Source: Luteibacter jiangsuensis (GTDB lineage: Bacteria > Pseudomonadota > Gammaproteobacteria > Xanthomonadales > Rhodanobacteraceae). Taken from it: a DNA stretch of 64,000 bases. Positions 1 through 64,000 of the stretch are shown piece by piece. The stretch is taken from positions 248,001 to 312,000 of the forward strand of contig NZ_JAUSSK010000002.1 of assembly GCF_030812295.1 (NCBI RefSeq), read 5' to 3'. Positions within the stretch are counted from its first letter, which is position 1. The number at the start of each line of letters is the position of its first letter. Position numbers and translations under genes: made by a program. The notes beneath the pieces are model-generated. The model ran no database searches. It saw only the letters and a list, made by a program, of their open reading frames with translations, and was not told the DNA's origin.

Positions 1-2
1 CC

Positions 3-872
3 ACGGTGCAAGCGCTCGGTGGCTCGTGGCAGACCAACGCGGGTCTGTACCTCCAGGACCAGATGGCCATCGGCGAGCAGTGGAACGTGCTGGTGGCGCT
101 GCGCCGTACCCAGTACGAACTGGAGACCCGCTGGCAGGACGGCTCGCCCCGCAGGGTGCATAAATCGCGCTGGATCCCGAAGCTGGGCGTGGTCTACAAG
201 CTCTCGCCCACCGTTGCCCTCTATGCCGATTCCTCGACCGGCTTCCAGCCCGATCCCCTGCTCGGCAAGGACGGCCAACCGCTACCGGTCGCCACCTCGC
301 GCCAGATTGAACTCGGTGCGAAGTTCGACCTGTTCGACCAACGCGCACGCCTGACGGCGGCGCTCTACCGCATCCACGTCGACCACAGCATCGACCTCGT
401 CTCGCCCGAACCTCCTTTCTTCGCGACGCCAGGGCCGGGCCAGACCAACCGCGGCCTGGAACTGGAGTTCGCGGGACAGGTCGCGCCCGGGCTCGACGTG
501 CTCGCCAGCCTCACCGAAGCACACATCAGCAACCACGACGACACCCGGCCGACCGGGGCGCCAAAGCACCAGGCGGCCGTATGGGCGAGTTACCGCTTCG
601 GCGAGGGGGCGGTGAAGCCGTGGGGCGTGGCGGCCGGCATTCTCGCCCGCAGCCGCAGCCTCGGCCGCACGAGTTCGGACGGGCGATATTTCGGCATCCC
701 CGGGCAGGCCAGCGTGGAAACCAACGTGTCGCGCTACGGCGAGCACTGGCGGCTCACGCTCGGCGTGAAGAACCTCTTTGCGCGCACGCTATATGCCGTG
801 AACTTCGACGAAACCTTCGTACCGATACGACAGGGGCGTGTGGTGCTGCTCACCGGCACCTACGACTTCTAA
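3..872 (+). CDS. TonB-dependent siderophore-type receptor, C-terminal part (cut by window edge)
   Basis: This is the C-terminal ~289 residues of an outer-membrane TonB-dependent receptor. The reading frame is open to the left edge, so the plug domain and the start lie outside the window. What remains is a series of amphipathic beta-strands, with the late-barrel LGVKNLFARTLY segment and a terminal Phe (TYDF), the usual C-terminal signature for BAM-dependent outer-membrane insertion. The 'SSTGFQPDPL' segment resembles the 'S..F.P' stretch of FhuA/FpvA-type ferric-siderophore receptors. Substrate cannot be read from this fragment; siderophore is an inference from the family. It converges on the DUF535 gene with only 10 nt between the stops. 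Confidence 0.85.
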   Translation, partial: TVQALGGSWQTNAGLYLQDQMAIGEQWNVLVALRRTQYELETRWQDGSPRRVHKSRWIPKLGVVYKLSPTVALYADSSTGFQPDPLLGKDGQPLPVATSRQIELGAKFDLFDQRARLTAALYRIHVDHSIDLVSPEPPFFATPGPGQTNRGLELEFAGQVAPGLDVLASLTEAHISNHDDTRPTGAPKHQAAVWASYRFGEGAVKPWGVAAGILARSRSLGRTSSDGRYFGIPGQASVETNVSRYGEHWRLTLGVKNLFARTLYAVNFDETFVPIRQGRVVLLTGTYDF

Positions 873-882
873 CCGTCCGGAT

Positions 883-1812
883 TCAGCCAACCGATTTAGC
901 GAACGCCTTCAGCGCGACCTCGCATGCCTCGCGGCGGAAGGTGTCGCGCTCGGTACGTCCGCTGGACCTGTCGAGGCGGGGGATGTCGTAGCAGCCATCG
1001 GCACCCGGCACGCCGCCGTGCCGGCGCCAGAACCTGTCGTACGAAGCGGCCGTCACGCCCGCACGGCGGTCCAGCGGATGCGCCGCGCAAGACACGCCGC
1101 GTACTCGCTCCACGCCGTAATACGTGGCCAGTGCACGCACCACCGCCAACAGCAGGTCACGCGGGCGCAGCCCACCGCTGGCCCGGCTGAACCGGGCGAT
1201 CGCGCCACGGCCCAGATAGGCCCATGAGCCACGCATGGCGCCGACGAGCAGCCCCTCCGCACCGCCGAAGGTCATCGCGCAGGACGAGATCACCTCCTTG
1301 TCGCCGTTCAGCAGGTACAGCCCGAGCTCACCGGTGCACTCGCTTTCCGGGGCGCGCGCATGCAGATAGGCCACTTCGCCATCGCCGAGCGGCAGCGTGG
1401 CAAGGCGTACGTCATGGCCCTTGAGCAGGCGGTTGCTCAAGCGCTCGGGGAACTCGCGCGCCACGAAGCGATAGTGGGCTTCGATGAGCCGCGCGCGGGC
1501 GTCGAGATCGAAAGACCGCGAGATGTAGTGCGACTGCCAGCGCTCGTACACCCGCGGGTTGAACTCGGCGGCGGCCCGCATGGCGCGCGATGACCCGACC
1601 AACCGAAGCCACTGGGCCTGGCGGCGAAATGCCGTGAGCGTGCGCAAGAGGTAGGCGAGCCGACGCTCCGGCATCGGCCGGGAACGTCGCAAGATCGCGC
1701 GCCGTCGCGCATGGTCGAACACCAGGCCCAGGGGGCCGCGATCCTGGCGGGGCGACGTCCAGCCTAGCGGCAGGTCGTCGAAGGGCGCGCTGTGGGGGTA
1801 GCGGGGCTGCAT
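883..1812 (-). CDS. DUF535 (VirK/YbjX family) protein
   Basis: A 309-residue protein that matches the VirK/YbjX (DUF535) family in pattern: an early 'NPRVYERWQSHYISR' region, a central 'GELGLYLLN' strand, and the C-terminal 'YDRFWRRHGG' motif around residues 260-270. Members of this family are cytoplasmic, of uncertain biochemical role, and in enterobacteria have been linked to virulence and to tolerance of antimicrobial peptides. No signal peptide or membrane segment is visible. It stands alone: a convergent receptor gene lies downstream and a REP-like cluster lies upstream of its start. Confidence 0.75.
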   Translation of the reverse strand: MQPRYPHSAPFDDLPLGWTSPRQDRGPLGLVFDHARRRAILRRSRPMPERRLAYLLRTLTAFRRQAQWLRLVGSSRAMRAAAEFNPRVYERWQSHYISRSFDLDARARLIEAHYRFVAREFPERLSNRLLKGHDVRLATLPLGDGEVAYLHARAPESECTGELGLYLLNGDKEVISSCAMTFGGAEGLLVGAMRGSWAYLGRGAIARFSRASGGLRPRDLLLAVVRALATYYGVERVRGVSCAAHPLDRRAGVTAASYDRFWRRHGGVPGADGCYDIPRLDRSSGRTERDTFRREACEVALKAFAKSVG

Positions 1813-1873
1813 ACCTACAAGACGTGCGGCGGCCCGGAAATTGAAATGCCAGGCTGAGGAAATGGCTTATGTC

Positions 1874-2006
1874 TGGTGGGAGACAACTTCAGGCTTTGGT
1901 GGGAACCGACCTCAGGCCCTGGTAGGAGCCGACCCTGTCGGCGACGGGTGCTTGCCGCAACCTGGCCCGCTGCCGCGGGATCGCCGGCAAGGTCGGCTCC
2001 CACCAG
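1874..2006. repeat. Cluster of REP-like palindromic repeats
   Basis: Four related units follow each other: TGGTGGGAGACAACTTCAGG near 1875, TGGTGGGAACCGACCTCAGG near 1898, TGGTAGGAGCCGACCCTGTC near 1920, and an inverted unit ending GGTCGGCTCCCACCA at about 1991-2005. Units three and four face each other and can form a long stem-loop. The same core recurs at 9592-9654, 30815-30838 and, degraded, at 56007-56028. The rest of the 1813-2033 gap holds no gene. It lies downstream of SURF1, so it may also end the cyo transcript. Confidence 0.75.
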
Positions 2007-2033
2007 GATTTGACTGGTCCCCACCGGGAGGGG

Positions 2034-2834
2034 TCAGGCGCGGGGCTCGCGCCGTTCGTCCTTCCGTTTGCGTCGTTCGTCTTTCCAGACGATCCATGCT
2101 GCCAGCAGGGTCAGCAGTGCCATGGTGAACCAGGTGATGGCGTACATCAGGTGGTTGTCGGGAAAAGCGATAACCGTGAGTCCGCCGACCGGACCGTCGT
2201 TGCCTTCGCCGCGCCCCGGCGATGATGCCGCATCGGCATCGACGAAATAGGGCGCCACGTCGCCGAGACCTTTCGCCGTGGCGATAGCGGCCACGTCACG
2301 CGAGAACCAGCGATCCTCCGCCGGCCGGTTCGGCTGCAGGAACGCGCCTTTCGGTTCACTGACGCGAAGCAGACCGGTGACCGAGATTTCCCCCGACGGC
2401 CCCGGGGTGCAAGTGGCCTTGCCCCCGCACCAGGTGGGTGAAACGAAACCACGGTTCACGATCACCACGTCGCCGCTGCGCAAGCGCATTGGCGTCAGCA
2501 GCCACGAGCCCATGCCGAGTTCGGTGCTCGCGCGGACGCGCACGCTCTTGTCCTGCAGGAAGCGGCCGATGAGCTTCACCCGACGGTATTCATCGTTGGC
2601 CGCGCTCACCACCGGCCATTGGCCGCGGCCAGGCGCATCCACCGGTTGCGCGTGCACCCGCGCATCCACGCGGGCGACCAGGTCGTGTTTCCACGCCCGG
2701 CGCTGTACCTGCCAGACGCCCAGCGCGACGAACCCCGCGAACAACAGCGCACCCAGCAGGGCCAGCAGGCCCAGAACGAAGACGCCGCGCGGTCGGCGCG
2801 GCGTCGTGGTGTCGTCGGCGCCTTCCGTGCTCAA
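2034..2834 (-). CDS. SURF1 family oxidase assembly protein
   Basis: A 266-residue SURF1-like inner-membrane protein. One membrane segment lies near residues 16-40 (GVFVLGLLALLGALLFAGFV), followed by 'LGVWQVQRRAWK', the signature after the first helix, a periplasmic region with 'VIVNRGFV', and a second helix near 235-252. The family helps insert haem A or assemble haem-copper oxidases. The start is TTG, and its last base falls in the TGA stop of cyoD (4-nt TTGA overlap), so it is probably translationally coupled. It is the last gene of the cyo operon, implying that it serves the bo3-type oxidase encoded here. A REP cluster follows. Confidence 0.85.
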   Translation of the reverse strand: MSTEGADDTTTPRRPRGVFVLGLLALLGALLFAGFVALGVWQVQRRAWKHDLVARVDARVHAQPVDAPGRGQWPVVSAANDEYRRVKLIGRFLQDKSVRVRASTELGMGSWLLTPMRLRSGDVVIVNRGFVSPTWCGGKATCTPGPSGEISVTGLLRVSEPKGAFLQPNRPAEDRWFSRDVAAIATAKGLGDVAPYFVDADAASSPGRGEGNDGPVGGLTVIAFPDNHLMYAITWFTMALLTLLAAWIVWKDERRKRKDERREPRA

Positions 2835-3226
2835 GGAAGGTTCTTCACCTGCTGCTCGGTCATGTCATGGGACATGCCCGGCATCATGTTCGAGTTGAGG
2901 TGGAACATGACCCAGATCGAACCGGAAAGCGTGATCACCACCAGCACCAGTGTGAAGATCAGCGCCAGCATGTTCCAGCCGCCTTCCGACTTCGTGTTCA
3001 TGTGCAGGAAGTAGATCATGTGAACCACGATCTGGATCGCGGCGAAGGTGAGGATCACCACCGCCAGCGTCTGCGAGTTCGGGATGACCTTGCCCATCAC
3101 CAGCCAGAACGGGATGGCCGTCAGCACCACGGCGAGGAAGAACCCCGTCATGTAGCCCTTCAAGGTGCTGTGGCTGTGACCGTCGTCATGGTCGTGGTGA
3201 TCGTGCGATTCGATGTGCGCGCTCAC
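2831..3226 (-). CDS. cyoD: Cytochrome o ubiquinol oxidase subunit IV
   Basis: A 131-residue subunit IV of the bo3 quinol oxidase. It has a His/Asp-rich N-terminus ([13 protein letters not shown], probably cytoplasmic) and three membrane segments at about 24-44, 50-70 and 86-107. '[17 protein letters not shown]' is characteristic of CyoD, and 'MIYFLHM' also matches. I chose the GTG at 3226 because it overlaps the cyoC stop by 4 nt (GTGA), and the upstream in-frame extension is only the antisense-like tail of cyoC. The family stabilises the CuB site during assembly. It also overlaps the following SURF1 gene. Confidence 0.92.
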
Positions 3227-3858
3227 GGCAGCACTCCCATCAGGTAAACGAAGGTGAAGACGCCGATCCAGACCACGTCGAGGAAATGCCAGAACATCGA
3301 CAGGCACATGATGCGGCGCTTGTTGGCCGGTGTGAGCCCGAAACGGCCCACCTGGAACAACAAGGTGATGAGCCAGATGATGCCGAATGTCACGTGCAGG
3401 CCGTGGGTACCGACCAGGGTGAAGAACGACGACAGGAATGCGCTGCGCTGCGGACCCGCGCCTTCGTGGATCAGGTTCGCGAACTCGTAGAGCTCGATGC
3501 CGAGGAAGGTGGCGCCGAACAGCCCGGTGACGACCAGCCAGGCCATCATCGTGCCCTTGCGGTTCTTCTGCATCTCCAGCACGGCGAAGCCGTAGGTGAT
3601 CGAAGACAGCAGCAGCATCGTCGTGTTGATCGCGACCAGCGGCAGTTCGAAGAGGTCGGCCCCGGAAGGACCGCCCGCGTAGCTGCGGCCAAGCACGCCA
3701 TAGGTGGCGAACAGGCAGGCGAAGATGAGGCAGTCGCTCATCAGGTAGATCCAGAACCCGAGCAGCGTGCCGTTGGCCGGGTGGTGGTCTTCCTTCATCC
3801 AGAACTGGAGGTCCTGGTCCGCGACGGCGGCGGAGGGCGTGGCGTTCATATCAGACAT
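3223..3858 (-). CDS. cyoC: Cytochrome o ubiquinol oxidase subunit III
   Basis: A 211-residue CyoC, a five-helix membrane subunit (haem-copper oxidase subunit III family). The text '[21 protein letters not shown]' lies in the first helix, 'ELYEF' holds the conserved Glu of helix III, and '[10 protein letters not shown]' and 'WHFLDVVWI' are the conserved late-helix motifs. The ATG at 3858 is preferred over a longer frame because it overlaps the cyoB stop by 8 nt and gives the usual family length. It overlaps cyoD by 4 nt. Subunit III has no redox centre; it supports complex stability and oxygen/lipid access. Confidence 0.93.
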
Positions 3859-5851
3859 GGGCGGCAAGCTCTTCCGTGCGGGCGGCCTCGGTCCGGGCCA
3901 CGACATCGGCGGGGATGTGGTAGTCGCGCTTGTAGTTGAAGGTATGGCCGATCGCGGTCACCAGCAGCGCCACGAAGGCGATACCGGCGATCAGGAACAT
4001 GTGCCAGATCATGGCGAAACCAAGCACGAAGGCGAAGCCAGCGATGATGATGCCGGCGCTGGTGTTCTTCGGCATATGGATCGGCAGGTAGCCATCGGTG
4101 CGGCGACCGGCGTTACGCTCCTTCATGTCCCACCACGCATCCGATTCGTGAATGATGGGGGTGAACGCGAAGTTGTATTCCGGCGGCGGCGAGGACGTCG
4201 ACCATTCCAGGGTACGGCCATGCCACGGATCGCCGGTGACATCGCGCAACTCGTCGCGACGCTTGTAGCTGACCCACAGCTGGACCAGGAACGAGCCGAT
4301 GCCGAGCGCGATCAGCACCGCGCCGAAGGCGGCGATGCGGAACCAGATGGCGAGCGACGGGTCCTCGAAGTGGTTCATGCGGCGCGTGACGCCCATGAAA
4401 CCGAGCACGTAGAGCGGCATGAAGGCCAGGTAGAAACCCACCAGCCAGAACCAGAACGAGCACTTACCCCAGAACGGGTCCAGCTTGTAACCGAAGGCCT
4501 TCGGGAACCAGTAGTTGATACCGGCGAACAGGCCGAAGATCACGCCGCCGATGATCACGTTATGGAAATGCGCGATCAGGAACAGGCTGTTGTGCAGCAG
4601 GAAGTCGGCCGGCGGCACCGCCAGCATCACGCCGGTCATGCCACCGATCACGAAGGTGATCATGAATCCCACCGTCCACAGCATCGGCACCTCGAAGTGG
4701 ATGCGGCCACGGTACATGGTGAACAGCCAGTTGAAGATCTTCGCGCCCGTGGGGATCGAGATGATCATCGTGGTGATGCCGAAGAACGAGTTGACACTCG
4801 CGCCCGAGCCCATGGTGAAGAAGTGGTGCAGCCACACCAGGTACGACAGCACGGTGATGACCACCGTGGCGTACACCATCGATGCATAACCGAAGAGGCG
4901 CTTGCGGCTGAAGGTGGAGACGACCTCGGAGAATACGCCGAAGACCGGAAGCACCAGGATATAGACCTCGGGGTGGCCCCAGATCCAGATCAGGTTCACG
5001 TACATCATGGCGTTGCCGCCGAAGTCGTTCGTGAAGAAGTTGGTGCCCGCGTAGCGGTCGAGCGAGAGCAGCACCAGCACCGCCGTAAGCACCGGGAAGG
5101 CCGCCACGATCAGCACGTTCGTGCACAGCGAGGTCCAGGTGAAGATCGGCATCTTCATCATGGACATGCCCGGCGCGCGCATCTTCACGATGGTGGCGAT
5201 CAGGTTGATGCCGGAGAGGGTCGTTCCCACGCCGGCCACCTGTAGCGACCATATGTAGTAATCGACCCCGACATCCGGACTCTGAGCCAGCCCCGACAGC
5301 GGGGGATAGGCGAGCCAGCCGGTGCGGGCGAACTCGCCCACGAACAACGAGGCCATCACCAGCAAGCCGCCGGCGACCGTCATCCAGAAGCTGAAGTTAT
5401 TGAGAAACGGGAAGGCCACGTCGCGCGCGCCGATCTGCAGCGGCACGACGTAGTTCATCAGGCCGGTGACCAGCGGCATCGCCACGAAGAAGATCATGAT
5501 CACGCCGTGGGCGGTGAAGATCTGGTCGTAGTGGTGCGGAGGAAGGAAGCCGGGATTGCCGTTGAAGGCGACGGCTTGCTGGGCGCGCATCATCAGCGCG
5601 TCGGCGAAGCCACGCAGCAGCATCACGATGCCGAACACCATGTACATGATGCCGATCTTCTTGTGATCGATGCTGGTGAACCACTCGCTCCACAGATAGC
5701 CCCACAGCTTCGCCCGGGTGATCAGGGCAAGCAGCGCGATGCCGCCGATGGCGACCATGATGAAGGTACCGACGAGGATCGGCTCGTGGTATGGGATCGC
5801 CTCGAGGGTGAGGCGTCCGAAGATCAGTTTGGCTAGATCGGGCATGTTCAT
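3851..5851 (-). CDS. cyoB: Cytochrome o ubiquinol oxidase subunit I
   Basis: A 666-residue catalytic subunit I of a bo3-type haem-copper quinol oxidase, close to the usual CyoB length (~660). It contains '[14 protein letters not shown]' after the first helix, the haem-ligand region '[11 protein letters not shown]', the active-site '[14 protein letters not shown]' holding the His-Tyr cross-link pair, '[11 protein letters not shown]' with the CuB histidines, and '[11 protein letters not shown]' with the high-spin and low-spin haem His ligands. It reduces O2 to water with ubiquinol as donor and pumps protons. I took the ATG at 5851 (MNMPDL) rather than an upstream TTG. It sits 43 nt downstream of cyoA. 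Confidence 0.95.
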
Positions 5852-5894
5852 TACCGGACTCGGCAAGGCTTGAATTCTGAGGAGGCCGCCGCTC

Positions 5895-6971
5895 TTAGAG
5901 CGGACGTCCGGCAGGTGTCATCGGCTGGCCGGCGGTGCCGTTGCCGACGCACAGGGCGCCGACATAGCGTTGACGGGCGTCGGCCAGGCCCACTCGCGCG
6001 CGGGTCGCGGCATCGAGCGAGGTCACGTTGTAGGCACCGACCACGCCCTGGCCACCACGCGCATCGAGCGCCGCCATGTCGTTCATGCACATGCGGTTGG
6101 ATTCGACGCAGCGGTTGAGGATGGCGTTGTAGAGGCCGGGGGTGACCGTGCCGTAGTAATGGACCGGTTCCTTCTCGCTCGGCTGTTCGAGCTTGAGGTA
6201 GTCCTCGCGGCCGAGCTGGTCCGCGCTCGCCTTGGCCTTCGCCACCCAGGCGTCGAAATCGGCGTCGGACAGGCTATGGAAGCGGAAACGCATGTCGGAG
6301 AAGCCGGCGCCACTGTAATTGGCTGAAATGCCTTCGAAATCGCCGGTTTTGTTCATGATCGCATGGAGCTTTGTCTCCATGCCCGGCATCGCGTAGATCA
6401 TGCCGGCCAGCGAGGGCACGAAGAACGCGTTCATGACGGTCGAGGCGGTGATGTGGAACTCGATGGGGCGATCCACCGGGGCGGCCATCTCGTTCACCGT
6501 GGCGATGCCCTGTTCCGGATAGAGGAACAGCCACTTCCAGTCCAGCGCCACGACCTCGACCACCAGGGGCTTCGTGCCGGGGGCCAGGGCGCGGCCCTGG
6601 GAGACCTGCTCCAGGGGACGGTACGGGTCCAGCTTGTGGGTACTGGTCCAGGTCACGGCGCCCAGGGCGATGATGATCAACAGGGGTGCCGCCCAGATCA
6701 GCAGTTCCAGTACCGTGGAGTGGTTCCAATCGGGGGAGTATTCGGCACGGGCCGCCTCGTTCGACGCCCGGTACTTCCAGGCGAAGATCAAGGTCATCGC
6801 GATCACCGGGACGATGATGATCAGCATCAGCACCACGGAAATGATGATCAGGTCGCGCTGCTGCCGGGCGATGTCGCCGGAGGGGGACAGCAGCACGGCA
6901 TCGCAGCCCGACAAGAGCAAGGCGAGGGCGGGGATCAGCAATCCGCGCAACATCTTCATGGACATTCGCAT
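5895..6971 (-). CDS. cyoA: Cytochrome o ubiquinol oxidase subunit II (lipoprotein)
   Basis: A 358-residue subunit II. With the ATG at 6971 there is a lipoprotein signal ([13 protein letters not shown], acylated Cys at residue 23), two helices at about 43-65 and 87-107, then a periplasmic cupredoxin domain with '[15 protein letters not shown]'-like text ([16 protein letters not shown]) and '[14 protein letters not shown]', typical of quinol oxidases lacking the CuA ligands of cytochrome c oxidases. Several in-frame ATG codons follow within 13 codons, so the exact start is uncertain. It is the first gene of cyoABCD-SURF1; a 27-bp dyad 51 nt upstream may be its operator. It is slightly longer than the E. 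coli protein at the C-terminus. Confidence 0.92.
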
Positions 6972-7021
6972 GATGGAGGCAACCGTGGGGACACGAAAAA
7001 ATACGCCGATACGCCTGCGCA

Positions 7022-7048
7022 GGCCATAGGACACTTTGTCCCATGGCC
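7022..7048. promoter_or_regulatory. 27-bp near-perfect dyad between cyoA and the divergent MFS gene
   Basis: GGCCATAGGACA and TGTCCCATGGCC are inverted 12-bp arms separated by CTT; 11 of 12 positions pair. The dyad lies 51 nt upstream of the cyoA start and 66 nt upstream of the MFS start, where an operator for either or both genes would be expected. I do not recognise the protein that would bind it. No T-run follows, and it is not between convergent genes, so a terminator is unlikely. Confidence 0.5.
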
Positions 7049-7113
7049 CTGCAAGCCGAGTAGTGCGATCCTTGGCTATCCTGCCATCCACCTCCCCGAG
7101 CGGGCCGAATACG

Positions 7114-8460
7114 ATGTCGAGCATTTCACACGCCCATCACAATGCCGCGGAAGGCGCCGAGAACGACGTCCGCCGCCAGCACCAGACCAGCCACGCCGCC
7201 GTGGCCCCCGGCGAGATCGCCGTGGGCGTGGTCATCGGACGGGCTTCGGAATACTTCGACTTCTTCACGTACGGCATCGCGTCCGTCCTCGTGTTCCCGT
7301 CGGTGTTCTTTCCGTTCCTGAGCCAGCTGGACGGGATCCTCCTGGCCTTCACGATCTTCTCGTTCGCCTTCATCGCGCGCCCCATAGGCACCACGTTGTT
7401 CATGGCGATCCAGCGCAACTGGAGCCGGGGAACCAAGCTTACCGCCGCCCTGTTCCTGCTGGGCACCTCCACGGTTTGCATCGCCTTCCTGCCGGCGAAC
7501 ACATCCAATGGCTACACGGTCATTGTGATTCTGTCGGTGCTGCGCTTCTTGCAGGGCATTGCGCTCGGCGGTTCCTGGGATGGCCTGCCCTCCCTGCTTT
7601 CGCTGAACTCGCCGAAGAACCGCCGCGGCTGGTACGCCATGCTCGGCCAGCTGGGCGCCCCGACCGGCTTCCTGATCGCCGCCTCGCTGTTCCTCTTCCT
7701 CAATACCCAGTTGTCCCGGGAAGACTTCCTCGGCTGGGGCTGGCGCTATCCCTTCTTCGTGGCGTTCGCGATCAATGTCGTGGCGCTGTTCGCCCGTCTT
7801 CGCCTGGTCGTCACCGAGGAATACACCCAGCTTCTGGAAGAGCGCGAGCTGGAGCCCATCGGCATCATCGAGATGATCCAGGCACAGGGCTACAACCTGT
7901 TCATCGGCGCCTTCGCGGCCCTGGCCAGCTACGCCCTGTTCCATATCGTGACGATCTTCCCGCTGTCGTGGATCTCCCTCAGCCGCTCGCAGGACATCAA
8001 CGACGTCCTGGTCGTGCAGATCGTCGGTGCCTTCGTGGCGATCCTGGCCACCGTGGCCTCGGGCGTCATCGCCGACAAGGTCGGCCGCCGCAACACGCTT
8101 GGCACGATGGCCGTGCTGATCGGCTTGTTCGCCATCGCCTCGCCCTGGCTGCTCGGTGGCGGCAAGATCGCCCAGGACGCCTTCCTGATCATCGGTTTCG
8201 CCCTGCTCGGCCTTTCCTATGGCCAGGCGGCCGGCACCGTCACCGCCAACTTCGCCAAGCGGTTCCGTTACACGGGCGCGGCCCTGACCTCCGACTTCGC
8301 CTGGCTGATCGGCGCGGCCTTCGCCCCTCTGGTGGCGCTGGGCCTGTCCGCCCGCTTCGGCCTCGTCGCCGTAAGCGCCTACCTGCTATCGGGCGTGGCC
8401 TGCACGCTGCTGGCGTTGCGCATCAACAAGGCATTCGAGACGGACCGCAACAAGGCTTGA
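7114..8460 (+). CDS. MFS transporter, metabolite:H+ symporter (MHS) type
   Basis: A 448-residue major facilitator superfamily permease with about 12 predicted helices. The text after helix 1 ('ASEYFDFFTYGIASVLVFP') and 'FIARPIGTTLF' match the metabolite:H+ symporter branch that includes ProP, KgtP and ShiA, as does 'LRFLQGIALGGSWDG'. A 40-residue polar, His-rich N-terminus precedes helix 1. Substrate cannot be assigned; organic acid or osmolyte is the family norm. I used the ATG at 7114 because the upstream in-frame extension has no coding character. It is divergent from cyoA, and a hairpin (8501-8521) lies between it and ada. Confidence 0.85.
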   Translation: MSSISHAHHNAAEGAENDVRRQHQTSHAAVAPGEIAVGVVIGRASEYFDFFTYGIASVLVFPSVFFPFLSQLDGILLAFTIFSFAFIARPIGTTLFMAIQRNWSRGTKLTAALFLLGTSTVCIAFLPANTSNGYTVIVILSVLRFLQGIALGGSWDGLPSLLSLNSPKNRRGWYAMLGQLGAPTGFLIAASLFLFLNTQLSREDFLGWGWRYPFFVAFAINVVALFARLRLVVTEEYTQLLEERELEPIGIIEMIQAQGYNLFIGAFAALASYALFHIVTIFPLSWISLSRSQDINDVLVVQIVGAFVAILATVASGVIADKVGRRNTLGTMAVLIGLFAIASPWLLGGGKIAQDAFLIIGFALLGLSYGQAAGTVTANFAKRFRYTGAALTSDFAWLIGAAFAPLVALGLSARFGLVAVSAYLLSGVACTLLALRINKAFETDRNKA

Positions 8461-8500
8461 GGGAGCGGATCCTCCTCGAAATAGCCGCCCGATCTCCGGC

Positions 8501-8521
8501 GCCGTGCCCGTACGGCACGGC
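8501..8521. terminator. Hairpin between the MFS gene and ada
   Basis: GCCGTGCC-CGTAC-GGCACGGC forms an 8-bp perfect stem with a 5-nt loop, 40 nt after the MFS stop and 14 nt before the ada start. No T-run follows, so it could be a weak terminator for the MFS transcript or a structure in the ada leader. Confidence 0.4.
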
Positions 8522-8535
8522 GTACCCTATGCCTC

Positions 8536-9591
8536 ATGCTCTTCGACCTCCCCGACCACGACACCCTCTACCGGGCCCTGCTAGAGCGTGATCCCGCCTA
8601 TGACGGCCACGTCTTCGTCGGCGTGACCAGCACGGGTGTCTTCTGCCGGCTCACCTGCCCGGCGCGGAAGCCGAAGCTCGAGAACACCCGCTTCTTCGAC
8701 TCCGTCGCCGGCTGCTTCGAAGCCGGCTTCCGGCCTTGCCTTCGCTGCCGTCCCCTCGACCCGGTGGGCCAGCGCGAACCCGTGGTGTCGACCCTGCTTC
8801 GGCGACTGGAAGACGAGCCGGAGCGGATCTGGTCCGAGGACGACCTCATCGGTCTCGGCTACGATCCTTCCACCGTACGCCGGGCGTTCAAGCGTCATCT
8901 CGGCCTTACCTTCCTGGACATGGCCCGCCTGCGCCGGGCAGGCCGCGGCATGGACCGCCTCGCGGCGGGCGCGAGCGTCATCGATGCCCAGCAATCGGCC
9001 GGCTACGACTCCGGCAGCGGCTTTCGCGAAGCCATCGTCAAGTTGATCGGCGACAGCCCGGCCGAACTACGCGGGCGCGAACTGCTCAAGGCCGACTGGA
9101 TCGAAACGCCTATCGGCCGCATGCTGGCGGTGGCCGATGCACATGCCTTGCACCTGCTCGAGTTCTTCGACCGGACGGCCTTGCCCACGGAGTTGAAACG
9201 GCTGCGCGAGGCAAGCCGCTCCACGATCGCGTTCGGCCGCACGCCGGTCATCGACCGGATCGAGGCTGAGCTACGCGATTATTTCGCCGGAACCCGGCTG
9301 GCCTTCGAGACGCCGCTCGCCCTGCACGGTTCGGTGTTCACCAAGGCGGTGTGGGACGAATTGATCGCCATTCCGCCGGGGACGACGCGCAGCTATTCGG
9401 ACATCGCGGCAGCCGCGGGACGGCATACGGCGGTTCGGGCCGTCGCCCGGGCCAACGGGGCCAACCAGATCGCCATCGTCATCCCATGCCACCGGGTGAT
9501 CGGGGCGGATGGGTCGCTGACCGGGTATGGCGGAGGGTTGTGGCGGAAAGACTGGCTGTTGCGGCACGAGAGGAAGGCCGCGGTACGTTGA
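8536..9591 (+). CDS. ada: Ada: bifunctional methylation-response regulator and O6-alkylguanine-DNA alkyltransferase
   Basis: A 351-residue full-length Ada. The N-terminal methylphosphotriester domain has all four zinc cysteines (C37, C41, C68, C71; spacing as in E. coli C38/C42/C69/C72), of which the first is the methyl acceptor. An AraC-type helix-turn-helix region spans about 85-180 ('YDPSTVRRAFKRHLGLTFLD'). The C-terminal alkyltransferase domain carries the active-site PCHRV motif with C318. By family, methylation of the N-terminal Cys turns the protein into an activator of the adaptive response. No alkB or alkA partner is adjacent. It converges on an epimerase gene across a REP pair. Confidence 0.95.
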   Translation: MLFDLPDHDTLYRALLERDPAYDGHVFVGVTSTGVFCRLTCPARKPKLENTRFFDSVAGCFEAGFRPCLRCRPLDPVGQREPVVSTLLRRLEDEPERIWSEDDLIGLGYDPSTVRRAFKRHLGLTFLDMARLRRAGRGMDRLAAGASVIDAQQSAGYDSGSGFREAIVKLIGDSPAELRGRELLKADWIETPIGRMLAVADAHALHLLEFFDRTALPTELKRLREASRSTIAFGRTPVIDRIEAELRDYFAGTRLAFETPLALHGSVFTKAVWDELIAIPPGTTRSYSDIAAAAGRHTAVRAVARANGANQIAIVIPCHRVIGADGSLTGYGGGLWRKDWLLRHERKAAVR

Positions 9592-9654
9592 TCGCGGACA
9601 GGGTCCGCTCTCACCAGGGCTCATGCTCGGGTGGGAGCGGACCCTGTCCGCGAA
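9592..9654. repeat. Inverted pair of REP-like elements between convergent genes
   Basis: Directly after the ada stop, TCGCGGACAGGGTCCGCTCT (from 9592) pairs with GAGCGGACCCTGTCCGCGA (to about 9653), a 20+-bp inverted repeat with a ~16-nt loop. It is the GTGGGAGCGGACC variant of the REP family seen at 1874-2006. Sitting between convergent stops, it probably ends or protects both transcripts. Confidence 0.75.
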
Positions 9655-9665
9655 GGGAGCTTGCC

Positions 9666-10652
9666 TCAGCCCAGCACCGGATACGGCCCCTCCGCGAACA
9701 CCTCGTCGTGGTACCCCTTCACGCCGATAGCGCGCGCCAGCTCGCTACGAAAATCCTCGCCGTGCCGCAGGCATTCCAGCACGAAGGCGAAATCGCGCTT
9801 CGGTGTCCAGCCAAGGTCGCGACGGGCGCGGGTACTGTCATAGACGCGGTCCAGCGACGGCAAGAATCTCCACCCCCGCGCCGCATAAAGCGCATCCACC
9901 TCCGGGAACAACCCTCGCACCACCGCGGCTGCATCCTGGCGTAAAGCGGCGACGTCGCCCCGCGAAAAAGGTGTCGGCGCCGAGACGATGTAACGGCCGA
10001 AACCCAGCGACGGCGCCCGGTCGAGCGCAAGCAGATGCGCCTCGACGATGTCCTCGATATCGGCTCGCCGATACAGCAGTTCGTTGGCCTGCATGTTCAG
10101 CGTGCCGTACGCCGAGCGCACGCTTGCGTTGTCGTCGTCCTCGGGGAAGAAGCGCGAGGTCCGCAGGACGAGCACCGGCAAGCGCTCCTTGCGCGCCACC
10201 AGTTCGCACATGCCTTCGGCTGCGATCTTGGTCACGCCGTAGATGTTCTTCGGCACGGGCACGACATCCTCGTCGATCCACGCCGCCGGTTCGTCCGCTG
10301 CGGGCGACAACGCCGCGCCGAATGCGCTCGTCGTGCTGGTGAACACAAACGAGCGCACCCCATGCGCGACCGCGGCCTCGAGTAGCGCCACCGTACCGCC
10401 GACATTGGTATCGACGAACTGTCGCTTGGTATGGGTCGCCACATGCGGCTTGTGCAACGTCGCGGCGTGGACGACCCGGGTGATACCGGACATCGCATCG
10501 TTCACGAAGGTCTCGTCGGCGATCGATCCGACGATATCCGTGTACGACGAAGGCTTGATATCGAGTCCACGCACCGCCCGGCCGTCCGCGCGCAGGCGCC
10601 GCACGAGCGCCTCCCCGAGATGACCGGCACTACCCGTGACGAGAACGGTCAT
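9666..10652 (-). CDS. NAD(P)-dependent epimerase/dehydratase (extended SDR)
   Basis: A 328-residue extended short-chain dehydrogenase. The Rossmann glycine motif 'VTGSAGHLGEALV' is at residues 4-16, the catalytic Ser/Thr region is 'VFTSTTSAFG', and the Tyr-x3-Lys pair is in 'NIYGVTKIAAEG'. Family members oxidise, epimerise or dehydrate nucleotide sugars or related alcohols; the substrate is not evident here. The ATG at 10652 starts directly at the dinucleotide-binding strand; the longer open frame upstream is low complexity from the neighbouring gene. It lies 13 nt after the DUF2058 gene on the same strand and is probably co-transcribed. Confidence 0.8.
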   Translation of the reverse strand: MTVLVTGSAGHLGEALVRRLRADGRAVRGLDIKPSSYTDIVGSIADETFVNDAMSGITRVVHAATLHKPHVATHTKRQFVDTNVGGTVALLEAAVAHGVRSFVFTSTTSAFGAALSPAADEPAAWIDEDVVPVPKNIYGVTKIAAEGMCELVARKERLPVLVLRTSRFFPEDDDNASVRSAYGTLNMQANELLYRRADIEDIVEAHLLALDRAPSLGFGRYIVSAPTPFSRGDVAALRQDAAAVVRGLFPEVDALYAARGWRFLPSLDRVYDSTRARRDLGWTPKRDFAFVLECLRHGEDFRSELARAIGVKGYHDEVFAEGPYPVLG

Positions 10653-10665
10653 CGCCTTCGCATCC

Positions 10666-11211
10666 TCACCAGATAAGATCGTCAGGGACGACGAACTGCT
10701 TGTAGTAGTCGTCCACATCTTCTTCCGACGGCGCCGCGGCACCCTCCTTGCGACCGTGGTCGAGCACGATCATATCGGGCGCACGGGCGTGGATCTTGTC
10801 GGCGGGCAAGCGCGGAATCAACTCATAGCCCTCGCCGGCACGCGCGATGGCAAGCGCGCCGGATGCCAATTGCGCGCGGAGCGCGTCGTTGACGAAGATG
10901 CTGGCGATCTTGTCGCCATCCGGAAAACGATAGGCGCTGTCGCCCTCGCGCTTCACCTTGGTCGTCTCGATGATCTGGCGCACCTGGGCGCGGATTTCTT
11001 TCGCACGGGCCTCGGCATTGCGCTCGGCAGCCAGCGCCCGGTCGCGTTCGGCACGCTCCGCCTGCAATTTGCGTGCGTCGATGGAATCTTCGGCCGGGGC
11101 TGGCGGCGCCTTGCCCTGCCGCTGTTTGGCCTGGTCGCGCACGATCTTGGCGGCCTTGTCTTTCTTGACCAGGCCGGCCTTGAGAAGTTGTTCCTGCAGT
11201 GGATTGCGCAT
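10666..11211 (-). CDS. DUF2058 (YaiL-like) nucleolar-type basic protein
   Basis: A 181-residue DUF2058 protein. It begins 'MRNPLQEQLLKAGLVKKDKA', the family hallmark, followed by a Lys/Arg/Glu-rich, probably helical or coiled region (about 20-90), then a conserved 'YRFPDGDKIASIFVN' region and the C-terminal 'YYKQFVVPDDLIW' motif. It is cytoplasmic and of unknown function; the family is widespread in gammaproteobacteria. The ATG at 11211 fits the family start; the upstream extension of the frame is non-coding. It is divergent from the secreted discoidin protein gene. Confidence 0.82.
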   Translation of the reverse strand: MRNPLQEQLLKAGLVKKDKAAKIVRDQAKQRQGKAPPAPAEDSIDARKLQAERAERDRALAAERNAEARAKEIRAQVRQIIETTKVKREGDSAYRFPDGDKIASIFVNDALRAQLASGALAIARAGEGYELIPRLPADKIHARAPDMIVLDHGRKEGAAAPSEEDVDDYYKQFVVPDDLIW

Positions 11212-11314
11212 GGCGAACGTTTCTTTTCCCGCGGGGACATCGATTCTAGCGCCGAAGGGTTGGTTACATCGCGTTACGTGCCTAGGCTTGGTGGCCTCCC
11301 CGGAGGTAGACCGA

Positions 11315-14300
11315 ATGCACGCCCCCCTTTTCCCGCGCTCCCTGCGCCTGAGCCTGGCCCTGGCCGCACTCCTCGCCACCCCTGCGTTCGCGGCAGACCG
11401 GTTGCCGCCACGCTCGGAATGGAAGGCGAGCAGCTCTTCCCAACAGGTGCCCGCGTTGGCGCCCGAACACGCGATCGACACCGATGAGACCACCCGCTGG
11501 GGTGGCGCCTTCAGCCCGGGCCAGTGGTTCCAGGTGGACCTTGGCAAGGTGGCGAAGGTGGGCGGCGTACGGATTCATTGGGACAGCGGTTTCGCCGCCG
11601 CGTACTCGATCCAGACCTCCATGGATGGCAAGGATTTCCATCCCGTCTACACCGTGACCGACTCGCCCGGCGGGACGGAGTACCTCGTATTTCCCGCCAC
11701 CGAGGCGCGTTTCGTACGCCTCGCCGCGCCGGCTCGCACGGCGGACTGGGGCGTGTCCGTGTTCGAGTTCGAGCCGTTCGCGGCCGCCGATGCGGCCCGT
11801 ATCACCGGCCTCGATGGCGAGAATGACGGCGCCTCGCTCTGGTCCGATGGCCACGCACGGGGGATCGTCGGCAAGGGTCCGGGCGGCACCCGGCAACTCG
11901 ACATCACCCTGTCCCGTCCGCTGGATATCGCAGGCCTCGAGGTCATCTGGGATGGACCGCGTGACGGGGCCACGCTCCAGGCACGCGACGCCAGGGGCAC
12001 CTGGTCCACCCTCGACAGCGACCCCGGCAGCCTCGGTGACAGCTCCTACCTCGCCGCGCGCGAGGCGCGGGACATCGGCGCGTTGCGTCTCATCGTGGGC
12101 GCGAAGGATGGCGTCACGCCTCGGGTCAAGCGCCTGCGCTTCCTCGGCCCTCTCCGCGCCATGACGCCGATGAAGCGCTACCAGGTAGCCGCTTCACGCA
12201 CCGACGCCGCGCTGTTCCCTTCCTCGCTGCACATGCAGCAGGTGTACTGGACGGCCGTTGGCGTGCCGGCAGGGCTGCAGAAGTCGATCTTCGACGAGTA
12301 CGGCAATATCGAACCGTTCAAGGGCGGCCCACAGGTCCAGGCCATCTGGCGCGACGCATCGGGCCGCACCGCCGTCTCCGACGGGGCCGAGCGGACGCAT
12401 GCGTTGCGCGACGGCTGGAAGCCCATGCCATCGGTGAGCTGGACCGTGCAACCGGGGCTCTCCATCACCAGCGAGGCTGTAGCGGTGCAAGGCGACGGAC
12501 AGCCCGTCGTCCTCCTGCGCCACCGCTTGCACAATGACGGCGCCACCGTCGTCGACGGCACGCTGTCCCTGGTCGTACGTCCGATCCAAGTCAATCCACC
12601 CTGGCAAAATGGTGGCGCATCGCCGATTCACGACATCGCGATCACCGGCACCGGCGCAAACACGAACGTGCGCGTGGAAGGCCGGACGCTATTGGCCTCG
12701 CTCACGCCAGTGGACCAGGCCGGAGCCGCTCCATTCGGCGCGCATGGCGAGACGGAAATCACGGCGAACGCGGCGGCGGGTTCCGCGCCCGCCGCGCGGG
12801 AAGCCCACGATCCGGACGGCCTCGCCGCTGGCCTGCTCGGCTACCGCGTACACCTGGGCGTCGGCGAGACGCGCGATATCGTCCTCGCGTTCCCACTCGG
12901 CAACGCACCGGTCGATGCCAGCGGCCACCTCCCCGAACCACCAGCGATCGATCGCTCCGTCTTCACCGCCGCCGGATACGACGCGCTGGCGGCCAAGGTA
13001 TCCGATGAGTGGCAGAAACGCCTCGGCAGCGTGGGCATTTCGCTGCCGGACGAATCGCTCGTGGATATCCTGCGTTCGCAGGCGGCATACATGCTGGTGA
13101 ACCAGACCGGCCACGCCATGCAGGCGGGACCGCGCAACTACAACCGCTCGTTCATCCGCGACGGCGCCGCGACCGCGTCGATCCTGTTGCGCATGGGCGA
13201 GACCAAGACGGCTCGCGACTATCTCGACTGGTATGCGGCACATGCCGTGCATGAGAACGGCCTGGTCTCGCCGATCCTCAACGCCGACGGCAGCGTGAAC
13301 CGCGGTTTCGGTTCGGACATCGAATACGACAGCCAAGGGGAATTCATCAATCTTGTCGCCGACGTGGCCCGCTTCGGTGGCGGTCCCGCCAGCGTGAAGG
13401 ACTACCTGCCCAAGGTCCGTGCCGCCATGCGTTTCATGCAGGAACTGCGTGAACGTACGATGGTGCCCGGCTACCTGTTGAACCTGCCCGCGCCCGAACG
13501 CTTCCACGGGATCATCGCCCCATCGATCAGCCACGAAGGTTACTCCAGCCCCACGCACAGCTACTGGGACGACTACTGGGCATTGAAGGGCTGGCATGAC
13601 GGCGCGTGGCTGGCCGAGCAATGGGGCGACAGGGAACTGGCGGCCTACGCGCGCGAGCAGTACGCGGCCCTGCGCGAATCGCTGCGCAAGTCGATCGAGA
13701 CGACGATGGCCTGGAAAGGTTCCGATACCATCCCCGCCGCCGCCGATCTGGGTGACGGCGACCCCACCAGCGTGTCGATCGGGCTCGATCCGGCGGGACA
13801 GATCGACGTCTTGCCGCACGAAGCGCTGGTGAGGACCTTCGACCGTTACCTTGCCGACGTGCGCAAACGCGAAACACCAGGCGAGTTGTTCGCATACACG
13901 CCGTACGAGTTACGCAACGTGCTGACCTACGTGTATCTCGACCGGCCGGACGACGCCGCCGAACTGCTCGCCGACGTCGTTCGCGATCGCCGCCCGCCCG
14001 AATGGAACATGTGGGCCGAAGTGGTGCATTCGCGCCTGCGTCATCCCGGTTACCTCGGCGACATGCCGCATACCTGGATCGGCTCCGAGTATGCGCGCAC
14101 CATCTTCGGCATGCTGATGCGCGAAGCCGACGATGGTTTGTACCTTCTGCCGGGAGTTCCCGCATCCTGGGTGACGGGAAACGGCCTCTCGGTAACACGG
14201 CTGCCCGTCGCTTATGGATCGTTGAGCATGACCGCGCGCCGCGACGGCAAAACCTTCACGGTGACACTGGACCCGGGCGTTCGCGCCGGAACGCCGGTGC

Positions 14301-14425
14301 GAGTGTTCTGGCCCGGGCGGGTGAAGCCCGTGAAGGTTACCGTCGATGGCAAGACGGTGAAGGAATGGGATGCCGACGGCGTGAGGCTCGCCAAGCCCTT
14401 CCGCACTCTCATGGCGGAGTACTGA
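11315..14425 (+). CDS. Secreted discoidin (F5/8 type C) and six-hairpin glycosidase-like protein
   Basis: A 1036-residue exported protein. The signal peptide is residues 1-26 (cleavage after PAFAA). An F5/8 type C domain follows (about 35-150: 'WFQVDLGKVAKVGGVRIHWD' and 'ARFVRLAAPA'), a carbohydrate-binding fold. Residues ~290-560 look like a beta-sandwich, and ~590-960 resemble an (alpha/alpha)6 barrel ('RNYNRSFIRDGAATASILLR', 'DSQGEFINLVADVARF'), typical of six-hairpin glycosidases. A GGAGG ribosome site is 9 nt before the ATG. Substrate and catalytic acids cannot be fixed from the sequence alone. It converges closely on the fimbrial gene (4-nt gap). Confidence 0.75.
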   Translation: MHAPLFPRSLRLSLALAALLATPAFAADRLPPRSEWKASSSSQQVPALAPEHAIDTDETTRWGGAFSPGQWFQVDLGKVAKVGGVRIHWDSGFAAAYSIQTSMDGKDFHPVYTVTDSPGGTEYLVFPATEARFVRLAAPARTADWGVSVFEFEPFAAADAARITGLDGENDGASLWSDGHARGIVGKGPGGTRQLDITLSRPLDIAGLEVIWDGPRDGATLQARDARGTWSTLDSDPGSLGDSSYLAAREARDIGALRLIVGAKDGVTPRVKRLRFLGPLRAMTPMKRYQVAASRTDAALFPSSLHMQQVYWTAVGVPAGLQKSIFDEYGNIEPFKGGPQVQAIWRDASGRTAVSDGAERTHALRDGWKPMPSVSWTVQPGLSITSEAVAVQGDGQPVVLLRHRLHNDGATVVDGTLSLVVRPIQVNPPWQNGGASPIHDIAITGTGANTNVRVEGRTLLASLTPVDQAGAAPFGAHGETEITANAAAGSAPAAREAHDPDGLAAGLLGYRVHLGVGETRDIVLAFPLGNAPVDASGHLPEPPAIDRSVFTAAGYDALAAKVSDEWQKRLGSVGISLPDESLVDILRSQAAYMLVNQTGHAMQAGPRNYNRSFIRDGAATASILLRMGETKTARDYLDWYAAHAVHENGLVSPILNADGSVNRGFGSDIEYDSQGEFINLVADVARFGGGPASVKDYLPKVRAAMRFMQELRERTMVPGYLLNLPAPERFHGIIAPSISHEGYSSPTHSYWDDYWALKGWHDGAWLAEQWGDRELAAYAREQYAALRESLRKSIETTMAWKGSDTIPAAADLGDGDPTSVSIGLDPAGQIDVLPHEALVRTFDRYLADVRKRETPGELFAYTPYELRNVLTYVYLDRPDDAAELLADVVRDRRPPEWNMWAEVVHSRLRHPGYLGDMPHTWIGSEYARTIFGMLMREADDGLYLLPGVPASWVTGNGLSVTRLPVAYGSLSMTARRDGKTFTVTLDPGVRAGTPVRVFWPGRVKPVKVTVDGKTVKEWDADGVRLAKPFRTLMAEY

Positions 14426-14429
14426 AGGG

Positions 14430-15419
14430 TTACATGAATTCGACGAGAACCCTGACGCTACGGCTGAAGCTTCCACCCCGAACGGTGGGGCGGATCTCGC
14501 GCAGGCGTGCATTGAAGGTGTATATCCCGCCGGTGCCTAACGCATTGAACCGGGTCTCCGCACCCGGGGAGATATTTTTTTCATTCTCATCGGCAAGTTC
14601 CAGCCCGACGTTCTCGGGGCCATCGAGCGTGAACAGGTCCGGCTGGCCGACGACCCCATCGCTGGGATCGCCGAAGGTGAATTTCGCGACGAGACCCACC
14701 GGCTCCTGGCACTGCTCCACCCTGAGATGAAAGGCCTCCCATCGCGTCGCCCGATCGGGCGTCGCGAAGTTGCCCGTATTGAAGGGGCCGAGTACCACGG
14801 TCTGGTTGAGATCCTCCACGACGATACTGCACGCCGGCCGAATAAGCGTGAGGTCGTAGATCTTCATGTGGCGGAACGGTTTCGTCGGAGCGCCGTTGGG
14901 CTGATAAGTCCATTGCTGGCCGATGGTCAACCTGTCGAAGGCACCGAATTCCACCGGACCCGTCATGCGGACGATGCGGTACCCGATGTCGGCGTGGTTG
15001 CTACGCACGGGATCACCCAGTTTGAACGTGCGTTGATACTTGTGCGGAAATGAAAAGCTGGTGCCTTCCTGAAGTTCATCGATGTAGAGCTCGACACCGA
15101 ACCCGGAGTCCTTTCCACCGACTGTCAACGGTACCAGACCATTGATCGTGACCATGCTATAGGCCCCTTCGAAAGTCGCCTCGCCTTCCGTGCATGTCGC
15201 CAACACGTTGCCATCGCCGTGTGCCTTCTCGTTACGGACGACGGTTCCGGGCAGCATGTCGTTGGTGACGGTGATCTGCGCCGTCTGGCCGATCTGGTAA
15301 TAACCGTCGGCGGAGTGGTAGCAGCCTCCCTTGGCCCATGCCATGCCGGACTGACAGGATGCGCCGATAACCCCCGCGAGCAAAAGGTTTCGACGTAGCC
15401 GCCTGCTTGTATGCTTCAT
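14430..15419 (-). CDS. Fimbrial adhesin/pilin-domain protein, orphan
   Basis: A 329-residue secreted protein with a signal peptide of about 29 residues (ending SGMAWA). The first ~190 residues form an unclassified N-terminal domain with a Cys pair. The last ~145 residues resemble a type 1 pilin domain: 'RPACSIVVEDLNQTVVLGPF' and 'HLRVEQCQEPVGLVAKFTFG', with the usual Cys pair and a terminal beta-strand. This two-domain architecture fits a chaperone-usher tip adhesin or minor subunit. No chaperone or usher gene is nearby, so export would need genes elsewhere. A transglycosylase gene lies 3 nt upstream and is likely co-transcribed. Confidence 0.7.
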   Translation of the reverse strand: MKHTSRRLRRNLLLAGVIGASCQSGMAWAKGGCYHSADGYYQIGQTAQITVTNDMLPGTVVRNEKAHGDGNVLATCTEGEATFEGAYSMVTINGLVPLTVGGKDSGFGVELYIDELQEGTSFSFPHKYQRTFKLGDPVRSNHADIGYRIVRMTGPVEFGAFDRLTIGQQWTYQPNGAPTKPFRHMKIYDLTLIRPACSIVVEDLNQTVVLGPFNTGNFATPDRATRWEAFHLRVEQCQEPVGLVAKFTFGDPSDGVVGQPDLFTLDGPENVGLELADENEKNISPGAETRFNALGTGGIYTFNARLREIRPTVRGGSFSRSVRVLVEFM

Positions 15420-15422
15420 TGC

Positions 15423-15857
15423 TTACCTCGTTCCGTAAGGAGTGATATCCACGACGGCGTCGTGGGTGGGGAAGTGACTGTCCAGCCACGTGGTCCATCG
15501 GACCGCGCGGCGGATCAGATCCGCGCGGTAGCGCACATTGAAGCGGGGTGTGCGCGAGTGGTAGTTCGATGCACGCGTCCACACATCGCCGCTATCGTGC
15601 GTCAAGTGCCCGCGTATTCGCCACGCGGCGAGCATGAAGGAGTAGCATCCGGGCGCGGCGACGTCCGCCGCGGTGATGCCGTAGCGATCGAGATCTCGGA
15701 GATAGGCCGTATTGAACTGCAGCGCGCCCACGTCGAAGGTTCCGTTGTCATTGCGTACCCACTGGCCGGGCTTGCCGGCCTCCTTCTCCGCGACTGCGAG
15801 CAGCACGTTGGCGGGAACGTCGTAGGCGAGCGCGGCCCCGAGGGAACAAGCGACCAT
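15423..15857 (-). CDS. Lytic transglycosylase domain protein without signal peptide
   Basis: A 144-residue protein consisting almost only of an SLT lysozyme-like domain. 'YDVPANVLLAVAEKEAGKPG' (12-31) corresponds to the helix bearing the catalytic Glu (probably E26), and 'FDVGALQFN' (41-49) replaces the usual GLMQIN motif. Such enzymes cleave peptidoglycan and often accompany pili or secretion systems, in keeping with the adjoining fimbrial gene. They normally have a signal peptide; here the ATG at 15857 is the only in-frame start before a stop (TGA 36 nt upstream), and the domain begins at once. The 5' end has therefore probably been lost, or the protein is not exported. Confidence 0.65.
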   Translation of the reverse strand: MVACSLGAALAYDVPANVLLAVAEKEAGKPGQWVRNDNGTFDVGALQFNTAYLRDLDRYGITAADVAAPGCYSFMLAAWRIRGHLTHDSGDVWTRASNYHSRTPRFNVRYRADLIRRAVRWTTWLDSHFPTHDAVVDITPYGTR

Positions 15858-16214
15858 TTCCTGGCGTTCGACTGGGACAACCTTTCATTTCATGATTTTT
15901 TTGAGCAACGACTCTTTTCGGAGCCGTCGGCCTGGGGAGACACGGGGTCGTCCCCGCGCATCACGCAGCCGTGCTCGACAAACGCGAGCGCTAACGAAAG
16001 TGTGTAGGAATGCGCCGGCAATCCATATGGAAGTTTCCTCAAAATTTTGAGTTTGTTTTCTACCTTCGACGCAGCTCACGCTTTCGTCACGCGACTCGCT
16101 TTCTCAAGACAAGAAAGCACGCACCGTGCTACCAGGGGTCTGCAACCAAGGTGTTCGCTTCCATTAGCCGATTTCGTGCATGGCTTGGGGGACCGGTTCC
16201 AGTTCCAGACCGCG
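15858..16214. other. 357-nt AT-richer intergenic stretch
   Basis: Between the transglycosylase start and the pbpC stop there is no convincing gene. The stretch is visibly less GC-rich than its surroundings, with runs such as CATTTCATGATTTTTTTGAG near 15890 and CCTCAAAATTTTGAGTTTG near 16037. It holds a perfect 14-bp palindrome (16038-16051). Its composition and position next to a 5'-truncated gene suggest foreign or rearranged DNA, but no insertion-sequence ends are recognisable. Confidence 0.5.
16038..16051. promoter_or_regulatory. Perfect 14-bp AT-rich palindrome
   Basis: CTCAAAATTTTGAG is its own reverse complement. It sits about 180 nt upstream of the transglycosylase start and could be a regulator binding site. 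No matching family motif is known to me, so this is only a candidate. Confidence 0.35.
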
Positions 16215-18533
16215 CTACTCCAGCGCCCCGATTCCCATCTCGCGCGAGTCCGTTCGGCCCCGGTCGTCCACCACGCGCACGAGGAAACGTCCGGAACGTT
16301 CCGGTACCCACATCAAGGCCTGGCCGCTCGGAACGCTGCCCAGATAGGCATCGTCCACGAACCAGTAAAGCGTGCGCGAGGCGGCATCGGTCGTGGCCGA
16401 GAAGGCGATGCTTTCGGTGCCCAGGCGCGATACGCGTATCTGGTACGTGCTGCCCTTCAACGGTGAAGTGATCTTCGGTGGATCACCCACGGATTGGCCG
16501 CCGCCCTGGCAATCCGGCAGCGACGGCGGGGCCCTTCGGGGCATGCCCGCCTGGGCGAAGACACGGGCGAGATCGGAGGGCCAGTATTCATAGACTTCCG
16601 TACGCGTCCGCCCAGGGTCGTAAGGAGGACACGCCGGCTTGCCTGTCGCGCTGTCGACCACCACCGGGCGATGCACGTTGCTCACCTTGATCGGCGATTT
16701 TCCGGGGATGTACCACGTGCTTCCAACCTGGGGGCACCATGCGTTCGGCAAGTCGCCACTGGCGAGACAAATGGGTATGCGGCGAAGATTCGGCGGATTG
16801 CGCCGGATCGGTTCAGCCAGGCCAGGACGTTCAGCGCGCAGCGCATCGGCGATGCGGAAGAACAACGGCGCGGCGGCGTCCACCCCGACGAAAGCCGGGT
16901 TTCCCGCGCCATCGAAGTTGCCGATCCATACGACCAGCACGTAGGGACCGAAGCTACCCGCGGTCCACGCGTCGCGAAAACTCCACGAGGTGCCGGTTTT
17001 CCAGTAGACCGGAAGGCGCGAGGGTTGCGCGGCCACCGCGTCGTCGGGACGCGGGTTCTGCCTGAGCATGTCCATGACCATGAAGCTCGCCTCCTCGCTG
17101 AGAAGGCGCGTGCCACCGCTCTTCGGTTGTGCGGCGAGCAAGCGTAACGGTCGCAGTTCTCCGCGGTTGGCCAGCATCGCGTAGAGCGCGGAAAGCTCCT
17201 GCATCGTCACTTCGCCGCCACCCAGCACGAGCGCCAGGCCATAGTGCTGCTCGCTGGCCATGCGCGAGATGCCGGCGTCCCGGAGGAATTGATAAAGATT
17301 GGGGCTGGAGAGCTTGGCCGCCACCTGCACCGCCGGAATGTTACGACTTCTGACCAGTGCCTGGGTCGCCGTTACCGGCCCCAGGAAATGGCCATCGAAG
17401 TTCTCCGGTGTATACGGGCCGAATGCAGACGGCACATCGCGCAGCACGGTCTCCGGATGGAGCACACCCTGGTCGAAGCCCAGCGCATAGATGAAGGGTT
17501 TCAGCGTGGAGCCGGGAGAGCGTTTCGCCAGCGTGCCGTTGACTTGTCCCTGGATCGAAGCATCGAAATAGTCGGCGGACCCGACCATGGCCTTGATGCC
17601 CATATCGCGCGTATCGACCAGGATCGCGGCCGCGTTTCGGATACCGCGATCGCCACTGCGTTCGACGTATTGGCGCACCTGACGCTCCAGGCTGTGCTGG
17701 AGACCGAGGTCGAGCGTCGTCGCAACACGCATGTCGCTGTCGCCGTCCAGGCGGCGCTCGGCAAGCACCTGCTCCACGAAGTGCGGTGCCTCGAATGGCA
17801 GCTGCGACAGCGGACGCAGGCGGAGCGGAAGGTCGAACAATGGCCGCGCGCTCGCGTCGTCGGGGTGCCTCGCGATCCAGCGCGAGAACAGGCGGTCGCG
17901 CGATTGCTTGAGGTCCTTGCCGATCACGGCGCTGCCGTCGACGTGGCCCGGAAGGCCTCGCGACGGCTCCTGCGGGATAACGGCGAGGGTGAGCGCCTCA
18001 GGCAGGCTCAGCCGCGCGGGCGCCTTGCCGAAGTAGGCGAGGCTGGCCGCTCCGACGCCTTCGACGTTACGGCCGTATGGCGCGGCGTTAAGGTATGCCT
18101 CGAGGATATCGTGCTTGGAATACAGCAGCTCCAGCTGCACGGCGCGGATTGCCTGCACCAGTTTTCCACCCGGGCTGCGCGTGTCCAGGCGCCACATCAA
18201 CCTGGCGAGCTGCATCGTGATCGTGGACCCGCCCTGCGCATTGCCACGCCGTACGTAGGTCATCCACGCGCCACGCATGAGACCCCAGGCACTGACACCG
18301 GGATGCCAGCGGAACCAGCGATCCTCGTGCAGGAGGACGGCGTCGACGAGCGCCGGGGAAATATCCTTGAGCGGCACCCATAAGCGGTACCGCTGGTCGC
18401 TCGCCAGTGTCAGCCTCAGCAGTCGGTCATTCGCGTCGTACACGGCCGTGGACGAGGGAAACCACGTGCGCAGATCCTCGTGTGGCCACAGGCGCAGTCC
18501 GAGCGGCACAGCCAGGAGCAGCAGCAACGCCAC
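16215..18533 (-). CDS. pbpC: Penicillin-binding protein 1C
   Basis: About 772 residues. A short membrane anchor is followed by a GT51 glycosyltransferase domain ('LLHEDRWFRWHPG' with catalytic Glu ~70; 'GGSTITMQLAR'), a transpeptidase domain with SxxK at S342-K345 ('SPGSTLKPF'), SRN at 396-398 and KTGTS at 512-516, and a C-terminal PBP1C domain ('WVPERSGRFLVRVVDD'). It polymerises and may cross-link peptidoglycan. The start is uncertain: no ATG lies in frame near the end of the upstream gene; I chose GTG at 18533, which gives a short hydrophobic N-terminus. It is 47 nt downstream of the alpha-2-macroglobulin gene, the classical YfhM-PbpC pairing. Confidence 0.9.
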   Translation of the reverse strand: MALLLLLAVPLGLRLWPHEDLRTWFPSSTAVYDANDRLLRLTLASDQRYRLWVPLKDISPALVDAVLLHEDRWFRWHPGVSAWGLMRGAWMTYVRRGNAQGGSTITMQLARLMWRLDTRSPGGKLVQAIRAVQLELLYSKHDILEAYLNAAPYGRNVEGVGAASLAYFGKAPARLSLPEALTLAVIPQEPSRGLPGHVDGSAVIGKDLKQSRDRLFSRWIARHPDDASARPLFDLPLRLRPLSQLPFEAPHFVEQVLAERRLDGDSDMRVATTLDLGLQHSLERQVRQYVERSGDRGIRNAAAILVDTRDMGIKAMVGSADYFDASIQGQVNGTLAKRSPGSTLKPFIYALGFDQGVLHPETVLRDVPSAFGPYTPENFDGHFLGPVTATQALVRSRNIPAVQVAAKLSSPNLYQFLRDAGISRMASEQHYGLALVLGGGEVTMQELSALYAMLANRGELRPLRLLAAQPKSGGTRLLSEEASFMVMDMLRQNPRPDDAVAAQPSRLPVYWKTGTSWSFRDAWTAGSFGPYVLVVWIGNFDGAGNPAFVGVDAAAPLFFRIADALRAERPGLAEPIRRNPPNLRRIPICLASGDLPNAWCPQVGSTWYIPGKSPIKVSNVHRPVVVDSATGKPACPPYDPGRTRTEVYEYWPSDLARVFAQAGMPRRAPPSLPDCQGGGQSVGDPPKITSPLKGSTYQIRVSRLGTESIAFSATTDAASRTLYWFVDDAYLGSVPSGQALMWVPERSGRFLVRVVDDRGRTDSREMGIGALE

Positions 18534-18580
18534 GAGGGCGTTGTGCCACTCGATGCGATGGAAGCGGAAGGCCCCAACCT

Positions 18581-21500
18581 TTATGGCTTCCGCTCCACCG
18601 TCATCGCGCCGCCACCGGGGGCGCGTGCCTGCACACCGCGGTCGTAAAGCGATTCGACCAGAGCCGGGGGAATGATGAACTTGCCTGCGTTGGTCGCCTT
18701 GATCCGGTAGACGAACTCCTGCACGTCGCGGCTGGCGTAGCCGTAGACGACCACCCGATCTTCGCGGACATCGGCGTACTCGGGTTTCCAGGTGGACTCC
18801 GGGTTGCCGATCGGCGAGCGCCACGCCGGCGTCCCGTTGTCTCCCTCCGCGCCCTCTTCCCCCTCCGACGCCGTCTCGTCGGAAGAAGCCGATTCCGCTT
18901 CCGGCGCTTCCGGCGCTGCCACCGTGTCGAGCACGGGCTCGAATCCGCCGGGCAGCAGGTCGACGATCGCGACGTTGTCGACACCTTCGTCCTTCGTCGC
19001 GCGGATGCGCAGATGCACGTCGATCTCGTCGCCGGTACTCACGCTGTCCACCGACTTGCCCTTGGTGTCCGTGTAAGTGCGGGTGATCTCCAGGCCATCC
19101 TTGCGCGTATCGCTGGCCGGCTTGCGGTCGAAGCCGGTCTGCGCCACACCGTACCAGCCGGTGGAGTCCGCGTCGTTGACCAGCCGGAGACGCTGCGTGC
19201 CGCTGGGCCAGTGCCCATCCAGGATCGAACCCTTCGGCGCACCGATCGGCGCGACCGTACCGTTCGCCGCCACCGCACCGATCGAAAGCCTGGAAAGATC
19301 GCCCGCTTCCTTCGCCCACGCATCCAGCGCAAGGATGATCATCGCGGAGGACAAGGTGTTGTAGTGGCCGTTACCGAGCGGTCTTACCAGGTTCCCGACG
19401 GTCTCCGGCGGCAGCGCTTTCGCCAGGTCGGGAAAGTGCTTCGACAGCAGGTAGAGCACCGTGGCATCGCGAATGGGCGCATCGTAATAGTCGCCGTATA
19501 CGTAAGGCTCGTCCGCGGGCTTGCGCACCAGGATCTTGCGTGGACCGGCAATCAGGTCGCTGGCGAGGCGATCCTGGTGGAGCAGCTTGTAAGAGGCCGC
19601 CAGCCACGCGGCGGAAAGATCGTTCTTCCACTCGTTCGGATGGACTTCCTGCAGGCGGCGCTGCAGGGAAGCGAGATCGTTCGTGGTGACATTGCCCTGC
19701 CGTGTCAGCAGGTAGATGGCGTAAGCCCTCTGACGCATCTCCACCAGCGAGTCGCCGCTGTCGGCGGCGGCGATCTGGCGGAGAGCCTCGTCGGCCGAAG
19801 CCAACATGTCATGCGGCACGGTCACGCCGCGATCGCTCGCTTCCACGAGGTAATGCACGGCGTAGTCGGTGGCGAAGGTGTGCGTGTCCGGCGTCGCCGT
19901 CCACAGGCCGAAGCCACCTTGCCCGTTCTGCCTCGCGCGCAAGGTATCGAACAAGGCGGCGACCGGGTCCGACGGGGGCGGTGCGTCGCCGGACATCCGG
20001 GCTGGCCTCACATCGCCAAATTCGGGGTGCTGCCCGAGGATCAGGGCCGGCATCGCCGCGCTGATCACCTGCTCGGTGCAGTAGTGCGAGAAGTCCACGA
20101 GATACGCGGCGAGCCCGCGAGCCAGCACGACCGGCACGGTGGAGAAGGCCGCGTCGCGCTTGGCGTACTCGTCGTGCATGTCGCGCAGGCCGGTCACATC
20201 GCTACGCGAGTGCGCATCGACATGTCCGAAGGCGAGATCCGTGCGCATGGGCGACGCCGGACGCACCGACAGGTCGACGCCCTGCTTCGCGGACTTGCCG
20301 TTATAGGCCGCCGTGAAGCCAAGGTTGCCCGAGCCCAGCTTGTCCGTCGCGCGCACGCGGAAAACCGCCACGCCTTCGCGCATCTCGCCAAGATTCAACG
20401 TTTTCGTCGCGTCACCCACGATCTGCAACTGGGGTCCCAGTTTGAGTCCCACCGCGACGGGCACTTCCTTTCCTCCCAGGCCAGTCAGGTTGTTCGCCAC
20501 GCCAACGCTGACTTCCGCCTCGTCGCCCGGGGCAAGCGTGGTGGGTACGTTCGGTGAAAGGACGAAGTCACCACGGACGGTGGTGGCGCTTTCGAACGTG
20601 CCGATGCGGTCCGGCGACACGCTGATCGCCATGACGCGCAGCTTGCCGTTGAAGTAGTCGGGTACCTTGTAGGTCAGGTCGCGCGATCCATCGATATCGA
20701 CGATGCCCGACCAGTACGCCACCGGCTTGTCGCGTTTGCGCCGGAACGGATTCAGTTGGCGACCCATCGCGCCGTCGGCATCGCCGCCTGGTGCGGCCAT
20801 CGCCATCAGCTTCTGGAAATCGGGAATGATGAGATCGAGGATCTGCGAAGTGGACACCTCGAGCATGCGCTTGCGAAAGAAGTACTGCAGCGGGTCGCCA
20901 AGCTTGTAACGCGCCACTTGCAGAATGCCTTCGTCCACGGCGAAGACCACGGCGCGCGTCGTGTTGGGCGAGGTGACGTGGAAGGTTACGGTATCGCCGG
21001 GCTTCACCAGGGCCGGGGCTTCCACGGCGATTCCGTTGCGGCGCGCGTCCATGTTCACCGAGAACGGCACCACGCCGAACGACAGCGGACTCATGAATAT
21101 CTCGTCCGAAGATGGATCACGCACGTATTGCACGTTGATATAGCCGTTGCCTTCGAAGTCCGCGGGCACGGCGATGTGCTGCACCGTGCTCGTGGTATCG
21201 GCGTGGAACCAGGCGTGTGCGTAGACCTTGTCGCGTTCGATGGTGATGAGGCCGCTACCGGCATAGGGCGCGCGGATGGCGATGTCCACCGCCTCGCCCG
21301 GCGCATAATCGTTCTTGGACAACGTGAGCTGCAGTTCCGCGTTGCGTTCCAACGACCGGGAAACGTTGCCCTCGCCGGCGACCGACCATGCCACGCGATT
21401 GACTTCCTTGCCGTTGGCATCCTTCACCACCAGGGCGAAATTACCCGGCTTGTCCGTCGGAAGCGCCAGGTCGATCCCAGCGGCCGGAATAACCAGCGGC

Positions 21501-24500
21501 ACTTCCGACAACGTCGACTCGCGCGCCTTCGATTCGTACTTGAAGACACCGGAATCCTGCTTCGTGAGCACGGAGACGTAACGTGTTTCCACGATCGCCT
21601 GCTTCAGCCCTGGCAGATCCATGCGCTTCGCGTTCGGGTCGATCGCCACGAGGTTGACGCTTCGCTTCGCATCGCGGCTCACATAGTCGAGATTGTCGAC
21701 GGACTTGTATCCGACGAGCCAGTCGTTCGAGGACACCATGCCCTGTGTAGCCGCGGCGACGCTGCGCCCGCCTTCCGCTTCATGGGCCTTGGCGAGGAAG
21801 TACAGTTGATAGGTGGCGTCGGCGTACTTGGACAGGTCCAGCGAAAACTCCGCGTGGCCCTTGTCGTCGGTCTTCACGTCGGCCAGCTTCTCCTCGAAGC
21901 CTTCCTTCGCCCGGCGTATGTCGTAGAAGTGGTAATCCTTGTAGCTCGGGAACGAGGGGAACGCCGGGCGGAGGGTGAGCGAGCCCTCGACGCGGCGGTC
22001 CGCGGCGGGCGTACCGAACAGGTTCCTCACATCGACCAAGGCCTTCAACTGCGCGGGTTTGACCCAACCTTCGGTCACCGCCGTGGAGAGCGCCGCCGAG
22101 ACCTTCATCCGGTCCGGCTGGAATTCCTTCACCTGGACAGTGGTACTGCCGATCTGAGAGTACGGCTTACCGTCCTTGGCGATATACAGGTTCACCGTCC
22201 AATTGCCCGTCGGCGAGGATTCGGCGGTGGTGTGGTCGAGCTCGGCGAAACCCGCGGCATCCATGGCGATCGTTTGCTGGCGCACCGTGGTACCGCGTGG
22301 GTCCACCACCTCGGCGATCAGCGGCATGCCTGCGACGCTTCGCGTCCAGCTGTTGGCACGCACGATCATTCCCACATGGAAGAGGTCGCCCGGCCGGTAG
22401 ATACCGCGATCGGAGAACAGGTATCCCGACAGCTGGCCCTGGCTGTGTGCATTCGGCTCACCGCCGATGTCGAAGCGGGAGAAGTCCAGGGTGCGGTCGT
22501 ACGACGTCACCGGCAGGAAAGACAGGTCGTCCCCCTGGCGTACCACGTACATGGCCGGGGCCTTCTCTTGCGTGAAACCCTTGAGATTGGCGAAGTGCGC
22601 GCGGCCATCCGCACCGGTGCTCTGGGTGAACAGCGTGCTGCCGTTCTTCGCGATGACCGCCACGGAGGCGCCGCCCACCGGGGAGCCGCTGTGGATGGAT
22701 TGCACGAAGATATCCTGGCTACCGTCGAGCGATTTCTTGGCGATGACGCCGAGATCGGTGATGACGACGAGGCGCTCGTCCTTCGGCCAATCGTAGGGAG
22801 CGGTATCGCTATCGTCCTCGCGAGCGGCATCGGCCACCGCGCTATCCGCATCCCCTCCCGCTTCGCGGGCCGCCGCCTCGCGCGCGGCCTTTTCGCGACG
22901 TTCGCGTGCTTCCTGCTCCGCCTTGGCGTCGTAGCCAGAGAGCTTGACCAGGAAAATGCCGCGCTTGCCGGCGGCCAGGTATTGGCCCAGGTCGAAACCT
23001 TCGTAGTGCGCCTTGCCGGGGCCTTCGTCCGGGAAGGAGACTTTCTTGACGAAGCGGTCCACGATGTGGTCCGGAGTGAAACCATACATCTCCGGCTTTG
23101 CATAGCTGCCCGAGTTGAGCGACACGAGGTGCTGCAGCTGGTCCGGCAGCACGCGGCCGACCTCCACGCGCATGCCCGGAATGTTGCGCGACACCACCGA
23201 GACGCGACGATCGCCGCTGAGCGAAAGCAGCGATCCATCCGCCATGAAGCGAAGCAGGCGCGGGTACTCTGGAACGGTAAGCATGTCGGCCCGCGCCTTG
23301 GGCATCACGTAGCCGCCGAACGAGGTCATGCCCTTGTCCACGCGCACGTAGATACGCTGGCCTGGCTGGGCGTGGTAGCGGAAGCTCTGCGTTTCCGACC
23401 AGTCGTTCTCGGTGGGCACTACCTCCGCTTTCAGCTGGGCGAAGGATCGCAGGTCGGCATCACCCACTTGCGACACCGCATAGTGCTTGTCGTCACCTTC
23501 CGGCACGGCCCATACGTGCAGGTGCTTGGCCAGTTCGTTGTCGCTCACGGGGCCGCCGAAATGCATCACCACCACTTGTTCCGGCTCGAACCGCTCGTTG
23601 TCCACCAGCGTGGCCGAGACCTCGTCGAGCTTCAGGCTGTACTGGCCCGGCACGCGCACCGACGTCGCCAGCGCCTCTTCCGTGCCGTCGCCGCCACGAC
23701 TGCTGCGCACGCCATCGTCGAGCTTGACACCCACGGCACCGTCGTCCCGGGGCAGCTGCAGCGGTTGCGAGTGGACGAAGGCATTAAGACGGCGCTCATC
23801 GTAGGTGACGCTGAACTTCAGGGTGGTCCCGCGCTTCTCCTCGCCATTTCGCAGGTCCAGCGAAAGGCGCTTCTCGAACTGCGTCGCATCCACGGGATAA
23901 TTGAAGCCGAACTGGACGATCGTCTTTTTCTTCGTCGGGTCTTGTGGATCCTGGTAGAACTCACCGTTGACGACCTTCGCGGTGAAGGGTGCGGTGTTGA
24001 AGCTGAAATGGTCGTCGGCCAGCAATACCTGCGGCGCGAACACCTTCGCCTTGTCGAAACTCACCTCGATCCTGCGGCCCACCGGCCAGTCGCCCGCCGG
24101 CACGAAGCGCAGCACGCGGTCGTTTTCCCACGCCCACTGGCCGGGCAACCTGGGGTCCATGGCGATGCCGTCGGTAACCGGCTTGCCCAGCGATTCCAGC
24201 CGGGCCGCCGAGCCGGAGAAGGTCACGGTAAGGGGATGGATCGTCACGGGGACGTGTTCGTAATCGCTGATCGCCGGCGCCGGCGCCTTGAAGCTCACCC
24301 GGTCCGGTTCCGCGGGCCTGGGCCTGTTCTGCCACCACTGCCAACCGAACCATCCGCCGGCGACCAGCAGCAGGGTTCCGGCGATACTGCCGGTGAACTT
24401 CAACGGATGGCTGCGGGCCGCCCGGGCAGTCGCCGGCATCCAGCCGGGTGCCGACCAGGCCATATTGCCGAAAATGGGCCTGAACAACCGGCCAAGCAAC

Positions 24501-24559
24501 CAGAACAGGCCGCGCATGAAGCGCACGGGCAACAAGGCAATGAAGCGAAGCAGATCCAT
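18581..24559 (-). CDS. Bacterial alpha-2-macroglobulin (YfhM-like), thioester type
   Basis: A 1992-residue envelope protein. The N-terminus has a cytoplasmic stretch and one helix (about 60-80, 'LLLVAGGWFGWQWW') rather than the lipobox of E. coli YfhM, so it is probably anchored by a membrane helix. MG-type beta-sandwich domains follow ('SDRGIYRPGDLFHVG', a bait-region neighbour), then the thioester motif CTEQ at C1494-Q1497, and an alpha/alpha toroid ('GGFGLWTATPDTHTFATDYA'). These proteins trap proteases attacking the periplasm; PbpC is thought to repair the wall. The ATG at 24559 has the ribosome site GGAAGG 5 nt upstream. It is unusually long for the family (~1650). Confidence 0.92.
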   Translation of the reverse strand: MDLLRFIALLPVRFMRGLFWLLGRLFRPIFGNMAWSAPGWMPATARAARSHPLKFTGSIAGTLLLVAGGWFGWQWWQNRPRPAEPDRVSFKAPAPAISDYEHVPVTIHPLTVTFSGSAARLESLGKPVTDGIAMDPRLPGQWAWENDRVLRFVPAGDWPVGRRIEVSFDKAKVFAPQVLLADDHFSFNTAPFTAKVVNGEFYQDPQDPTKKKTIVQFGFNYPVDATQFEKRLSLDLRNGEEKRGTTLKFSVTYDERRLNAFVHSQPLQLPRDDGAVGVKLDDGVRSSRGGDGTEEALATSVRVPGQYSLKLDEVSATLVDNERFEPEQVVVMHFGGPVSDNELAKHLHVWAVPEGDDKHYAVSQVGDADLRSFAQLKAEVVPTENDWSETQSFRYHAQPGQRIYVRVDKGMTSFGGYVMPKARADMLTVPEYPRLLRFMADGSLLSLSGDRRVSVVSRNIPGMRVEVGRVLPDQLQHLVSLNSGSYAKPEMYGFTPDHIVDRFVKKVSFPDEGPGKAHYEGFDLGQYLAAGKRGIFLVKLSGYDAKAEQEARERREKAAREAAAREAGGDADSAVADAAREDDSDTAPYDWPKDERLVVITDLGVIAKKSLDGSQDIFVQSIHSGSPVGGASVAVIAKNGSTLFTQSTGADGRAHFANLKGFTQEKAPAMYVVRQGDDLSFLPVTSYDRTLDFSRFDIGGEPNAHSQGQLSGYLFSDRGIYRPGDLFHVGMIVRANSWTRSVAGMPLIAEVVDPRGTTVRQQTIAMDAAGFAELDHTTAESSPTGNWTVNLYIAKDGKPYSQIGSTTVQVKEFQPDRMKVSAALSTAVTEGWVKPAQLKALVDVRNLFGTPAADRRVEGSLTLRPAFPSFPSYKDYHFYDIRRAKEGFEEKLADVKTDDKGHAEFSLDLSKYADATYQLYFLAKAHEAEGGRSVAAATQGMVSSNDWLVGYKSVDNLDYVSRDAKRSVNLVAIDPNAKRMDLPGLKQAIVETRYVSVLTKQDSGVFKYESKARESTLSEVPLVIPAAGIDLALPTDKPGNFALVVKDANGKEVNRVAWSVAGEGNVSRSLERNAELQLTLSKNDYAPGEAVDIAIRAPYAGSGLITIERDKVYAHAWFHADTTSTVQHIAVPADFEGNGYINVQYVRDPSSDEIFMSPLSFGVVPFSVNMDARRNGIAVEAPALVKPGDTVTFHVTSPNTTRAVVFAVDEGILQVARYKLGDPLQYFFRKRMLEVSTSQILDLIIPDFQKLMAMAAPGGDADGAMGRQLNPFRRKRDKPVAYWSGIVDIDGSRDLTYKVPDYFNGKLRVMAISVSPDRIGTFESATTVRGDFVLSPNVPTTLAPGDEAEVSVGVANNLTGLGGKEVPVAVGLKLGPQLQIVGDATKTLNLGEMREGVAVFRVRATDKLGSGNLGFTAAYNGKSAKQGVDLSVRPASPMRTDLAFGHVDAHSRSDVTGLRDMHDEYAKRDAAFSTVPVVLARGLAAYLVDFSHYCTEQVISAAMPALILGQHPEFGDVRPARMSGDAPPPSDPVAALFDTLRARQNGQGGFGLWTATPDTHTFATDYAVHYLVEASDRGVTVPHDMLASADEALRQIAAADSGDSLVEMRQRAYAIYLLTRQGNVTTNDLASLQRRLQEVHPNEWKNDLSAAWLAASYKLLHQDRLASDLIAGPRKILVRKPADEPYVYGDYYDAPIRDATVLYLLSKHFPDLAKALPPETVGNLVRPLGNGHYNTLSSAMIILALDAWAKEAGDLSRLSIGAVAANGTVAPIGAPKGSILDGHWPSGTQRLRLVNDADSTGWYGVAQTGFDRKPASDTRKDGLEITRTYTDTKGKSVDSVSTGDEIDVHLRIRATKDEGVDNVAIVDLLPGGFEPVLDTVAAPEAPEAESASSDETASEGEEGAEGDNGTPAWRSPIGNPESTWKPEYADVREDRVVVYGYASRDVQEFVYRIKATNAGKFIIPPALVESLYDRGVQARAPGGGAMTVERKP

Positions 24560-24883
24560 ATGTCCTTCCGATCCCATTAAGATGAAGGCGCAGTCGCCGC
24601 CGTGCCGCGAATACGGCAAGGCCCGTCCCCCGCATCCGCGGTGACCGGCGTTCGCTTCGTATCCCCGATGTCATGCTGCGCGCGAACCGTGTCGCGGCCG
24701 CGACGGAATTCTGGCATAGCGCGGGACACGATCGGGGCTTTTGCGGGCGTGTTGCAATAGAACGATTCTGAAAATGCTTACCGATCCGATACGCCGTGAT
24801 CCGGCTCACGCATGCCGGGTAACGGCATGTAACGGACGCGAACATTGAGCTATGGTCGCCACATTCGCTGACAACGTGAACAT
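24560..24883. other. 324-nt divergent intergenic region
   Basis: It separates the alpha-2-macroglobulin gene from the HWE kinase gene and must hold promoters for both. The only structure I can see is CATGCC-GGGTAAC-GGCATG near 24811-24829. No small gene with a credible ribosome site is visible. Confidence 0.4.
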
Positions 24884-25915
24884 ATGAACGACGACGCGAC
24901 GGGTCCGATCGAGAGGGCGATCGCCACGGGAGATCACGAATTTCGTGAGTTGGCTGACTTCGCACCCGTGATGATCTGGCGATCGGGGCCGGACAAGCTG
25001 TGCGACTGGTTCAACAAACCCTGGCTTGAATACACCGGCCGCGACATGGCGGCGGAATTGGGCGATGGTTGGGCCACGGGCGTGCATCCGGACGACCTGG
25101 AACGCTGTCTCGACACCTATGTGGATGCGTTCGACGCGCGCAAGCCATTTTCGATGGAGTATCGCCTGCGCCGACACGACGGCCAATACCGCTGGCTGCT
25201 CGACAACGGCGCGCCTTTCCATCGCGGAGGTACGTTCGCCGGCTATTGGGGCAGCTGCGTGGACGTGTCCAACCATCGCGACGCCGAGCGCGCCCAGCGC
25301 ATCGTGATCAACGACCTGAACCACCGCATGAAGAACGTCCTCGCGGTGGTCCAGGCCATGGCGATGCAGAGTTTCACCGACGACCGTCCGCTGGACGTCT
25401 CGATGAGCGCCTTTGGCAGCCGCCTGCGCGCGCTGGCACGCGCGCACGACCTGCTCCTGGACCCCTCGCGCAACGACCTTACCCTGCACGGGGTGATCCA
25501 ATCCGCCGTCGCCCCGCACGACCCAGGAAAGGCCCGGATCACGTTCGCGGGCCCGCCTCTCGTGCTCGATCCGGAAGCCGCCGTGGCGATGGCCATGGCC
25601 ATCCACGAACTGCTGACCAACGCCGCCAAGTACGGTGCGCTGTCCACGCCGTCAGGCACGGTGGCGATCGCCTGGACGTACGTGGAGACGCCGGAACCAG
25701 GCAAGGCTCGCCTGGAATGGAAGGAGCGCGGCGGTCCGGCCGTCGCCGCCCCCATGAGACGCGGATTCGGCACGCGCTTCATCGAACGGGTGCTGTCCGG
25801 CCAGTCGCGCGGCCAGGCCGCCATCCGCTTCGAGCAGGACGGCGTTCGCGCCGTCTTCGAAGCCGCCGCGGGACTGCCCTGGTCCCCTCAGCCCAAGAAA
25901 AATGCCCCGGGTTGA
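24884..25915 (+). CDS. PAS-domain HWE-family histidine kinase
   Basis: A 343-residue cytoplasmic sensor kinase. A PAS domain spans about 18-135 ('LADFAPVMIWRSGPDKLCDW', 'VHPDDLERCLDTY', 'EYRLRRHDGQYRWLLD', PAC-like 'GGTFAGYWGSCVDVS'). The dimerisation/phosphoacceptor helix has 'DLNHRMKNVLAVVQAMA', where His is the phosphorylation site. The ATPase domain has the N-box 'HELLTNAAKYGALS' and the Trp-x-Glu ('LEWKERGGP') that defines the HWE family, with the G-box 'GFGTRFIERVL'. HWE kinases often respond to light or general stress. No response regulator is adjacent; it precedes the ECF42 cluster on the same strand, but 96 nt and a candidate ECF promoter separate them. Confidence 0.88.
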   Translation: MNDDATGPIERAIATGDHEFRELADFAPVMIWRSGPDKLCDWFNKPWLEYTGRDMAAELGDGWATGVHPDDLERCLDTYVDAFDARKPFSMEYRLRRHDGQYRWLLDNGAPFHRGGTFAGYWGSCVDVSNHRDAERAQRIVINDLNHRMKNVLAVVQAMAMQSFTDDRPLDVSMSAFGSRLRALARAHDLLLDPSRNDLTLHGVIQSAVAPHDPGKARITFAGPPLVLDPEAAVAMAMAIHELLTNAAKYGALSTPSGTVAIAWTYVETPEPGKARLEWKERGGPAVAAPMRRGFGTRFIERVLSGQSRGQAAIRFEQDGVRAVFEAAAGLPWSPQPKKNAPG

Positions 25916-25933
25916 ATAAATGTCGGTCGCCCT

Positions 25934-25963
25934 TGTCGATAAGCTCGGGCGACAATCGACGTC
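25934..25963 (+). promoter_or_regulatory. Candidate ECF sigma promoter of the DGPF/ECF42 cluster
   Basis: TGTCGA at 25934-25939 is followed after 17 nt by CGACGTC at 25957-25963. To my recollection ECF42 promoters have TGTCGA in the -35 region and a CG(A/T)C-type -10 element, so this fits an autoregulated promoter. It is 49 nt upstream of the first DGPF gene. The match is by eye and from memory of the family. Confidence 0.5.
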
Positions 25964-26011
25964 TCCATGAACACCGGGAGTCCTTTCCGGTGACCAGCAA
26001 GGAGAACGGCG

Positions 26012-26437
26012 ATGCGTTTCATGGTGATCGTAAGAGCGAACGAGGCCTCCGAAGCCGGCCAGATGCCGAGCGAGGAGATGCTCACGGCCATGGGCAACTA
26101 CAACGAGGAACTGGTCCGGGCCGGCGTCATGCTGGCGGCGGAAGGCCTCCACCCCAGTAGCAAGGGTGCCCGGGTGCGCTTTTCCGGAAATCGCCGCGAC
26201 GTCATCGACGGTCCCTTCGCGGAAGCCCGCGAACTCATCGCCGGCTTCTGGCTCATCCAGGTGCGTTCGCTCGACGAAGCCATCGAGTGGGTGAAGCGCG
26301 CGCCCAACCCATTCGAGGGCGAATCCGAGATCGAGATCCGCCGCATCTTCGAGGCGGAGGATTTCGGCGCCGAGTTCACTCCGGAAGCGCGTGCCCAGGA
26401 AGAACGCCTGCGCGCCGAACTTGCCTCACACCATTGA
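26012..26437 (+). CDS. YCII-related DGPF-domain protein
   Basis: A 141-residue protein with one YCII-type ferredoxin-like domain. It starts 'MRFMVIVRANEASEAG', contains the diagnostic 'VIDGPFAEARELIAGFW' (DGPF motif near residue 67), and ends in an acidic, helical tail. It is cytoplasmic; the molecular function of DGPF proteins is unknown. The family is known to occur next to ECF42-type sigma factors and to be their likely target. It is the first gene of a four-gene run ending in such a sigma factor, 22 nt ahead of a VOC gene. Confidence 0.88.
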   Translation: MRFMVIVRANEASEAGQMPSEEMLTAMGNYNEELVRAGVMLAAEGLHPSSKGARVRFSGNRRDVIDGPFAEARELIAGFWLIQVRSLDEAIEWVKRAPNPFEGESEIEIRRIFEAEDFGAEFTPEARAQEERLRAELASHH

Positions 26438-26459
26438 CCCACGACAGACGGAGTTCGTC

Positions 26460-26912
26460 ATGAAGATCCAGCCTTACCTCTTTTTCAACGGCACCTGCGA
26501 AGCGGCTTTCCGATTCTATGAGAAGGCGCTTGGCGGCAAGATCGGCGAATTGCATCGTTTCAAGGACATGCCGCCACAGGAAGGATCTGGCAGCGACGGC
26601 TGCGGCGGCATGTCGCCGGAGGCGCTCGCGGCCATGGGCGAGAAGGTCATGCACGTGAACCTTGCCGTCGGCGACCAGATGATCATGGGATCGGACAACC
26701 CCGACGATTCCAAGAACGGCATCCAGGGCGTCACCATCACGCTGGGCTTCACCGACGTGGAGGAAGGCCGCAAGGTATTCGAAGCGCTCTCGAAGAACGG
26801 TGACGTGCAGATGCCGTATGGCGAGACTTTCTGGGCCAACGGTTTCGCCATGTTCAAGGATCAGTTCGGGGTGCCCTGGATGATCAACGCCGGCGACAAG
26901 CCCAGCCCGTGA
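26460..26912 (+). CDS. VOC-superfamily (PhnB-like) protein
   Basis: A 150-residue glyoxalase/bleomycin-resistance-fold protein of the PhnB type ('KIQPYLFFNGTCEAAFRFYE' start, 'MHVNLAVGDQMIMGSD', 'FWANGFAMFKDQFGVPWMIN' end). These proteins have paired beta-alpha-beta3 units and often bind metal, but the reaction cannot be predicted. A Gly-rich 'GSDGCGG' insert near residue 45 is typical of PhnB relatives. The ATG at 26460 follows a GGAG-type ribosome site; the track of the frame further upstream is within the previous gene. It sits inside the ECF42/DGPF cluster. Confidence 0.85.
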   Translation: MKIQPYLFFNGTCEAAFRFYEKALGGKIGELHRFKDMPPQEGSGSDGCGGMSPEALAAMGEKVMHVNLAVGDQMIMGSDNPDDSKNGIQGVTITLGFTDVEEGRKVFEALSKNGDVQMPYGETFWANGFAMFKDQFGVPWMINAGDKPSP

Positions 26913-26922
26913 GGAGCCAACC

Positions 26923-27693
26923 ATGCGATTCCTGATAATCCGCAAGGCGGACATCGATAGTGAAGCCGGCGTACGTCCCACGCGCGAACTCATCGAGGCG
27001 ATGGGCGACCACGTGGACACGCTAGCGGCCGACGGCCGTTTTCTCGCCGGCGAAGGCCTGAAACCCAGCCGCGAAGGAGTGCGGGTCACCTTCGGGCCTG
27101 ACAGGAAGGCCGTGATACAGGACGGCCCTTTCGTTGAAACGAAGGAATTGGTCGCCGGCATCAGCATCATCGAGGCCGAATCGATGGACGAAGCCATCGA
27201 CTGGGTGAAAGGCTGGCCGGCGGAGGATGCACACGGTGATGCCGTGGTGGATATCCGGCCGATCGGCTGCCCTGGGGGCCTGGGCGGTTTCGGCGATCCC
27301 AGCGAAGCCGATTCCCCCAAGTCCCGCTACGTCGTGATGTTGAAGGCGAACGAGCGCAGCGAAACCGACTGGAACCCCGGCCCCGAGATTCTCGACCGCA
27401 TGGTCGAGGCCAACCGCGCCGGGCACGAGGCCGGATTCCTCATCGCGGGACATGGGCTGTCGTCCAGCCGTCACGCCAAGCGGGTGGGCTTCAGCAAGGG
27501 TAAGCCCACGGTGTTCGACGGTCCCTTCGCCGAGATCAAGGAGATGGTCGCCGGCTTTTGGGTACTTCGCGTCGACGGTCTCGACGAAGTCATCGCCTGG
27601 ACGGAAACCTATCCATTCCCCGACGGCGAGGACGCCCGGCTGGAAATCCGCGAGCTCTACCGCATGGAAGAACTGATGCCCGTGGCGTCCTGA
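26923..27693 (+). CDS. Tandem YCII/DGPF-domain protein
   Basis: A 256-residue fusion of two DGPF domains. The first (1-~115) has 'MRFLIIRKADIDSEAG' and 'IQDGPFVETKELVAGIS'; the second (~130-250) has 'RYVVMLKANERSETDW' and 'VFDGPFAEIKEMVAGFW'. A Gly/Pro-rich linker joins them. Each half resembles the single-domain protein at 26012, so the gene likely arose by duplication and fusion within this cluster. The function is unknown; its place directly ahead of the sigma factor gene is characteristic of ECF42 loci. Confidence 0.85.
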   Translation: MRFLIIRKADIDSEAGVRPTRELIEAMGDHVDTLAADGRFLAGEGLKPSREGVRVTFGPDRKAVIQDGPFVETKELVAGISIIEAESMDEAIDWVKGWPAEDAHGDAVVDIRPIGCPGGLGGFGDPSEADSPKSRYVVMLKANERSETDWNPGPEILDRMVEANRAGHEAGFLIAGHGLSSSRHAKRVGFSKGKPTVFDGPFAEIKEMVAGFWVLRVDGLDEVIAWTETYPFPDGEDARLEIRELYRMEELMPVAS

Positions 27694-27745
27694 TTGCCGC
27701 AACGCGGCTTGCCACGCATGGCGGCGGATGCTGTCATGCGTGGCC

Positions 27746-29020
27746 ATGACGAAACACGACACCCATCGCGCCATCGATGCGATCTGGAAGATCGAATCGC
27801 CTCGTCTCATCGCGACGATCGCGCGCATGGTGCGCGACCTCGACCTGGCCGAGGAGCTGGCGCAGGATGCGCTCGTCTCCGCACTGGAGCAGTGGCCCCG
27901 CGATGGCGTACCGCGCAATCCCGGCGCATGGCTGACGCAAACGGCGAAGCACCGCGCGGTGGATCGTATCCGGCGCGAGCGCATGGCCGGTCGTAAGCTC
28001 GAAGCCCTTGGCAAGGACATGGAGGGCTTGCTCGAATCGGACGATGACCGCCTGATCGATGCGCTCGACGACGACATCGGCGACGACATGCTGCGATTGA
28101 TCTTCACCGCCTGCCACCCGGCGCTGTCGATCGAGGCCCGCGTGGCATTGACACTACGCTTGTTGGGCGGATTGACCACCGACGAGATCGCACGCGCCTT
28201 CCTGGTTCCCGAGGCCACGGTCGCCCAACGCATCGTGCGGGCCAAACGCAGCCTGGCCGACGAAACCGTGGCCTACGAGGTACCTCGCGGCGATGCGTTG
28301 AAAGAACGACTCGCCTCCGTGCTCCGCGTCCTTTACCTCATCTTCAACGAAGGGTACGCGGCCACGGCGGGCGGTGACTGGATGCGTCCGGCGCTCTGCG
28401 ATGAAGCGCAGCGCCTGGGTCGTGTCCTTGCCGAACTGATGCCCGGCGAAGCGGAAGTCCACGGGCTGGTGGCGCTCATGGAAATCCAGGCATCCCGCGC
28501 GGGCGCGCGTACGGGCCCGGATGGACAGCCGATCCTGTTGCTCGACCAGGACCGCCGTCGCTGGGACCGCCTGCTGATCGGGCGCGGCCTCACCGCACTG
28601 GAACGCGCCGAGCGCCTGGGCGGGGCGCATGGCCCCTACGCGTTGCAAGCCGCCATCGCGGCCTGCCATGCACGCGCCACGCGTGCCGACGATACCGATT
28701 GGCCACGCATCGCCGCGTTGTACGCCGAACTTGTCGAGGTCGTGCCCTCGCCTGTCGTCGAACTCAATCGCGCGGTGGCCGTGTCGATGTCCGAGGGACC
28801 GGACGCGGCCTTGCCCATCGTCGAGGCGCTCATCGGCGAACCAGCGCTACGCGACTACCACCTGCTACCCAGCGTGCACGGCGACCTCCTGTTCCGCCTC
28901 GGCCGCATGGACGACGCCCGCGAAGCGTTCCTCCGCGCGGCGCGCATGACTCGGAACGAACGCGAACGCACCTTGCTCGAATCGCGGGCCAGGGCCTGCA
29001 CGGCCGCGACGCCGGATTGA
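27746..29020 (+). CDS. ECF42-type RNA polymerase sigma factor with C-terminal extension
   Basis: A 424-residue sigma factor. Region 2 spans about 10-85 ('ESPRLIATIARMVRDLDLAE', 'WLTQTAKHRAVDRIRRER'), and region 4 about 120-175 ('GLTTDEIARAFLVPEATVAQ'). The remaining ~240 residues form a helical, TPR-like extension ('LIFNEGYAATAGGDW', 'RDYHLLPSVHGDLLFRLGR') that in the ECF42 group is required for activity and replaces an anti-sigma factor. No anti-sigma gene is present here. I preferred the ATG at 27746. It closes a cluster with two DGPF proteins and one VOC protein, the known ECF42 arrangement. Confidence 0.9.
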   Translation: MTKHDTHRAIDAIWKIESPRLIATIARMVRDLDLAEELAQDALVSALEQWPRDGVPRNPGAWLTQTAKHRAVDRIRRERMAGRKLEALGKDMEGLLESDDDRLIDALDDDIGDDMLRLIFTACHPALSIEARVALTLRLLGGLTTDEIARAFLVPEATVAQRIVRAKRSLADETVAYEVPRGDALKERLASVLRVLYLIFNEGYAATAGGDWMRPALCDEAQRLGRVLAELMPGEAEVHGLVALMEIQASRAGARTGPDGQPILLLDQDRRRWDRLLIGRGLTALERAERLGGAHGPYALQAAIAACHARATRADDTDWPRIAALYAELVEVVPSPVVELNRAVAVSMSEGPDAALPIVEALIGEPALRDYHLLPSVHGDLLFRLGRMDDAREAFLRAARMTRNERERTLLESRARACTAATPD

Positions 29021-29112
29021 GCCCGACGACACCCGCCGCGCAGAGCGTACATACAGGAGGCCGCCGAGCGAATTGCCGCCGCGCGACGACGACTACTTCG
29101 CCTGATCCGCAC

Positions 29113-29619
29113 TCAGTGCGTGATATCGATCTTGACGTTGGTGCCGTCGGGCACGTCCTGCAACTGCTGCAGTACCGAGCCGGTCAGTTCGAAGTGCTCC
29201 CTGGCCGGCACGGGGTTCAGGTTCTCGACCGTGTACTCGCCCTCGGCGAAAACCGGCAAGGTGACATAGGTGTAGCACTCGCCATCCGCGCGGATTTTTC
29301 CCGCTTCGATCAGTGCTTCGACCAGCGGCGGCAACAACCAGTCTTCGGCGATCTCCTCGCGCAGCAGGTTGTTGAATCCCGGCACGCTCTCCGCGACGCG
29401 CTCGATTTCGGCGGTACCGGTGTTGAGCCAGAAGATGCCGCCTTCGTCCGCTTCGTAGAACATGTCGCCCAGCGCCGTGAACAGCAACGGCGTGAAGGCG
29501 TCGCCGATGCGCCAGCGCCAGGATTCGGCGAGCGCGTCGATGGCCTCCTTGTCCGGCGTGCAGATGAGGTCGTTCCAGGAGAGGGCCATGGGGGCGCCTT
29601 TTTCGATCGGGGTCGCCAT
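29113..29619 (-). CDS. DUF1851 (Tdi1-type T6SS immunity family) protein
   Basis: A 168-residue acidic, cytoplasmic protein whose C-terminal part looks like DUF1851, the family that includes the type VI immunity protein Tdi1 ('FYEADEGGIFWLNTGTAEIE', 'LLPPLVEALIEAGKIRADGE'). The family often neutralises toxic effectors or binds their partners. No toxin, VgrG or other type VI gene is near, so it may be a solitary or repurposed immunity protein. Two starts are plausible: ATG 29619 with GGAG 10 nt upstream (used here) and ATG 29589. It lies 47 nt after the serine-hydrolase lipoprotein gene on the same strand. Confidence 0.7.
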   Translation of the reverse strand: MATPIEKGAPMALSWNDLICTPDKEAIDALAESWRWRIGDAFTPLLFTALGDMFYEADEGGIFWLNTGTAEIERVAESVPGFNNLLREEIAEDWLLPPLVEALIEAGKIRADGECYTYVTLPVFAEGEYTVENLNPVPAREHFELTGSVLQQLQDVPDGTNVKIDITH

Positions 29620-29666
29620 TTTAGGCTTTCTCCGCGCGCGGTGCCTCGCCGCCTGCTCGACAGAAC

Positions 29667-30860
29667 CTAATGGCCCGGCGCATTGTCGAAGGCGCGGTTC
29701 ACCGCGCGCACGAAGGCGGCCCGCGCCTTGGCCTGTGCCTCGTCCGTCGCCACGGGCCACGCGGCCAACTGCACGATGACGAGGCGCCGCTTCGGGTCCA
29801 CGTGCAGCAACTGGCCGAAGATGCCGATGCCTTCGAAGCTGCCGTCGTCGTACGTCCACCACTGGTAGCCGTAGCCGCGGCCCGGCGTGCCGATGTCCGC
29901 ATGCGTGCGCGTGGCGTCGTCGAGCCAGCCATCCGCGAGCACCGGCTTGCCACCGGCGATGCCACCGTCGAGCAGGAACTGCCCCAGCCGCGCGTAATCG
30001 CCCAGGGTGGCGGACACGCCGGAGCCGCCGGCCTCCGTACCGTCCACATCGTCCTTCAGCCAAAGCGCATCCGCGGCCATGCCATAAGGCTTCCAGATTT
30101 TCTCGGAGAGGTACGCCGCCAGTGTCTTGCCGGTCGCCCGCGTGACGAGGATGCCGATCAGGTCGGTCTCCCCTGTCTTGTAGACCCAGCGTTCGCCGGG
30201 CGCGAACTCCCGCGGCAACCGTGCCATGTACGAGACCAGCAAGGGGACGCCAGGCTGACGCAACCCTTCGTACATCATCGCCACGTCCGACTTCGGATCG
30301 GCATAATCCTCGTTCCAGCGCACGCCCGAGGTCATGGAAAGCAATTGCCGGACCGTCACGTCGCGGTAGGCACCCGCGGACAGCTCGGGGATATACCGCG
30401 TCACCTTGTCATCGAGGCTGTGTATCGCGCCGTCGCGCAAGGCCGCACCGACCAGGGTGGAGGTGAACGACTTGGCCACGGAGAACGATGTCCAGCGGGT
30501 GGCCGGACCGGCGCCGAGGCCGTAGCGTTCGAGACGTACCCGGCCATCCTCGACGACCATGACACCCGCCACGTGGTGAGCCGCCATGTAGCTCTCGAGC
30601 GTCGAGCCGTCGTCGAAACGCGGCGACAGCGGCGCGCCGGCGGGTAATGGATGCGCGCTGCCGCGCGGTACGACGTTGCTCGCGTAATGCGTCTCCATCG
30701 CGCGGAACGCCGCTTCGCGCTGCGCCTGGTCCCAGAACAGCACGTCGGTACGGCGCGCATGCGGCGCCGCGCATCCCACAAGGAACAACAGGGCAAGCAG
30801 CAACCCCAGGCCCATTGCCGGCAGGGTCGGCTCCCACCACTTGCGGGAACGGTGGTTCAC
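29667..30860 (-). CDS. Beta-lactamase-fold serine hydrolase lipoprotein
   Basis: A 397-residue class C beta-lactamase-like hydrolase. The nucleophile motif SxxK is in 'TSFSVAKSFTSTLVG', the Tyr motif is probably 'YKTGETDLIG', and late 'RGYGYQWW' replaces KTG-like text, as in many EstB/6-aminohexanoate hydrolase relatives. A lipobox ('LLFLVGC') follows a hydrophobic helix, so it is probably an exported lipoprotein. The GTG start overlaps the stop of the YbhN-like gene (GTGA), implying coupling. The first codons are made from a REP-like sequence (30815-30838), an oddity; a start at the ATG just after it would lack the positively charged n-region. Confidence 0.8.
   Translation of the reverse strand: MNHRSRKWWEPTLPAMGLGLLLALLFLVGCAAPHARRTDVLFWDQAQREAAFRAMETHYASNVVPRGSAHPLPAGAPLSPRFDDGSTLESYMAAHHVAGVMVVEDGRVRLERYGLGAGPATRWTSFSVAKSFTSTLVGAALRDGAIHSLDDKVTRYIPELSAGAYRDVTVRQLLSMTSGVRWNEDYADPKSDVAMMYEGLRQPGVPLLVSYMARLPREFAPGERWVYKTGETDLIGILVTRATGKTLAAYLSEKIWKPYGMAADALWLKDDVDGTEAGGSGVSATLGDYARLGQFLLDGGIAGGKPVLADGWLDDATRTHADIGTPGRGYGYQWWTYDDGSFEGIGIFGQLLHVDPKRRLVIVQLAAWPVATDEAQAKARAAFVRAVNRAFDNAPGH
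30815..30838. repeat. REP-like element inside a coding sequence
   Basis: TTGCCGGCAGGGTCGGCTCC followed by CACCA is the same palindromic unit as at 1874-2006 in inverted orientation. On the minus strand it encodes WWEPTLPA within the signal-peptide region of the serine-hydrolase gene. Confidence 0.65.
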
Positions 30861-31801
30861 GAGGCTTTCCTCGCGCGGCGGCGGAGCTCGAAGGCGCCCA
30901 GTGCGAGCGACGCGATCGCCAGCGGCCCCAGCCCGTAGATCACGCGGTAGGCAAGCAAGGCCGCCAGGACCTGGGCACGCTGCTCCTGTGGAAAGGCCGC
31001 CAGCGTCAACGCTTCGAACGCCCCGATCCCGCCCGGTGTATTGCTGACGATGCCGGCGATGATCGCGCCGACATAGATCGGTGCGAAGTCGAGGAAGCTG
31101 CCCGCGATCTCGGCGGGAAGCAGCAAGTACATGGCGGCGATGGCACCGATCATCTCGAGTACGCCGATGACGATTTGTGCCCCGGCCGACCGGGCCGACG
31201 GCACGGGCGTGCTGAACTTCCAGACCCGCAGTTCGTCGTGCTTGCCGGCCAGCCAGCGTAGCAACAGGACGAAGAGGCTCACGAGCGCCGCGCCCAGCCA
31301 TCGGCCCCAGCCGTGCGCTATCGACGGCTCCAGCATCAGGGCGATGGCGGTCACGGCGGCAAAACCCATGGCCACGGCGAAACCGACCAACCCGACGACC
31401 CGCGCCACGTCGGCCGCACTCACTCCGCGTGTCGACAAGATGCGATAGCGCAGCGCGGTACCGGTGATGGCGTGGAAACCGAGTGCATTGCAGATCGCGT
31501 GCGTGGTCGCGCCTGCGAATATCTTCATGCGCATCGACACCTTGCCCGGCACGACGGTTTCCACGGCGAAGACGTCGTAGGCGGTGAGGCAGGCCCAGCT
31601 GAGCAAGGCGGCGGCGATCGAACCGGCGACATGCCAGCGAGGGATCCTGTCGACGGCGTCGCGCACGTCATGCCAGGCCATGCGTGCGATGTACCGATGC
31701 AGCAGGAAAACGGCGACACCGAGGATCGCCACCATCAGCAGGTGCTTCGCCAGCCAGGCCGCGATCGTCTTCAGGGACCGCTTCGTGTCGTTATCCGTCA
31801 C
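30857..31801 (-). CDS. YbhN/UPF0104-type integral membrane protein
   Basis: A ~314-residue inner-membrane protein with about eight helices, resembling the lysylphosphatidylglycerol synthase transmembrane region (UPF0104/YbhN). Characteristic text includes 'LSWACLTAYDVFAVETVVPG', 'HAICNALGFHAITGTALRYR' and 'GIVSNTPGGIGAFEALTL'. The family includes lipid flippase-like proteins; the transported lipid is unknown here. I chose GTG 31801 because the 16 residues ahead of it do not look coding; ATG 31849 is the alternative. The stop overlaps the start of the serine-hydrolase lipoprotein, so the two form a coupled operon. It is divergent from modE. Confidence 0.8.
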   Translation of the reverse strand: MTDNDTKRSLKTIAAWLAKHLLMVAILGVAVFLLHRYIARMAWHDVRDAVDRIPRWHVAGSIAAALLSWACLTAYDVFAVETVVPGKVSMRMKIFAGATTHAICNALGFHAITGTALRYRILSTRGVSAADVARVVGLVGFAVAMGFAAVTAIALMLEPSIAHGWGRWLGAALVSLFVLLLRWLAGKHDELRVWKFSTPVPSARSAGAQIVIGVLEMIGAIAAMYLLLPAEIAGSFLDFAPIYVGAIIAGIVSNTPGGIGAFEALTLAAFPQEQRAQVLAALLAYRVIYGLGPLAIASLALGAFELRRRARKAS

Positions 31802-31908
31802 TGCTCCACTCTTGCCATCGGGCGCTCGCCCACGAACGGCGGGCATCATCCCACGATGAGGCCCCGGCGGGGCTAGACTTGCGCCCAGAGGTTTTTTCCG
31901 GGAACACC

Positions 31909-32703
31909 ATGCTTCACTACGAAGGTTCGCTCTGGCTGTCCGACGGCGCCCGCCGATGGGGCGGCGCCGATCGTGTCGAACTGCTCGCGCAGATTGGCGC
32001 CACCGGCTCCATCACCGCCGCCGCCAAGGCGGTGGGGATGAGCTACAAGGGCGCATGGGATGCGGTGGAAGCCATGAACAACCTGGCTGGCGAAACACTT
32101 GTCCTGCGCGCCACCGGGGGCCGTGGCGGTGGCGGCGCCCGCCTCACGCCACGCGCCGAGCGCCTGATCGCCGCGTTCCGTGGCATCGATGCGGAGCACC
32201 GGCGTTTCGTGGAGCGTCTCGCGGCACTCGGCGACGAAGCCACCGATGACATCCACCTGTTGAGGCGATTCACCATGCGGACCAGCGCACGTAACCAACT
32301 GGCCGGCGTCGTTCGCGCCGTCACCGCGGGCGCGGTCAACGACACGGTGGACATCGCCTTGCCGAGCGGCGCGCCGCTCGTCGCCACGGTGACGAAGGAG
32401 AGCACGGCCAGCCTGGCGCTGGCGCCGGGGCGCGCGGTAGTCGCCCTGGTCAAGGCCAGCTGGGTCATGCTCGGTTTGCCGGACGAACACCTGCGCGTAT
32501 CGGCGTCGAACCAACTGCCGGGTACGGTGCTGCGAACGACGCCGGGCGCGGTGAATGCCGAAGTATCCGTCGAACTCGATGGTGGGGGCACCGTCACGGC
32601 TATCATCACCATGGAAAGCGCGAGCGCGCTGGGGCTCGCCGAGGGCTCGGCCATCGTCGCCATCTTCGATGCCTCATCGGTGATCGTCGGCGTGACCGAC
32701 TGA
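31909..32703 (+). CDS. modE: Molybdate-dependent transcriptional regulator ModE
   Basis: A 264-residue ModE. The N-terminal winged helix has 'LLAQIGATGSITAAAKAVGM' and 'SYKGAWDAVEAMNNLAGETL', the DNA-contacting helix typical of ModE. Two molybdate-binding TOBE/Mop domains follow at about 125-190 ('TSARNQLAGVVRAVTAGAV') and 197-262 ('SASNQLPGTVLRTTPGAVN'). With molybdate bound the family represses modABC. It converges on modC with an 8-nt gap, and a sequence like a ModE operator lies before modA (34828-34851), so the whole circuit is in the window. Confidence 0.95.
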   Translation: MLHYEGSLWLSDGARRWGGADRVELLAQIGATGSITAAAKAVGMSYKGAWDAVEAMNNLAGETLVLRATGGRGGGGARLTPRAERLIAAFRGIDAEHRRFVERLAALGDEATDDIHLLRRFTMRTSARNQLAGVVRAVTAGAVNDTVDIALPSGAPLVATVTKESTASLALAPGRAVVALVKASWVMLGLPDEHLRVSASNQLPGTVLRTTPGAVNAEVSVELDGGGTVTAIITMESASALGLAEGSAIVAIFDASSVIVGVTD

Positions 32704-32711
32704 AGCAACGG

Positions 32712-33374
32712 CTATACGACCCGGCCGTCGCGCACCTCGATCGTATGGCCGTCCAGCGCTTCGACATCGGCCGGATCATGGGTGATCACCAGTAACGGCG
32801 GGTCGAGGCGCGCCTGCAATGCCATCAGTTCGCCGCGCATGCGTCCGCGCAGGGCGGGGTCCAGCGCGGCGAAGGGCTCGTCGAGCAGGACGAGACGCGG
32901 CTCCGCCGCCAACGCACGCGCCAGTGCCACACGCTGGCGCTGGCCGCCGGAGATCCGCACTGGATAGCTGTCAGCCACGGCGGCCAGTTCGAAGATGTCG
33001 AGCCAGCGGCGTACCCGATCGTCGTGGAAGCGGCGGCGGGGATTGAGCCAGCCACGCGCGAGCCCGAAGCCGATGTTCTGCGCCACCGTGAGGTGCGGGA
33101 ACAGCGCGTAGTCCTGGAACACATACGCCACCCCCCGATCCCGCGGCGGCAGGTCCACGCCCATCCTGGTATCCAGCAGCGTGCGACCGTCGACGCGGAC
33201 GTGTCCCTCGTCCGGCGTGAGCAAGCCGGCCATCGCACGCAGCGTCAGGCTCTTGCCCGCACCGGAGGGGCCGAAGATGACGATGCGCCGATGCGCCGAT
33301 GCGAATGCCACGTCCAGCTCGAAGTGCCGGTCGTCGGCCCGCAGCGTCTTGCGGATGGCGATGTCGACACTCAT
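32712..33374 (-). CDS. modC: Molybdate ABC transporter ATP-binding protein, lacking the Mop domain
   Basis: A 220-residue ATPase. Walker A is 'IFGPSGAGKSLTLRAM', the Q-loop 'YVFQDYALFPHLTVAQN', the signature 'ISGGQRQRVALARAL', Walker B 'LVLLDEPFAALD', and the switch His 'LLVITHDPADVE'. It drives molybdate import with ModB and ModA. E. coli ModC has ~350 residues because of a C-terminal TOBE/Mop regulatory domain; here the protein ends soon after the switch region, so that domain is missing. The start overlaps the modB stop by 4 nt (ATGA). Confidence 0.93.
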   Translation of the reverse strand: MSVDIAIRKTLRADDRHFELDVAFASAHRRIVIFGPSGAGKSLTLRAMAGLLTPDEGHVRVDGRTLLDTRMGVDLPPRDRGVAYVFQDYALFPHLTVAQNIGFGLARGWLNPRRRFHDDRVRRWLDIFELAAVADSYPVRISGGQRQRVALARALAAEPRLVLLDEPFAALDPALRGRMRGELMALQARLDPPLLVITHDPADVEALDGHTIEVRDGRVV

Positions 33375-34045
33375 GGACGCGCCCGCCGCAGGTGGGCGGG
33401 CGCCAGCCAGCCAGCCAGCAACAAGGCGGCGACACAGGTCACCGAGGTGACCGTCACCATGATCCCCGCGGTGCGATCGTCGCCGGCCTGCACGGCGGCG
33501 TAGATCGCGACCGACAAGGTCTGCGTCCGTCCAGGGAGGTTGCCTGCGATCATCAGCGTCGCTCCGAACTCGCCTAGCGCCCGGGCGAAAGCGAGCAACG
33601 CGCCCGCGGTGATGCCACGCGCGGCGAGCGGCAGGGATACGCGAAAGAACACGGCTGCCTCACGCAGGCCCAGCACCCGCGCCGCGTCCTCGAGCTGCGG
33701 ATCGACCGCCTCGAAAGCGGCGCGGGCCGCTTTCTGCACGAGTGGAAAGGCGACCAGGGTCGAGGCGATCACCGCCCCCTGCCAGGTGAAGACCAGTTGG
33801 ATACCCAGGCGATCGAGCCACTCACCGAACACACCGCGACGGCCGAGCAACACGAGGAGGTAGTAACCCAGCACCGTCGGAGGCAGCACCAGTGGCAAGG
33901 TCAGGATGGAGTCGACCAGTTCGCGTGCATGCGAGCGCCAGCGCGACAGGCCGAAGGCGACGGCCACGCCCAGCACGAGGTTGATCGCCGTTGCCCACAA
34001 CGCGACCTTGAGGGAAAGCGCGAGCGGGAGCCAGACGGTGCCCAC
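33371..34045 (-). CDS. modB: Molybdate ABC transporter permease
   Basis: A 224-residue inner-membrane permease with about five helices. The EAA loop that contacts ModC is 'AFEAVDPQLEDAARVLGL' with the conserved Gly, and 'RALGEFGATLMIAGNLPG' is the ModB/CysT-type signature. It starts at GTG 34045, 6 nt after the modA stop, and overlaps modC by 4 nt, giving a compact modABC operon. Confidence 0.94.
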   Translation of the reverse strand: MGTVWLPLALSLKVALWATAINLVLGVAVAFGLSRWRSHARELVDSILTLPLVLPPTVLGYYLLVLLGRRGVFGEWLDRLGIQLVFTWQGAVIASTLVAFPLVQKAARAAFEAVDPQLEDAARVLGLREAAVFFRVSLPLAARGITAGALLAFARALGEFGATLMIAGNLPGRTQTLSVAIYAAVQAGDDRTAGIMVTVTSVTCVAALLLAGWLAPAHLRRARP

Positions 34046-34051
34046 GGGAAC

Positions 34052-34801
34052 TCAGGGCGCCCGGAAACCGAAACCGGCGAGGATCGCCCGTCCGTCGGCC
34101 GACTGTACGAAGGCCTCGAACCGCCCTGCCTCACGCGCCTGCTTCGAACCGGCGACGACAGCGATCGGATAGGTGATCGGCGTGGGTGTGGGCACGACGG
34201 CGGCCACATCCACCTTGTCCTTCATGATCGCCGCGTCGGTGGCGAATACGAAGCCGGCATCCACTTCTCCACGAGCGACGTAATCCAGGCCTTGCCGCAC
34301 GTTCTGCGCCAGCACGCCTTTCGCCGACACCACATCCCAGAGCCCTTGCCGCTCCAGCGCAGCCTTCGTGTACCGGCCCACGGGCACGGACGCCGGGTCG
34401 CCGTAGGCGACACGTGTCACCTTCGTGTCCCTCAGGTCGGTGGGCCCCGTCACATGGACGCGGCCATCCTTCGGCACGACCAGGACAAGCCGGTTGCTGG
34501 CGAAGTCCTGCCGCGTGGCAGGGTCGATGGCTCCCGCCGTCACGGCCTTGTCCATGGCGGCCTGGTCGGCCGAGGCGAACACGTCGGCCGGGGCGCCACT
34601 GGAGATCTGGCGCAAAAGCACATCCGACGCGGCGAAATTGAGAACCACGCGGGTTCCCGGATGCGCCGCCTCGTAGGCCTTGCCGACCGCCTGGAAGGCG
34701 TCGGTAAGGCTGGAGGCGGCCGACACCACGAGGTCGGCGGCCGTCGCGGCGGCGACCGGAACGGCGAGGAGGACCAGCGCGACCAACGACCGAAGGCGCA
34801 T
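34052..34801 (-). CDS. modA: Molybdate-binding periplasmic protein
   Basis: A 249-residue substrate-binding protein. A signal peptide (about 1-21, 'LVALVLLAVPVAAATA') precedes 'DLVVSAASSLTDAFQAVGKA', the hallmark ModA start whose Ser residues bind the oxyanion; 'SSGAPADVFASAD' and 'NRLVLVVPK' are further ModA signatures. It captures molybdate or tungstate for ModBC. First gene of the modABC operon; a ModE-like dyad ends 27 nt upstream of its ATG, consistent with repression when molybdate is plentiful. Confidence 0.94.
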   Translation of the reverse strand: MRLRSLVALVLLAVPVAAATAADLVVSAASSLTDAFQAVGKAYEAAHPGTRVVLNFAASDVLLRQISSGAPADVFASADQAAMDKAVTAGAIDPATRQDFASNRLVLVVPKDGRVHVTGPTDLRDTKVTRVAYGDPASVPVGRYTKAALERQGLWDVVSAKGVLAQNVRQGLDYVARGEVDAGFVFATDAAIMKDKVDVAAVVPTPTPITYPIAVVAGSKQAREAGRFEAFVQSADGRAILAGFGFRAP

Positions 34802-34827
34802 GAAGAAGGTTCCGGGATGGGGACGAT

Positions 34828-34851
34828 CGCAATATAGGAACCTACATAGCG
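34828..34851 (-). promoter_or_regulatory. Candidate ModE operator upstream of modA
   Basis: CGCAATATAGGA and ACCTACATAGCG form a 24-bp inverted repeat with 18 of 24 positions symmetric. The half-sites CGCAATATA and TACATAGCG, separated by 6 nt, closely follow the E. coli ModE pattern CGnTATATA-N6-TATATAnCG. It lies 27-50 nt upstream of the modA ATG, where bound ModE-molybdate would block the promoter, and in the same gap as the divergent efflux operon. Confidence 0.75.
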
Positions 34852-34957
34852 GCCGGTCAATGAGAATCCGGACCTCGCCGCCCGCGCACGAATCGCCAAG
34901 CAAACCCACCGCCGCCGGTGGCAGTTTGGGCGCCGTATCGAGGGTGGAAGGGACTGC

Positions 34958-35947
34958 ATGAAACAGGCGTTGCGCATCATCGGGGGACTGCTGGTGCTTG
35001 GCACGCTGGCGGTGCTCCTGTTCTTCTGGCTGGACCGCACCGAAACGACCACGGACGCCTACGTGACGGGACGTATCCATCCCGTGGCTCCGCGCGTCAC
35101 CGGCACCGTGCAGACGCTGCGGGTGAATGACAACCAGCACGTGAGGGCCGGGGACATCTTGCTGGAACTGGATACGCGCGATTTCGACGTGCGCGTGGAA
35201 CAGGCGCGGGCGGAGATCGACCGGGCGACGGGCCAGCTGGCCAGCGCGGAGGCGCAGATCGTCGAGGCCGATGCGTCCATCGTCGCCGCCGAGGCGAGCG
35301 CACGAAAGACCGCTCTGGATCTCCGGCGCGCGGCTGAACTGGTGAACGAGACGCCACGCGGCGTCTCGCAACAGGAGTACGACGCGGCAAAGGCCGCCGC
35401 CGACTCGGCCGAAGCCAATCGTGCCAGTGCCGCCGCGCGCAAGGTGGCCGCGCTCGCCGCCCGCGAATCGGCCAAGGCGCAGGTGGCCACCGGTGAAGCC
35501 TCTCTGCACGACGCCTTGCTGGCCTACGGATACACCCGGGTGATCGCTCCGGTGAGCGGCTACGTGGGGCGCCGGACCGTCGAGGTGGGCGCGCGGGTCA
35601 ACGCGGGCCAGACCCTGCTTTCGATCGTCTCGGACGAGGTATGGGTGGTCGCCAACTACAAGGAGACCCAGCTGCACGGCATGCAGCGCGGCACGGAAGC
35701 GAGCATGACGGTCGACGCGATCCCCGGCGTGACCTTCATCGGCCACGTGGACAGCCTCTCGCCGGCCTCCGGTTCACAATTCGCCTTGCTCCCGCCCGAC
35801 AACGCCACCGGTAACTTCACCAAGGTGGTCCAGCGCGTGCCGGTGAAGATCCTGTTCTCCGCCGGCGACCTCGGCCGCTATCGCGAGCGGCTGGCGCCGG
35901 GACTGTCGACCATCGTCAAGATCCGCGAGGGAGAACAGGCGCGATGA
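34958..35947 (+). CDS. HlyD/EmrA-type membrane fusion protein
   Basis: A 329-residue periplasmic adaptor. One N-terminal helix (8-26) anchors it; 'TDAYVTGRIHPVAPRVTGTV' opens the lipoyl domain, an Ala-rich alpha-helical hairpin spans about 70-175, and 'YTRVIAPVSGYVGRRTVEVG' closes the lipoyl domain before beta-barrel 'DEVWVVANYKETQL'. It links an EmrB-type pump to an outer-membrane channel. Its stop overlaps the channel gene by 4 nt. Divergent from modA; ModE control of this operon is possible because the ModE-like dyad is in the shared gap, but that is an inference. Confidence 0.92.
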   Translation: MKQALRIIGGLLVLGTLAVLLFFWLDRTETTTDAYVTGRIHPVAPRVTGTVQTLRVNDNQHVRAGDILLELDTRDFDVRVEQARAEIDRATGQLASAEAQIVEADASIVAAEASARKTALDLRRAAELVNETPRGVSQQEYDAAKAAADSAEANRASAAARKVAALAARESAKAQVATGEASLHDALLAYGYTRVIAPVSGYVGRRTVEVGARVNAGQTLLSIVSDEVWVVANYKETQLHGMQRGTEASMTVDAIPGVTFIGHVDSLSPASGSQFALLPPDNATGNFTKVVQRVPVKILFSAGDLGRYRERLAPGLSTIVKIREGEQAR

Positions 35948-37371
35948 ACGCACGGCCGCTCGCGCTGGCGGTTTTCGTCCTTGGCCTTGGTGGCTGCGTA
36001 GCCGGGCCCGACTACCGGCGCCCGGAGACATCCGCGCCAGCCCACTGGCGTGATGCTCCCGCGCAGGCGGAGGCATTGCCTGATGCGTGGTGGAACCTCT
36101 TCGGCGACGACGAGCTTGGCCAGCATATCGAAGCGACGCTCAACGCGAACCAGGACCTGGCCGTGGCGCTAGCCCGTTACGACCAGAGCCGCGCCCTGCT
36201 GGGCGTGGCTCGCGCGGACGAATTCCCCGATGTCGCATTCGATCCCGCCTTCGCACGTGCACGTACCTCGGGCAATGTGTCCAACCGGCTGCCCGAACTG
36301 GAAACCACGCTCTGGCGGGTGCCGGTCGACGTCGCGTACGAAGTGGATCTATGGGGCCGTGTGCGGCGCGGCGTGGAAGCCGCGGGCGCGGATGTGGAAA
36401 GCGGCGCGGATGCGGTCGCGGCGCTACGCTTGAGCCTCGCGGCCACTTCCGCATCGACCTACCTGTCCCTGCGCAGCACGGACCGCGACATCGACGTACT
36501 CGCACGCACCGTAACCCTGCGCGAGGATGCCCTGCGTCTCGCGGAACGCCGTGCACATGCCGGCGTGGTCGGTGACCTCGACGTGCTCCGTGCACGCGCC
36601 GACCTGGCCCAGACCCGTGCCGATCTCGCCGACGCCCGGCGCCGGCGGGACAACCTCGAACACGCACTGGCCGTGCTCGAGGCACGTAACGCGCCGGACT
36701 TCTCGGTCGCACCCCGGCCCTGGGCCCCGAACATACCCGAGGTACCGGCCGGGCTGCCTTCATCATTGCTCGAACGTCGGCCTGACGTCGCCGGCAACGA
36801 ACGGTCGCTTGCGGCCGCGAGCGCGCGGATAGGTGTGGCGCGGGCCGCCTTCTTTCCGCAGGTAAGACTCACCGCCTCGGGCGGCGTCGCCAGCAATGGC
36901 CTGGGTGACCTCACCGCCGCCGACAGCCGCGCATGGTCGATCGGACCGGGCGTGCATCTGCCGATCTTCGAAGGCGGCCGCAACCGCTCTCGCTTGCAGG
37001 CCGCGGAAGCGGCCTATCGCGGCGCGTTCGCGAACTGGCGGCAAAGCGGGATCGTGGCCTTCCGCGAGGTGCAGGATGCGCTCGGCGATACGCACTGGTT
37101 GCGCGAACGTGGCACCGCGCTCGATGCCACGGTGGATGCCGCCACCGCCGCGGCGAAGGTATCCCGTTCGCGCTACGACCGTGGCCTTGCCGGCTACTTC
37201 GAGGTGGTGGATTCCGAGCGCCAGGCGCTGGCCAGCCAGCGCGCCGCCATCCAGAACGACCAGCAGCGCCTCCTCGCCGCCGTGTCGCTGATCAAGGCGT
37301 TGGGCGGTGGCTGGCAGGAAGGCGACAGCGTGCCGAGGCAACCCGTGGCGACCGCGGCAGGCTCGCCGTGA
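35944..37371 (+). CDS. OprM/NodT-family outer-membrane efflux lipoprotein
   Basis: A 475-residue TolC-like channel. The lipobox 'VLGLGGC' puts the acylated Cys at residue 18, followed by 'AGPDYRRPE', the standard start of RND/EmrAB-type outer-membrane factors. Two outer-membrane-efflux repeats are visible ('LALVALARYDQSRALLGVAR'-like first half; 'ERRPDVAGNERSLAAASARI' and 'RNRSRLQAAEAAYRGAF' second half). It forms the trimeric outer-membrane exit duct. Coupled by 4-nt overlaps to the adaptor upstream and the EmrB pump downstream. Confidence 0.93.
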   Translation: MNARPLALAVFVLGLGGCVAGPDYRRPETSAPAHWRDAPAQAEALPDAWWNLFGDDELGQHIEATLNANQDLAVALARYDQSRALLGVARADEFPDVAFDPAFARARTSGNVSNRLPELETTLWRVPVDVAYEVDLWGRVRRGVEAAGADVESGADAVAALRLSLAATSASTYLSLRSTDRDIDVLARTVTLREDALRLAERRAHAGVVGDLDVLRARADLAQTRADLADARRRRDNLEHALAVLEARNAPDFSVAPRPWAPNIPEVPAGLPSSLLERRPDVAGNERSLAAASARIGVARAAFFPQVRLTASGGVASNGLGDLTAADSRAWSIGPGVHLPIFEGGRNRSRLQAAEAAYRGAFANWRQSGIVAFREVQDALGDTHWLRERGTALDATVDAATAAAKVSRSRYDRGLAGYFEVVDSERQALASQRAAIQNDQQRLLAAVSLIKALGGGWQEGDSVPRQPVATAAGSP

Positions 37372-38963
37372 ACGCGGTCGCCGGTACCGCCACCGCGGTT
37401 CCCGCACCTCCCGCGAACCTGCCCTGGCTGGGCATCGTGGCCGTGCTCGTCGGCGCGGTGGCGACGACGCTCACCTCACGCCTCACGTCCATTGGCCTGG
37501 CCGATCTTCGCGGTGCGATCGGTGCGGGTTTCGACGAGGGGGCATGGATTCCCACGGCGTTCTCGGCGTCGCAGATGATGATCGGACCGTTGGCGATCTT
37601 CCTCGGCCGCGCGTTCACGCCACGGCGTGTCCTGCTGGTGGGGTGCGTGGTCTACGGCGTGGCCGAGTTCCTGATCCCCTACTCGCCCGACCTGCGCACC
37701 ATGATCGTGCTGCAGATCTTCGCCGGCCTCGGCTCGGGTACCTTCATCCCCCTTACCGCATCGTTCATCCTGCTGAACCTGCCTCGCAATCTTTGGCCCT
37801 GGGGTCTGGCCGCCTACGCGATGAACATCATCCTCGGCCTCAATGTCGCCTCTTCGCTCGAAGGCTGGTACGTCGAGCACGTGACCTGGGACTGGATCTT
37901 CTGGCAGAACACGGTGGTGGCCTTTCCCTTGTTCGCACTGTACTGGTTCGGCCTGCGCCGGCTTCCGATCGATCGCGACTATCTCCGCGGCGGCGATTTC
38001 CGCGGCATGCTCATCGGCGCTTCCGGCTTCACCCTCATCTTCATCGGACTCGACCAGGGCGACCGGCTGGACTGGTTCTCTTCGCCGCTGGTCGTCACGC
38101 TGCTTGCGCTGGGCGTCATCCTCCTGGGCCTCTTCCTGCTCCACGAGTCGACCCTCGACACGCCGAGCGTGGACTTTGGCTTGCTGGTCCGCCGCAACGT
38201 GTTCCTGCTCATCGTGCTGGTGCTGGCCACGCGTTTCCTGGTGACCTCGAGCAATACGCTGGTCGCCAACTACCTCATCCAGGTACGCGGCCTGCGGCCC
38301 CTGGAGGTGGGCAGCGCACTGCTCTGGGTCGCACTGCCACAGTTGATCATCGCACCCACGGTGGCCTGGCTGCTCAATCGCATCGATGCGCGCTTCGCCA
38401 TCGGCACCGGTTTTGCCATCGCCACCACGGGATTCCTGCTGGCAACCGGCATCACGTCGCAATGGGCGGAGGGAAACTTCAGCGTGGCGCTGCTCCTGCA
38501 GGCGGTGGGCGAAACACTGGAACTCACCGCGGTGATCTATTTCTTCGGCCACCATGTGGGACCGGCCGACGGCATCACCTTCGGCGCGATCATCCAGACG
38601 GCGCGGTTGTTCGGCGGCGAACTCGGCACCTCCGTGCTGATCATGTTCACGCGCAAGGCCGAACAATGGCACTCGAACCTCATCGGCCAGCACATCATCG
38701 CCGGCGACCCGGTCACCACCGAGCGCATCGCCGCGTACGCGCGCGCGGTGGGTGCGGCGAGCCAGGGGGCGGGAGAGGCGGAGGCCCGTGGCGCCGCCCT
38801 GCTCTCCACCGCGGTGCGTGCTCAGGCCTATACGCTGTCCATCCTCGACGGTTTCCTCCTCGCTTCCTGCGTGGGCGTGCTGGGCGTGGCCCTGGTGTTG
38901 TTCCTTCGCGAGTCTCCCGTACTTGCCACGCCGCCCGCGGTACCGCCCCTGCCACCGCCCTGA
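37368..38963 (+). CDS. EmrB/QacA-type (DHA2) MFS multidrug pump
   Basis: A 531-residue MFS exporter with about 14 helices. It resembles DHA2 pumps but with an atypical first helix ('IGAGFDEGAWIPTAFSASQM' instead of the usual 'TIVNVALP'), then 'FAGLGSGTFIPLTASFILLN' and 'LFGGELGTSVLIMFTRKAEQ'. It starts at GTG 37368, overlapping the stop of the channel gene (GTGA). With the adaptor and channel it forms a tripartite EmrAB-type efflux system across both membranes, driven by the proton gradient. Substrate unknown; fusaric-acid or aromatic-compound pumps are related. Confidence 0.9.
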   Translation: MNAVAGTATAVPAPPANLPWLGIVAVLVGAVATTLTSRLTSIGLADLRGAIGAGFDEGAWIPTAFSASQMMIGPLAIFLGRAFTPRRVLLVGCVVYGVAEFLIPYSPDLRTMIVLQIFAGLGSGTFIPLTASFILLNLPRNLWPWGLAAYAMNIILGLNVASSLEGWYVEHVTWDWIFWQNTVVAFPLFALYWFGLRRLPIDRDYLRGGDFRGMLIGASGFTLIFIGLDQGDRLDWFSSPLVVTLLALGVILLGLFLLHESTLDTPSVDFGLLVRRNVFLLIVLVLATRFLVTSSNTLVANYLIQVRGLRPLEVGSALLWVALPQLIIAPTVAWLLNRIDARFAIGTGFAIATTGFLLATGITSQWAEGNFSVALLLQAVGETLELTAVIYFFGHHVGPADGITFGAIIQTARLFGGELGTSVLIMFTRKAEQWHSNLIGQHIIAGDPVTTERIAAYARAVGAASQGAGEAEARGAALLSTAVRAQAYTLSILDGFLLASCVGVLGVALVLFLRESPVLATPPAVPPLPPP

Positions 38964-38987
38964 GCCGGCACGCGGGGGAGCGACACC

Positions 38988-39434
38988 ATGTCGCATCGCC
39001 TTCACCACGGGCCATGCGATGATCCCTGGACCCACGTCCAGGGTTTGCAGCACAGGGGCGCTCCGGTGCGTCGAGGTCGGATAAGAAGCGGCTGGTTGGC
39101 ATGGATGGCGCTTGTCGCCGTCTGGCTCACCGCGCTTGCCCCGACGGTATCGCGGACGGCGGAAGCCTTCGTCTTCCCCGATCTTGGCGCGTGGTGCGAA
39201 AGCAGCCCCGGCAACCATCACGACAGCGGCCACGAAACCCGCGATACCGATGCGGCCTGCGGCTACTGCACTTTGTTCGCCCAGCAACCCGCACTCGCCG
39301 GGTCGTTCTTCATCGGCCATGTACGCGTACCGGCCGCTCCCACTCCGCCGATGCCCCCGGTGGTTCACGCCGGACCGGCACCGCTCACTGCCCATGCATC
39401 GCCACGGGGTCCACCGTCCACCGCGCACGCCTGA
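38988..39434 (+). CDS. DUF2946 small membrane protein
   Basis: A 148-residue protein of the DUF2946 type. A hydrophobic segment lies near residues 36-53 ('WLAWMALVAVWLTALAPTVS'), then a His-rich loop ('NHHDSGHETRD') and the family motif 'ACGYCTLFAQQPAL'. Members are often encoded beside TonB-dependent receptors and copper genes, and a role in copper handling has been suggested. GGGGGAG lies 7 nt ahead of the ATG. It precedes a TonB receptor by 46 nt on the same strand and is likely co-transcribed with it. Confidence 0.75.
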   Translation: MSHRLHHGPCDDPWTHVQGLQHRGAPVRRGRIRSGWLAWMALVAVWLTALAPTVSRTAEAFVFPDLGAWCESSPGNHHDSGHETRDTDAACGYCTLFAQQPALAGSFFIGHVRVPAAPTPPMPPVVHAGPAPLTAHASPRGPPSTAHA

Positions 39435-39480
39435 TCGTTCCCGATCCCGACGTACGCCCACGACCACGGACCCTGCTCCC

Positions 39481-41778
39481 ATGCCTCTGCTTCCCGACCA
39501 TGGACGCGCGCTCGCGCGTGCCATCGCCTGCGCCATTGGCGCTTCCTCCCTTGCCGCCCATGCCACGGGTGGCGACGACGACCCGCAACGTGCCACGACG
39601 CTGCGCGAAGTACGTGTCTCCGCCGCGAGCCATGCCAGCGATATCGATCCCGACATGCCTTCGGCCGTCGAAACCGTCAGCGCCGCGCAGCTCGACCGGC
39701 TCAATATCGTCAATAGCGAAGACGCGCTGAAGTACCTGCCCTCGTTCGGTATCCGCAAACGCTTCATCGGCGACGAGAACGCGACCTTTTCCGTCCGCGG
39801 AACCAGCAACCAGCAAAGCGCGCGTGGCCTGGTCTACCTCGACGGGCTGCTGCTTTCCAACCTGTTGGGCAACAACTGGGCGAACCCACCTCGCTGGTCC
39901 ATGGCGTTCCCGGAAAACCTCGCGCGCGTCGAGGTGATCTACGGCGCGTATTCGGCGCTATATCCGGGGAACGCCATCGGCGCGACCGTGCTCATGACCA
40001 CGCGCATGCCCGAAAAACTGGAGATCTCCGGCCACGTGCAGGCCTTCACCCAGCATGTCGACAGCTATGGCGTGGACCGCGACTACGGCGGCAGCCGGCA
40101 GAGCGTCACGATCGGCGACCGCTCCGGACGCTTCGCCTTCCTCATCGGCGTGGCGCACCTGCAATCGAACGGGCAGCCGCTGGTCTATGCGACGCAGAAT
40201 CGATCCACCCGGCGTGGCACGTCGAACCCCGTCACGGGTGCCGTCGCCGACACCGGCGCCAACGGCTTGCCACGCGAGGTGCTGGGCATCAACAGCGAAG
40301 GGCAGGAAGCCACCCGCCAGGACGAAGCGCACATCCGGTTGACCTACGATTTCACGCCCGACCTCACCGGTGCGTTCACCGCGGGCTACTGGAAGCAAGA
40401 CCTGTCGCATCGCACGGAAACATTCCTGCGTGACGGCGAAGGCAAGCCGGTGTGGGCGGGCCCGGTCACGATCGATGGCCGTCAGTACACGATCCCCACG
40501 AATTTTTTCGCACCCAGCACACGACAGAGCCGGAACACCCTCTACGGCATGTCGCTAGGCACGCACCGAACGAGCGGATGGAACATCGAGTCCGACGCGT
40601 CGATGTTCGACATGGGCCGCAATCGCGACCGCGTGGCTGCCGGCGTGACCGAAAACGGGGCCGGCCTGCTGACCGCGGGCGACGGCAGCCGCTGGCGCAC
40701 GTTCGACCTGCGCGCAAGTCATACGCCCGATACCCTCTCGCCGAACACACATACCGTGAGCTTCGGCTATCACTTCGACGGTTACCGGCTCGACAATGCC
40801 AGTTACACGCTCGCCGGGTGGCGCAATGGAGCCCGTGGCCCACGTACCGCCGCCAATGGTGGCAGCACGCAGACCCAGGCGGCATACCTGCAGGACGCAT
40901 GGCAACTCGATGAACGCTGGCGCCTGACGGTCGGCGCACGGTATGAGCAATGGCGGGCCTTCGGCGGTTCACGCGCGACAGGCACCACCTCGATCGGCTA
41001 TCCGGAGCGTGATGAATCGCATACCTCACCGAAGGCCTCGCTGGCCTGGAGCGCGACCGACTCGATGGTGGTGCGACTCTCCGGCGCACGCGCGTACCGC
41101 TTTCCCACGGTCAACGAATTGTTCCAGGGCACCTTCAACGGCATTTCGCTGGTCAACAACGACCCTCACCTGAGGCCGGAGAACGACCTGTCGCGTGAAC
41201 TGTCGGTCGAGTGGTACCGGGCGAACAGCCTCACCCGTTTCACCCTCTACCGCAGCGACACCCGGGACACATTGTTCAGCCAGACCGACACCACCGTGTT
41301 TCCCAACGTCACCAGCGTGCAGAACGTGGATCGGGTGCGCACGCGCGGCGCGGAAGCCAGCTACGACGGCCAGGATGTCTTCTGGCACGGGTTCGACCTG
41401 ACCGCCAATGCGGCGTATACGCAGGCGACGACCCTGCGGAACACGCGCAATCCCGCGTCGGAAGGAAAGCAGTTCTACCGCATACCGCGCTGGAGAGCGA
41501 ACGTGGTCGCCACGTGGCGTGCCACGGAACGACTGTCGCTGGTCCTGGCCGGACGCTATTCGGGACGCCAGTACAACACGCTCGACCACAGCGACGTGAA
41601 CCCGGATACCTTCGGCGGGGCCAGCGACTTCCTCGTCTTCGATGCGAAGGTGGACTGGAAGGTAAGTCCTCGTGTCTCGCTCGGCATCGGTATCGACAAT
41701 CTCACCGATCGACGTTACTACGTGTACTACCCCTACCCGTCACGAACCTGCCTGATGGAAGCGACCTTCCACCTCTGA
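39481..41778 (+). CDS. TonB-dependent outer-membrane receptor
   Basis: A 765-residue receptor. A signal peptide of about 29 residues (ending AAHATG) leads to the TonB-box region 'TTLREVRVSAAS', a plug domain ('AVETVSAAQLDRLNIVNSED', 'FSVRGTSNQQSARGLVYLDG', 'LARVEVIYGAYSALYPGNAI') and a 22-strand barrel ending 'LMEATFHL'. The 'YPYPSRTCLMEATFHL' end is typical of copper/siderophore receptors of the OprC or IroN-like branch. Given the upstream DUF2946 gene, copper uptake is plausible but unproven. It is convergent with lanKC; a perfect 20-bp inverted repeat covers both stop codons. Confidence 0.88.
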   Translation: MPLLPDHGRALARAIACAIGASSLAAHATGGDDDPQRATTLREVRVSAASHASDIDPDMPSAVETVSAAQLDRLNIVNSEDALKYLPSFGIRKRFIGDENATFSVRGTSNQQSARGLVYLDGLLLSNLLGNNWANPPRWSMAFPENLARVEVIYGAYSALYPGNAIGATVLMTTRMPEKLEISGHVQAFTQHVDSYGVDRDYGGSRQSVTIGDRSGRFAFLIGVAHLQSNGQPLVYATQNRSTRRGTSNPVTGAVADTGANGLPREVLGINSEGQEATRQDEAHIRLTYDFTPDLTGAFTAGYWKQDLSHRTETFLRDGEGKPVWAGPVTIDGRQYTIPTNFFAPSTRQSRNTLYGMSLGTHRTSGWNIESDASMFDMGRNRDRVAAGVTENGAGLLTAGDGSRWRTFDLRASHTPDTLSPNTHTVSFGYHFDGYRLDNASYTLAGWRNGARGPRTAANGGSTQTQAAYLQDAWQLDERWRLTVGARYEQWRAFGGSRATGTTSIGYPERDESHTSPKASLAWSATDSMVVRLSGARAYRFPTVNELFQGTFNGISLVNNDPHLRPENDLSRELSVEWYRANSLTRFTLYRSDTRDTLFSQTDTTVFPNVTSVQNVDRVRTRGAEASYDGQDVFWHGFDLTANAAYTQATTLRNTRNPASEGKQFYRIPRWRANVVATWRATERLSLVLAGRYSGRQYNTLDHSDVNPDTFGGASDFLVFDAKVDWKVSPRVSLGIGIDNLTDRRYYVYYPYPSRTCLMEATFHL

Positions 41779-41820
41779 CCGATGCGCGGCGGCGTTAGGG
41801 CGCCGCCGCGCATCGGTCAG
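41775..41820. terminator. Perfect 20-bp inverted repeat between TonB receptor and lanKC
   Basis: CTGACCGATGCGCGGCGGCG and its exact complement flank the loop TTAGGG (41795-41800). The outer bases contain the TGA stops of both convergent genes. The very stable stem probably acts as a bidirectional terminator or transcript end, although no T-tract follows. Confidence 0.7.
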
Positions 41821-44501
41821 GCCGCCGCCTGCACCGCGCGATCCCACGCGGCTGCAGGCATGTGCTCGTCGAGCATGAAGGACGCCGGACCACCACGCCA
41901 GAGACGGTCGAAGAACGCTCCCACGCCGGCGTTCCCCGTTGCCAGGTCGCAACTGAGGCGAAGCAGCTCCGCACCGGGTACGGCGAGGCCACCGGGGCGG
42001 CGCACCAGGAACGGCTCGATGCCTCGCGCGATGCCATGTGCCGCTTCCTTGTAGATCGATGCACGCTCGGGAAGCAGGACCGCAAGATCCAGCAGCGTTT
42101 CGCCGATACCGGCCAGGCCGTCATAGGTGCCCGGCGACACGGCATACCTCCGCAGCAGGTCGCCTTCCGCATCGAGCACGATCTCGCGGTAGCGAATGTC
42201 ACCCGTGCATGCGAAAAAGCGTGCGACGACGGCGAGAATGCCGGCCGTACCGTTACGCAGGTAGGGAAACAGCGTCGTTCCCCCCACGTCCCTGGGCCAG
42301 CTCGCGGCACCATCGGGATTGATACCGCGCTGGGCGAGGTCGAAGGCGAGTCCATCGCGCGCGCCGCGAAGAAAACGTTCGTCACCGGTGGCCACATGCA
42401 AGTGGAGCAGGAACAGCGCGATGCCGGCGGCACCGTGCGCAAGACCTACGGGTCGTACCTGTCCGCGTGGCCAGTGCAGCATGCCATTGTCGATACGCGC
42501 GTCACGCAGGAGCATCTCGCCGGCGACACACGCGTCGGCGAGAAAGCCCGCCTCGGCTGTCTCGTGCCATGCCTTGATCCGTGCAAAGCCCCATCCGGCC
42601 ATTCCATCGTACAGACCATGGCGCTCACGAATGCCGTCGCCAGCCGACCGCGCCCGCAGCAGCGACGCGGCCTCGGCATGCGCACGCGCATCGAACAACA
42701 CCCAGGCAATACCCGCATCGCCGTACATGAGGCTGTCACCCCGGTGGTCCGGCCGCTGGCAGCCCTCCAGCATGTAGGCGAGCAGCCCCGCGGGCGGCGT
42801 CCTGCCGCCGCGTAGATAGGCGTGGAGCACGCCCGCGGCGCCATGAGCCACCCCCCAGGGATGCGTCTCGAATACCTCGGGTCCGGCAGGCACATAGCGG
42901 TCCGCACGCGCGCCGCGCGCCCGCTCGTCGATATAGTCGAACAATGCATCGGCAGCGTCCGTAGCTGCTTCCGTGGACGACGCGAGGTAGGGCACGGGCG
43001 CGGTGTCATGCGGCAAGTCGGCGAGGGACGCACGCAGCGATGCCATGGCTGCGACAGGTGGCGGCGGCCGGTGGGTGTCGACGGCGAGCAACTGCTCGAG
43101 GACCCGGACGAAAGCCTCCGGATAACCCATGTCCGCCGACATGCGGTGTGCGAAGCGAAGCGCGGTGCCCCGGTCCAGCGGAAGCATGGCATTCATGGGC
43201 ATGACCGCCGCGGCGAGGTTCGCACCGAAGGCATAGACGTCTTCCGCACGGGCGTCGACGGGCATCTCGCGCCTGGACAGGGGCGATGCGAATCCAGGCG
43301 TACGTACGTCCACCGGATGATCCAGGCCTTCCTCGACCGCCGATTCCAGGTCGATCAGGCGAGTGCCTCCGTCGGCGGTGACGATGCAGTTGTGAAACGA
43401 CAAGTCGCCCATCGAAATTCCTGCCGCATGCAGGCACTCGAGGTTCCGCGCGATGCTGGTGAACACCCCCACCACCTCGTCCAGAAAGCCAGCGACGTCG
43501 GCGCGGGTCGCCCGCGTCTTCAACCAGGGATACCTGCGTGCCAGCCAGCTGCGCAGCGTATCGCCCTCGACGTATTCTTCGACCAGGTAGCTATGTTCCC
43601 AGTCTTGGAAATACGCAACGGGTGCCGGTGCGATGCGCAGGGATGCCAGCCGACGCAACAACCGGTATTCCTTGCGCAACATCACCGTCGCGGTGTCGCC
43701 ACCCCCGATGAAGGGACGCGCTTCCTTCACGATCACCGGACGGCCTTCATCGAGATCGTCGGCCAGGTAGATGCCACCGGCGGCGGAAAACGACAGCGAT
43801 CGCCTGATGCGGTAGCGGCCTCCACCCAGGAGCGGTGCGCCGCCCGGCCCGGCCACCTCGTCGCGCGGAAACGGGTCGCGCAACCAGTCCGGAAGGTGGA
43901 AGTGCGGCTTGCGCTCGTCCGGTTCCGTCAGCCCGTCCGGCCGCCGCAGCAACCATTCAGACCGGCTGTCCGCCGCGACGCGGTACTCACCGGCGATTCC
44001 GCCATAGCGGTAGTAAAGGACACGCGAATCGCGATACCGTCGGTCGCTCAGGATATAGGGCCCGGCGTACCCCGAAAGCGCGACATGGAGATCGTCGATG
44101 ATGCCGCGAAAATCGGCGGCGTCACGCGGATAAACGGTAATGAACTTGCCTGATCCACCACGCGGCCAGCGTTTCCCATTCACCGCGGACAGTATTCGAG
44201 CATCGGCGGCGAACTTGAACGCGACGCCGGCGGCGGCCAGCGTCGCCGCCGCGATCGAAAGGACGATGCGTGCCGTCGAGACGACGGACGAGACGTGAAT
44301 CTTCCAGCCTTGCGCCGGTAACGTGAGATCCGGCGGGGCGCAATGCATCCATATGCCGGCGCGCCGCATCTGCCACTGTTCGGGCACGACCTTGCGAACC
44401 AGCTCGACGAAGTCGGCCGAATCGACGATATGCCGTCCATAGGGCTCGAAGAACTCGCGGTCGATCGCCGTGTAGTGCAGCAATTCCGTACGTCGCTCCA
44501 T
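41817..44501 (-). CDS. Class III lanthipeptide synthetase LanKC
   Basis: An 894-residue trifunctional synthetase. N-terminal lyase region (1-~215): 'WKIHVSS' (66-72) and 'RWPRGGSGKFITVYP' (111-125) are LanKC signatures. Kinase region (~225-500): K259 in 'VIVKEARP', catalytic D366 and N371 in 'GDLSFHN', D384 in 'LIDLE'. Cyclase region (~545-870): GxxG repeats such as 'GVAHGAAGVLHAYL'; where class IV enzymes have Cys-His-Gly, this one has 'YLRNGTAGI' (747-755), so zinc ligands are absent as in class III. It phosphorylates and eliminates Ser/Thr in a leader-bearing peptide and closes lanthionine or labionin rings. The precursor gene lies 40 nt upstream. Confidence 0.92.
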   Translation of the reverse strand: MERRTELLHYTAIDREFFEPYGRHIVDSADFVELVRKVVPEQWQMRRAGIWMHCAPPDLTLPAQGWKIHVSSVVSTARIVLSIAAATLAAAGVAFKFAADARILSAVNGKRWPRGGSGKFITVYPRDAADFRGIIDDLHVALSGYAGPYILSDRRYRDSRVLYYRYGGIAGEYRVAADSRSEWLLRRPDGLTEPDERKPHFHLPDWLRDPFPRDEVAGPGGAPLLGGGRYRIRRSLSFSAAGGIYLADDLDEGRPVIVKEARPFIGGGDTATVMLRKEYRLLRRLASLRIAPAPVAYFQDWEHSYLVEEYVEGDTLRSWLARRYPWLKTRATRADVAGFLDEVVGVFTSIARNLECLHAAGISMGDLSFHNCIVTADGGTRLIDLESAVEEGLDHPVDVRTPGFASPLSRREMPVDARAEDVYAFGANLAAAVMPMNAMLPLDRGTALRFAHRMSADMGYPEAFVRVLEQLLAVDTHRPPPPVAAMASLRASLADLPHDTAPVPYLASSTEAATDAADALFDYIDERARGARADRYVPAGPEVFETHPWGVAHGAAGVLHAYLRGGRTPPAGLLAYMLEGCQRPDHRGDSLMYGDAGIAWVLFDARAHAEAASLLRARSAGDGIRERHGLYDGMAGWGFARIKAWHETAEAGFLADACVAGEMLLRDARIDNGMLHWPRGQVRPVGLAHGAAGIALFLLHLHVATGDERFLRGARDGLAFDLAQRGINPDGAASWPRDVGGTTLFPYLRNGTAGILAVVARFFACTGDIRYREIVLDAEGDLLRRYAVSPGTYDGLAGIGETLLDLAVLLPERASIYKEAAHGIARGIEPFLVRRPGGLAVPGAELLRLSCDLATGNAGVGAFFDRLWRGGPASFMLDEHMPAAAWDRAVQAAA

Positions 44502-44541
44502 GCTTCGGTGCTTCCTGTGAAGGGTTGTCGTCGTGAACCGG

Positions 44542-44670
44542 TCAGTCCTCGAATCCATCCGAGTTGGCGATCGAGCAGGCACGATGGCTGCAGCTGCTGT
44601 AGTTGGTGCCCGTCACGTCCACCGAGTCCATCTCCGCCGTCAATCGCTGAAGATCCAATATCCGGTCCAT
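44542..44670 (-). CDS. Class III lanthipeptide precursor peptide (42 residues)
   Basis: A 42-residue peptide, too short for usual gene callers. The leader starts MDRILDLQRL; ILDLQ at 4-8 is the conserved recognition motif of class III leaders (labyrinthopeptin, SapB and others). The C-terminal core (about 20-42) is rich in Ser, Thr and Cys: T20, T22, S25, S26, C27, S28, C32, S33, S37. 'YSSCSHRAC' (24-32) contains Ser25-x-x-Ser28-x3-Cys32, the labionin signature. GGGAGGG lies 6 nt before the ATG. The gene is 40 nt upstream of lanKC on the same strand. The mature ring pattern and activity are unknown; antimicrobial, signalling or morphogenetic roles are all possible. Confidence 0.88.
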   Translation of the reverse strand: MDRILDLQRLTAEMDSVDVTGTNYSSCSHRACSIANSDGFED

Positions 44671-44724
44671 GCCTTCCCTCCCGTGGGCTATGAGTTCGCC
44701 TCCGCGACGCGCGGATGCAAGGCG

Positions 44725-44754
44725 AATCTAGATATCGCAGCCAGCAGCTGGCAA
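44725..44754 (-). promoter_or_regulatory. Candidate sigma-70 promoter of the lanthipeptide precursor
   Basis: On the minus strand TTGCCA (44754-44749) and TAGATT (44730-44725) are separated by 18 nt: five of six matches to the -35 consensus and four of six to the -10. The predicted start would give a ~45-nt leader before the precursor ATG. The perfect palindrome CCATGCATGG at 44767-44776 lies just upstream and could bind a regulator. Confidence 0.45.
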
Positions 44755-44830
44755 CGACGAAAATGCCCATGCATGGTGGTATCGCTCCGAGCGACGCATG
44801 TTTCTCGGGCAGTCGATCGAAAGCGGGCGC

Positions 44831-44876
44831 CGCGATGTCCGGAAATGGACGACGGCGTCCGTTTCCGGACATCGCG
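44831..44876. terminator. 46-nt hairpin between the histidine kinase gene and the precursor gene
   Basis: CGCGATGTCCGGAAATGGACG and its near-complement flank the loop ACGG; 20 of 21 pairs match. It begins 4 nt after the kinase stop and probably ends or stabilises that transcript, separating the regulator genes from the lanthipeptide genes. No T-run follows. Confidence 0.6.
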
Positions 44877-44880
44877 ATCC

Positions 44881-46209
44881 TCAGTCCCCAAGGGGGAGAC
44901 GAACCGTCGCGACGGCCCCCGGCGCATCGGTCATGGGTGAAAGGTCCACCGTGCCGCCGTGCGCTTCCACGATCATCCGGGTGAGGCTGAGGCCAATGCC
45001 CGATCCTTCGGGTTTGGTGGTGAAGTAGGGAACGAATAGCGCGTCGCTGGAAGGTAATCCGATACCGCGATCCTCTATGACCACCCGGACATGCCGGCCT
45101 TCCATGCGCCAGTCCACCCGTACGGAGCCAGACACGGGAAGTGCCGCCTCGACGGCGTTGCGCAGGAGATTGATGAAGGCCTGCGTCAACTGGTCTTCAT
45201 CGCCGCATATCGTCACGGCCTCCGTGCCGCCGACCGCGACGGGCAGGCGCTGATCGAGCACTGCCAGCCGGGCAAGCACACGGTCGAGACGGAAGGCGCG
45301 GAGTTGCAGCGGCGGTAGCCGCGCCAGCTTGCCGTAGCCGGACAGGAACCGGGCCAACGAAGCGGCGCGGCGCTCGATGACTTCCAGTCCGAGTTGCAAC
45401 TCCTCGCGCGTCTCGTCGACACCGCGCGCCGCGAGCAGGGTCGAGAGGCTGCCGGCGAGCGAGCCTATCGGCGTGAGCGAATTGTTCAACTCGTGGCTCA
45501 ACACGCGGATCAGGCGCTGCCAGGCCCGCCTCTCCTCTTCTCCCAGCGCAAGGCTAAGGTCGCGCAGCATGACCAGTCTGTGCTCTCGTCCATCGCTGTG
45601 CCATGTGGCGCGTCGGATCGACCAACGTCCGCTCCCTCCATGAAAACGCCAGTTGAAAACGGCGTTGTCGGGCGCGGCCAGGACTTCGGCGAGCCCGAGC
45701 GGCTTAAGGTCCCGGCCTATGACCGCACTCCTCTCGGCACCGATCAGCTTGCGGGCGGAAGGATTGATGAGCCGCAAAATGTCTTCGTCGTCGACGACGA
45801 AGACCGGGTCGCCCAGTGCGATGAGCGTCTTGCCGAGGAAGCGCGAGGTCTCCGTCCGTTTCCGCCGCCCCTCGCGAAGCTCGTCGGAGAGAAGGTTTAC
45901 ATCGGCGATCAGGTCTTGCAGGGGGTCGTATCCTGGACGTACCCGGCCACGCATGCCGAAATCGCCTTCGCGCAGCGCACCGAGGAGGTCGGATACAGAA
46001 GCCAATGTTCCCAGTGCACGATGCCCGGCAAACCAGCCCAGCACGAGCGTGAGCGCCAGTCCGGCGGAAAAGGCACTCGCGCGGATCGTCCATGGCAATC
46101 CATCGCAAACCGCCATGGCGCCACCCGACACGGTCATCGGCAGGAGGACGACACCCGCCCACGTCATGACCCCGTGACGCATCCTGTCGGGATGCCAGGT
46201 GGAAGTCAT
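44881..46209 (-). CDS. NtrY-like membrane sensor histidine kinase
   Basis: A 442-residue kinase. Two N-terminal helices (about 13-35 and 45-63) have almost no periplasmic loop, so it may sense a membrane or cytoplasmic signal. A HAMP-like linker and a PAS domain (~125-215, 'LGDPVFVVDDEDILRLINPS') precede the H-box 'VLSHELNNSLTPIGSL' with phosphoacceptor H239, the N-box 'QAFINLLRNAVEAA' and G-boxes 'EDRGIGL' and 'EGSGIGLSL'. It matches the kinases paired with NtrC-type regulators. The ATG at 46209 is 37 nt after the response-regulator stop. Likely partner: the regulator upstream. Confidence 0.85.
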   Translation of the reverse strand: MTSTWHPDRMRHGVMTWAGVVLLPMTVSGGAMAVCDGLPWTIRASAFSAGLALTLVLGWFAGHRALGTLASVSDLLGALREGDFGMRGRVRPGYDPLQDLIADVNLLSDELREGRRKRTETSRFLGKTLIALGDPVFVVDDEDILRLINPSARKLIGAERSAVIGRDLKPLGLAEVLAAPDNAVFNWRFHGGSGRWSIRRATWHSDGREHRLVMLRDLSLALGEEERRAWQRLIRVLSHELNNSLTPIGSLAGSLSTLLAARGVDETREELQLGLEVIERRAASLARFLSGYGKLARLPPLQLRAFRLDRVLARLAVLDQRLPVAVGGTEAVTICGDEDQLTQAFINLLRNAVEAALPVSGSVRVDWRMEGRHVRVVIEDRGIGLPSSDALFVPYFTTKPEGSGIGLSLTRMIVEAHGGTVDLSPMTDAPGAVATVRLPLGD

Positions 46210-46246
46210 CCTCGCTAGTACCGGAGGACATGATGGCGGCCACGGT

Positions 46247-47620
46247 TCATCCGGCCAACTCCGCACCCTTCGTTCGCTGCTTGCCGAGTCGGCGATAGAG
46301 TGCCTGGCGCGAGATGCCAAGCGCATCGGCCGCACGTTGCAGGTTATGCTCGCTGCGCTCCAGGGCGTTCCTGACCAGGAGTTCCTCGGCCTCGGGCAAG
46401 GTCAGGCCGTCGAGCGCCAGCGGCGTGTCGCTGGGACGGCGTAGCGCGAGACCTTCCGCATCGATGGTGTCGTGATTGGCGAGAAGGGCGGCGCGTTCGA
46501 CCGCGTGCTCGAGTTCACGCACGTTGCCTGGCCAGTCGTAGCCCCGCAACACGCGTTCTGCGGAAGGCGAGAATGTCATGGCGCCTCGTCCGCGGCGCTG
46601 GCAGTCCCGCAACATGAAGTGACGTGCGAGTGGCACGATATCTTCATGGCGTTCGCGCAAGGGGGGCAGGCGCACCTGCATGGCGTTGAGCCGGTAGAGC
46701 AGGTCCCGGCGGAAGCGGTCGTTGCGGATGGCGACATCGAGATCGGCGTTGGTCGTGGAGATGATGCGCACATCGACTCGCCGCGTACGCATCGTTCCGC
46801 CACGCTCCAGTTCGCCCTCCTCGAGAACGCGCAGCAGCTTCGCCTGTTGCAGAGGATGGATGTTGGTGACTTCCTCCATGATCAGGCTTCCCCCATGGGC
46901 CAGTTCGAAGCGGCCGGACCGCGGCACCGGCTTGTCTTCGCCGAACATCTCGTCGGCGAAGCGCGCTTCGGGAAGACTGCCCATGTCGACGCGGATCGCC
47001 GGATACTCCGCGCGTTTCGACAGCGCGTGGATTTGACGGGCGAACAAGGATTTGCCCGTGCCATTTTCACCCAGGATGAGCACGTTCGCGTCACCGACGG
47101 CGATCCGCTCGATCAGCTCGACCACGTGCCGCATGGCGGACGATTCACAGACGCGCAGCATGTCCCCGGATTGACGGGCCAAGGCGGTTTCCGTGCGCAA
47201 CCGCCTGTTCTCTTCGCGGATCTCGCGCAAGGCGATCTGACCGCGCAAGGTGTGGATCAGCCGAGCGTTGTTCCAGGGCTTTTCGATGAAGTCGGCGGCG
47301 CCCAGGCGCATGGCCTGCACCGCCACGTCGATGCTTCCCCAGGCCGTCATGGCCACCAATGGCAGTTCCGGTGCCTCCTCGCGGATACGCAGCACGAGTT
47401 CGAGCCCCTCGCGCCCCGACGTGGTATCGGCGGAGTAATTCAGGTCGACGATCACACAAGCGAATTCGCGCCGCGACACGGCATCGAGCGCCGCGCCTGG
47501 GGAGTCGACCTCCACGGACGGAATGCCTTCCGAGCGCAACAGCATACGCATCGCCAAGCGAACGTCGGCATGATCGTCGACGACGAGCACCGGCACCTGG
47601 ACTCCGTTATCTCGGTACAT
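46247..47620 (-). CDS. NtrC-like response regulator lacking GAFTGA
   Basis: A 457-residue regulator. Receiver domain ~10-120: D15/D16, phosphoacceptor D59 ('CVIVDLN'), T92, K114. AAA+ domain ~155-375: Walker A 'GENGTGKS' (184-191) and arginine-finger 'FRRDLLYRLN'. Fis-type helix-turn-helix ~410-448 ('QRAADALGISRQALYRRLGK'). The loop that should carry GAFTGA reads 'MFGEDKPVPRSGRF' (225-238), shortened and without GAFTGA, and Walker B reads 'SLIMEEV' with Glu in place of the usual Asp. GAFTGA is needed to engage sigma-54, so this protein probably regulates ordinary promoters. It is 11 nt downstream of the permease gene. Confidence 0.85.
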   Translation of the reverse strand: MYRDNGVQVPVLVVDDHADVRLAMRMLLRSEGIPSVEVDSPGAALDAVSRREFACVIVDLNYSADTTSGREGLELVLRIREEAPELPLVAMTAWGSIDVAVQAMRLGAADFIEKPWNNARLIHTLRGQIALREIREENRRLRTETALARQSGDMLRVCESSAMRHVVELIERIAVGDANVLILGENGTGKSLFARQIHALSKRAEYPAIRVDMGSLPEARFADEMFGEDKPVPRSGRFELAHGGSLIMEEVTNIHPLQQAKLLRVLEEGELERGGTMRTRRVDVRIISTTNADLDVAIRNDRFRRDLLYRLNAMQVRLPPLRERHEDIVPLARHFMLRDCQRRGRGAMTFSPSAERVLRGYDWPGNVRELEHAVERAALLANHDTIDAEGLALRRPSDTPLALDGLTLPEAEELLVRNALERSEHNLQRAADALGISRQALYRRLGKQRTKGAELAG

Positions 47621-47631
47621 GTCTGGCCCTT

Positions 47632-49992
47632 TCAGTCACTGCGCAGGACGCGCCAAGGTTCCACCGCGGCCGCCCGCCATGCGGGCAACAGCACGGCGGC
47701 GATCGTGGCCACGGTCATCATTGGCACCACGGTGGCGAATACCCATGGATCGCTCATGCCCAGGGCGGTGTCCGTCACGAACAACCATCGATGCGCGGCA
47801 AGTGCGGCCAGCAATCCCGCGGCGACACCGGGTAATGCCCATACCAGGGCCCGCCGCAATACTTGCGCCATGAGAGCCGCGGGTGTTGCACCCAACGCGC
47901 CGCGCAAGGCGAACATGCGGCGACGCGATATCACCTCGACTGCCTGCACCGAATAGTGGCCTACGCAGGCAAGCGCCAGGGCGAACCCTGCGAAGCTGGA
48001 GAGAAGCACGGCATCGCGGCGTGGCTCCGCGTATGCCATCTGCGCCACCTGGTCGAGCGCTCGCGCATTGGCGGGCGCGAGGGACGGCGCCATGTCCTGG
48101 ACGATACGTGCGAAGGCGTCTCCGGTCGCGGGGCCAACGCTTGGCCCGCGCAGCACGGCGTACATCGATGTCCACTGACGAACGGTGGCGAACGACAGGT
48201 GATCGATTTGCGCGAGCGGAACGAACACCGCCGGTTCGGCCTCTGCCGAAACACCCGCGAGTGGCGTATTGGCGACGACGCCGACGATCCGCGCGGCATG
48301 GCGACCCGATGCTGGGCGCACCATACCGCCCACACCGTATCCATCGACCTGTTCGAGGTAAGCCTGGTTCACCACCACGACACGCTCCGAATCGCCTCGG
48401 TCGCCGTCCTCCAACCATCGGCCACGGGTCTTTTCCAATCCGAGCGACTCGAGCGCGCCAGGCGTCACCACCGCGTACTGCAGCCGCACCACGGCTCCGC
48501 CAGGACGAAGGAATGGCATCACGAAGCCGTCACCGACGGGGAGCTGGGTGGACCACCCCATGGTTTCGACGCCCGGCAATCGCAGGGCCTTCGCTCGCAG
48601 GCTCGTTGCGAGCCGTTCGGTGGCCTCGCGCCCCGCATACCATGCGGGTGGCGCGCGGACTTCCATCACCAGGGCATTTGCGTGGTCGAAACCCAGTGGA
48701 AGCTGGTCGAGGCGCCACCAGCGCAATGCCGCCGCGGTCGAGACGCAGAGCAGCAAGGTGGCCAGCGCGGTCTGCACCAGGGCCATCGCCGAATACACAC
48801 GCCGCGGCGCGAAAGCCGGGGCCGGATAGCCGGTCGTGGCGAAATGCTGGTGGGCCACCGCGCTGCCCGTTGCCAGCAGGGCGGCAAGCAGGACGCTGAC
48901 AAGAACCGCCACCAGCACGCCGCTCCCGGGCGCCAACGGTCCGGCGGAGGCCAGCCAGCTATCCGGCACGAGGGGGCGGAACGCCATCACCAGGAGGGCA
49001 CCCACAGGCATGCCTATCACCGCCGCGAGCAGTGCGGTGACCACCGCCGCTGACAGTGCCGGAATCCACGGCCGCCACCCCGTGGCTCCCAGTGCGAACA
49101 ACAAGGAGGTTTCCTGCGTGCGATCCAGTGCGCGGGTCAGCATGAGGTTGGAGACGTTCATCGCAGCCACGATGAGCACGAGCAAGGCACACCCGACACA
49201 TAACCAGATGGTCGCCCTGGCGCCTGGAGCCGTCAGCGTGTCCAGGGGTGTCGCGCCGTACCACCGCGTATCCGCCGGCTCCAGATGCAACCTGGCAGCG
49301 TTACGTCCGACGGTGTCCATGACGCTCTCGGAAAATGCCGTGATGCTTCCCGGCGCAAGGAGGGCCACCGCCGTCATGTTCTCCACGCGATCGGTGGTGT
49401 TGGAGGGAAGGACCAGGGGCAGGATCAGGTCGACATCAGCGAAGAACCGATAGTCCGCCGGCAGGACGCCGCTTATACGCATCGGTTGGCCATCGACCAG
49501 CAGTACCCGCCCGACCGCCATCGCGTCGGCGTCGAACCAACGGTGCCACAGCGCATTCGACACCATCACTTCCGCACCTCCCATACGGGACGGCACACGT
49601 TCGCCGAGTGCGGGAACGATGCCGAGCGTCGGCAGGAAGCCCACATCGACGCGTTGCGTCCGCAGCAGGCCCCGATGACGTCCATAAACGACGTTCATCG
49701 CCTCCGGCATGCGGGCGGCACCGCGCGAGCGCACTGACTCGGGGCTTCCCACCATGTCGTAGAGGCTCGGTGAGGCTGCACGCATGGGATCGTCGGCCGT
49801 ACGGCCGCCGTAGACGGCGACATTGGCATGGTTGGGCCAGGGTGGTGGACGGAGCAATACGGCTTCCATCAGCGTGAACGCGCCGGCCAGGGCGGCCACT
49901 CCGATGGCGAGTGTCGCCGACGCCAGTAAAAGGGAACCTGGCTGGCGCGGCGAGGCCCGCCAGAAGCGCACGATGTCCGTGATCCGGCTCAT
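47632..49992 (-). CDS. MacB/FtsX-type ABC transporter permease
   Basis: A 786-residue permease with duplicated FtsX domains: helix near 20-42, a periplasmic MacB-core-like domain, three helices around 265-390, a second start helix near 420, another periplasmic domain, and a final three-helix set ending 'AWRAAAVEPWRVLRSD', the usual end of these 'ADOP' permeases. 'ALGATGWRPWIPALSAAVVT' and 'ALRGALGATPAALMAQVLRR' are the two coupling-helix regions. Such transporters export or extract peptides and lipids from the periplasmic side. It overlaps its ATPase gene by 4 nt. Position suggests export of, or immunity to, the lanthipeptide. Confidence 0.85.
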   Translation of the reverse strand: MSRITDIVRFWRASPRQPGSLLLASATLAIGVAALAGAFTLMEAVLLRPPPWPNHANVAVYGGRTADDPMRAASPSLYDMVGSPESVRSRGAARMPEAMNVVYGRHRGLLRTQRVDVGFLPTLGIVPALGERVPSRMGGAEVMVSNALWHRWFDADAMAVGRVLLVDGQPMRISGVLPADYRFFADVDLILPLVLPSNTTDRVENMTAVALLAPGSITAFSESVMDTVGRNAARLHLEPADTRWYGATPLDTLTAPGARATIWLCVGCALLVLIVAAMNVSNLMLTRALDRTQETSLLFALGATGWRPWIPALSAAVVTALLAAVIGMPVGALLVMAFRPLVPDSWLASAGPLAPGSGVLVAVLVSVLLAALLATGSAVAHQHFATTGYPAPAFAPRRVYSAMALVQTALATLLLCVSTAAALRWWRLDQLPLGFDHANALVMEVRAPPAWYAGREATERLATSLRAKALRLPGVETMGWSTQLPVGDGFVMPFLRPGGAVVRLQYAVVTPGALESLGLEKTRGRWLEDGDRGDSERVVVVNQAYLEQVDGYGVGGMVRPASGRHAARIVGVVANTPLAGVSAEAEPAVFVPLAQIDHLSFATVRQWTSMYAVLRGPSVGPATGDAFARIVQDMAPSLAPANARALDQVAQMAYAEPRRDAVLLSSFAGFALALACVGHYSVQAVEVISRRRMFALRGALGATPAALMAQVLRRALVWALPGVAAGLLAALAAHRWLFVTDTALGMSDPWVFATVVPMMTVATIAAVLLPAWRAAAVEPWRVLRSD

Positions 49993-50753
49993 GGAAACGA
50001 TGCGCTGTGCCGCCGTGCGGCCAGACCCGAATCCGCCTCGCTCTGCAACTGCCGGAACGTACTCTCGTCGACGACCCTGCCATCGAGAAGGCGAACGGTG
50101 CGATCGGCCATCGCGTTGAAACGGTCGTCGTGCGTCACCATGCAGATCGTCCGGCCGTCCACGTGCAGGCGGTTGAGCAAGGCCATCACGGTTTCGCCAT
50201 TGTGCAGGTCGAGGTTACCGGTCGGTTCGTCCGCAAGCAGGATCGATGGGTCGCCCACCAATGCCCGTGCCACCGCCACCCGCTGCTGTTGTCCTCCCGA
50301 TAGCTGGGCCGGGTAGTGACGCATGCGATGCGCCATGCCTACGCTGCCCAATGCTTCGACGACCCGCCGGGCACGATCGCGTGCCATCACGTCCTTCCGG
50401 AAACTCAGGGGCAACGCGACGTTTTCCGCCACGCTCAGGTCGTCGATCAGGTTGAACGCCTGGAAGACGAAACCGATATGCCGGTTGCGCAGGCGGGCCC
50501 TCTCCGCGCGCCCCATGGCGTGAACCGATTCGCCGCGAAAACGCAGTTCGCCATGACTGGGCACGTCCAGGAGGCCCATCAGCGACAACAGGGTTGTCTT
50601 TCCGCATCCCGACGGACCGGCGATCGACACGAATTCCCCCTGTCGCACAGTCAGGTGGATGTCGGTCAGCACCTGACACTCCATCGATCCAGCCTGGAAG
50701 ACCTTGCCGATGCCATGCATCTCGATGATCGATGGCCGCGTGTGCGCTTGCAT
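49989..50753 (-). CDS. MacB/LolD-type ABC transporter ATPase
   Basis: A 254-residue ATPase of the LolD/MacB family. Walker A 'IAGPSGCGKTTLLSLM', Q-loop 'FVFQAFNLIDDLSVAENVAL' (the FNLI/D text is typical of this family), signature 'LSGGQQQRVAVARAL', Walker B 'ILLADEPTGNLD', switch His 'ICMVTHDDRFNAMADR'. It powers the two-domain permease downstream, with which it overlaps by 4 nt (ATGA). The ATG at 50753 gives the normal length. It is the first gene of the ABC-regulator-kinase run leading to the lanthipeptide genes. Confidence 0.9.
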   Translation of the reverse strand: MQAHTRPSIIEMHGIGKVFQAGSMECQVLTDIHLTVRQGEFVSIAGPSGCGKTTLLSLMGLLDVPSHGELRFRGESVHAMGRAERARLRNRHIGFVFQAFNLIDDLSVAENVALPLSFRKDVMARDRARRVVEALGSVGMAHRMRHYPAQLSGGQQQRVAVARALVGDPSILLADEPTGNLDLHNGETVMALLNRLHVDGRTICMVTHDDRFNAMADRTVRLLDGRVVDESTFRQLQSEADSGLAARRHSASFP

Positions 50754-51079
50754 CGCGAAACTCCGGTGCGGCGGTTCACCCAGCCTAACTGCAGTCCACA
50801 GCGTTGTCCCGGGCGCTAGACCTTCCTGTGTCAAGAGAACGCCAACGCTGCCGGAAAGACGTAGCGATAGCGCTCGCCAACGTCCCGGACGAGGTACCCC
50901 CCTTTGCCGCCCCGATCGGCGCACTGACACCCTTCACATATGTAAATGCATTGCGCCCCAACGACGTAATCGTTTACATGTAACATCATTTACGTGCCCA
51001 CTTCGTCGCCGGATGCCAGTATCCTTGCCCGCCTGACGTGCCTCCGTTCGCCGTCGCTCCGTCCCCCAAGGCCTTGCCC
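50754..51079. other. 326-nt divergent intergenic region
   Basis: It separates the ABC-transporter operon (minus) from the GH3 gene (plus). The half nearer GH3 (50935-51000) is AT-richer and holds repeated GTAA/TTAC half-sites, including the operator candidate at 50966-50983. No credible small gene is visible. Confidence 0.5.
50966..50983 (+). promoter_or_regulatory. Candidate LacI-type operator upstream of the GH3 gene
   Basis: GTAATCGTTTAC (50966-50977) is a 12-bp dyad centred on CG with 10 of 12 symmetric positions, the form of LacI-family operators. It overlaps the perfect palindrome TTACATGTAA (50974-50983), and further GTAA/TTAC halves flank it. It lies ~100 nt ahead of the GH3 start. 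No LacI gene is in the window. Confidence 0.45.
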
Positions 51080-53257
51080 ATGAACCGTAACCCCCGCATC
51101 GAAGACCTTATCGCCCGCATGACCCTCGAAGAGAAGGTCGGCCAGCTGGGCGTGTTCGCCGATGCCGTGCGCCCCTTCGCACCCGATATCAACCCGGAGA
51201 CCAATGCCCGCGGTGCCGCCGAGGTGCTTGAGCAGGTCCGTGCCGGAAGGGTCGGCGCGTTGTTCAACGGGGTGGGTGCCGCGGAAGGCCGCGAGGCGCA
51301 ACGCGTCGCCGTGGAGGAAAGCCGCCTCGGGATTCCGCTGCTGTTCGGAGCGGATGTGATCCACGGCATGCGTACCGTCTTTCCGATCCCCCTCGGTGAA
51401 GCGGCCAGTTTCGAGCCGGACCTCGCCGAGCGCACAGCGCGCGCCACCGCCGTGGAGGCCACCGCGGCGGGCGTCCACTGGACGTTCGCTCCAGCGGTGG
51501 ACATTGCGCGTGACCAGCGATGGGGCCGCGTGGCCGAAGGTGCCGGTGAAGACGTGGTGCTGGGATCCGCATTCGCCGCGGCGCGTGTACGTGGCTTCCA
51601 GGGCCCGGACCTGACGGCCGACGATGCCCTCCTCGCCACGCCGAAGCATTTCGCCGCCTACGGCGCCGTCGCCGGCGGCATGGAATACAACGCCGTCGAC
51701 ATCGCGCCGCAGACACTCCGCGATGTGCACCTGCCACCCTTCAAGGCGGCCATGGACGCAGGCGCACTCACCTTCATGAGCGCGTTCAACGACATCAACG
51801 GCGTACCGGCATCGGCCAACCGCGAACTGATGACGGACATCCTGCGCGGCGAATGGGGCTTCGAAGGCCTCGTGGTCTCCGACTACACCGCCGATATGGA
51901 ATTGATCGCCCACGGCTTCGCCGACGACGAGCGCGACGCGGCGCGCCTGGCGTTCCTTGCCGGCGTCGACATGAGCATGCAGAGCGGCTTCTATGCGACA
52001 CACCTGGCCGACCTCGTCGAGAAGGGCGACGTGCCGATGGAGGTGCTCGACGAAGGCGTGCGTCGCGTGCTCTCGGTGAAACATGCCATCGGCCTGCTCG
52101 ACAACCCATATCGTTCGCTCGATCCCGCCGCCGAGGCAGACACCTCACTGAATGCCGATCACGCGGCACTCGCACGCGATGCATCGCGTCGTTCCATTGT
52201 CATGCTCAAGAACGACGGCGTACTGCCGCTGCGCAAGACCGGACAGAAAATCGCGCTGATCGGCCCGTTCGCGACCGACGTCGACAACCTCGAAGGGTGC
52301 TGGACCTTGTTCGGCGACAAGCGGCGCCACGTCGACATCCAGACCGGACTGCGTGACGCCCTGGCGGACGCGGGCTTGCTCGACGTCGTCGTCGGCTGCG
52401 GCATCGAAGATCCCATCGAGGGCGGCATCGAGGCCGCCGTGGCCGCCGCGAAACAGGCGGACGTGGTGCTGCTCGCCATCGGTGAGCCGCAGAATTATTC
52501 CGGCGAAGCGCAATCGCGCACGCAGATCGTGGTCCCCCCCGCACAACAGGCGCTGGCCGAAGCCGTGGCCGCGACGGGCACGCCGGTCGTGGTGCTTCTG
52601 AAAAACGGCCGGGCACTGGCGCTAGCGGGCGCCGTGCGCGAGGCCAATGCGATCCTCGTCACCTGGTTCCTCGGCAGCCAGACCGGTCCCGCGATCGCCG
52701 ATGTGGTCTTCGGCGACTACAACCCTTCGGGGCGCCTGCCCGTGAGCTTCCCGCAGGATGCCGGACAGCAGCCCTATTTCTACAACCACCTTCGCACGGG
52801 ACGTCCGGAGCTGTCCGACCAGCCACCGGCGTTCAAGTCGCGCTATCGCGAAGTCACGTTCGACGCGCTGTACCCCTTCGGACACGGGCTCAGCTACACG
52901 AGCTTCGAGTACGGCGTTCCCCAGGTGAAGTCGACGGTGCGCTGGGACGAAACCATCGTCGTATCGGCCACCGTGACCAACACCGGGAAGGTCGCCGGCG
53001 AAGAGGTGGTGCAACTCTATATCCACGACCGCGTGGCCAGCCGGGTCCGGCCCGTGCGCGAGCTGAAGGCCTTCCGCAAGATCATGCTCGCTCCCGGTGC
53101 ATCGGAGAAAGTATCCTTTGAATTGACTCGCAAGGATCTCGCCTTTACCCATCGCGACGGCACCACGTTCGAAGCGGAGCCGGGCGACTTCCAGGTATGG
53201 CTCACGGGTTCGTCGGCAACGGGCATACCCACGACGTTCGTGTTACTGAGCCGTTGA
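51080..53257 (+). CDS. bglX: GH3 beta-glucosidase, BglX type, without signal peptide
   Basis: A 725-residue glycoside hydrolase family 3 enzyme. The N-terminal (beta/alpha)8 domain has 'MTLEEKVGQL', 'GIPLLFGADVIHGMRTVFPI', 'RDQRWGRVAEGAGED' and 'PKHFAAYG'; the catalytic Asp is D268 in 'GLVVSDYTADM'. The alpha/beta sandwich domain ('SGEAQSRT...') and a C-terminal fibronectin-like domain ('ALYPFGHGLSYTSFEYG', 'VTNTGKVAGEEVVQLYIHD') follow. It removes terminal beta-glucose from oligosaccharides or glycosides. E. coli BglX is periplasmic, but neither possible start here gives a signal peptide, so this one is probably cytoplasmic. No sugar transporter gene is adjacent. Confidence 0.92.
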   Translation: MNRNPRIEDLIARMTLEEKVGQLGVFADAVRPFAPDINPETNARGAAEVLEQVRAGRVGALFNGVGAAEGREAQRVAVEESRLGIPLLFGADVIHGMRTVFPIPLGEAASFEPDLAERTARATAVEATAAGVHWTFAPAVDIARDQRWGRVAEGAGEDVVLGSAFAAARVRGFQGPDLTADDALLATPKHFAAYGAVAGGMEYNAVDIAPQTLRDVHLPPFKAAMDAGALTFMSAFNDINGVPASANRELMTDILRGEWGFEGLVVSDYTADMELIAHGFADDERDAARLAFLAGVDMSMQSGFYATHLADLVEKGDVPMEVLDEGVRRVLSVKHAIGLLDNPYRSLDPAAEADTSLNADHAALARDASRRSIVMLKNDGVLPLRKTGQKIALIGPFATDVDNLEGCWTLFGDKRRHVDIQTGLRDALADAGLLDVVVGCGIEDPIEGGIEAAVAAAKQADVVLLAIGEPQNYSGEAQSRTQIVVPPAQQALAEAVAATGTPVVVLLKNGRALALAGAVREANAILVTWFLGSQTGPAIADVVFGDYNPSGRLPVSFPQDAGQQPYFYNHLRTGRPELSDQPPAFKSRYREVTFDALYPFGHGLSYTSFEYGVPQVKSTVRWDETIVVSATVTNTGKVAGEEVVQLYIHDRVASRVRPVRELKAFRKIMLAPGASEKVSFELTRKDLAFTHRDGTTFEAEPGDFQVWLTGSSATGIPTTFVLLSR

Positions 53258-53367
53258 CGGCATCGCTCCTCGCTCAAGGGGCGGGAAGACTACACAGCTA
53301 TCCTCCTCGCCCGCTCCCCAGGCCATCGGTCCTGTCATAGCGTACGCTTCCCATGAAGGAGCGTACG

Positions 53368-55065
53368 ATGAAGGAACGACATCGAATCTCGCGCCGCACA
53401 GTCGCATACCGTGTGTGCGTAATCCTGTGCACGGCGCTCGCGCCCGCGATCGGCATCGCCCAGGTGCCTCCCGTGCAACCCAGCGTGGCACCGATCACCT
53501 GGCGACCCTGCACGCCGGACCTGGTAAGCGAGCGCTGGATCGACGTCTTGGGGGCAAGGCTGGAATGCGGCAGCATGCTGGCGACCCCCGATGACGATGT
53601 CACCGGGAAGGTCCGATTCACCGTCGGCCTCGTTCGGTTCAAGGCGGGACAGTCCGAGCAACGCGAAGGCGCCATTTTCTTCAATTTCGGCGGCCCTGGT
53701 GCCAACCCCCTGGATTTCCTTCCACCTACCGCCTACCTGTGGGCCTCACGCTCCATCGACCATTCATTGGATGGCGACAAGCGGCGCCTGGCCGACCGCT
53801 TCGATCTCGTCGCGGTGATTCCACGAGGATTGCGTGGTGGAACCCGCTTTGCATGTGGACCTTACCCGGAATTTCTCGCGGGCTATGACCCGGCGGTCTC
53901 CCTGGCTGACTGGAACTGGGTCGGCTTCGTGCGAACCGCCAGGGCTTATGCGGGTACTTGCGGCGAGCATCCCCTGCATCCGCAGGTGGGCACGCTGCAA
54001 CATGTCGTCGACATGGAACATGCCAGACGCGCCCTGAACGAGCCCGTGATGCACTTCGTCGGTACTTCTTATGGCTCCTGGGTCGGTGCCTTCTACGCGT
54101 CGATGTACCCGCAGTACAGCGGACGCATCGTGCTGGATTCCGTCATGAACTACGCCGGGACGTTCGAGCAGCAGGTCACTGATTTTCCCGCGGAACGCCA
54201 GGCGCTGTTCGCACGAAATGCCTTGCGGCCGGCTCTCGCCCGACCCGGTGTGTATGGCATCGGCAGCGATCCACGGGTGGCGATGTCCCGCTTTCGCGAC
54301 ATGCCATATCGGGCGCTCTGGGCGTGGCCGCTGGCGATAAACACGCCCCACCAACTGGCTGCGGCGCTGACCCTCGCGGACTGGATAAGGGCCGATATGG
54401 AGATATCCAGCGATCGTCTTATGGCGCGCTTACGAAATCACGTCTTCAGTCCGGATACCGGCGCGAACGATGCGATCAAGGAGGCGGCGGCGGGGCTGGC
54501 CTCCCGGCTGGACCAGGTGGTCGATCCGACGCTGGACGGCCTGGTCGACCATTCCGTATACATCGCCGTGGTTTGCGGCGACACGCCATGGCGGAACGAT
54601 CTCAAGACGTGGCGCGCGCTGGCCAACCGGATAGGAGCGAACTACCCGGCCGCCGGGGGCGGATCGGTCATCATGGGCCTGATCTGCGCGCACTGGCCTT
54701 CGGCGCCCCGATGGAGACCCATGCTGACGGAACTGGCGAAGGCACCACCGTTGCTGATGATTCAATCCGAATTCGATCCGGTAACGCCGCTTACGGGTGC
54801 CATGAAAGCATTCGATGCATCGCCCAATGCATACATCGTCCTGGCGCGCGACGCCGAAGTGCACGGGTTGTTCGGCCAATCGGCGACGCCATGCGTCGAA
54901 CGTGCCGCCGGTCGTTTCCTCCTCACCGGCGAACGGCCGGCCTCACACCTGTCGAGCTGCGATTACGTCACGCCGCCCGTGAGGCGAGAAGTCCGCGAGG
55001 TGAGCGATGCACCCACGGAAAGCGACGTTCGCGAAGAACTACGACGTCTCTATCGGTACATTTGA
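53368..55065 (+). CDS. S33/TAP-like secreted alpha/beta hydrolase (tripeptidyl aminopeptidase type)
   Basis: A 565-residue exported hydrolase. The signal peptide spans about residues 1-32 ('[16 protein letters not shown]'). The oxyanion-hole motif 'FFNFGGPG', nucleophile elbow 'VGTSYGSW' with S234, acid '[10 protein letters not shown]' and catalytic 'EVHGLFG' are all present, with the TAP-like C-terminal domain 'HLSSC'. Family members release tripeptides or Pro-containing peptides. I chose ATG 53368 over the ATG at 53353 because GGAG lies 7 nt before it. A paralogue with a lost nucleophile is 3 kb downstream. Confidence 0.85.
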
Positions 55066-55169
55066 CGGTAACGGCGCAACGTCATCGAGCCACCACGTAC
55101 CTTGGTACGATGCGCCCACCTATCCGCGGCGCGCATAATCCGGACAACCTCAGTCACGGAAATGCACAC

Positions 55170-55946
55170 ATGAACGACCTGACCGGCAAGGTCGCCCTTG
55201 TCACGGGCGCCGCCAGCGGCATAGGCCGCGCGATCGCCGCAGCTTACGCAACGGCTGGGGCATCGGTCGCCGTTGCCGACATCGCTCACGACAAGGCGAA
55301 GCAGGTGGCCGCCGATATGGGCGGACGCGCCATCGGCATCGCCATGGACGTAACCGACGAAGCACAGGTCGACGATGGCTTCGCCCGCGTGGAACGTGAG
55401 CTCGGGTCGGTCGATATCCTGGTAAGCAACGCCGGCGTGCAGATCATCTCGCCACTGGTCGACCTTTCCCTCGCCGACTGGAAGCGCATGCTGGCCATCC
55501 ACATGGACGGCGCGTTCCTCACCAGCCGTGCCGCCATGCGCCAGATGGTGGCCTCCGGCCGTGGTGGATCGGTGATCCTGATGGGATCGGCGCATTCGCA
55601 TGTCGCGTCGAAATTCAAGGCGCCATACGTCGCGGCAAAGCACGGTTTGCTCGGCCTGGCCCGCGTGATCGCCAAGGAGGGCGCTGCCGATGGCATCCGG
55701 TCCAACGTGCTGTGCCCGGGTTTCGTGCGCACGCCGCTGGTCGAAAAGCAGATTCCGGAGCAGGCGCGCGAATTGGGCATCTCCGAGGAGGAGGTCGTCC
55801 GCGACGTGATGCTGCGCGATACCGTCGATGGCGAGTTCACCACCCTGGAAGACATCGCCGACGCCGCGCTGTTCCTCGCGGGTTTCGGCTCGAAGGCTCT
55901 GACCGGACAATCGCTCGTCGTGACGCATGGCTGGCATATGCACTGA
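55170..55946 (+). CDS. bdhA: 3-hydroxybutyrate dehydrogenase (SDR)
   Basis: A 258-residue classical SDR. The cofactor motif '[13 protein letters not shown]' (12-24), '[10 protein letters not shown]', and the catalytic Ser/Tyr/Lys set in '[20 protein letters not shown]' and 'AKHGLLGL' agree with bacterial D-3-hydroxybutyrate dehydrogenases, as does '[20 protein letters not shown]'. It interconverts 3-hydroxybutyrate and acetoacetate with NAD(H), linking polyhydroxybutyrate or ketone-body use to central metabolism. The length equals that of characterised enzymes. One oddity is the C-terminal 'VVTHGWHMH' where most have 'VDGGWTA'. It stands between two S33 hydrolase genes with no obvious functional tie. 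Confidence 0.85.
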
Positions 55947-56006
55947 CGGACCCCTCGCCGACGGTTCCGGCGGGATGATCCAGGTCCGCGCGCAGAAGGA
56001 AAGATC

Positions 56007-56028
56007 CGTCGGCAAGACAGCTCCCACC
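56007..56028. repeat. Degraded REP-like element
   Basis: CCGTCGGCAAGACAGCTCCC followed by ACC resembles the REP unit at 1981-2005 with several changes. It lies in the 212-nt gap between bdhA and the second S33-type gene. Confidence 0.45.
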
Positions 56029-56158
56029 GAAGGCGCCGACGGCATAACCCTAGCTCGATTCCCCGCCTTTCACCGACCCCAGTACCGGCGGTAGCCCGCT
56101 ACCGTGCCTCGGCACCAGCCACTAACTTTGTCGACCGCCCCGCTCGATAGGAACGTCG

Positions 56159-57739
56159 ATGAAATCCGCTTCCCTCGGCCTGCTCGCCGCAGCCCTCGCC
56201 ACCTCCCTCCCTGCCACGGCGGAGTCCGCCATTCCGCTCACATGGACATCCTGCGACAGCGTGCCTGCGGCGGCGGCCAACATCACCGCGCGCATGGAAT
56301 GCTCGCGCCTTGCCGTGCCGCGCGACTACGCCAACCCCGCAGCGGGCACGCTGAACCTGGCTGTGGTGCGCGTGAGAGCCGCCGCTGAACGTGGCGCACG
56401 CCACGACGGCACCTTGCTCCTGGAGCAGGACGAATTCTCGGGTCCCCTCGACCAATCCGTGGCGGCGATGGCATCGGGATGGCTGGAAGGCGACGAGAAC
56501 TGGCGCAACGTCGCGAATCGCCTCGACCTGGTCGGCCTCGCGCCACGTCTTATGGACGACGCAAGCGGACACGACTGCCTGTCGGCGACCTCACGGCTGC
56601 CCCGCCACGCTTCGCTGGGTGCCGACACGACCCATGCCAACTTCGCGATCGCCGAAAACCTCGCCCGGGCCGTGGGCACGGCATGCCAGAACGACCCGAT
56701 GCATTCGCATATCGGCATGTCGCCGCGCGTGGAGGACATCGACATGCTGCGCAACGCACTTGGCCAGTCCAGGCTGCACATCCTCGGCACCGGTTACGGC
56801 GGCTGGGTGGCGACGTACTACGCCGAACGCCACCCACAGAACGTCGGCCGCCTGCTGCTCGATAGCACGTGGGATGCGGACGGCTCCATCTCCGAAGCGA
56901 TGGAAGCACGCGTCGCCGAACGCGGGCGGACGATCCGCCAGGCGGTCTCGGCCCTGGTCGACGCCCCTGATCGTTATGGCTGGGGCTCCGATGCCAGCGA
57001 CATCCATCGACGTCTCGGCATGCTTCCGGCCTCGGCATATGCCGTTTGGATGCGCAACGTGGACGACGGGCACGAACTGTCGGCCGCGCTCACGATGGGA
57101 CGCCTGCTGGAGCGTGATGCCACGCTTTCGACAGACGTGCTTCGCGGCACCCTTGCAACGACACGATTCGCGATCGATGCCAAGGACGACGGCGCCATCC
57201 GTGCCGCGGCGGAACGCTTGCTCGATCGTCTCGATGCCGAAGCGAATGGCGACCCTTATGGTTTCGGGCCCCGGGCCAACGGCATTCCGCCCGAGGTCGT
57301 GGCCAGTGCCTTCGCGGCGCGCTGCAACGACGGTTCGTGGGGCACGCGTCGCCGATACTGGCGCGATCGCACGCTCGAACTGGGAGAAGCATGGCCAGCC
57401 GGGGTCGGTAACGAGACCTTTCAAGGCATGGTCTGCAGCGAATGGCAGAGCGCTTTCGAAAAGATCACCGCGGCACCCACGCTCTACGGCGTGCCGCGGT
57501 TCCTCATGGTACATGCCGAATTCGACGCGGAGGCACCGTTGCGCAACGCCGCGATGATGCTCAACGCACATTCAAGCGCCAACATGGTCGTGGCACGTGG
57601 CCTGCGTGCGCATGGCGTGATCACGCGCACGGACCGTCCCTGCGTGTCGGCCGTGGCCGGCCAGTTCCTCGCGGACGGCGTCCTTCCAGCCAACAAGCTG
57701 ACCAATTGCAGGTTGCCCGTCGCTTCGCCTGCGCCCTGA
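56159..57739 (+). CDS. S33/TAP-like hydrolase paralogue with nucleophile Ser replaced by Gly
   Basis: A 526-residue secreted protein (signal peptide ~1-21, ending ATA/ES) with the TAP-like alpha/beta hydrolase fold: 'EDIDMLRNALGQSRLHILGT', acid region 'MVHAEFDAEAPLRNA' and 'LRAHGVITR'. At the elbow where the active relative at 53368 has GTSYG, this one has GTGYG with Gly212 in place of Ser, and the GGPG oxyanion motif is replaced by 'LEQDEFSGPL'. Hydrolysis by the normal mechanism is therefore unlikely; it may bind peptides or have another role. The reading frame is intact for its full length, so selection for a folded product seems to remain. Confidence 0.8.
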   Translation: MKSASLGLLAAALATSLPATAESAIPLTWTSCDSVPAAAANITARMECSRLAVPRDYANPAAGTLNLAVVRVRAAAERGARHDGTLLLEQDEFSGPLDQSVAAMASGWLEGDENWRNVANRLDLVGLAPRLMDDASGHDCLSATSRLPRHASLGADTTHANFAIAENLARAVGTACQNDPMHSHIGMSPRVEDIDMLRNALGQSRLHILGTGYGGWVATYYAERHPQNVGRLLLDSTWDADGSISEAMEARVAERGRTIRQAVSALVDAPDRYGWGSDASDIHRRLGMLPASAYAVWMRNVDDGHELSAALTMGRLLERDATLSTDVLRGTLATTRFAIDAKDDGAIRAAAERLLDRLDAEANGDPYGFGPRANGIPPEVVASAFAARCNDGSWGTRRRYWRDRTLELGEAWPAGVGNETFQGMVCSEWQSAFEKITAAPTLYGVPRFLMVHAEFDAEAPLRNAAMMLNAHSSANMVVARGLRAHGVITRTDRPCVSAVAGQFLADGVLPANKLTNCRLPVASPAP

Positions 57740-57747
57740 TGCATTGG

Positions 57748-58935
57748 TCAGAACATGACCTGGGCACGCAACTCGACTATCCGGGGATCGACGCGTACAT
57801 CGCGTCGATCGCTGATCGCACGGACATAGTTACCTTGCAACTTGAGGTACTTCGTTAGGTACCAGTTCGCACCAAAGGTCCAGTCGTGTTCGGTGCCGCC
57901 CAGCGTAGGGCCATCATCCAGGTCGAGCGTGCTGTAACGGAGTACGAATTCCAGCGCACCCCAACGACCCTTTGGCACCACGTCGGAAACATTGCCCGCG
58001 CTGTACGAGCGCGACTCGCCCGTGGCCACCCAACTGCCGAAGGCGTACCAGCCGTGCGCCTTATAGGCCGGCTTGTTCTCCAGCTTTACCCTGGCATCCA
58101 GGTATTCGCTCTGCACCGACCATGGCCCACCGATCCAAAGCGCCTCGAGTCCGCGGCGGTCCACGTGCCCGGCCATGCTTAGTGCACCTGAGTCGATCAG
58201 GCGCCGCGTGGCAAGCCCCGCCTCTGGCAAGGCGCGCAAGCGTACGCCCGGCGGCGTATAGCGGCCACGGCCGTCGTTCGTTCCATACGGTGTTTCACGC
58301 GACAACGAACCACCGATATGCAGGACGTTTCCCGATGCGTTCAGCGGCGTCCACGCTGCGCGGCCGGCCACCATGTGGCCGTCCAGGTCACCCTGCAGGT
58401 TGCCACCGTTGTAGTAACCCATCTGCACGAGATAGGCCTTGCGGGTAAGCGCCCAATCGATGCCCAGGCGGCGATTCGCGTAAATGGCCTGCATGGGAAG
58501 CGAGGTCTCCATGAAGGACGTACTGCCCGTGCTGGTGTTGCCTTCGAAACCGACGGGTGTCTTCATGAAACCGATGCGCAGGGCACCGGCGTCGCTACCC
58601 ATAAGGGCCTTGCTCTGCAAGCGAAAGAACACGTCTAGCCAGGTCTTCGTCTGGAAATCGAATACCGCCGTGGCGTCGTACACGCCCTTCTTGCGGACGA
58701 AGAAACCGAATTCCTTGCGGCGGTTGGTCTGCGCGTCCTCGTAGGTGCCTTCGTCGTGCGAGAAGCGGTCAAGGTCGTATTGGTACTTCACCGACAAGCC
58801 CATGTCGGTGCCATCGGCGAATACGTAATGGGTCGGCCAGTTGGTACGCCCATCGTAATCGTTGCGCACGGCATCGGCCGCCTCCGCAAGCACGGGGTCG
58901 ATCAACGCCACGGCGCCGAGGATGAACTTCTTCAA
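57748..58935 (-). CDS. Phosphate-selective porin (OprP/OprO family)
   Basis: A 395-residue outer-membrane porin. A signal-like N-terminus 'MKKFILGAVALIDPVLAEA' precedes a beta-barrel resembling OprP/OprO porins ('GFFVRKKGVYDATAVFDFQT', 'LRIGFMKTPVGFEGNTSTGS', 'GALEFVLRYSTLDLDDG', 'EHDWTFGANWYLTKYLKLQG') and a final Phe. By family it forms an anion channel for phosphate or polyphosphate. The signal peptide is odd, with Asp and Pro in the hydrophobic core. It converges on the second S33-type gene with an 8-nt gap. Confidence 0.82.
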   Translation of the reverse strand: MKKFILGAVALIDPVLAEAADAVRNDYDGRTNWPTHYVFADGTDMGLSVKYQYDLDRFSHDEGTYEDAQTNRRKEFGFFVRKKGVYDATAVFDFQTKTWLDVFFRLQSKALMGSDAGALRIGFMKTPVGFEGNTSTGSTSFMETSLPMQAIYANRRLGIDWALTRKAYLVQMGYYNGGNLQGDLDGHMVAGRAAWTPLNASGNVLHIGGSLSRETPYGTNDGRGRYTPPGVRLRALPEAGLATRRLIDSGALSMAGHVDRRGLEALWIGGPWSVQSEYLDARVKLENKPAYKAHGWYAFGSWVATGESRSYSAGNVSDVVPKGRWGALEFVLRYSTLDLDDGPTLGGTEHDWTFGANWYLTKYLKLQGNYVRAISDRRDVRVDPRIVELRAQVMF

Positions 58936-59102
58936 GCGGGTACCCCTTCCAAGGCAGGCCGGCGGCGCCGACCAGCGATATAAACCTGACTATACAGCGG
59001 ACATGAGAATCGACTCAACGCCGCTCATACATCATCGGCAGGGGGGCACCAGGGCTTGAAAAGCGCGTCTTCACATTCGTGGATGAATGTGTCGCGCGGG
59101 CT

Positions 59103-59888
59103 CTACGGAAGATGAGGCTGGCGGATAAGCCGGATCTCGAACAAGGAGGGCCAACGCTTGCCTGTCACGAACAGGCGATCATGCCCGGCGTCGTAGGCGA
59201 TGCCGTTAAGCACGTCATCACTGAGGTCGGCCAACCGGACCTTGTCCATCAAGCCTTTCAGGTCGATCCAGCCGACGACGTGGCCCGTCCCGGGGTCGAT
59301 GCGGGCGATGCGGTCCGTCTGCCAGACATTGGCGTAGAGCTCGCCCTTCACCCATTCCAGTTCATTGATGTTTTGCAGGGGAACACCATCCGCGGTCACA
59401 TCGATGGATCCGGTGCGATCGAAGTTGGCCGGATCGAGGATGCGAATGGTCGGCGTACCGTCGCTCATGTAGACGTGGGTCGCGTCGCGGGTGAATGCCC
59501 AGCCCTCTCCGGGATAGCGGAAGGCGCCGAGCAACCGGAAGCTCGCCTTGTCGTAGACGAAGGCGATGCCTTCCTGCCAGGTCAGCTGTACCAGCTTCGT
59601 GCCCGTGGAGACGATGCCTTCGCCGAAATAGCCCGGCGGTGTGTCCAGCCGCTGCACCACCTCACCCGTGGCCAGCTTCACCTTGCGTACGGTGGACATG
59701 CCGCGCTCACCGGTGCTTTCGTAAAGATAGCCGTCTTCATAGAACAATCCTTCGGTAAAGGCTTGCGGGTCGTGCGGGTAGACATGCACCACCTTGTAGC
59801 CATACACGGGGATGGTTCCGGCCGAGACGTGCGCAGCGAAGGAACCTGCGACTAGCGCGACGAAGGTGAGTGCGGCGATCTTGTTCAA
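59103..59888 (-). CDS. Glutaminyl-peptide cyclotransferase (bacterial beta-propeller type)
   Basis: A 261-residue exported glutamine cyclotransferase. Signal peptide ~1-23 ('ALTFVALVAGSFAAHVSA'), then five-blade propeller text 'PQAFTEGLFYEDGYLYESTG', 'TWQEGIAFVYDKASF', 'GWAFTRDATHVYMSDGT' and 'NINELEWVKGELYANVWQTD'; the Glu in 'FTEGL' is part of the active site. It converts N-terminal Gln to pyroglutamate, protecting exported peptides. Translation probably starts at TTG 59888, with GGAAG 8 nt upstream. It follows glnA on the same strand, but the glnA terminator separates them. Confidence 0.85.
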   Translation of the reverse strand: MNKIAALTFVALVAGSFAAHVSAGTIPVYGYKVVHVYPHDPQAFTEGLFYEDGYLYESTGERGMSTVRKVKLATGEVVQRLDTPPGYFGEGIVSTGTKLVQLTWQEGIAFVYDKASFRLLGAFRYPGEGWAFTRDATHVYMSDGTPTIRILDPANFDRTGSIDVTADGVPLQNINELEWVKGELYANVWQTDRIARIDPGTGHVVGWIDLKGLMDKVRLADLSDDVLNGIAYDAGHDRLFVTGKRWPSLFEIRLIRQPHLP

Positions 59889-59924
59889 GTAAAGGGCTTC
59901 CACGGCGGACGCCGCATCATAAAG

Positions 59925-59948
59925 AAAGGGGCGCCGAAGCGCCCCTTT
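59925..59948 (-). terminator. Rho-independent terminator of glnA
   Basis: On the minus strand AAAGGGGCGC-TTCG-GCGCCCCTTT forms a 10-bp stem capped by a stable UUCG tetraloop, and CTTTAT follows. It starts 26 nt after the glnA stop. Confidence 0.9.
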
Positions 59949-59973
59949 GATCACCGCGACATCGATCGCAAGA

Positions 59974-61386
59974 TCAGATCGCGTAGTACATCTGGAACTC
60001 GAGCGGGTGAGTGCTCGCACGGTAGCGGGTCACTTCCTGCATCTTCAACGCGATATAGCCGTCGATGAAATCATCGGTGAACACGCCACCGGCCTTCAGG
60101 AACTCACGATCCTTGTCGAGGGCGACGAGCGCCTCGTCGAGGCTGGCGCAGACCTGGGGGATATTCTTCTCTTCTTCCGGCGGCAGATCGTAGAGATCCT
60201 TGTCGGCCGGCGCACCCGGGTCGATCTTGTTCAGGATACCGTCGAGGCCGGCCATCATCAGCACGGTGAAGGTCAGGTAGCCCGACTGCATCGGATCCGG
60301 GAAACGGATCTCGATACGGCGGCCCTTCGGGCTGGACACGTACGGAATACGGCAGGAAGCCGAACGGTTGCGTGCCGAGTAAGCCAGCATCACCGGCGCT
60401 TCGAAGCCCGGGACCAGGCGCTTGTAGCTGTTCGTCGTGGAGTTGGCGAAGGCGTTGATCGCCTTGGCGTGCTTGAAGATGCCGCCGATGTACCACAGCG
60501 CCGTCTGCGAGAGGCCACCGTAGAGATCGCCGGCGAACAAGTTCTCGCCGTTCTTCGACAGCGACTGGTGCACGTGCATGCCCGAACCGTTGTCGCCGAC
60601 GATCGGCTTCGGCATGAAAGTGACGGTCTTGCCGGCCTGGTGGGCGACGTTCTTGATGACGTATTTCATCGTCATCAGTTCGTCGGCCTTCTTCACCAGG
60701 GTGTTGAAGCGGGTACCGATCTCGCACTGGCCGGCGTTGGCCACTTCATGGTGGTGCACTTCGACCACCTGGCCCAGCGACTCCAGCACCTTGCACATGT
60801 CGGCGCGCAGGTCGCCCAGGCTGTCCACGGGGCTGACCGGGAAATAGCCACCCTTCACGCCCGGGCGATGGCCGGTATTGGTGCCGTCGTACTTGTAGCG
60901 CGAGGACCAGGCGGCTTCTTCCGAGCCGATCTCGTAGAACACGCGGCCCATGTCGTTCTGCCAGCGCACCGAGTCGAAGATGAAGAACTCGGGCTCAGGG
61001 CCGAAAAACGCCGTGTCGGCGATGCCGGTGGACTTCAGGAAGGCTTCGGCGCGCTTGGCGATGGAACGCGGATCGCGGCCGTAGGCCTGCATGGTGCTCG
61101 GCTCGAGCACGTCGCAATGCATGATCAGCTGCTTGTGCGCGCTGAACGGATCGAGGTGCGCCGTTTCCGGGTCCGGCATGAGGACCATGTCCGACTCGTT
61201 GATGCCCTTCCAGCCGGCGATCGACGAACCGTCGAACATCTTGCCGTCCTCGAAGGTACCCTCGTCGATGGCATGGGCAGGGAACGTGACATGGTGGTGC
61301 TTGCCGAGGATATCGGCGAAGCGCAGGTCGACGAACTCGATTTCCTCGTCCTGGATCAGGTTCAGCACTTTGGAAGCGGCGGACAT
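59974..61386 (-). CDS. glnA: Glutamine synthetase type I
   Basis: A 470-residue GSI-beta. The substrate and metal sites are clear: '[19 protein letters not shown]', '[18 protein letters not shown]' (metal/latch region), '[12 protein letters not shown]', '[11 protein letters not shown]', '[11 protein letters not shown]', '[20 protein letters not shown]'. The adenylylation loop '[12 protein letters not shown]' has the modifiable Tyr at about residue 399, so it is of the ATase-regulated class. It makes glutamine from glutamate, ammonia and ATP. A sigma-54 promoter and NtrC boxes lie upstream (61422-61558) and a terminator follows, so it appears monocistronic and nitrogen-regulated. Confidence 0.97.
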
Positions 61387-61421
61387 ACAAACCTCGAATG
61401 GGTATGGGGCGGAGTGCATTT

Positions 61422-61437
61422 AGCAATCGCTATGCCA
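61422..61437 (-). promoter_or_regulatory. Sigma-54 (RpoN) promoter of glnA
   Basis: On the minus strand TGGCATAGCGATTGCT matches TGGCACGN4TTGCW with GG at -24, GC at -12 and the required 10-nt spacing; only two positions differ. The expected start is near 61411, giving a ~25-nt leader before the glnA ATG. Confidence 0.85.
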
Positions 61438-61511
61438 GCGTCTCCGCCATCGACGGACCGGCCTGGGGCAAGCCTCGGCATCATAGAACGGGTGCGGGCT
61501 TCGCGTGCAAA

Positions 61512-61528
61512 TGCACCAAACTGGTGCA
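61512..61528. promoter_or_regulatory. NtrC-binding box upstream of glnA
   Basis: TGCACCAAACTGGTGCA is a perfect dyad (7-bp arms, 3-nt centre) identical in form to the enteric NtrC consensus TGCACC-N5-GGTGCA. It lies ~75-105 nt upstream of the sigma-54 promoter, an enhancer position. Confidence 0.88.
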
Positions 61529-61541
61529 TCAGTTATCCGAC

Positions 61542-61558
61542 TGCACCGTTCTGGCCAC
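61542..61558. promoter_or_regulatory. Second, weaker NtrC box upstream of glnA
   Basis: TGCACCGTTCTGGCCAC keeps one perfect NtrC half-site and a degenerate second half. Its centre is 30 nt from that of the strong box, three helical turns, as in paired glnA enhancers of enteric bacteria. Confidence 0.65.
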
Positions 61559-61663
61559 CTATCAGCGTTTCGCGGGAATCCGCCGACATCGTTTACCCTG
61601 CGTCGCGGCTAGGCCGCTTCCCACCCCAAGGGTAGGCGGCGCATCTTCATTTCGGATAATGGC

Positions 61664-63346
61664 ATGACGAACAAACACGATGACGACACCCCCGATACCG
61701 GGCGACGCCGCCTGCTCGGGGGCATGGCCACCACGGGCGCGCTGCTTGCGCTGGGCGGACTGCAGGAGGCCGTCGCCGACGGCAAGACGCCCACGGCACA
61801 GCCGCCCGGCGGAAAGGACCTGGATGCGCTTCTCGACAAGCACATCCAGAATGTCGTGGTGATCTATGCGGAGAACCGCAGTTTCAACAACCTGTTCGGC
61901 GACTTCCCGGGCTTGCAGCAGCCGCTGAACGCGGTGCCGCCGGAACGCTACATCCAGCGCGATCGCGACGGCACCGTCTTCAAGACGCTCCCCCCGATCT
62001 GGGGCGGCATGGTGCCCCACGAGCAAGTCGTCGATCACAAGAGCTATAAGATCGTCGAGAAGGACATCACCGGCCTGCCGAACGCACCCTGGGCGCTGCA
62101 CACGGGCGACGGCGCGCCGCTGCCGCACGGCCTCGTCACGCGCGACCTCGTGCATGCCTTCTACAACAACCAGCTACAGATCAACGGCGGCAAGAACGAC
62201 GGTTTCGTGGCCTGGGGCGACAACGGCGCCCTCACGATGGGCTACTACGCCAGTACGCCGGTGCACCTGCGCCTCTGGCGCCTCGCCGAGCAGTTCACTC
62301 TCTGCGACAACTTCTTCATGGGTGCTTTCGGCGGCTCCTTCCTCAACCACCAATACCTCGTGGCCGCGCAGCCGCCCTTCTATCCCGACGCGGACAAGAG
62401 CCCGGCGCAGTTCAACATCGCGGTGACCGAAAGCGGCGATCCGAAGGATCACCGCCTGAAGATGGCGGAGGACTCCCCGGCCAGTGCCATGCAGGGCAAG
62501 CCGAAGTTCGCCCACCACAATTCGCTGACGCCGGATTTCTGGGCCGTGAACACCCTGGGCCCGCCCTATTCGCCCGGCTTCAACGTGGATCGAAAGAACC
62601 CGCTGCTCACCGATGCCACCAGCGCGAACACGCTGCCGCCGCAAACGCACAAGCATATCGGTGACCTCCTGTCCGACAAGGAGATCGACTGGGCCTGGTA
62701 CGCCGGCGGCTTCCAGGCCGCGCTCGACGGCAAGGGCGACGGCACGGACGGCGCCTTCCCGCAGACGCCGAACTTCCAGGCCCACCACCAGCCGTTGAAT
62801 TACTTCGTTTCCCTCGCTCCAGGCAGCGAGGCGCGCAAGCGGCACCTGCGTGACGGCGGCTTGGGCGAGACATCCGCGACCAACCGTTTCCTCGCCGACG
62901 TGGACGCGGGCAAGCTACCGCCGGTGACGTTCTACAAGCCGCAAGGCAACCTCAACATGCACGCGGGTTACTCCGACGTGGAAGCCGGCGATCGTCACAT
63001 CGCCAATGTGCTCCACCATCTGCGCAAGAGCGCGCAGTGGAAGAACATGCTGGTCATCGTCACCTTCGACGAGAACGGTGGCTGGTGGGACCACGTCGCG
63101 CCACCCAAGGGCGATCGCTGGGGCCCGGGCACGCGCATTCCCGCGCTCGTGATATCGCCCTACGCGAAGCGCGGACACGTGGAACACACGATCTACGACA
63201 CGGGCTCCATCGCGCGCTTCATCACCCGCAGGTTCAAGCTGGAAACCTTGCCTGGCCTGAAGATGCGAGACGACGCGATGATCGCCGCTGGCGGACCCGC
63301 ACCAGGCGACCTGACCGAGACGCTCGACTTCAGCCTCAAGCAATAG
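61664..63346 (+). CDS. Tat-exported phosphoesterase (acid phosphatase AcpA / phospholipase C family)
   Basis: A 560-residue enzyme of the AcpA/PLC phosphoesterase family. A twin-arginine signal (GRRRLLGGMATTGALLALGG, residues 13-32) directs folded export. Catalytic-site text includes 'VVVIYAENRSFNNLFGDFPG' with the conserved Glu-Asn-Arg-Ser, 'HHQPLNYFVSLAPGS', 'MLVIVTFDENGGWWDHVAPP' with metal-binding Asp/His, and 'GPGTRIPALVISPYAK'. It hydrolyses phosphate mono- or diesters in the periplasm or outside the cell; substrate cannot be fixed between acid phosphatase and phospholipase. Divergent from glnA. Its own promoter must lie in the same gap as the NtrC boxes. Confidence 0.88.
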   Translation: MTNKHDDDTPDTGRRRLLGGMATTGALLALGGLQEAVADGKTPTAQPPGGKDLDALLDKHIQNVVVIYAENRSFNNLFGDFPGLQQPLNAVPPERYIQRDRDGTVFKTLPPIWGGMVPHEQVVDHKSYKIVEKDITGLPNAPWALHTGDGAPLPHGLVTRDLVHAFYNNQLQINGGKNDGFVAWGDNGALTMGYYASTPVHLRLWRLAEQFTLCDNFFMGAFGGSFLNHQYLVAAQPPFYPDADKSPAQFNIAVTESGDPKDHRLKMAEDSPASAMQGKPKFAHHNSLTPDFWAVNTLGPPYSPGFNVDRKNPLLTDATSANTLPPQTHKHIGDLLSDKEIDWAWYAGGFQAALDGKGDGTDGAFPQTPNFQAHHQPLNYFVSLAPGSEARKRHLRDGGLGETSATNRFLADVDAGKLPPVTFYKPQGNLNMHAGYSDVEAGDRHIANVLHHLRKSAQWKNMLVIVTFDENGGWWDHVAPPKGDRWGPGTRIPALVISPYAKRGHVEHTIYDTGSIARFITRRFKLETLPGLKMRDDAMIAAGGPAPGDLTETLDFSLKQ

Positions 63347-63568
63347 CCACCCACTTCGGCGGCGCGGGCTTGCCCGACGGCCGCGGCCACGGCGTCCTTT
63401 TGCTTACCCCAGAGAGGTCGGCACCGGAAATTCTTGCGGCCGGACGGTCCGCGAGACCTCCCGCCATGCGTCACCGCACATATCGGCGCCCCGCATGGGC
63501 AACGCGTGACGACGCGGGGTGCCCTGCGGCTAAGCTATGGGGCCGTCCCCCATCGGAAAGTCCCCGAC

Positions 63569-64000
63569 GTGAACGACCTGATCAGCGCCATCCTCCTCGG
63601 CATCGTCGAGGGGATCACCGAATTCCTGCCCATCTCAAGCACCGGTCACCTTCTCATCGCCGAGCGTTGGCTCGGAGCGCGGTCGGACCTGTTCAACGTG
63701 GCGATCCAGGCCGGCGCGATCCTCGCGGTCACCTTCATCTACTGGCGCACGCTGTGGAGTCTCGCCATGAACTGGCGCAGGCCGGAGACGCGCGACTACG
63801 TGCTGAAACTGCTGGTCGCCTTCCTTATCACCGCCGCGCTCGGTCTCGTCGTGGCCAAGCTCGGCTTCAAGCTGCCGGAGACCGTGACACCCATCGCCTG
63901 GGCGCTCATCATCGGCGGTATCTGGATGATGGCCGCCGAAAAGCTCGCCGCGCAGCGTCCCGAGCGCGCCTTCATCACCTGGAAGGTGGCGATCCTCGTC
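63569..64000 (+). CDS. uppP: Undecaprenyl-diphosphatase UppP (BacA), cut by window edge
   Basis: The first 144 residues of the UppP/BacA membrane phosphatase. 'LLGIVEGITEFLPISSTGHL' contains the diagnostic GxxEFLPxSSxxH active-site region, and 'DLFNVAIQAGAILAVTFIYW' the second conserved segment. It recycles undecaprenyl pyrophosphate for cell-wall synthesis and confers bacitracin tolerance. It starts at GTG 63569; the C-terminal half is outside the window. The 222-nt gap before it holds nothing recognisable. Confidence 0.95.
   Translation, partial: MNDLISAILLGIVEGITEFLPISSTGHLLIAERWLGARSDLFNVAIQAGAILAVTFIYWRTLWSLAMNWRRPETRDYVLKLLVAFLITAALGLVVAKLGFKLPETVTPIAWALIIGGIWMMAAEKLAAQRPERAFITWKVAILV

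Follow-up and report, generated by a model that had tools for sequence, protein, structure and literature searches.

The Locus and Its Genes

The window, which is the whole stretch of 64,000 nucleotides from Luteibacter jiangsuensis that was analysed, carries on its reverse strand a small gene of 42 codons, probably encoding a class III lanthipeptide precursor (44542..44670). This gene begins with ATG and encodes MDRILDLQRLTAEMDSVDVTGTNYSSCSHRACSIANSDGFED, and the untagged product has a computed monoisotopic mass of 4622.04 Da. The leader motif ILDLQ occupies residues 4-8 (ILDLQRL, 4-10; LDLQ, 5-8), the core reads S25-S26-C27-S28-H29-R30-A31-C32-S33, and the tail, SDGFED, is acidic. A ribosome site, GGGAGGG (44676..44682, reverse strand; CCCTCCC on the forward strand), lies 5 nt ahead of the ATG, and a 40-nt gap (44502-44541) separates the precursor stop from the ATG (44501) of a LanKC gene on the same strand. 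On re-reading of the sequence, the original prediction proved exact as to the frame, its distance from LanKC and its ribosome site, and the ILDLQRL leader and the Ser25-x2-Ser28-x3-Cys32 core were found residue for residue. Its description of the gene as unannotated stands in part, since NCBI lists a homologue of 42 aa from Luteibacter yeojuensis as a 'hypothetical protein'. The exporter, the two-component system, the operator-like palindromes and the promoter box formed no part of that prediction.

The LanKC gene (41817..44501, reverse strand) encodes a class III lanthionine synthetase of 894 aa, composed of a lyase, a kinase and a cyclase without zinc ligands. Four genes of the same strand lie on the other side of the precursor. 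They encode a sensor histidine kinase (44881..46209) with two hydrophobic stretches near its N terminus and a short loop between them, a response regulator of the NtrC family that lacks the GAFTGA loop (46247..47620), an ADOP/MacB-type ABC permease of a putative exporter (47632..49992) and the ATPase of that putative exporter (49989..50753, with the start chosen from the reading frame). A domain search of the six cassette genes found no peptidase domain. Outside the cassette are a convergent gene for a TonB-dependent receptor (39481..41778, forward strand), a GH3 beta-glucosidase gene on the opposite flank (51080-53257, forward strand) and an alpha/beta hydrolase gene (53353-55065), whose product was considered as a conceivable leader peptidase. 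The last of these is about 9 kb from LanKC; most of the loci fetched from relatives extend approximately 7 kb upstream of LanKC.

The Synthetase

The assignment of the synthetase to class III is supported by several comparisons. Its score of 699.3 bits clears the cut-off of the NF038151 equivalog model (575), and its 539.3 bits against the class IV LanL model NF038150 stay below the 650 required there. Its RamC_N and LANC_like domains score 216.5 and 49.5 (cut-offs 27 and 23.2), with Pkinase at 30.2, just below 31.7. The closest solved chains are 8sao (E 9.1e-68), 8sap and 8sam, all named LanKC. In a 36-row LanKC alignment, K119 (lyase), K259, D366, N371, D384 and E386 are kept in 21/21 genus rows. 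K259 is presumably the kinase lysine, and D366 and N371 are taken here to be the catalytic Asp and Asn. The lyase Lys and the D-x-E were located via the ThurKC alignment and passages of PMC10604976.

The cyclase is without the zinc ligands. The Cys-His place reads x-[DE] in 20/20 readable genus rows and YD in the window; one relative (L044) has Cys at the first zinc place but Asp instead of His at the second. Nor do the readable rows have Cys at the third ligand position. A single LanKC match was found in the window's own genome at E<=0.001. In a plasmid collection, 74 records match LanKC, all at no more than 60% identity, and the two best come from Deinococcus at about 35%. As a side observation, the LanKC matches of two genomes, G105 (L022) and G090 (L028), contain one in-frame TGA each; a shorter profile match in G105 lacks it, and that stop is probably at the match margin.

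Evidence for a Genuine Precursor

Recognition of the small gene as a precursor relies on a class III pattern, defined as an ATG ORF of 30-70 aa with LxLQ in the first 22 residues and a later [ST]xx[ST]x2-5C. The pattern was drawn from general knowledge and written after many Luteibacter relatives had been inspected. It was scanned from the kinase stop to LanKC, with dinucleotide-preserving shuffles of these intergenic stretches and other 450-nt stretches from the same loci serving as controls. It was present upstream of LanKC in 19/21 Luteibacter loci and in 0/6300 shuffles and 0/2975 other stretches, and the LxLQ leader motif likewise occurs in 19 of the 21 genus loci. In the two loci without the pattern (L050 and L052), small ORFs in the corresponding position were picked by eye; their leaders, VKGLQ and VPLLQ, are degenerate. 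A homologous small ORF beside LanKC, whose absence from related genomes had been named as the refutation of the idea, is present.

Moreover, the precursor sequence appears to be maintained. Pooled over six pairs of relatives, hand-picked among those with equal precursor length, pS is 0.46 and pN 0.15, and the resulting uncorrected pN/pS of 0.32 indicates that the gene is under purifying selection. Four homologues were retrieved among approximately 5.8 billion proteins (E 6.3e-17 to 1.2e-12), one being the 'hypothetical protein [Luteibacter yeojuensis]'. Curated precursor models place the window peptide below every cut-off, with a best score of 14.7 bits against 22 (NF038154); it has accordingly been left outside the named precursor subfamilies. 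Eight of the 21 Luteibacter precursors were scanned in this way. Every match at E<=1 went to NF038154, NF038159 and NF038160 (class III), NF033212 (SapB/AmfS) or NF038147 (VenA, class IV), all of them under the curated cut-offs, and two of the eight matched nothing; the window peptide matches the VenA model weakly (12.6 vs 35). The precursor is best regarded as genuinely class III in character, yet under current model cut-offs. Together with the adjacent LanKC it is considered a genuine class III lanthipeptide precursor-synthetase pair, with a rough probability of 0.9, in agreement with the original prediction of a class III precursor beside a true LanKC.

The Core and Its Predicted Ring

In an alignment anchored at the motif, all 21 genus precursors have Ser28 and the closing Cys; the residue at position 25 is Ser (19) or Thr (2). 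The motif S-x2-S-x2-5-C therefore occurs in 21/21 when Thr is permitted at the first place. Ser28 and the Cys are separated by three residues in 20 precursors and by two in L052. The proposed 'labionin signature' holds as far as the Sx2Sx3C motif is concerned; the labionin itself is a possibility only, because, according to passages of PMC7268733, some class III peptides with this motif form labionin and others a lanthionine from the first Ser to the Cys.

Two alternatives bear on the peptide and its product. The small ORF might be a chance or decaying frame, with LanKC modifying some other peptide. The failure of all eight scanned precursors to reach a precursor HMM cut-off would fit such a frame, but the pattern is absent from every control sequence, selection appears to preserve the encoded residues, the database homologues are strongly similar, and all 21 loci have a small ORF in this position (two chosen by eye), so that this explanation is extremely improbable. 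A closer contest concerns the ring. The peptide may be modified by LanKC and form an ordinary lanthionine (Ser25-Cys32), or be only partly cyclised, with no labionin, and this outcome has nearly even odds. It is favoured by the double yield of the motif just described and by variation at the F-D pair, which is important in ThurKC according to parts of PMC10604976: among 20 readable rows here, position 793 is F in 15, A in 2, and Y, Q or C in one each, and position 794 is D in 13 and E in 7. Against it, both position 25 (Ser/Thr) and Ser28 are kept in 21/21, and labionin needs both residues, whereas a single lanthionine does not.

Beyond this conserved ring, an additional Cys is found in part of the genus. 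Cys27 occurs in 12 of the 21 precursors, accompanied by Ser33 in 10 and by Cys33 in 2. In the nine precursors without Cys27, position 33 is Leu, Ile, Phe or beyond the end of the peptide. With the four database peptides included, the pairing is 15/16 vs 0/9 (Fisher p 4.9e-6 over 25 rows, a value that ignores shared ancestry). The counter-example is database peptide P0004, in which Cys27 stands with Ala33. On the tree, positions 27 and 33 give four independent pairs, all concordant, and a sign test of 0.125, too few for significance; the two traits, as scored in the core table, are identical to each other by construction of that table across the 21 rows. One precursor without Cys27 (L042) has other Cys residues, two adjacent at the ring position and one ahead of the motif.

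A second crosslink between positions 27 and 33, straddling the conserved 25/28/32 ring, is a doubtful, speculative reading of this pairing. If it were true, a backward thioether (Cys27 onto dehydrated Ser33) would be built around the labionin or lanthionine, a Cys27-Cys33 disulfide would take its place in two species, and the crosslink would have been dropped in others. One scaffold would then be closed by two chemistries inside a single genus.

Upstream DNA and the Regulator

The DNA upstream of the precursor contains a promoter-like box and two operator-like palindromes, all on the reverse strand. The hexamer TAGATT (44725..44730) resembles a sigma70 -10 element and is exact in 16/21 loci, where it lies at -41 to -73. 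In the window, a -35-like TTGCCA (44749..44754) is placed 18 nt from it; at the same distance ahead, TTGnnn is found in 11 of those 16 loci and CTGnnn in 4. The two palindromes of the window lie about 105-140 bp upstream of the -10 box. Palindrome 2, CGTCCATTTCCGGACA (44836..44851), has 2 mismatches to TGTCCG-N4-CGGACA, and palindrome 1, TGTCCGGAAACGGACG (44856..44871), has 1.

Palindromes of the form GTCCG-N4-CGGAC precede the precursor in 21/21 loci. When TGTCCG-N4-CGGACA is searched with up to 2 mismatches within 300 nt ahead of the precursor start, at least one copy is found in all 21 loci and at least two in 18, and the starts of paired copies are 19-23 bp apart. The remainder of the same loci, 351 kb in total, contains 12 palindromes, every one with 2 mismatches. 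Counting against the reading proposed here, across the window's own genome and at no more than 1 mismatch the palindrome is no commoner than a reversed control (73 vs 91). TGTCCG-N4-CGGACR is matched exactly in this genome only at this locus and by three copies clustered at C1:186344-186464 (7845, 7887 and 7950 in L117), all within approximately 120 bp. By impression, the ORFs beside this trio look like an epimerase, an oxidoreductase and a polysaccharide cluster, and the three palindromes are perhaps targets of a related regulator.

The GAFTGA loop is absent from the NtrC-like regulator in the window and in 20/20 genus relatives. A sigma54 promoter, considered on account of the NtrC-like regulator, was dropped, as this loop is missing and a TTG-N18-TAGATT box is present. 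A hairpin in the 5'-UTR was likewise rejected: single-sequence folds looked plausible in many rows, and an alignment fold of the 21 leaders gave 0 pairs.

Conservation and Descent of the Cassette

The order ABC ATPase-ADOP-RR-HK-precursor-LanKC, on one strand, is shared by the window and 20/20 other genus loci; the contig of one genome (G113) ends inside LanKC, and in L038 the ATPase match is split over two overlapping frames. The six-gene cassette is thus found in 21/23 genus genomes. In the remaining two, G112 and G118, LanKC (E<=1e-20), ADOP (E<=1e-60) and the regulator (E<=1e-140) were all undetected; these absences hold at the stated E-values and at a search sensitivity in which few candidates are scored per genome in large searches. 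Between the receptor and GH3 genes of G112 there are 1.2 kb with no cassette, and the ORF of this stretch is presumably PhzF-like. In G118 approximately 7.7 kb of other genes separate the same two neighbours.

The cassette proteins differ in their divergence. Identity to the window's proteins is 35-48% for the permease, 65-76% for the ATPase, 63-77% for the regulator and 54-72% for LanKC. The permease is the fastest-evolving of these genes, as would be expected if it tracks a changing cargo. The GH3 flank is far more conserved than the cassette proteins, at 92-96% identity in partial N-terminal pieces from seven relatives and, for the complete gene in L054, at 85%.

On a wider scale, LanKC was detected in 25/233 genomes of the family (E<=1e-20). 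NF038151 matches 32/398 genomes of the order (E<=1e-60; 29 above the cut-off), 13 of them outside the genus, with 11 genera in total. In a sample of 369 gammaproteobacterial genomes, the same model matched only the window's own genome and 0/368 others. In the LanKC tree, the Luteibacter enzymes group as a single clade (100, starred) with a long stem. In the receptor tree, all 21 genomes with the cassette fall into a single starred group (99), and G112 and G118 are a pair beside it (89, not starred). Both trees agree on L040-L042, L044+L045, L046-L049+L051, L050+L052, L038+L039 and G104+G113; deeper branching differs; for example, the LanKC tree groups G104+G113 with L050+L052 (100, starred) and the receptor tree does not. 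Most simply, the cassette was acquired once before the 21 diverged and then descended mainly vertically; alternatively, the sister pair G112 and G118 could have lost it. In G122, a move of either the cassette or the receptor would be the simplest account of their separation.

Class III clusters of other genera are built differently. Under a looser pattern, which asks for an LxLQ-like leader and a ring motif, 13/15 such loci have a small ORF upstream of LanKC, among which a second LanKC of G109 is counted (L053, L056-L059, L098-L107); L105 and L106 yielded none. These LanKCs are 28-35% identical and lie outside the Luteibacter clade. The L056 precursor passes NF038160 (33.6 vs 27), unlike the scanned Luteibacter precursors, and some loci have several precursor-like ORFs before one LanKC, with three in L101 (7288-7961) and two in L099 (8123-8627), in LanKC-strand coordinates. 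The six-gene order was found in none of the 15 fetched stretches, and parts of the exporter or regulator module are near LanKC in 5. The second, distant LanKC of G109 (L053, approximately 7241-10170; 33% identity) has its own LxLQ-type small ORF. Its fetched 18 kb is without exporter and two-component genes, and its nearest tree relative, L058, belongs to another genus.

The Putative Exporter and Regulator Module

Relatives of the exporter and regulator genes also exist away from LanKC. A regulator of this type occurs in 48 further genomes of the family, from which seven loci in other genera (L122-L128) were fetched; all seven have an ADOP permease, an NtrC-like regulator and a kinase without LanKC in the fetched 17 kb. 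An ABC ATPase with more than 60% identity is present in four of them, and the regulator loop reads GAYTDA or GAFTDA in 7/7. Since such modules occur elsewhere apart from LanKC, the exporter and regulator roles proposed here rest on location. In Luteibacter, a resident exporter and two-component module would seem to have been joined by a precursor and LanKC, and may have lost sigma54 contact.

Two alternatives concern these neighbours. The regulator and exporter could be bystanders, a resident ABC-ADOP-two-component module that merely sits beside an independent precursor-LanKC pair, as the seven freestanding modules would allow, together with G141, one such genome, which has its LanKC elsewhere. 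Several features of the genus argue against such independence: LanKC, permease and regulator occur together in 21 genomes and are jointly undetected in 2, the GAFTGA loop is missing from 21/21 Luteibacter regulators in contrast to the related motifs of the seven others, palindromes stand ahead of every one of the 21 precursors, and in 5/15 other LanKC loci of the order (L098, L104-L107) parts of such modules lie within the fetched stretch, differently arranged. The bystander explanation is accordingly rather unlikely, and export and regulation by the neighbouring genes is moderately probable. Membership of the TonB-dependent receptor in the pathway, for instance by taking up the mature peptide, either as a metallophore or as a signal that is recaptured, is quite improbable. 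It stands tail to tail with LanKC in 20/21 cassette genomes, but about 320 kb separates the two in G122. The receptor was rejected as a pathway member, since it is found in 23/23 genus genomes, among them the two with no cassette. Against solved structures it gave weak matches to iron and colicin receptors and no hint of a ligand.

Proposed Pathway

The sequence features described above are consistent with the following pathway. LanKC would bind the LxLQ leader of the precursor, its kinase domain would phosphorylate Ser/Thr residues of the core, and its lyase domain would then eliminate the phosphate. The zinc-free cyclase would add Cys32 to dehydrated Ser25/Ser28, giving one labionin or lanthionine ring. 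The leader would be removed by a peptidase encoded elsewhere, and the product would be secreted by the adjacent ABC-ADOP exporter. The NtrC-like regulator and the kinase, acting from the palindromes, are predicted to switch the precursor on. Because the kinase is almost without an outer domain, it may sense export through the transporter. The end use could be that of a secreted, species-specific signal or antagonist.

Relation to Known Systems and Significance

Class III systems have been described mostly in other phyla. Passages of PMC7268733 place most LanKCs in Actinobacteria and Firmicutes, and parts of PMC9576775 present two class II peptides as the first characterised gammaproteobacterial lanthipeptides. 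That source also describes LanIII of Myxococcus fulvus, a class III lanthipeptide whose host is listed there as Pseudomonadota, as here; it has 7 dehydrations and 3 (methyl)lanthionines, and the host is not a gammaproteobacterium. The bacinapeptins and paenithopeptins of Firmicutes and the ThurA/ThurKC pair share with the present system the LanKC lyase, kinase and zinc-free cyclase; the first two also have one Sx2Sx2-5C ring motif in the core, as in Luteibacter, and leader peptidase genes lie mostly outside the cluster in these systems, as here (from portions of PMC8960859 and PMC10604976). Luteibacter differs from them in its Gram-negative host, in the ADOP exporter and two-component system within the cassette, and in the extra Cys27 of 12/21 genus precursors.

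The novelty originally claimed for a class III lanthipeptide in this family was overstated. Table 1 of PMC11165876 gives an antiSMASH 'Lanthipeptide Class III' cluster for 4/5 strains of Luteibacter mycovicinus, and lanthipeptide clusters are called uncharacterized there; the available portion of that article's text on these clusters contains no precursor description. Class III lanthipeptides in Luteibacter are thus already known as antiSMASH clusters, and the cassette is not a new kind of system, because such clusters have been tabulated for L. mycovicinus and LanKC is present in 32/398 genomes of the order. Among the matches listed in literature searches that mostly covered journals outside subscription, there was neither a class III product from Luteibacter nor a characterised gammaproteobacterial one. 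In Lysobacter gummosus, 'class III lanthipeptide' and LanKC are given only as 'No ortholog' in the accessible part of PMC10745450, which is no evidence here. A transcriptome of Luteibacter with a fungal partner was considered and set aside, as the induced kinase in the relevant passages of PMC9040847 adjoins a nucleotide-sugar epimerase and so was not linked to the cassette.

A class III lanthipeptide cassette conserved across a genus of Gammaproteobacteria represents an unusual setting for such a pathway. With precursor, synthetase, exporter and operator each available in 21 natural versions, the matching of core to cyclase and of cargo to permease is directly testable. Additionally, the cassette suggests how a RiPP can take over a resident exporter and two-component module.
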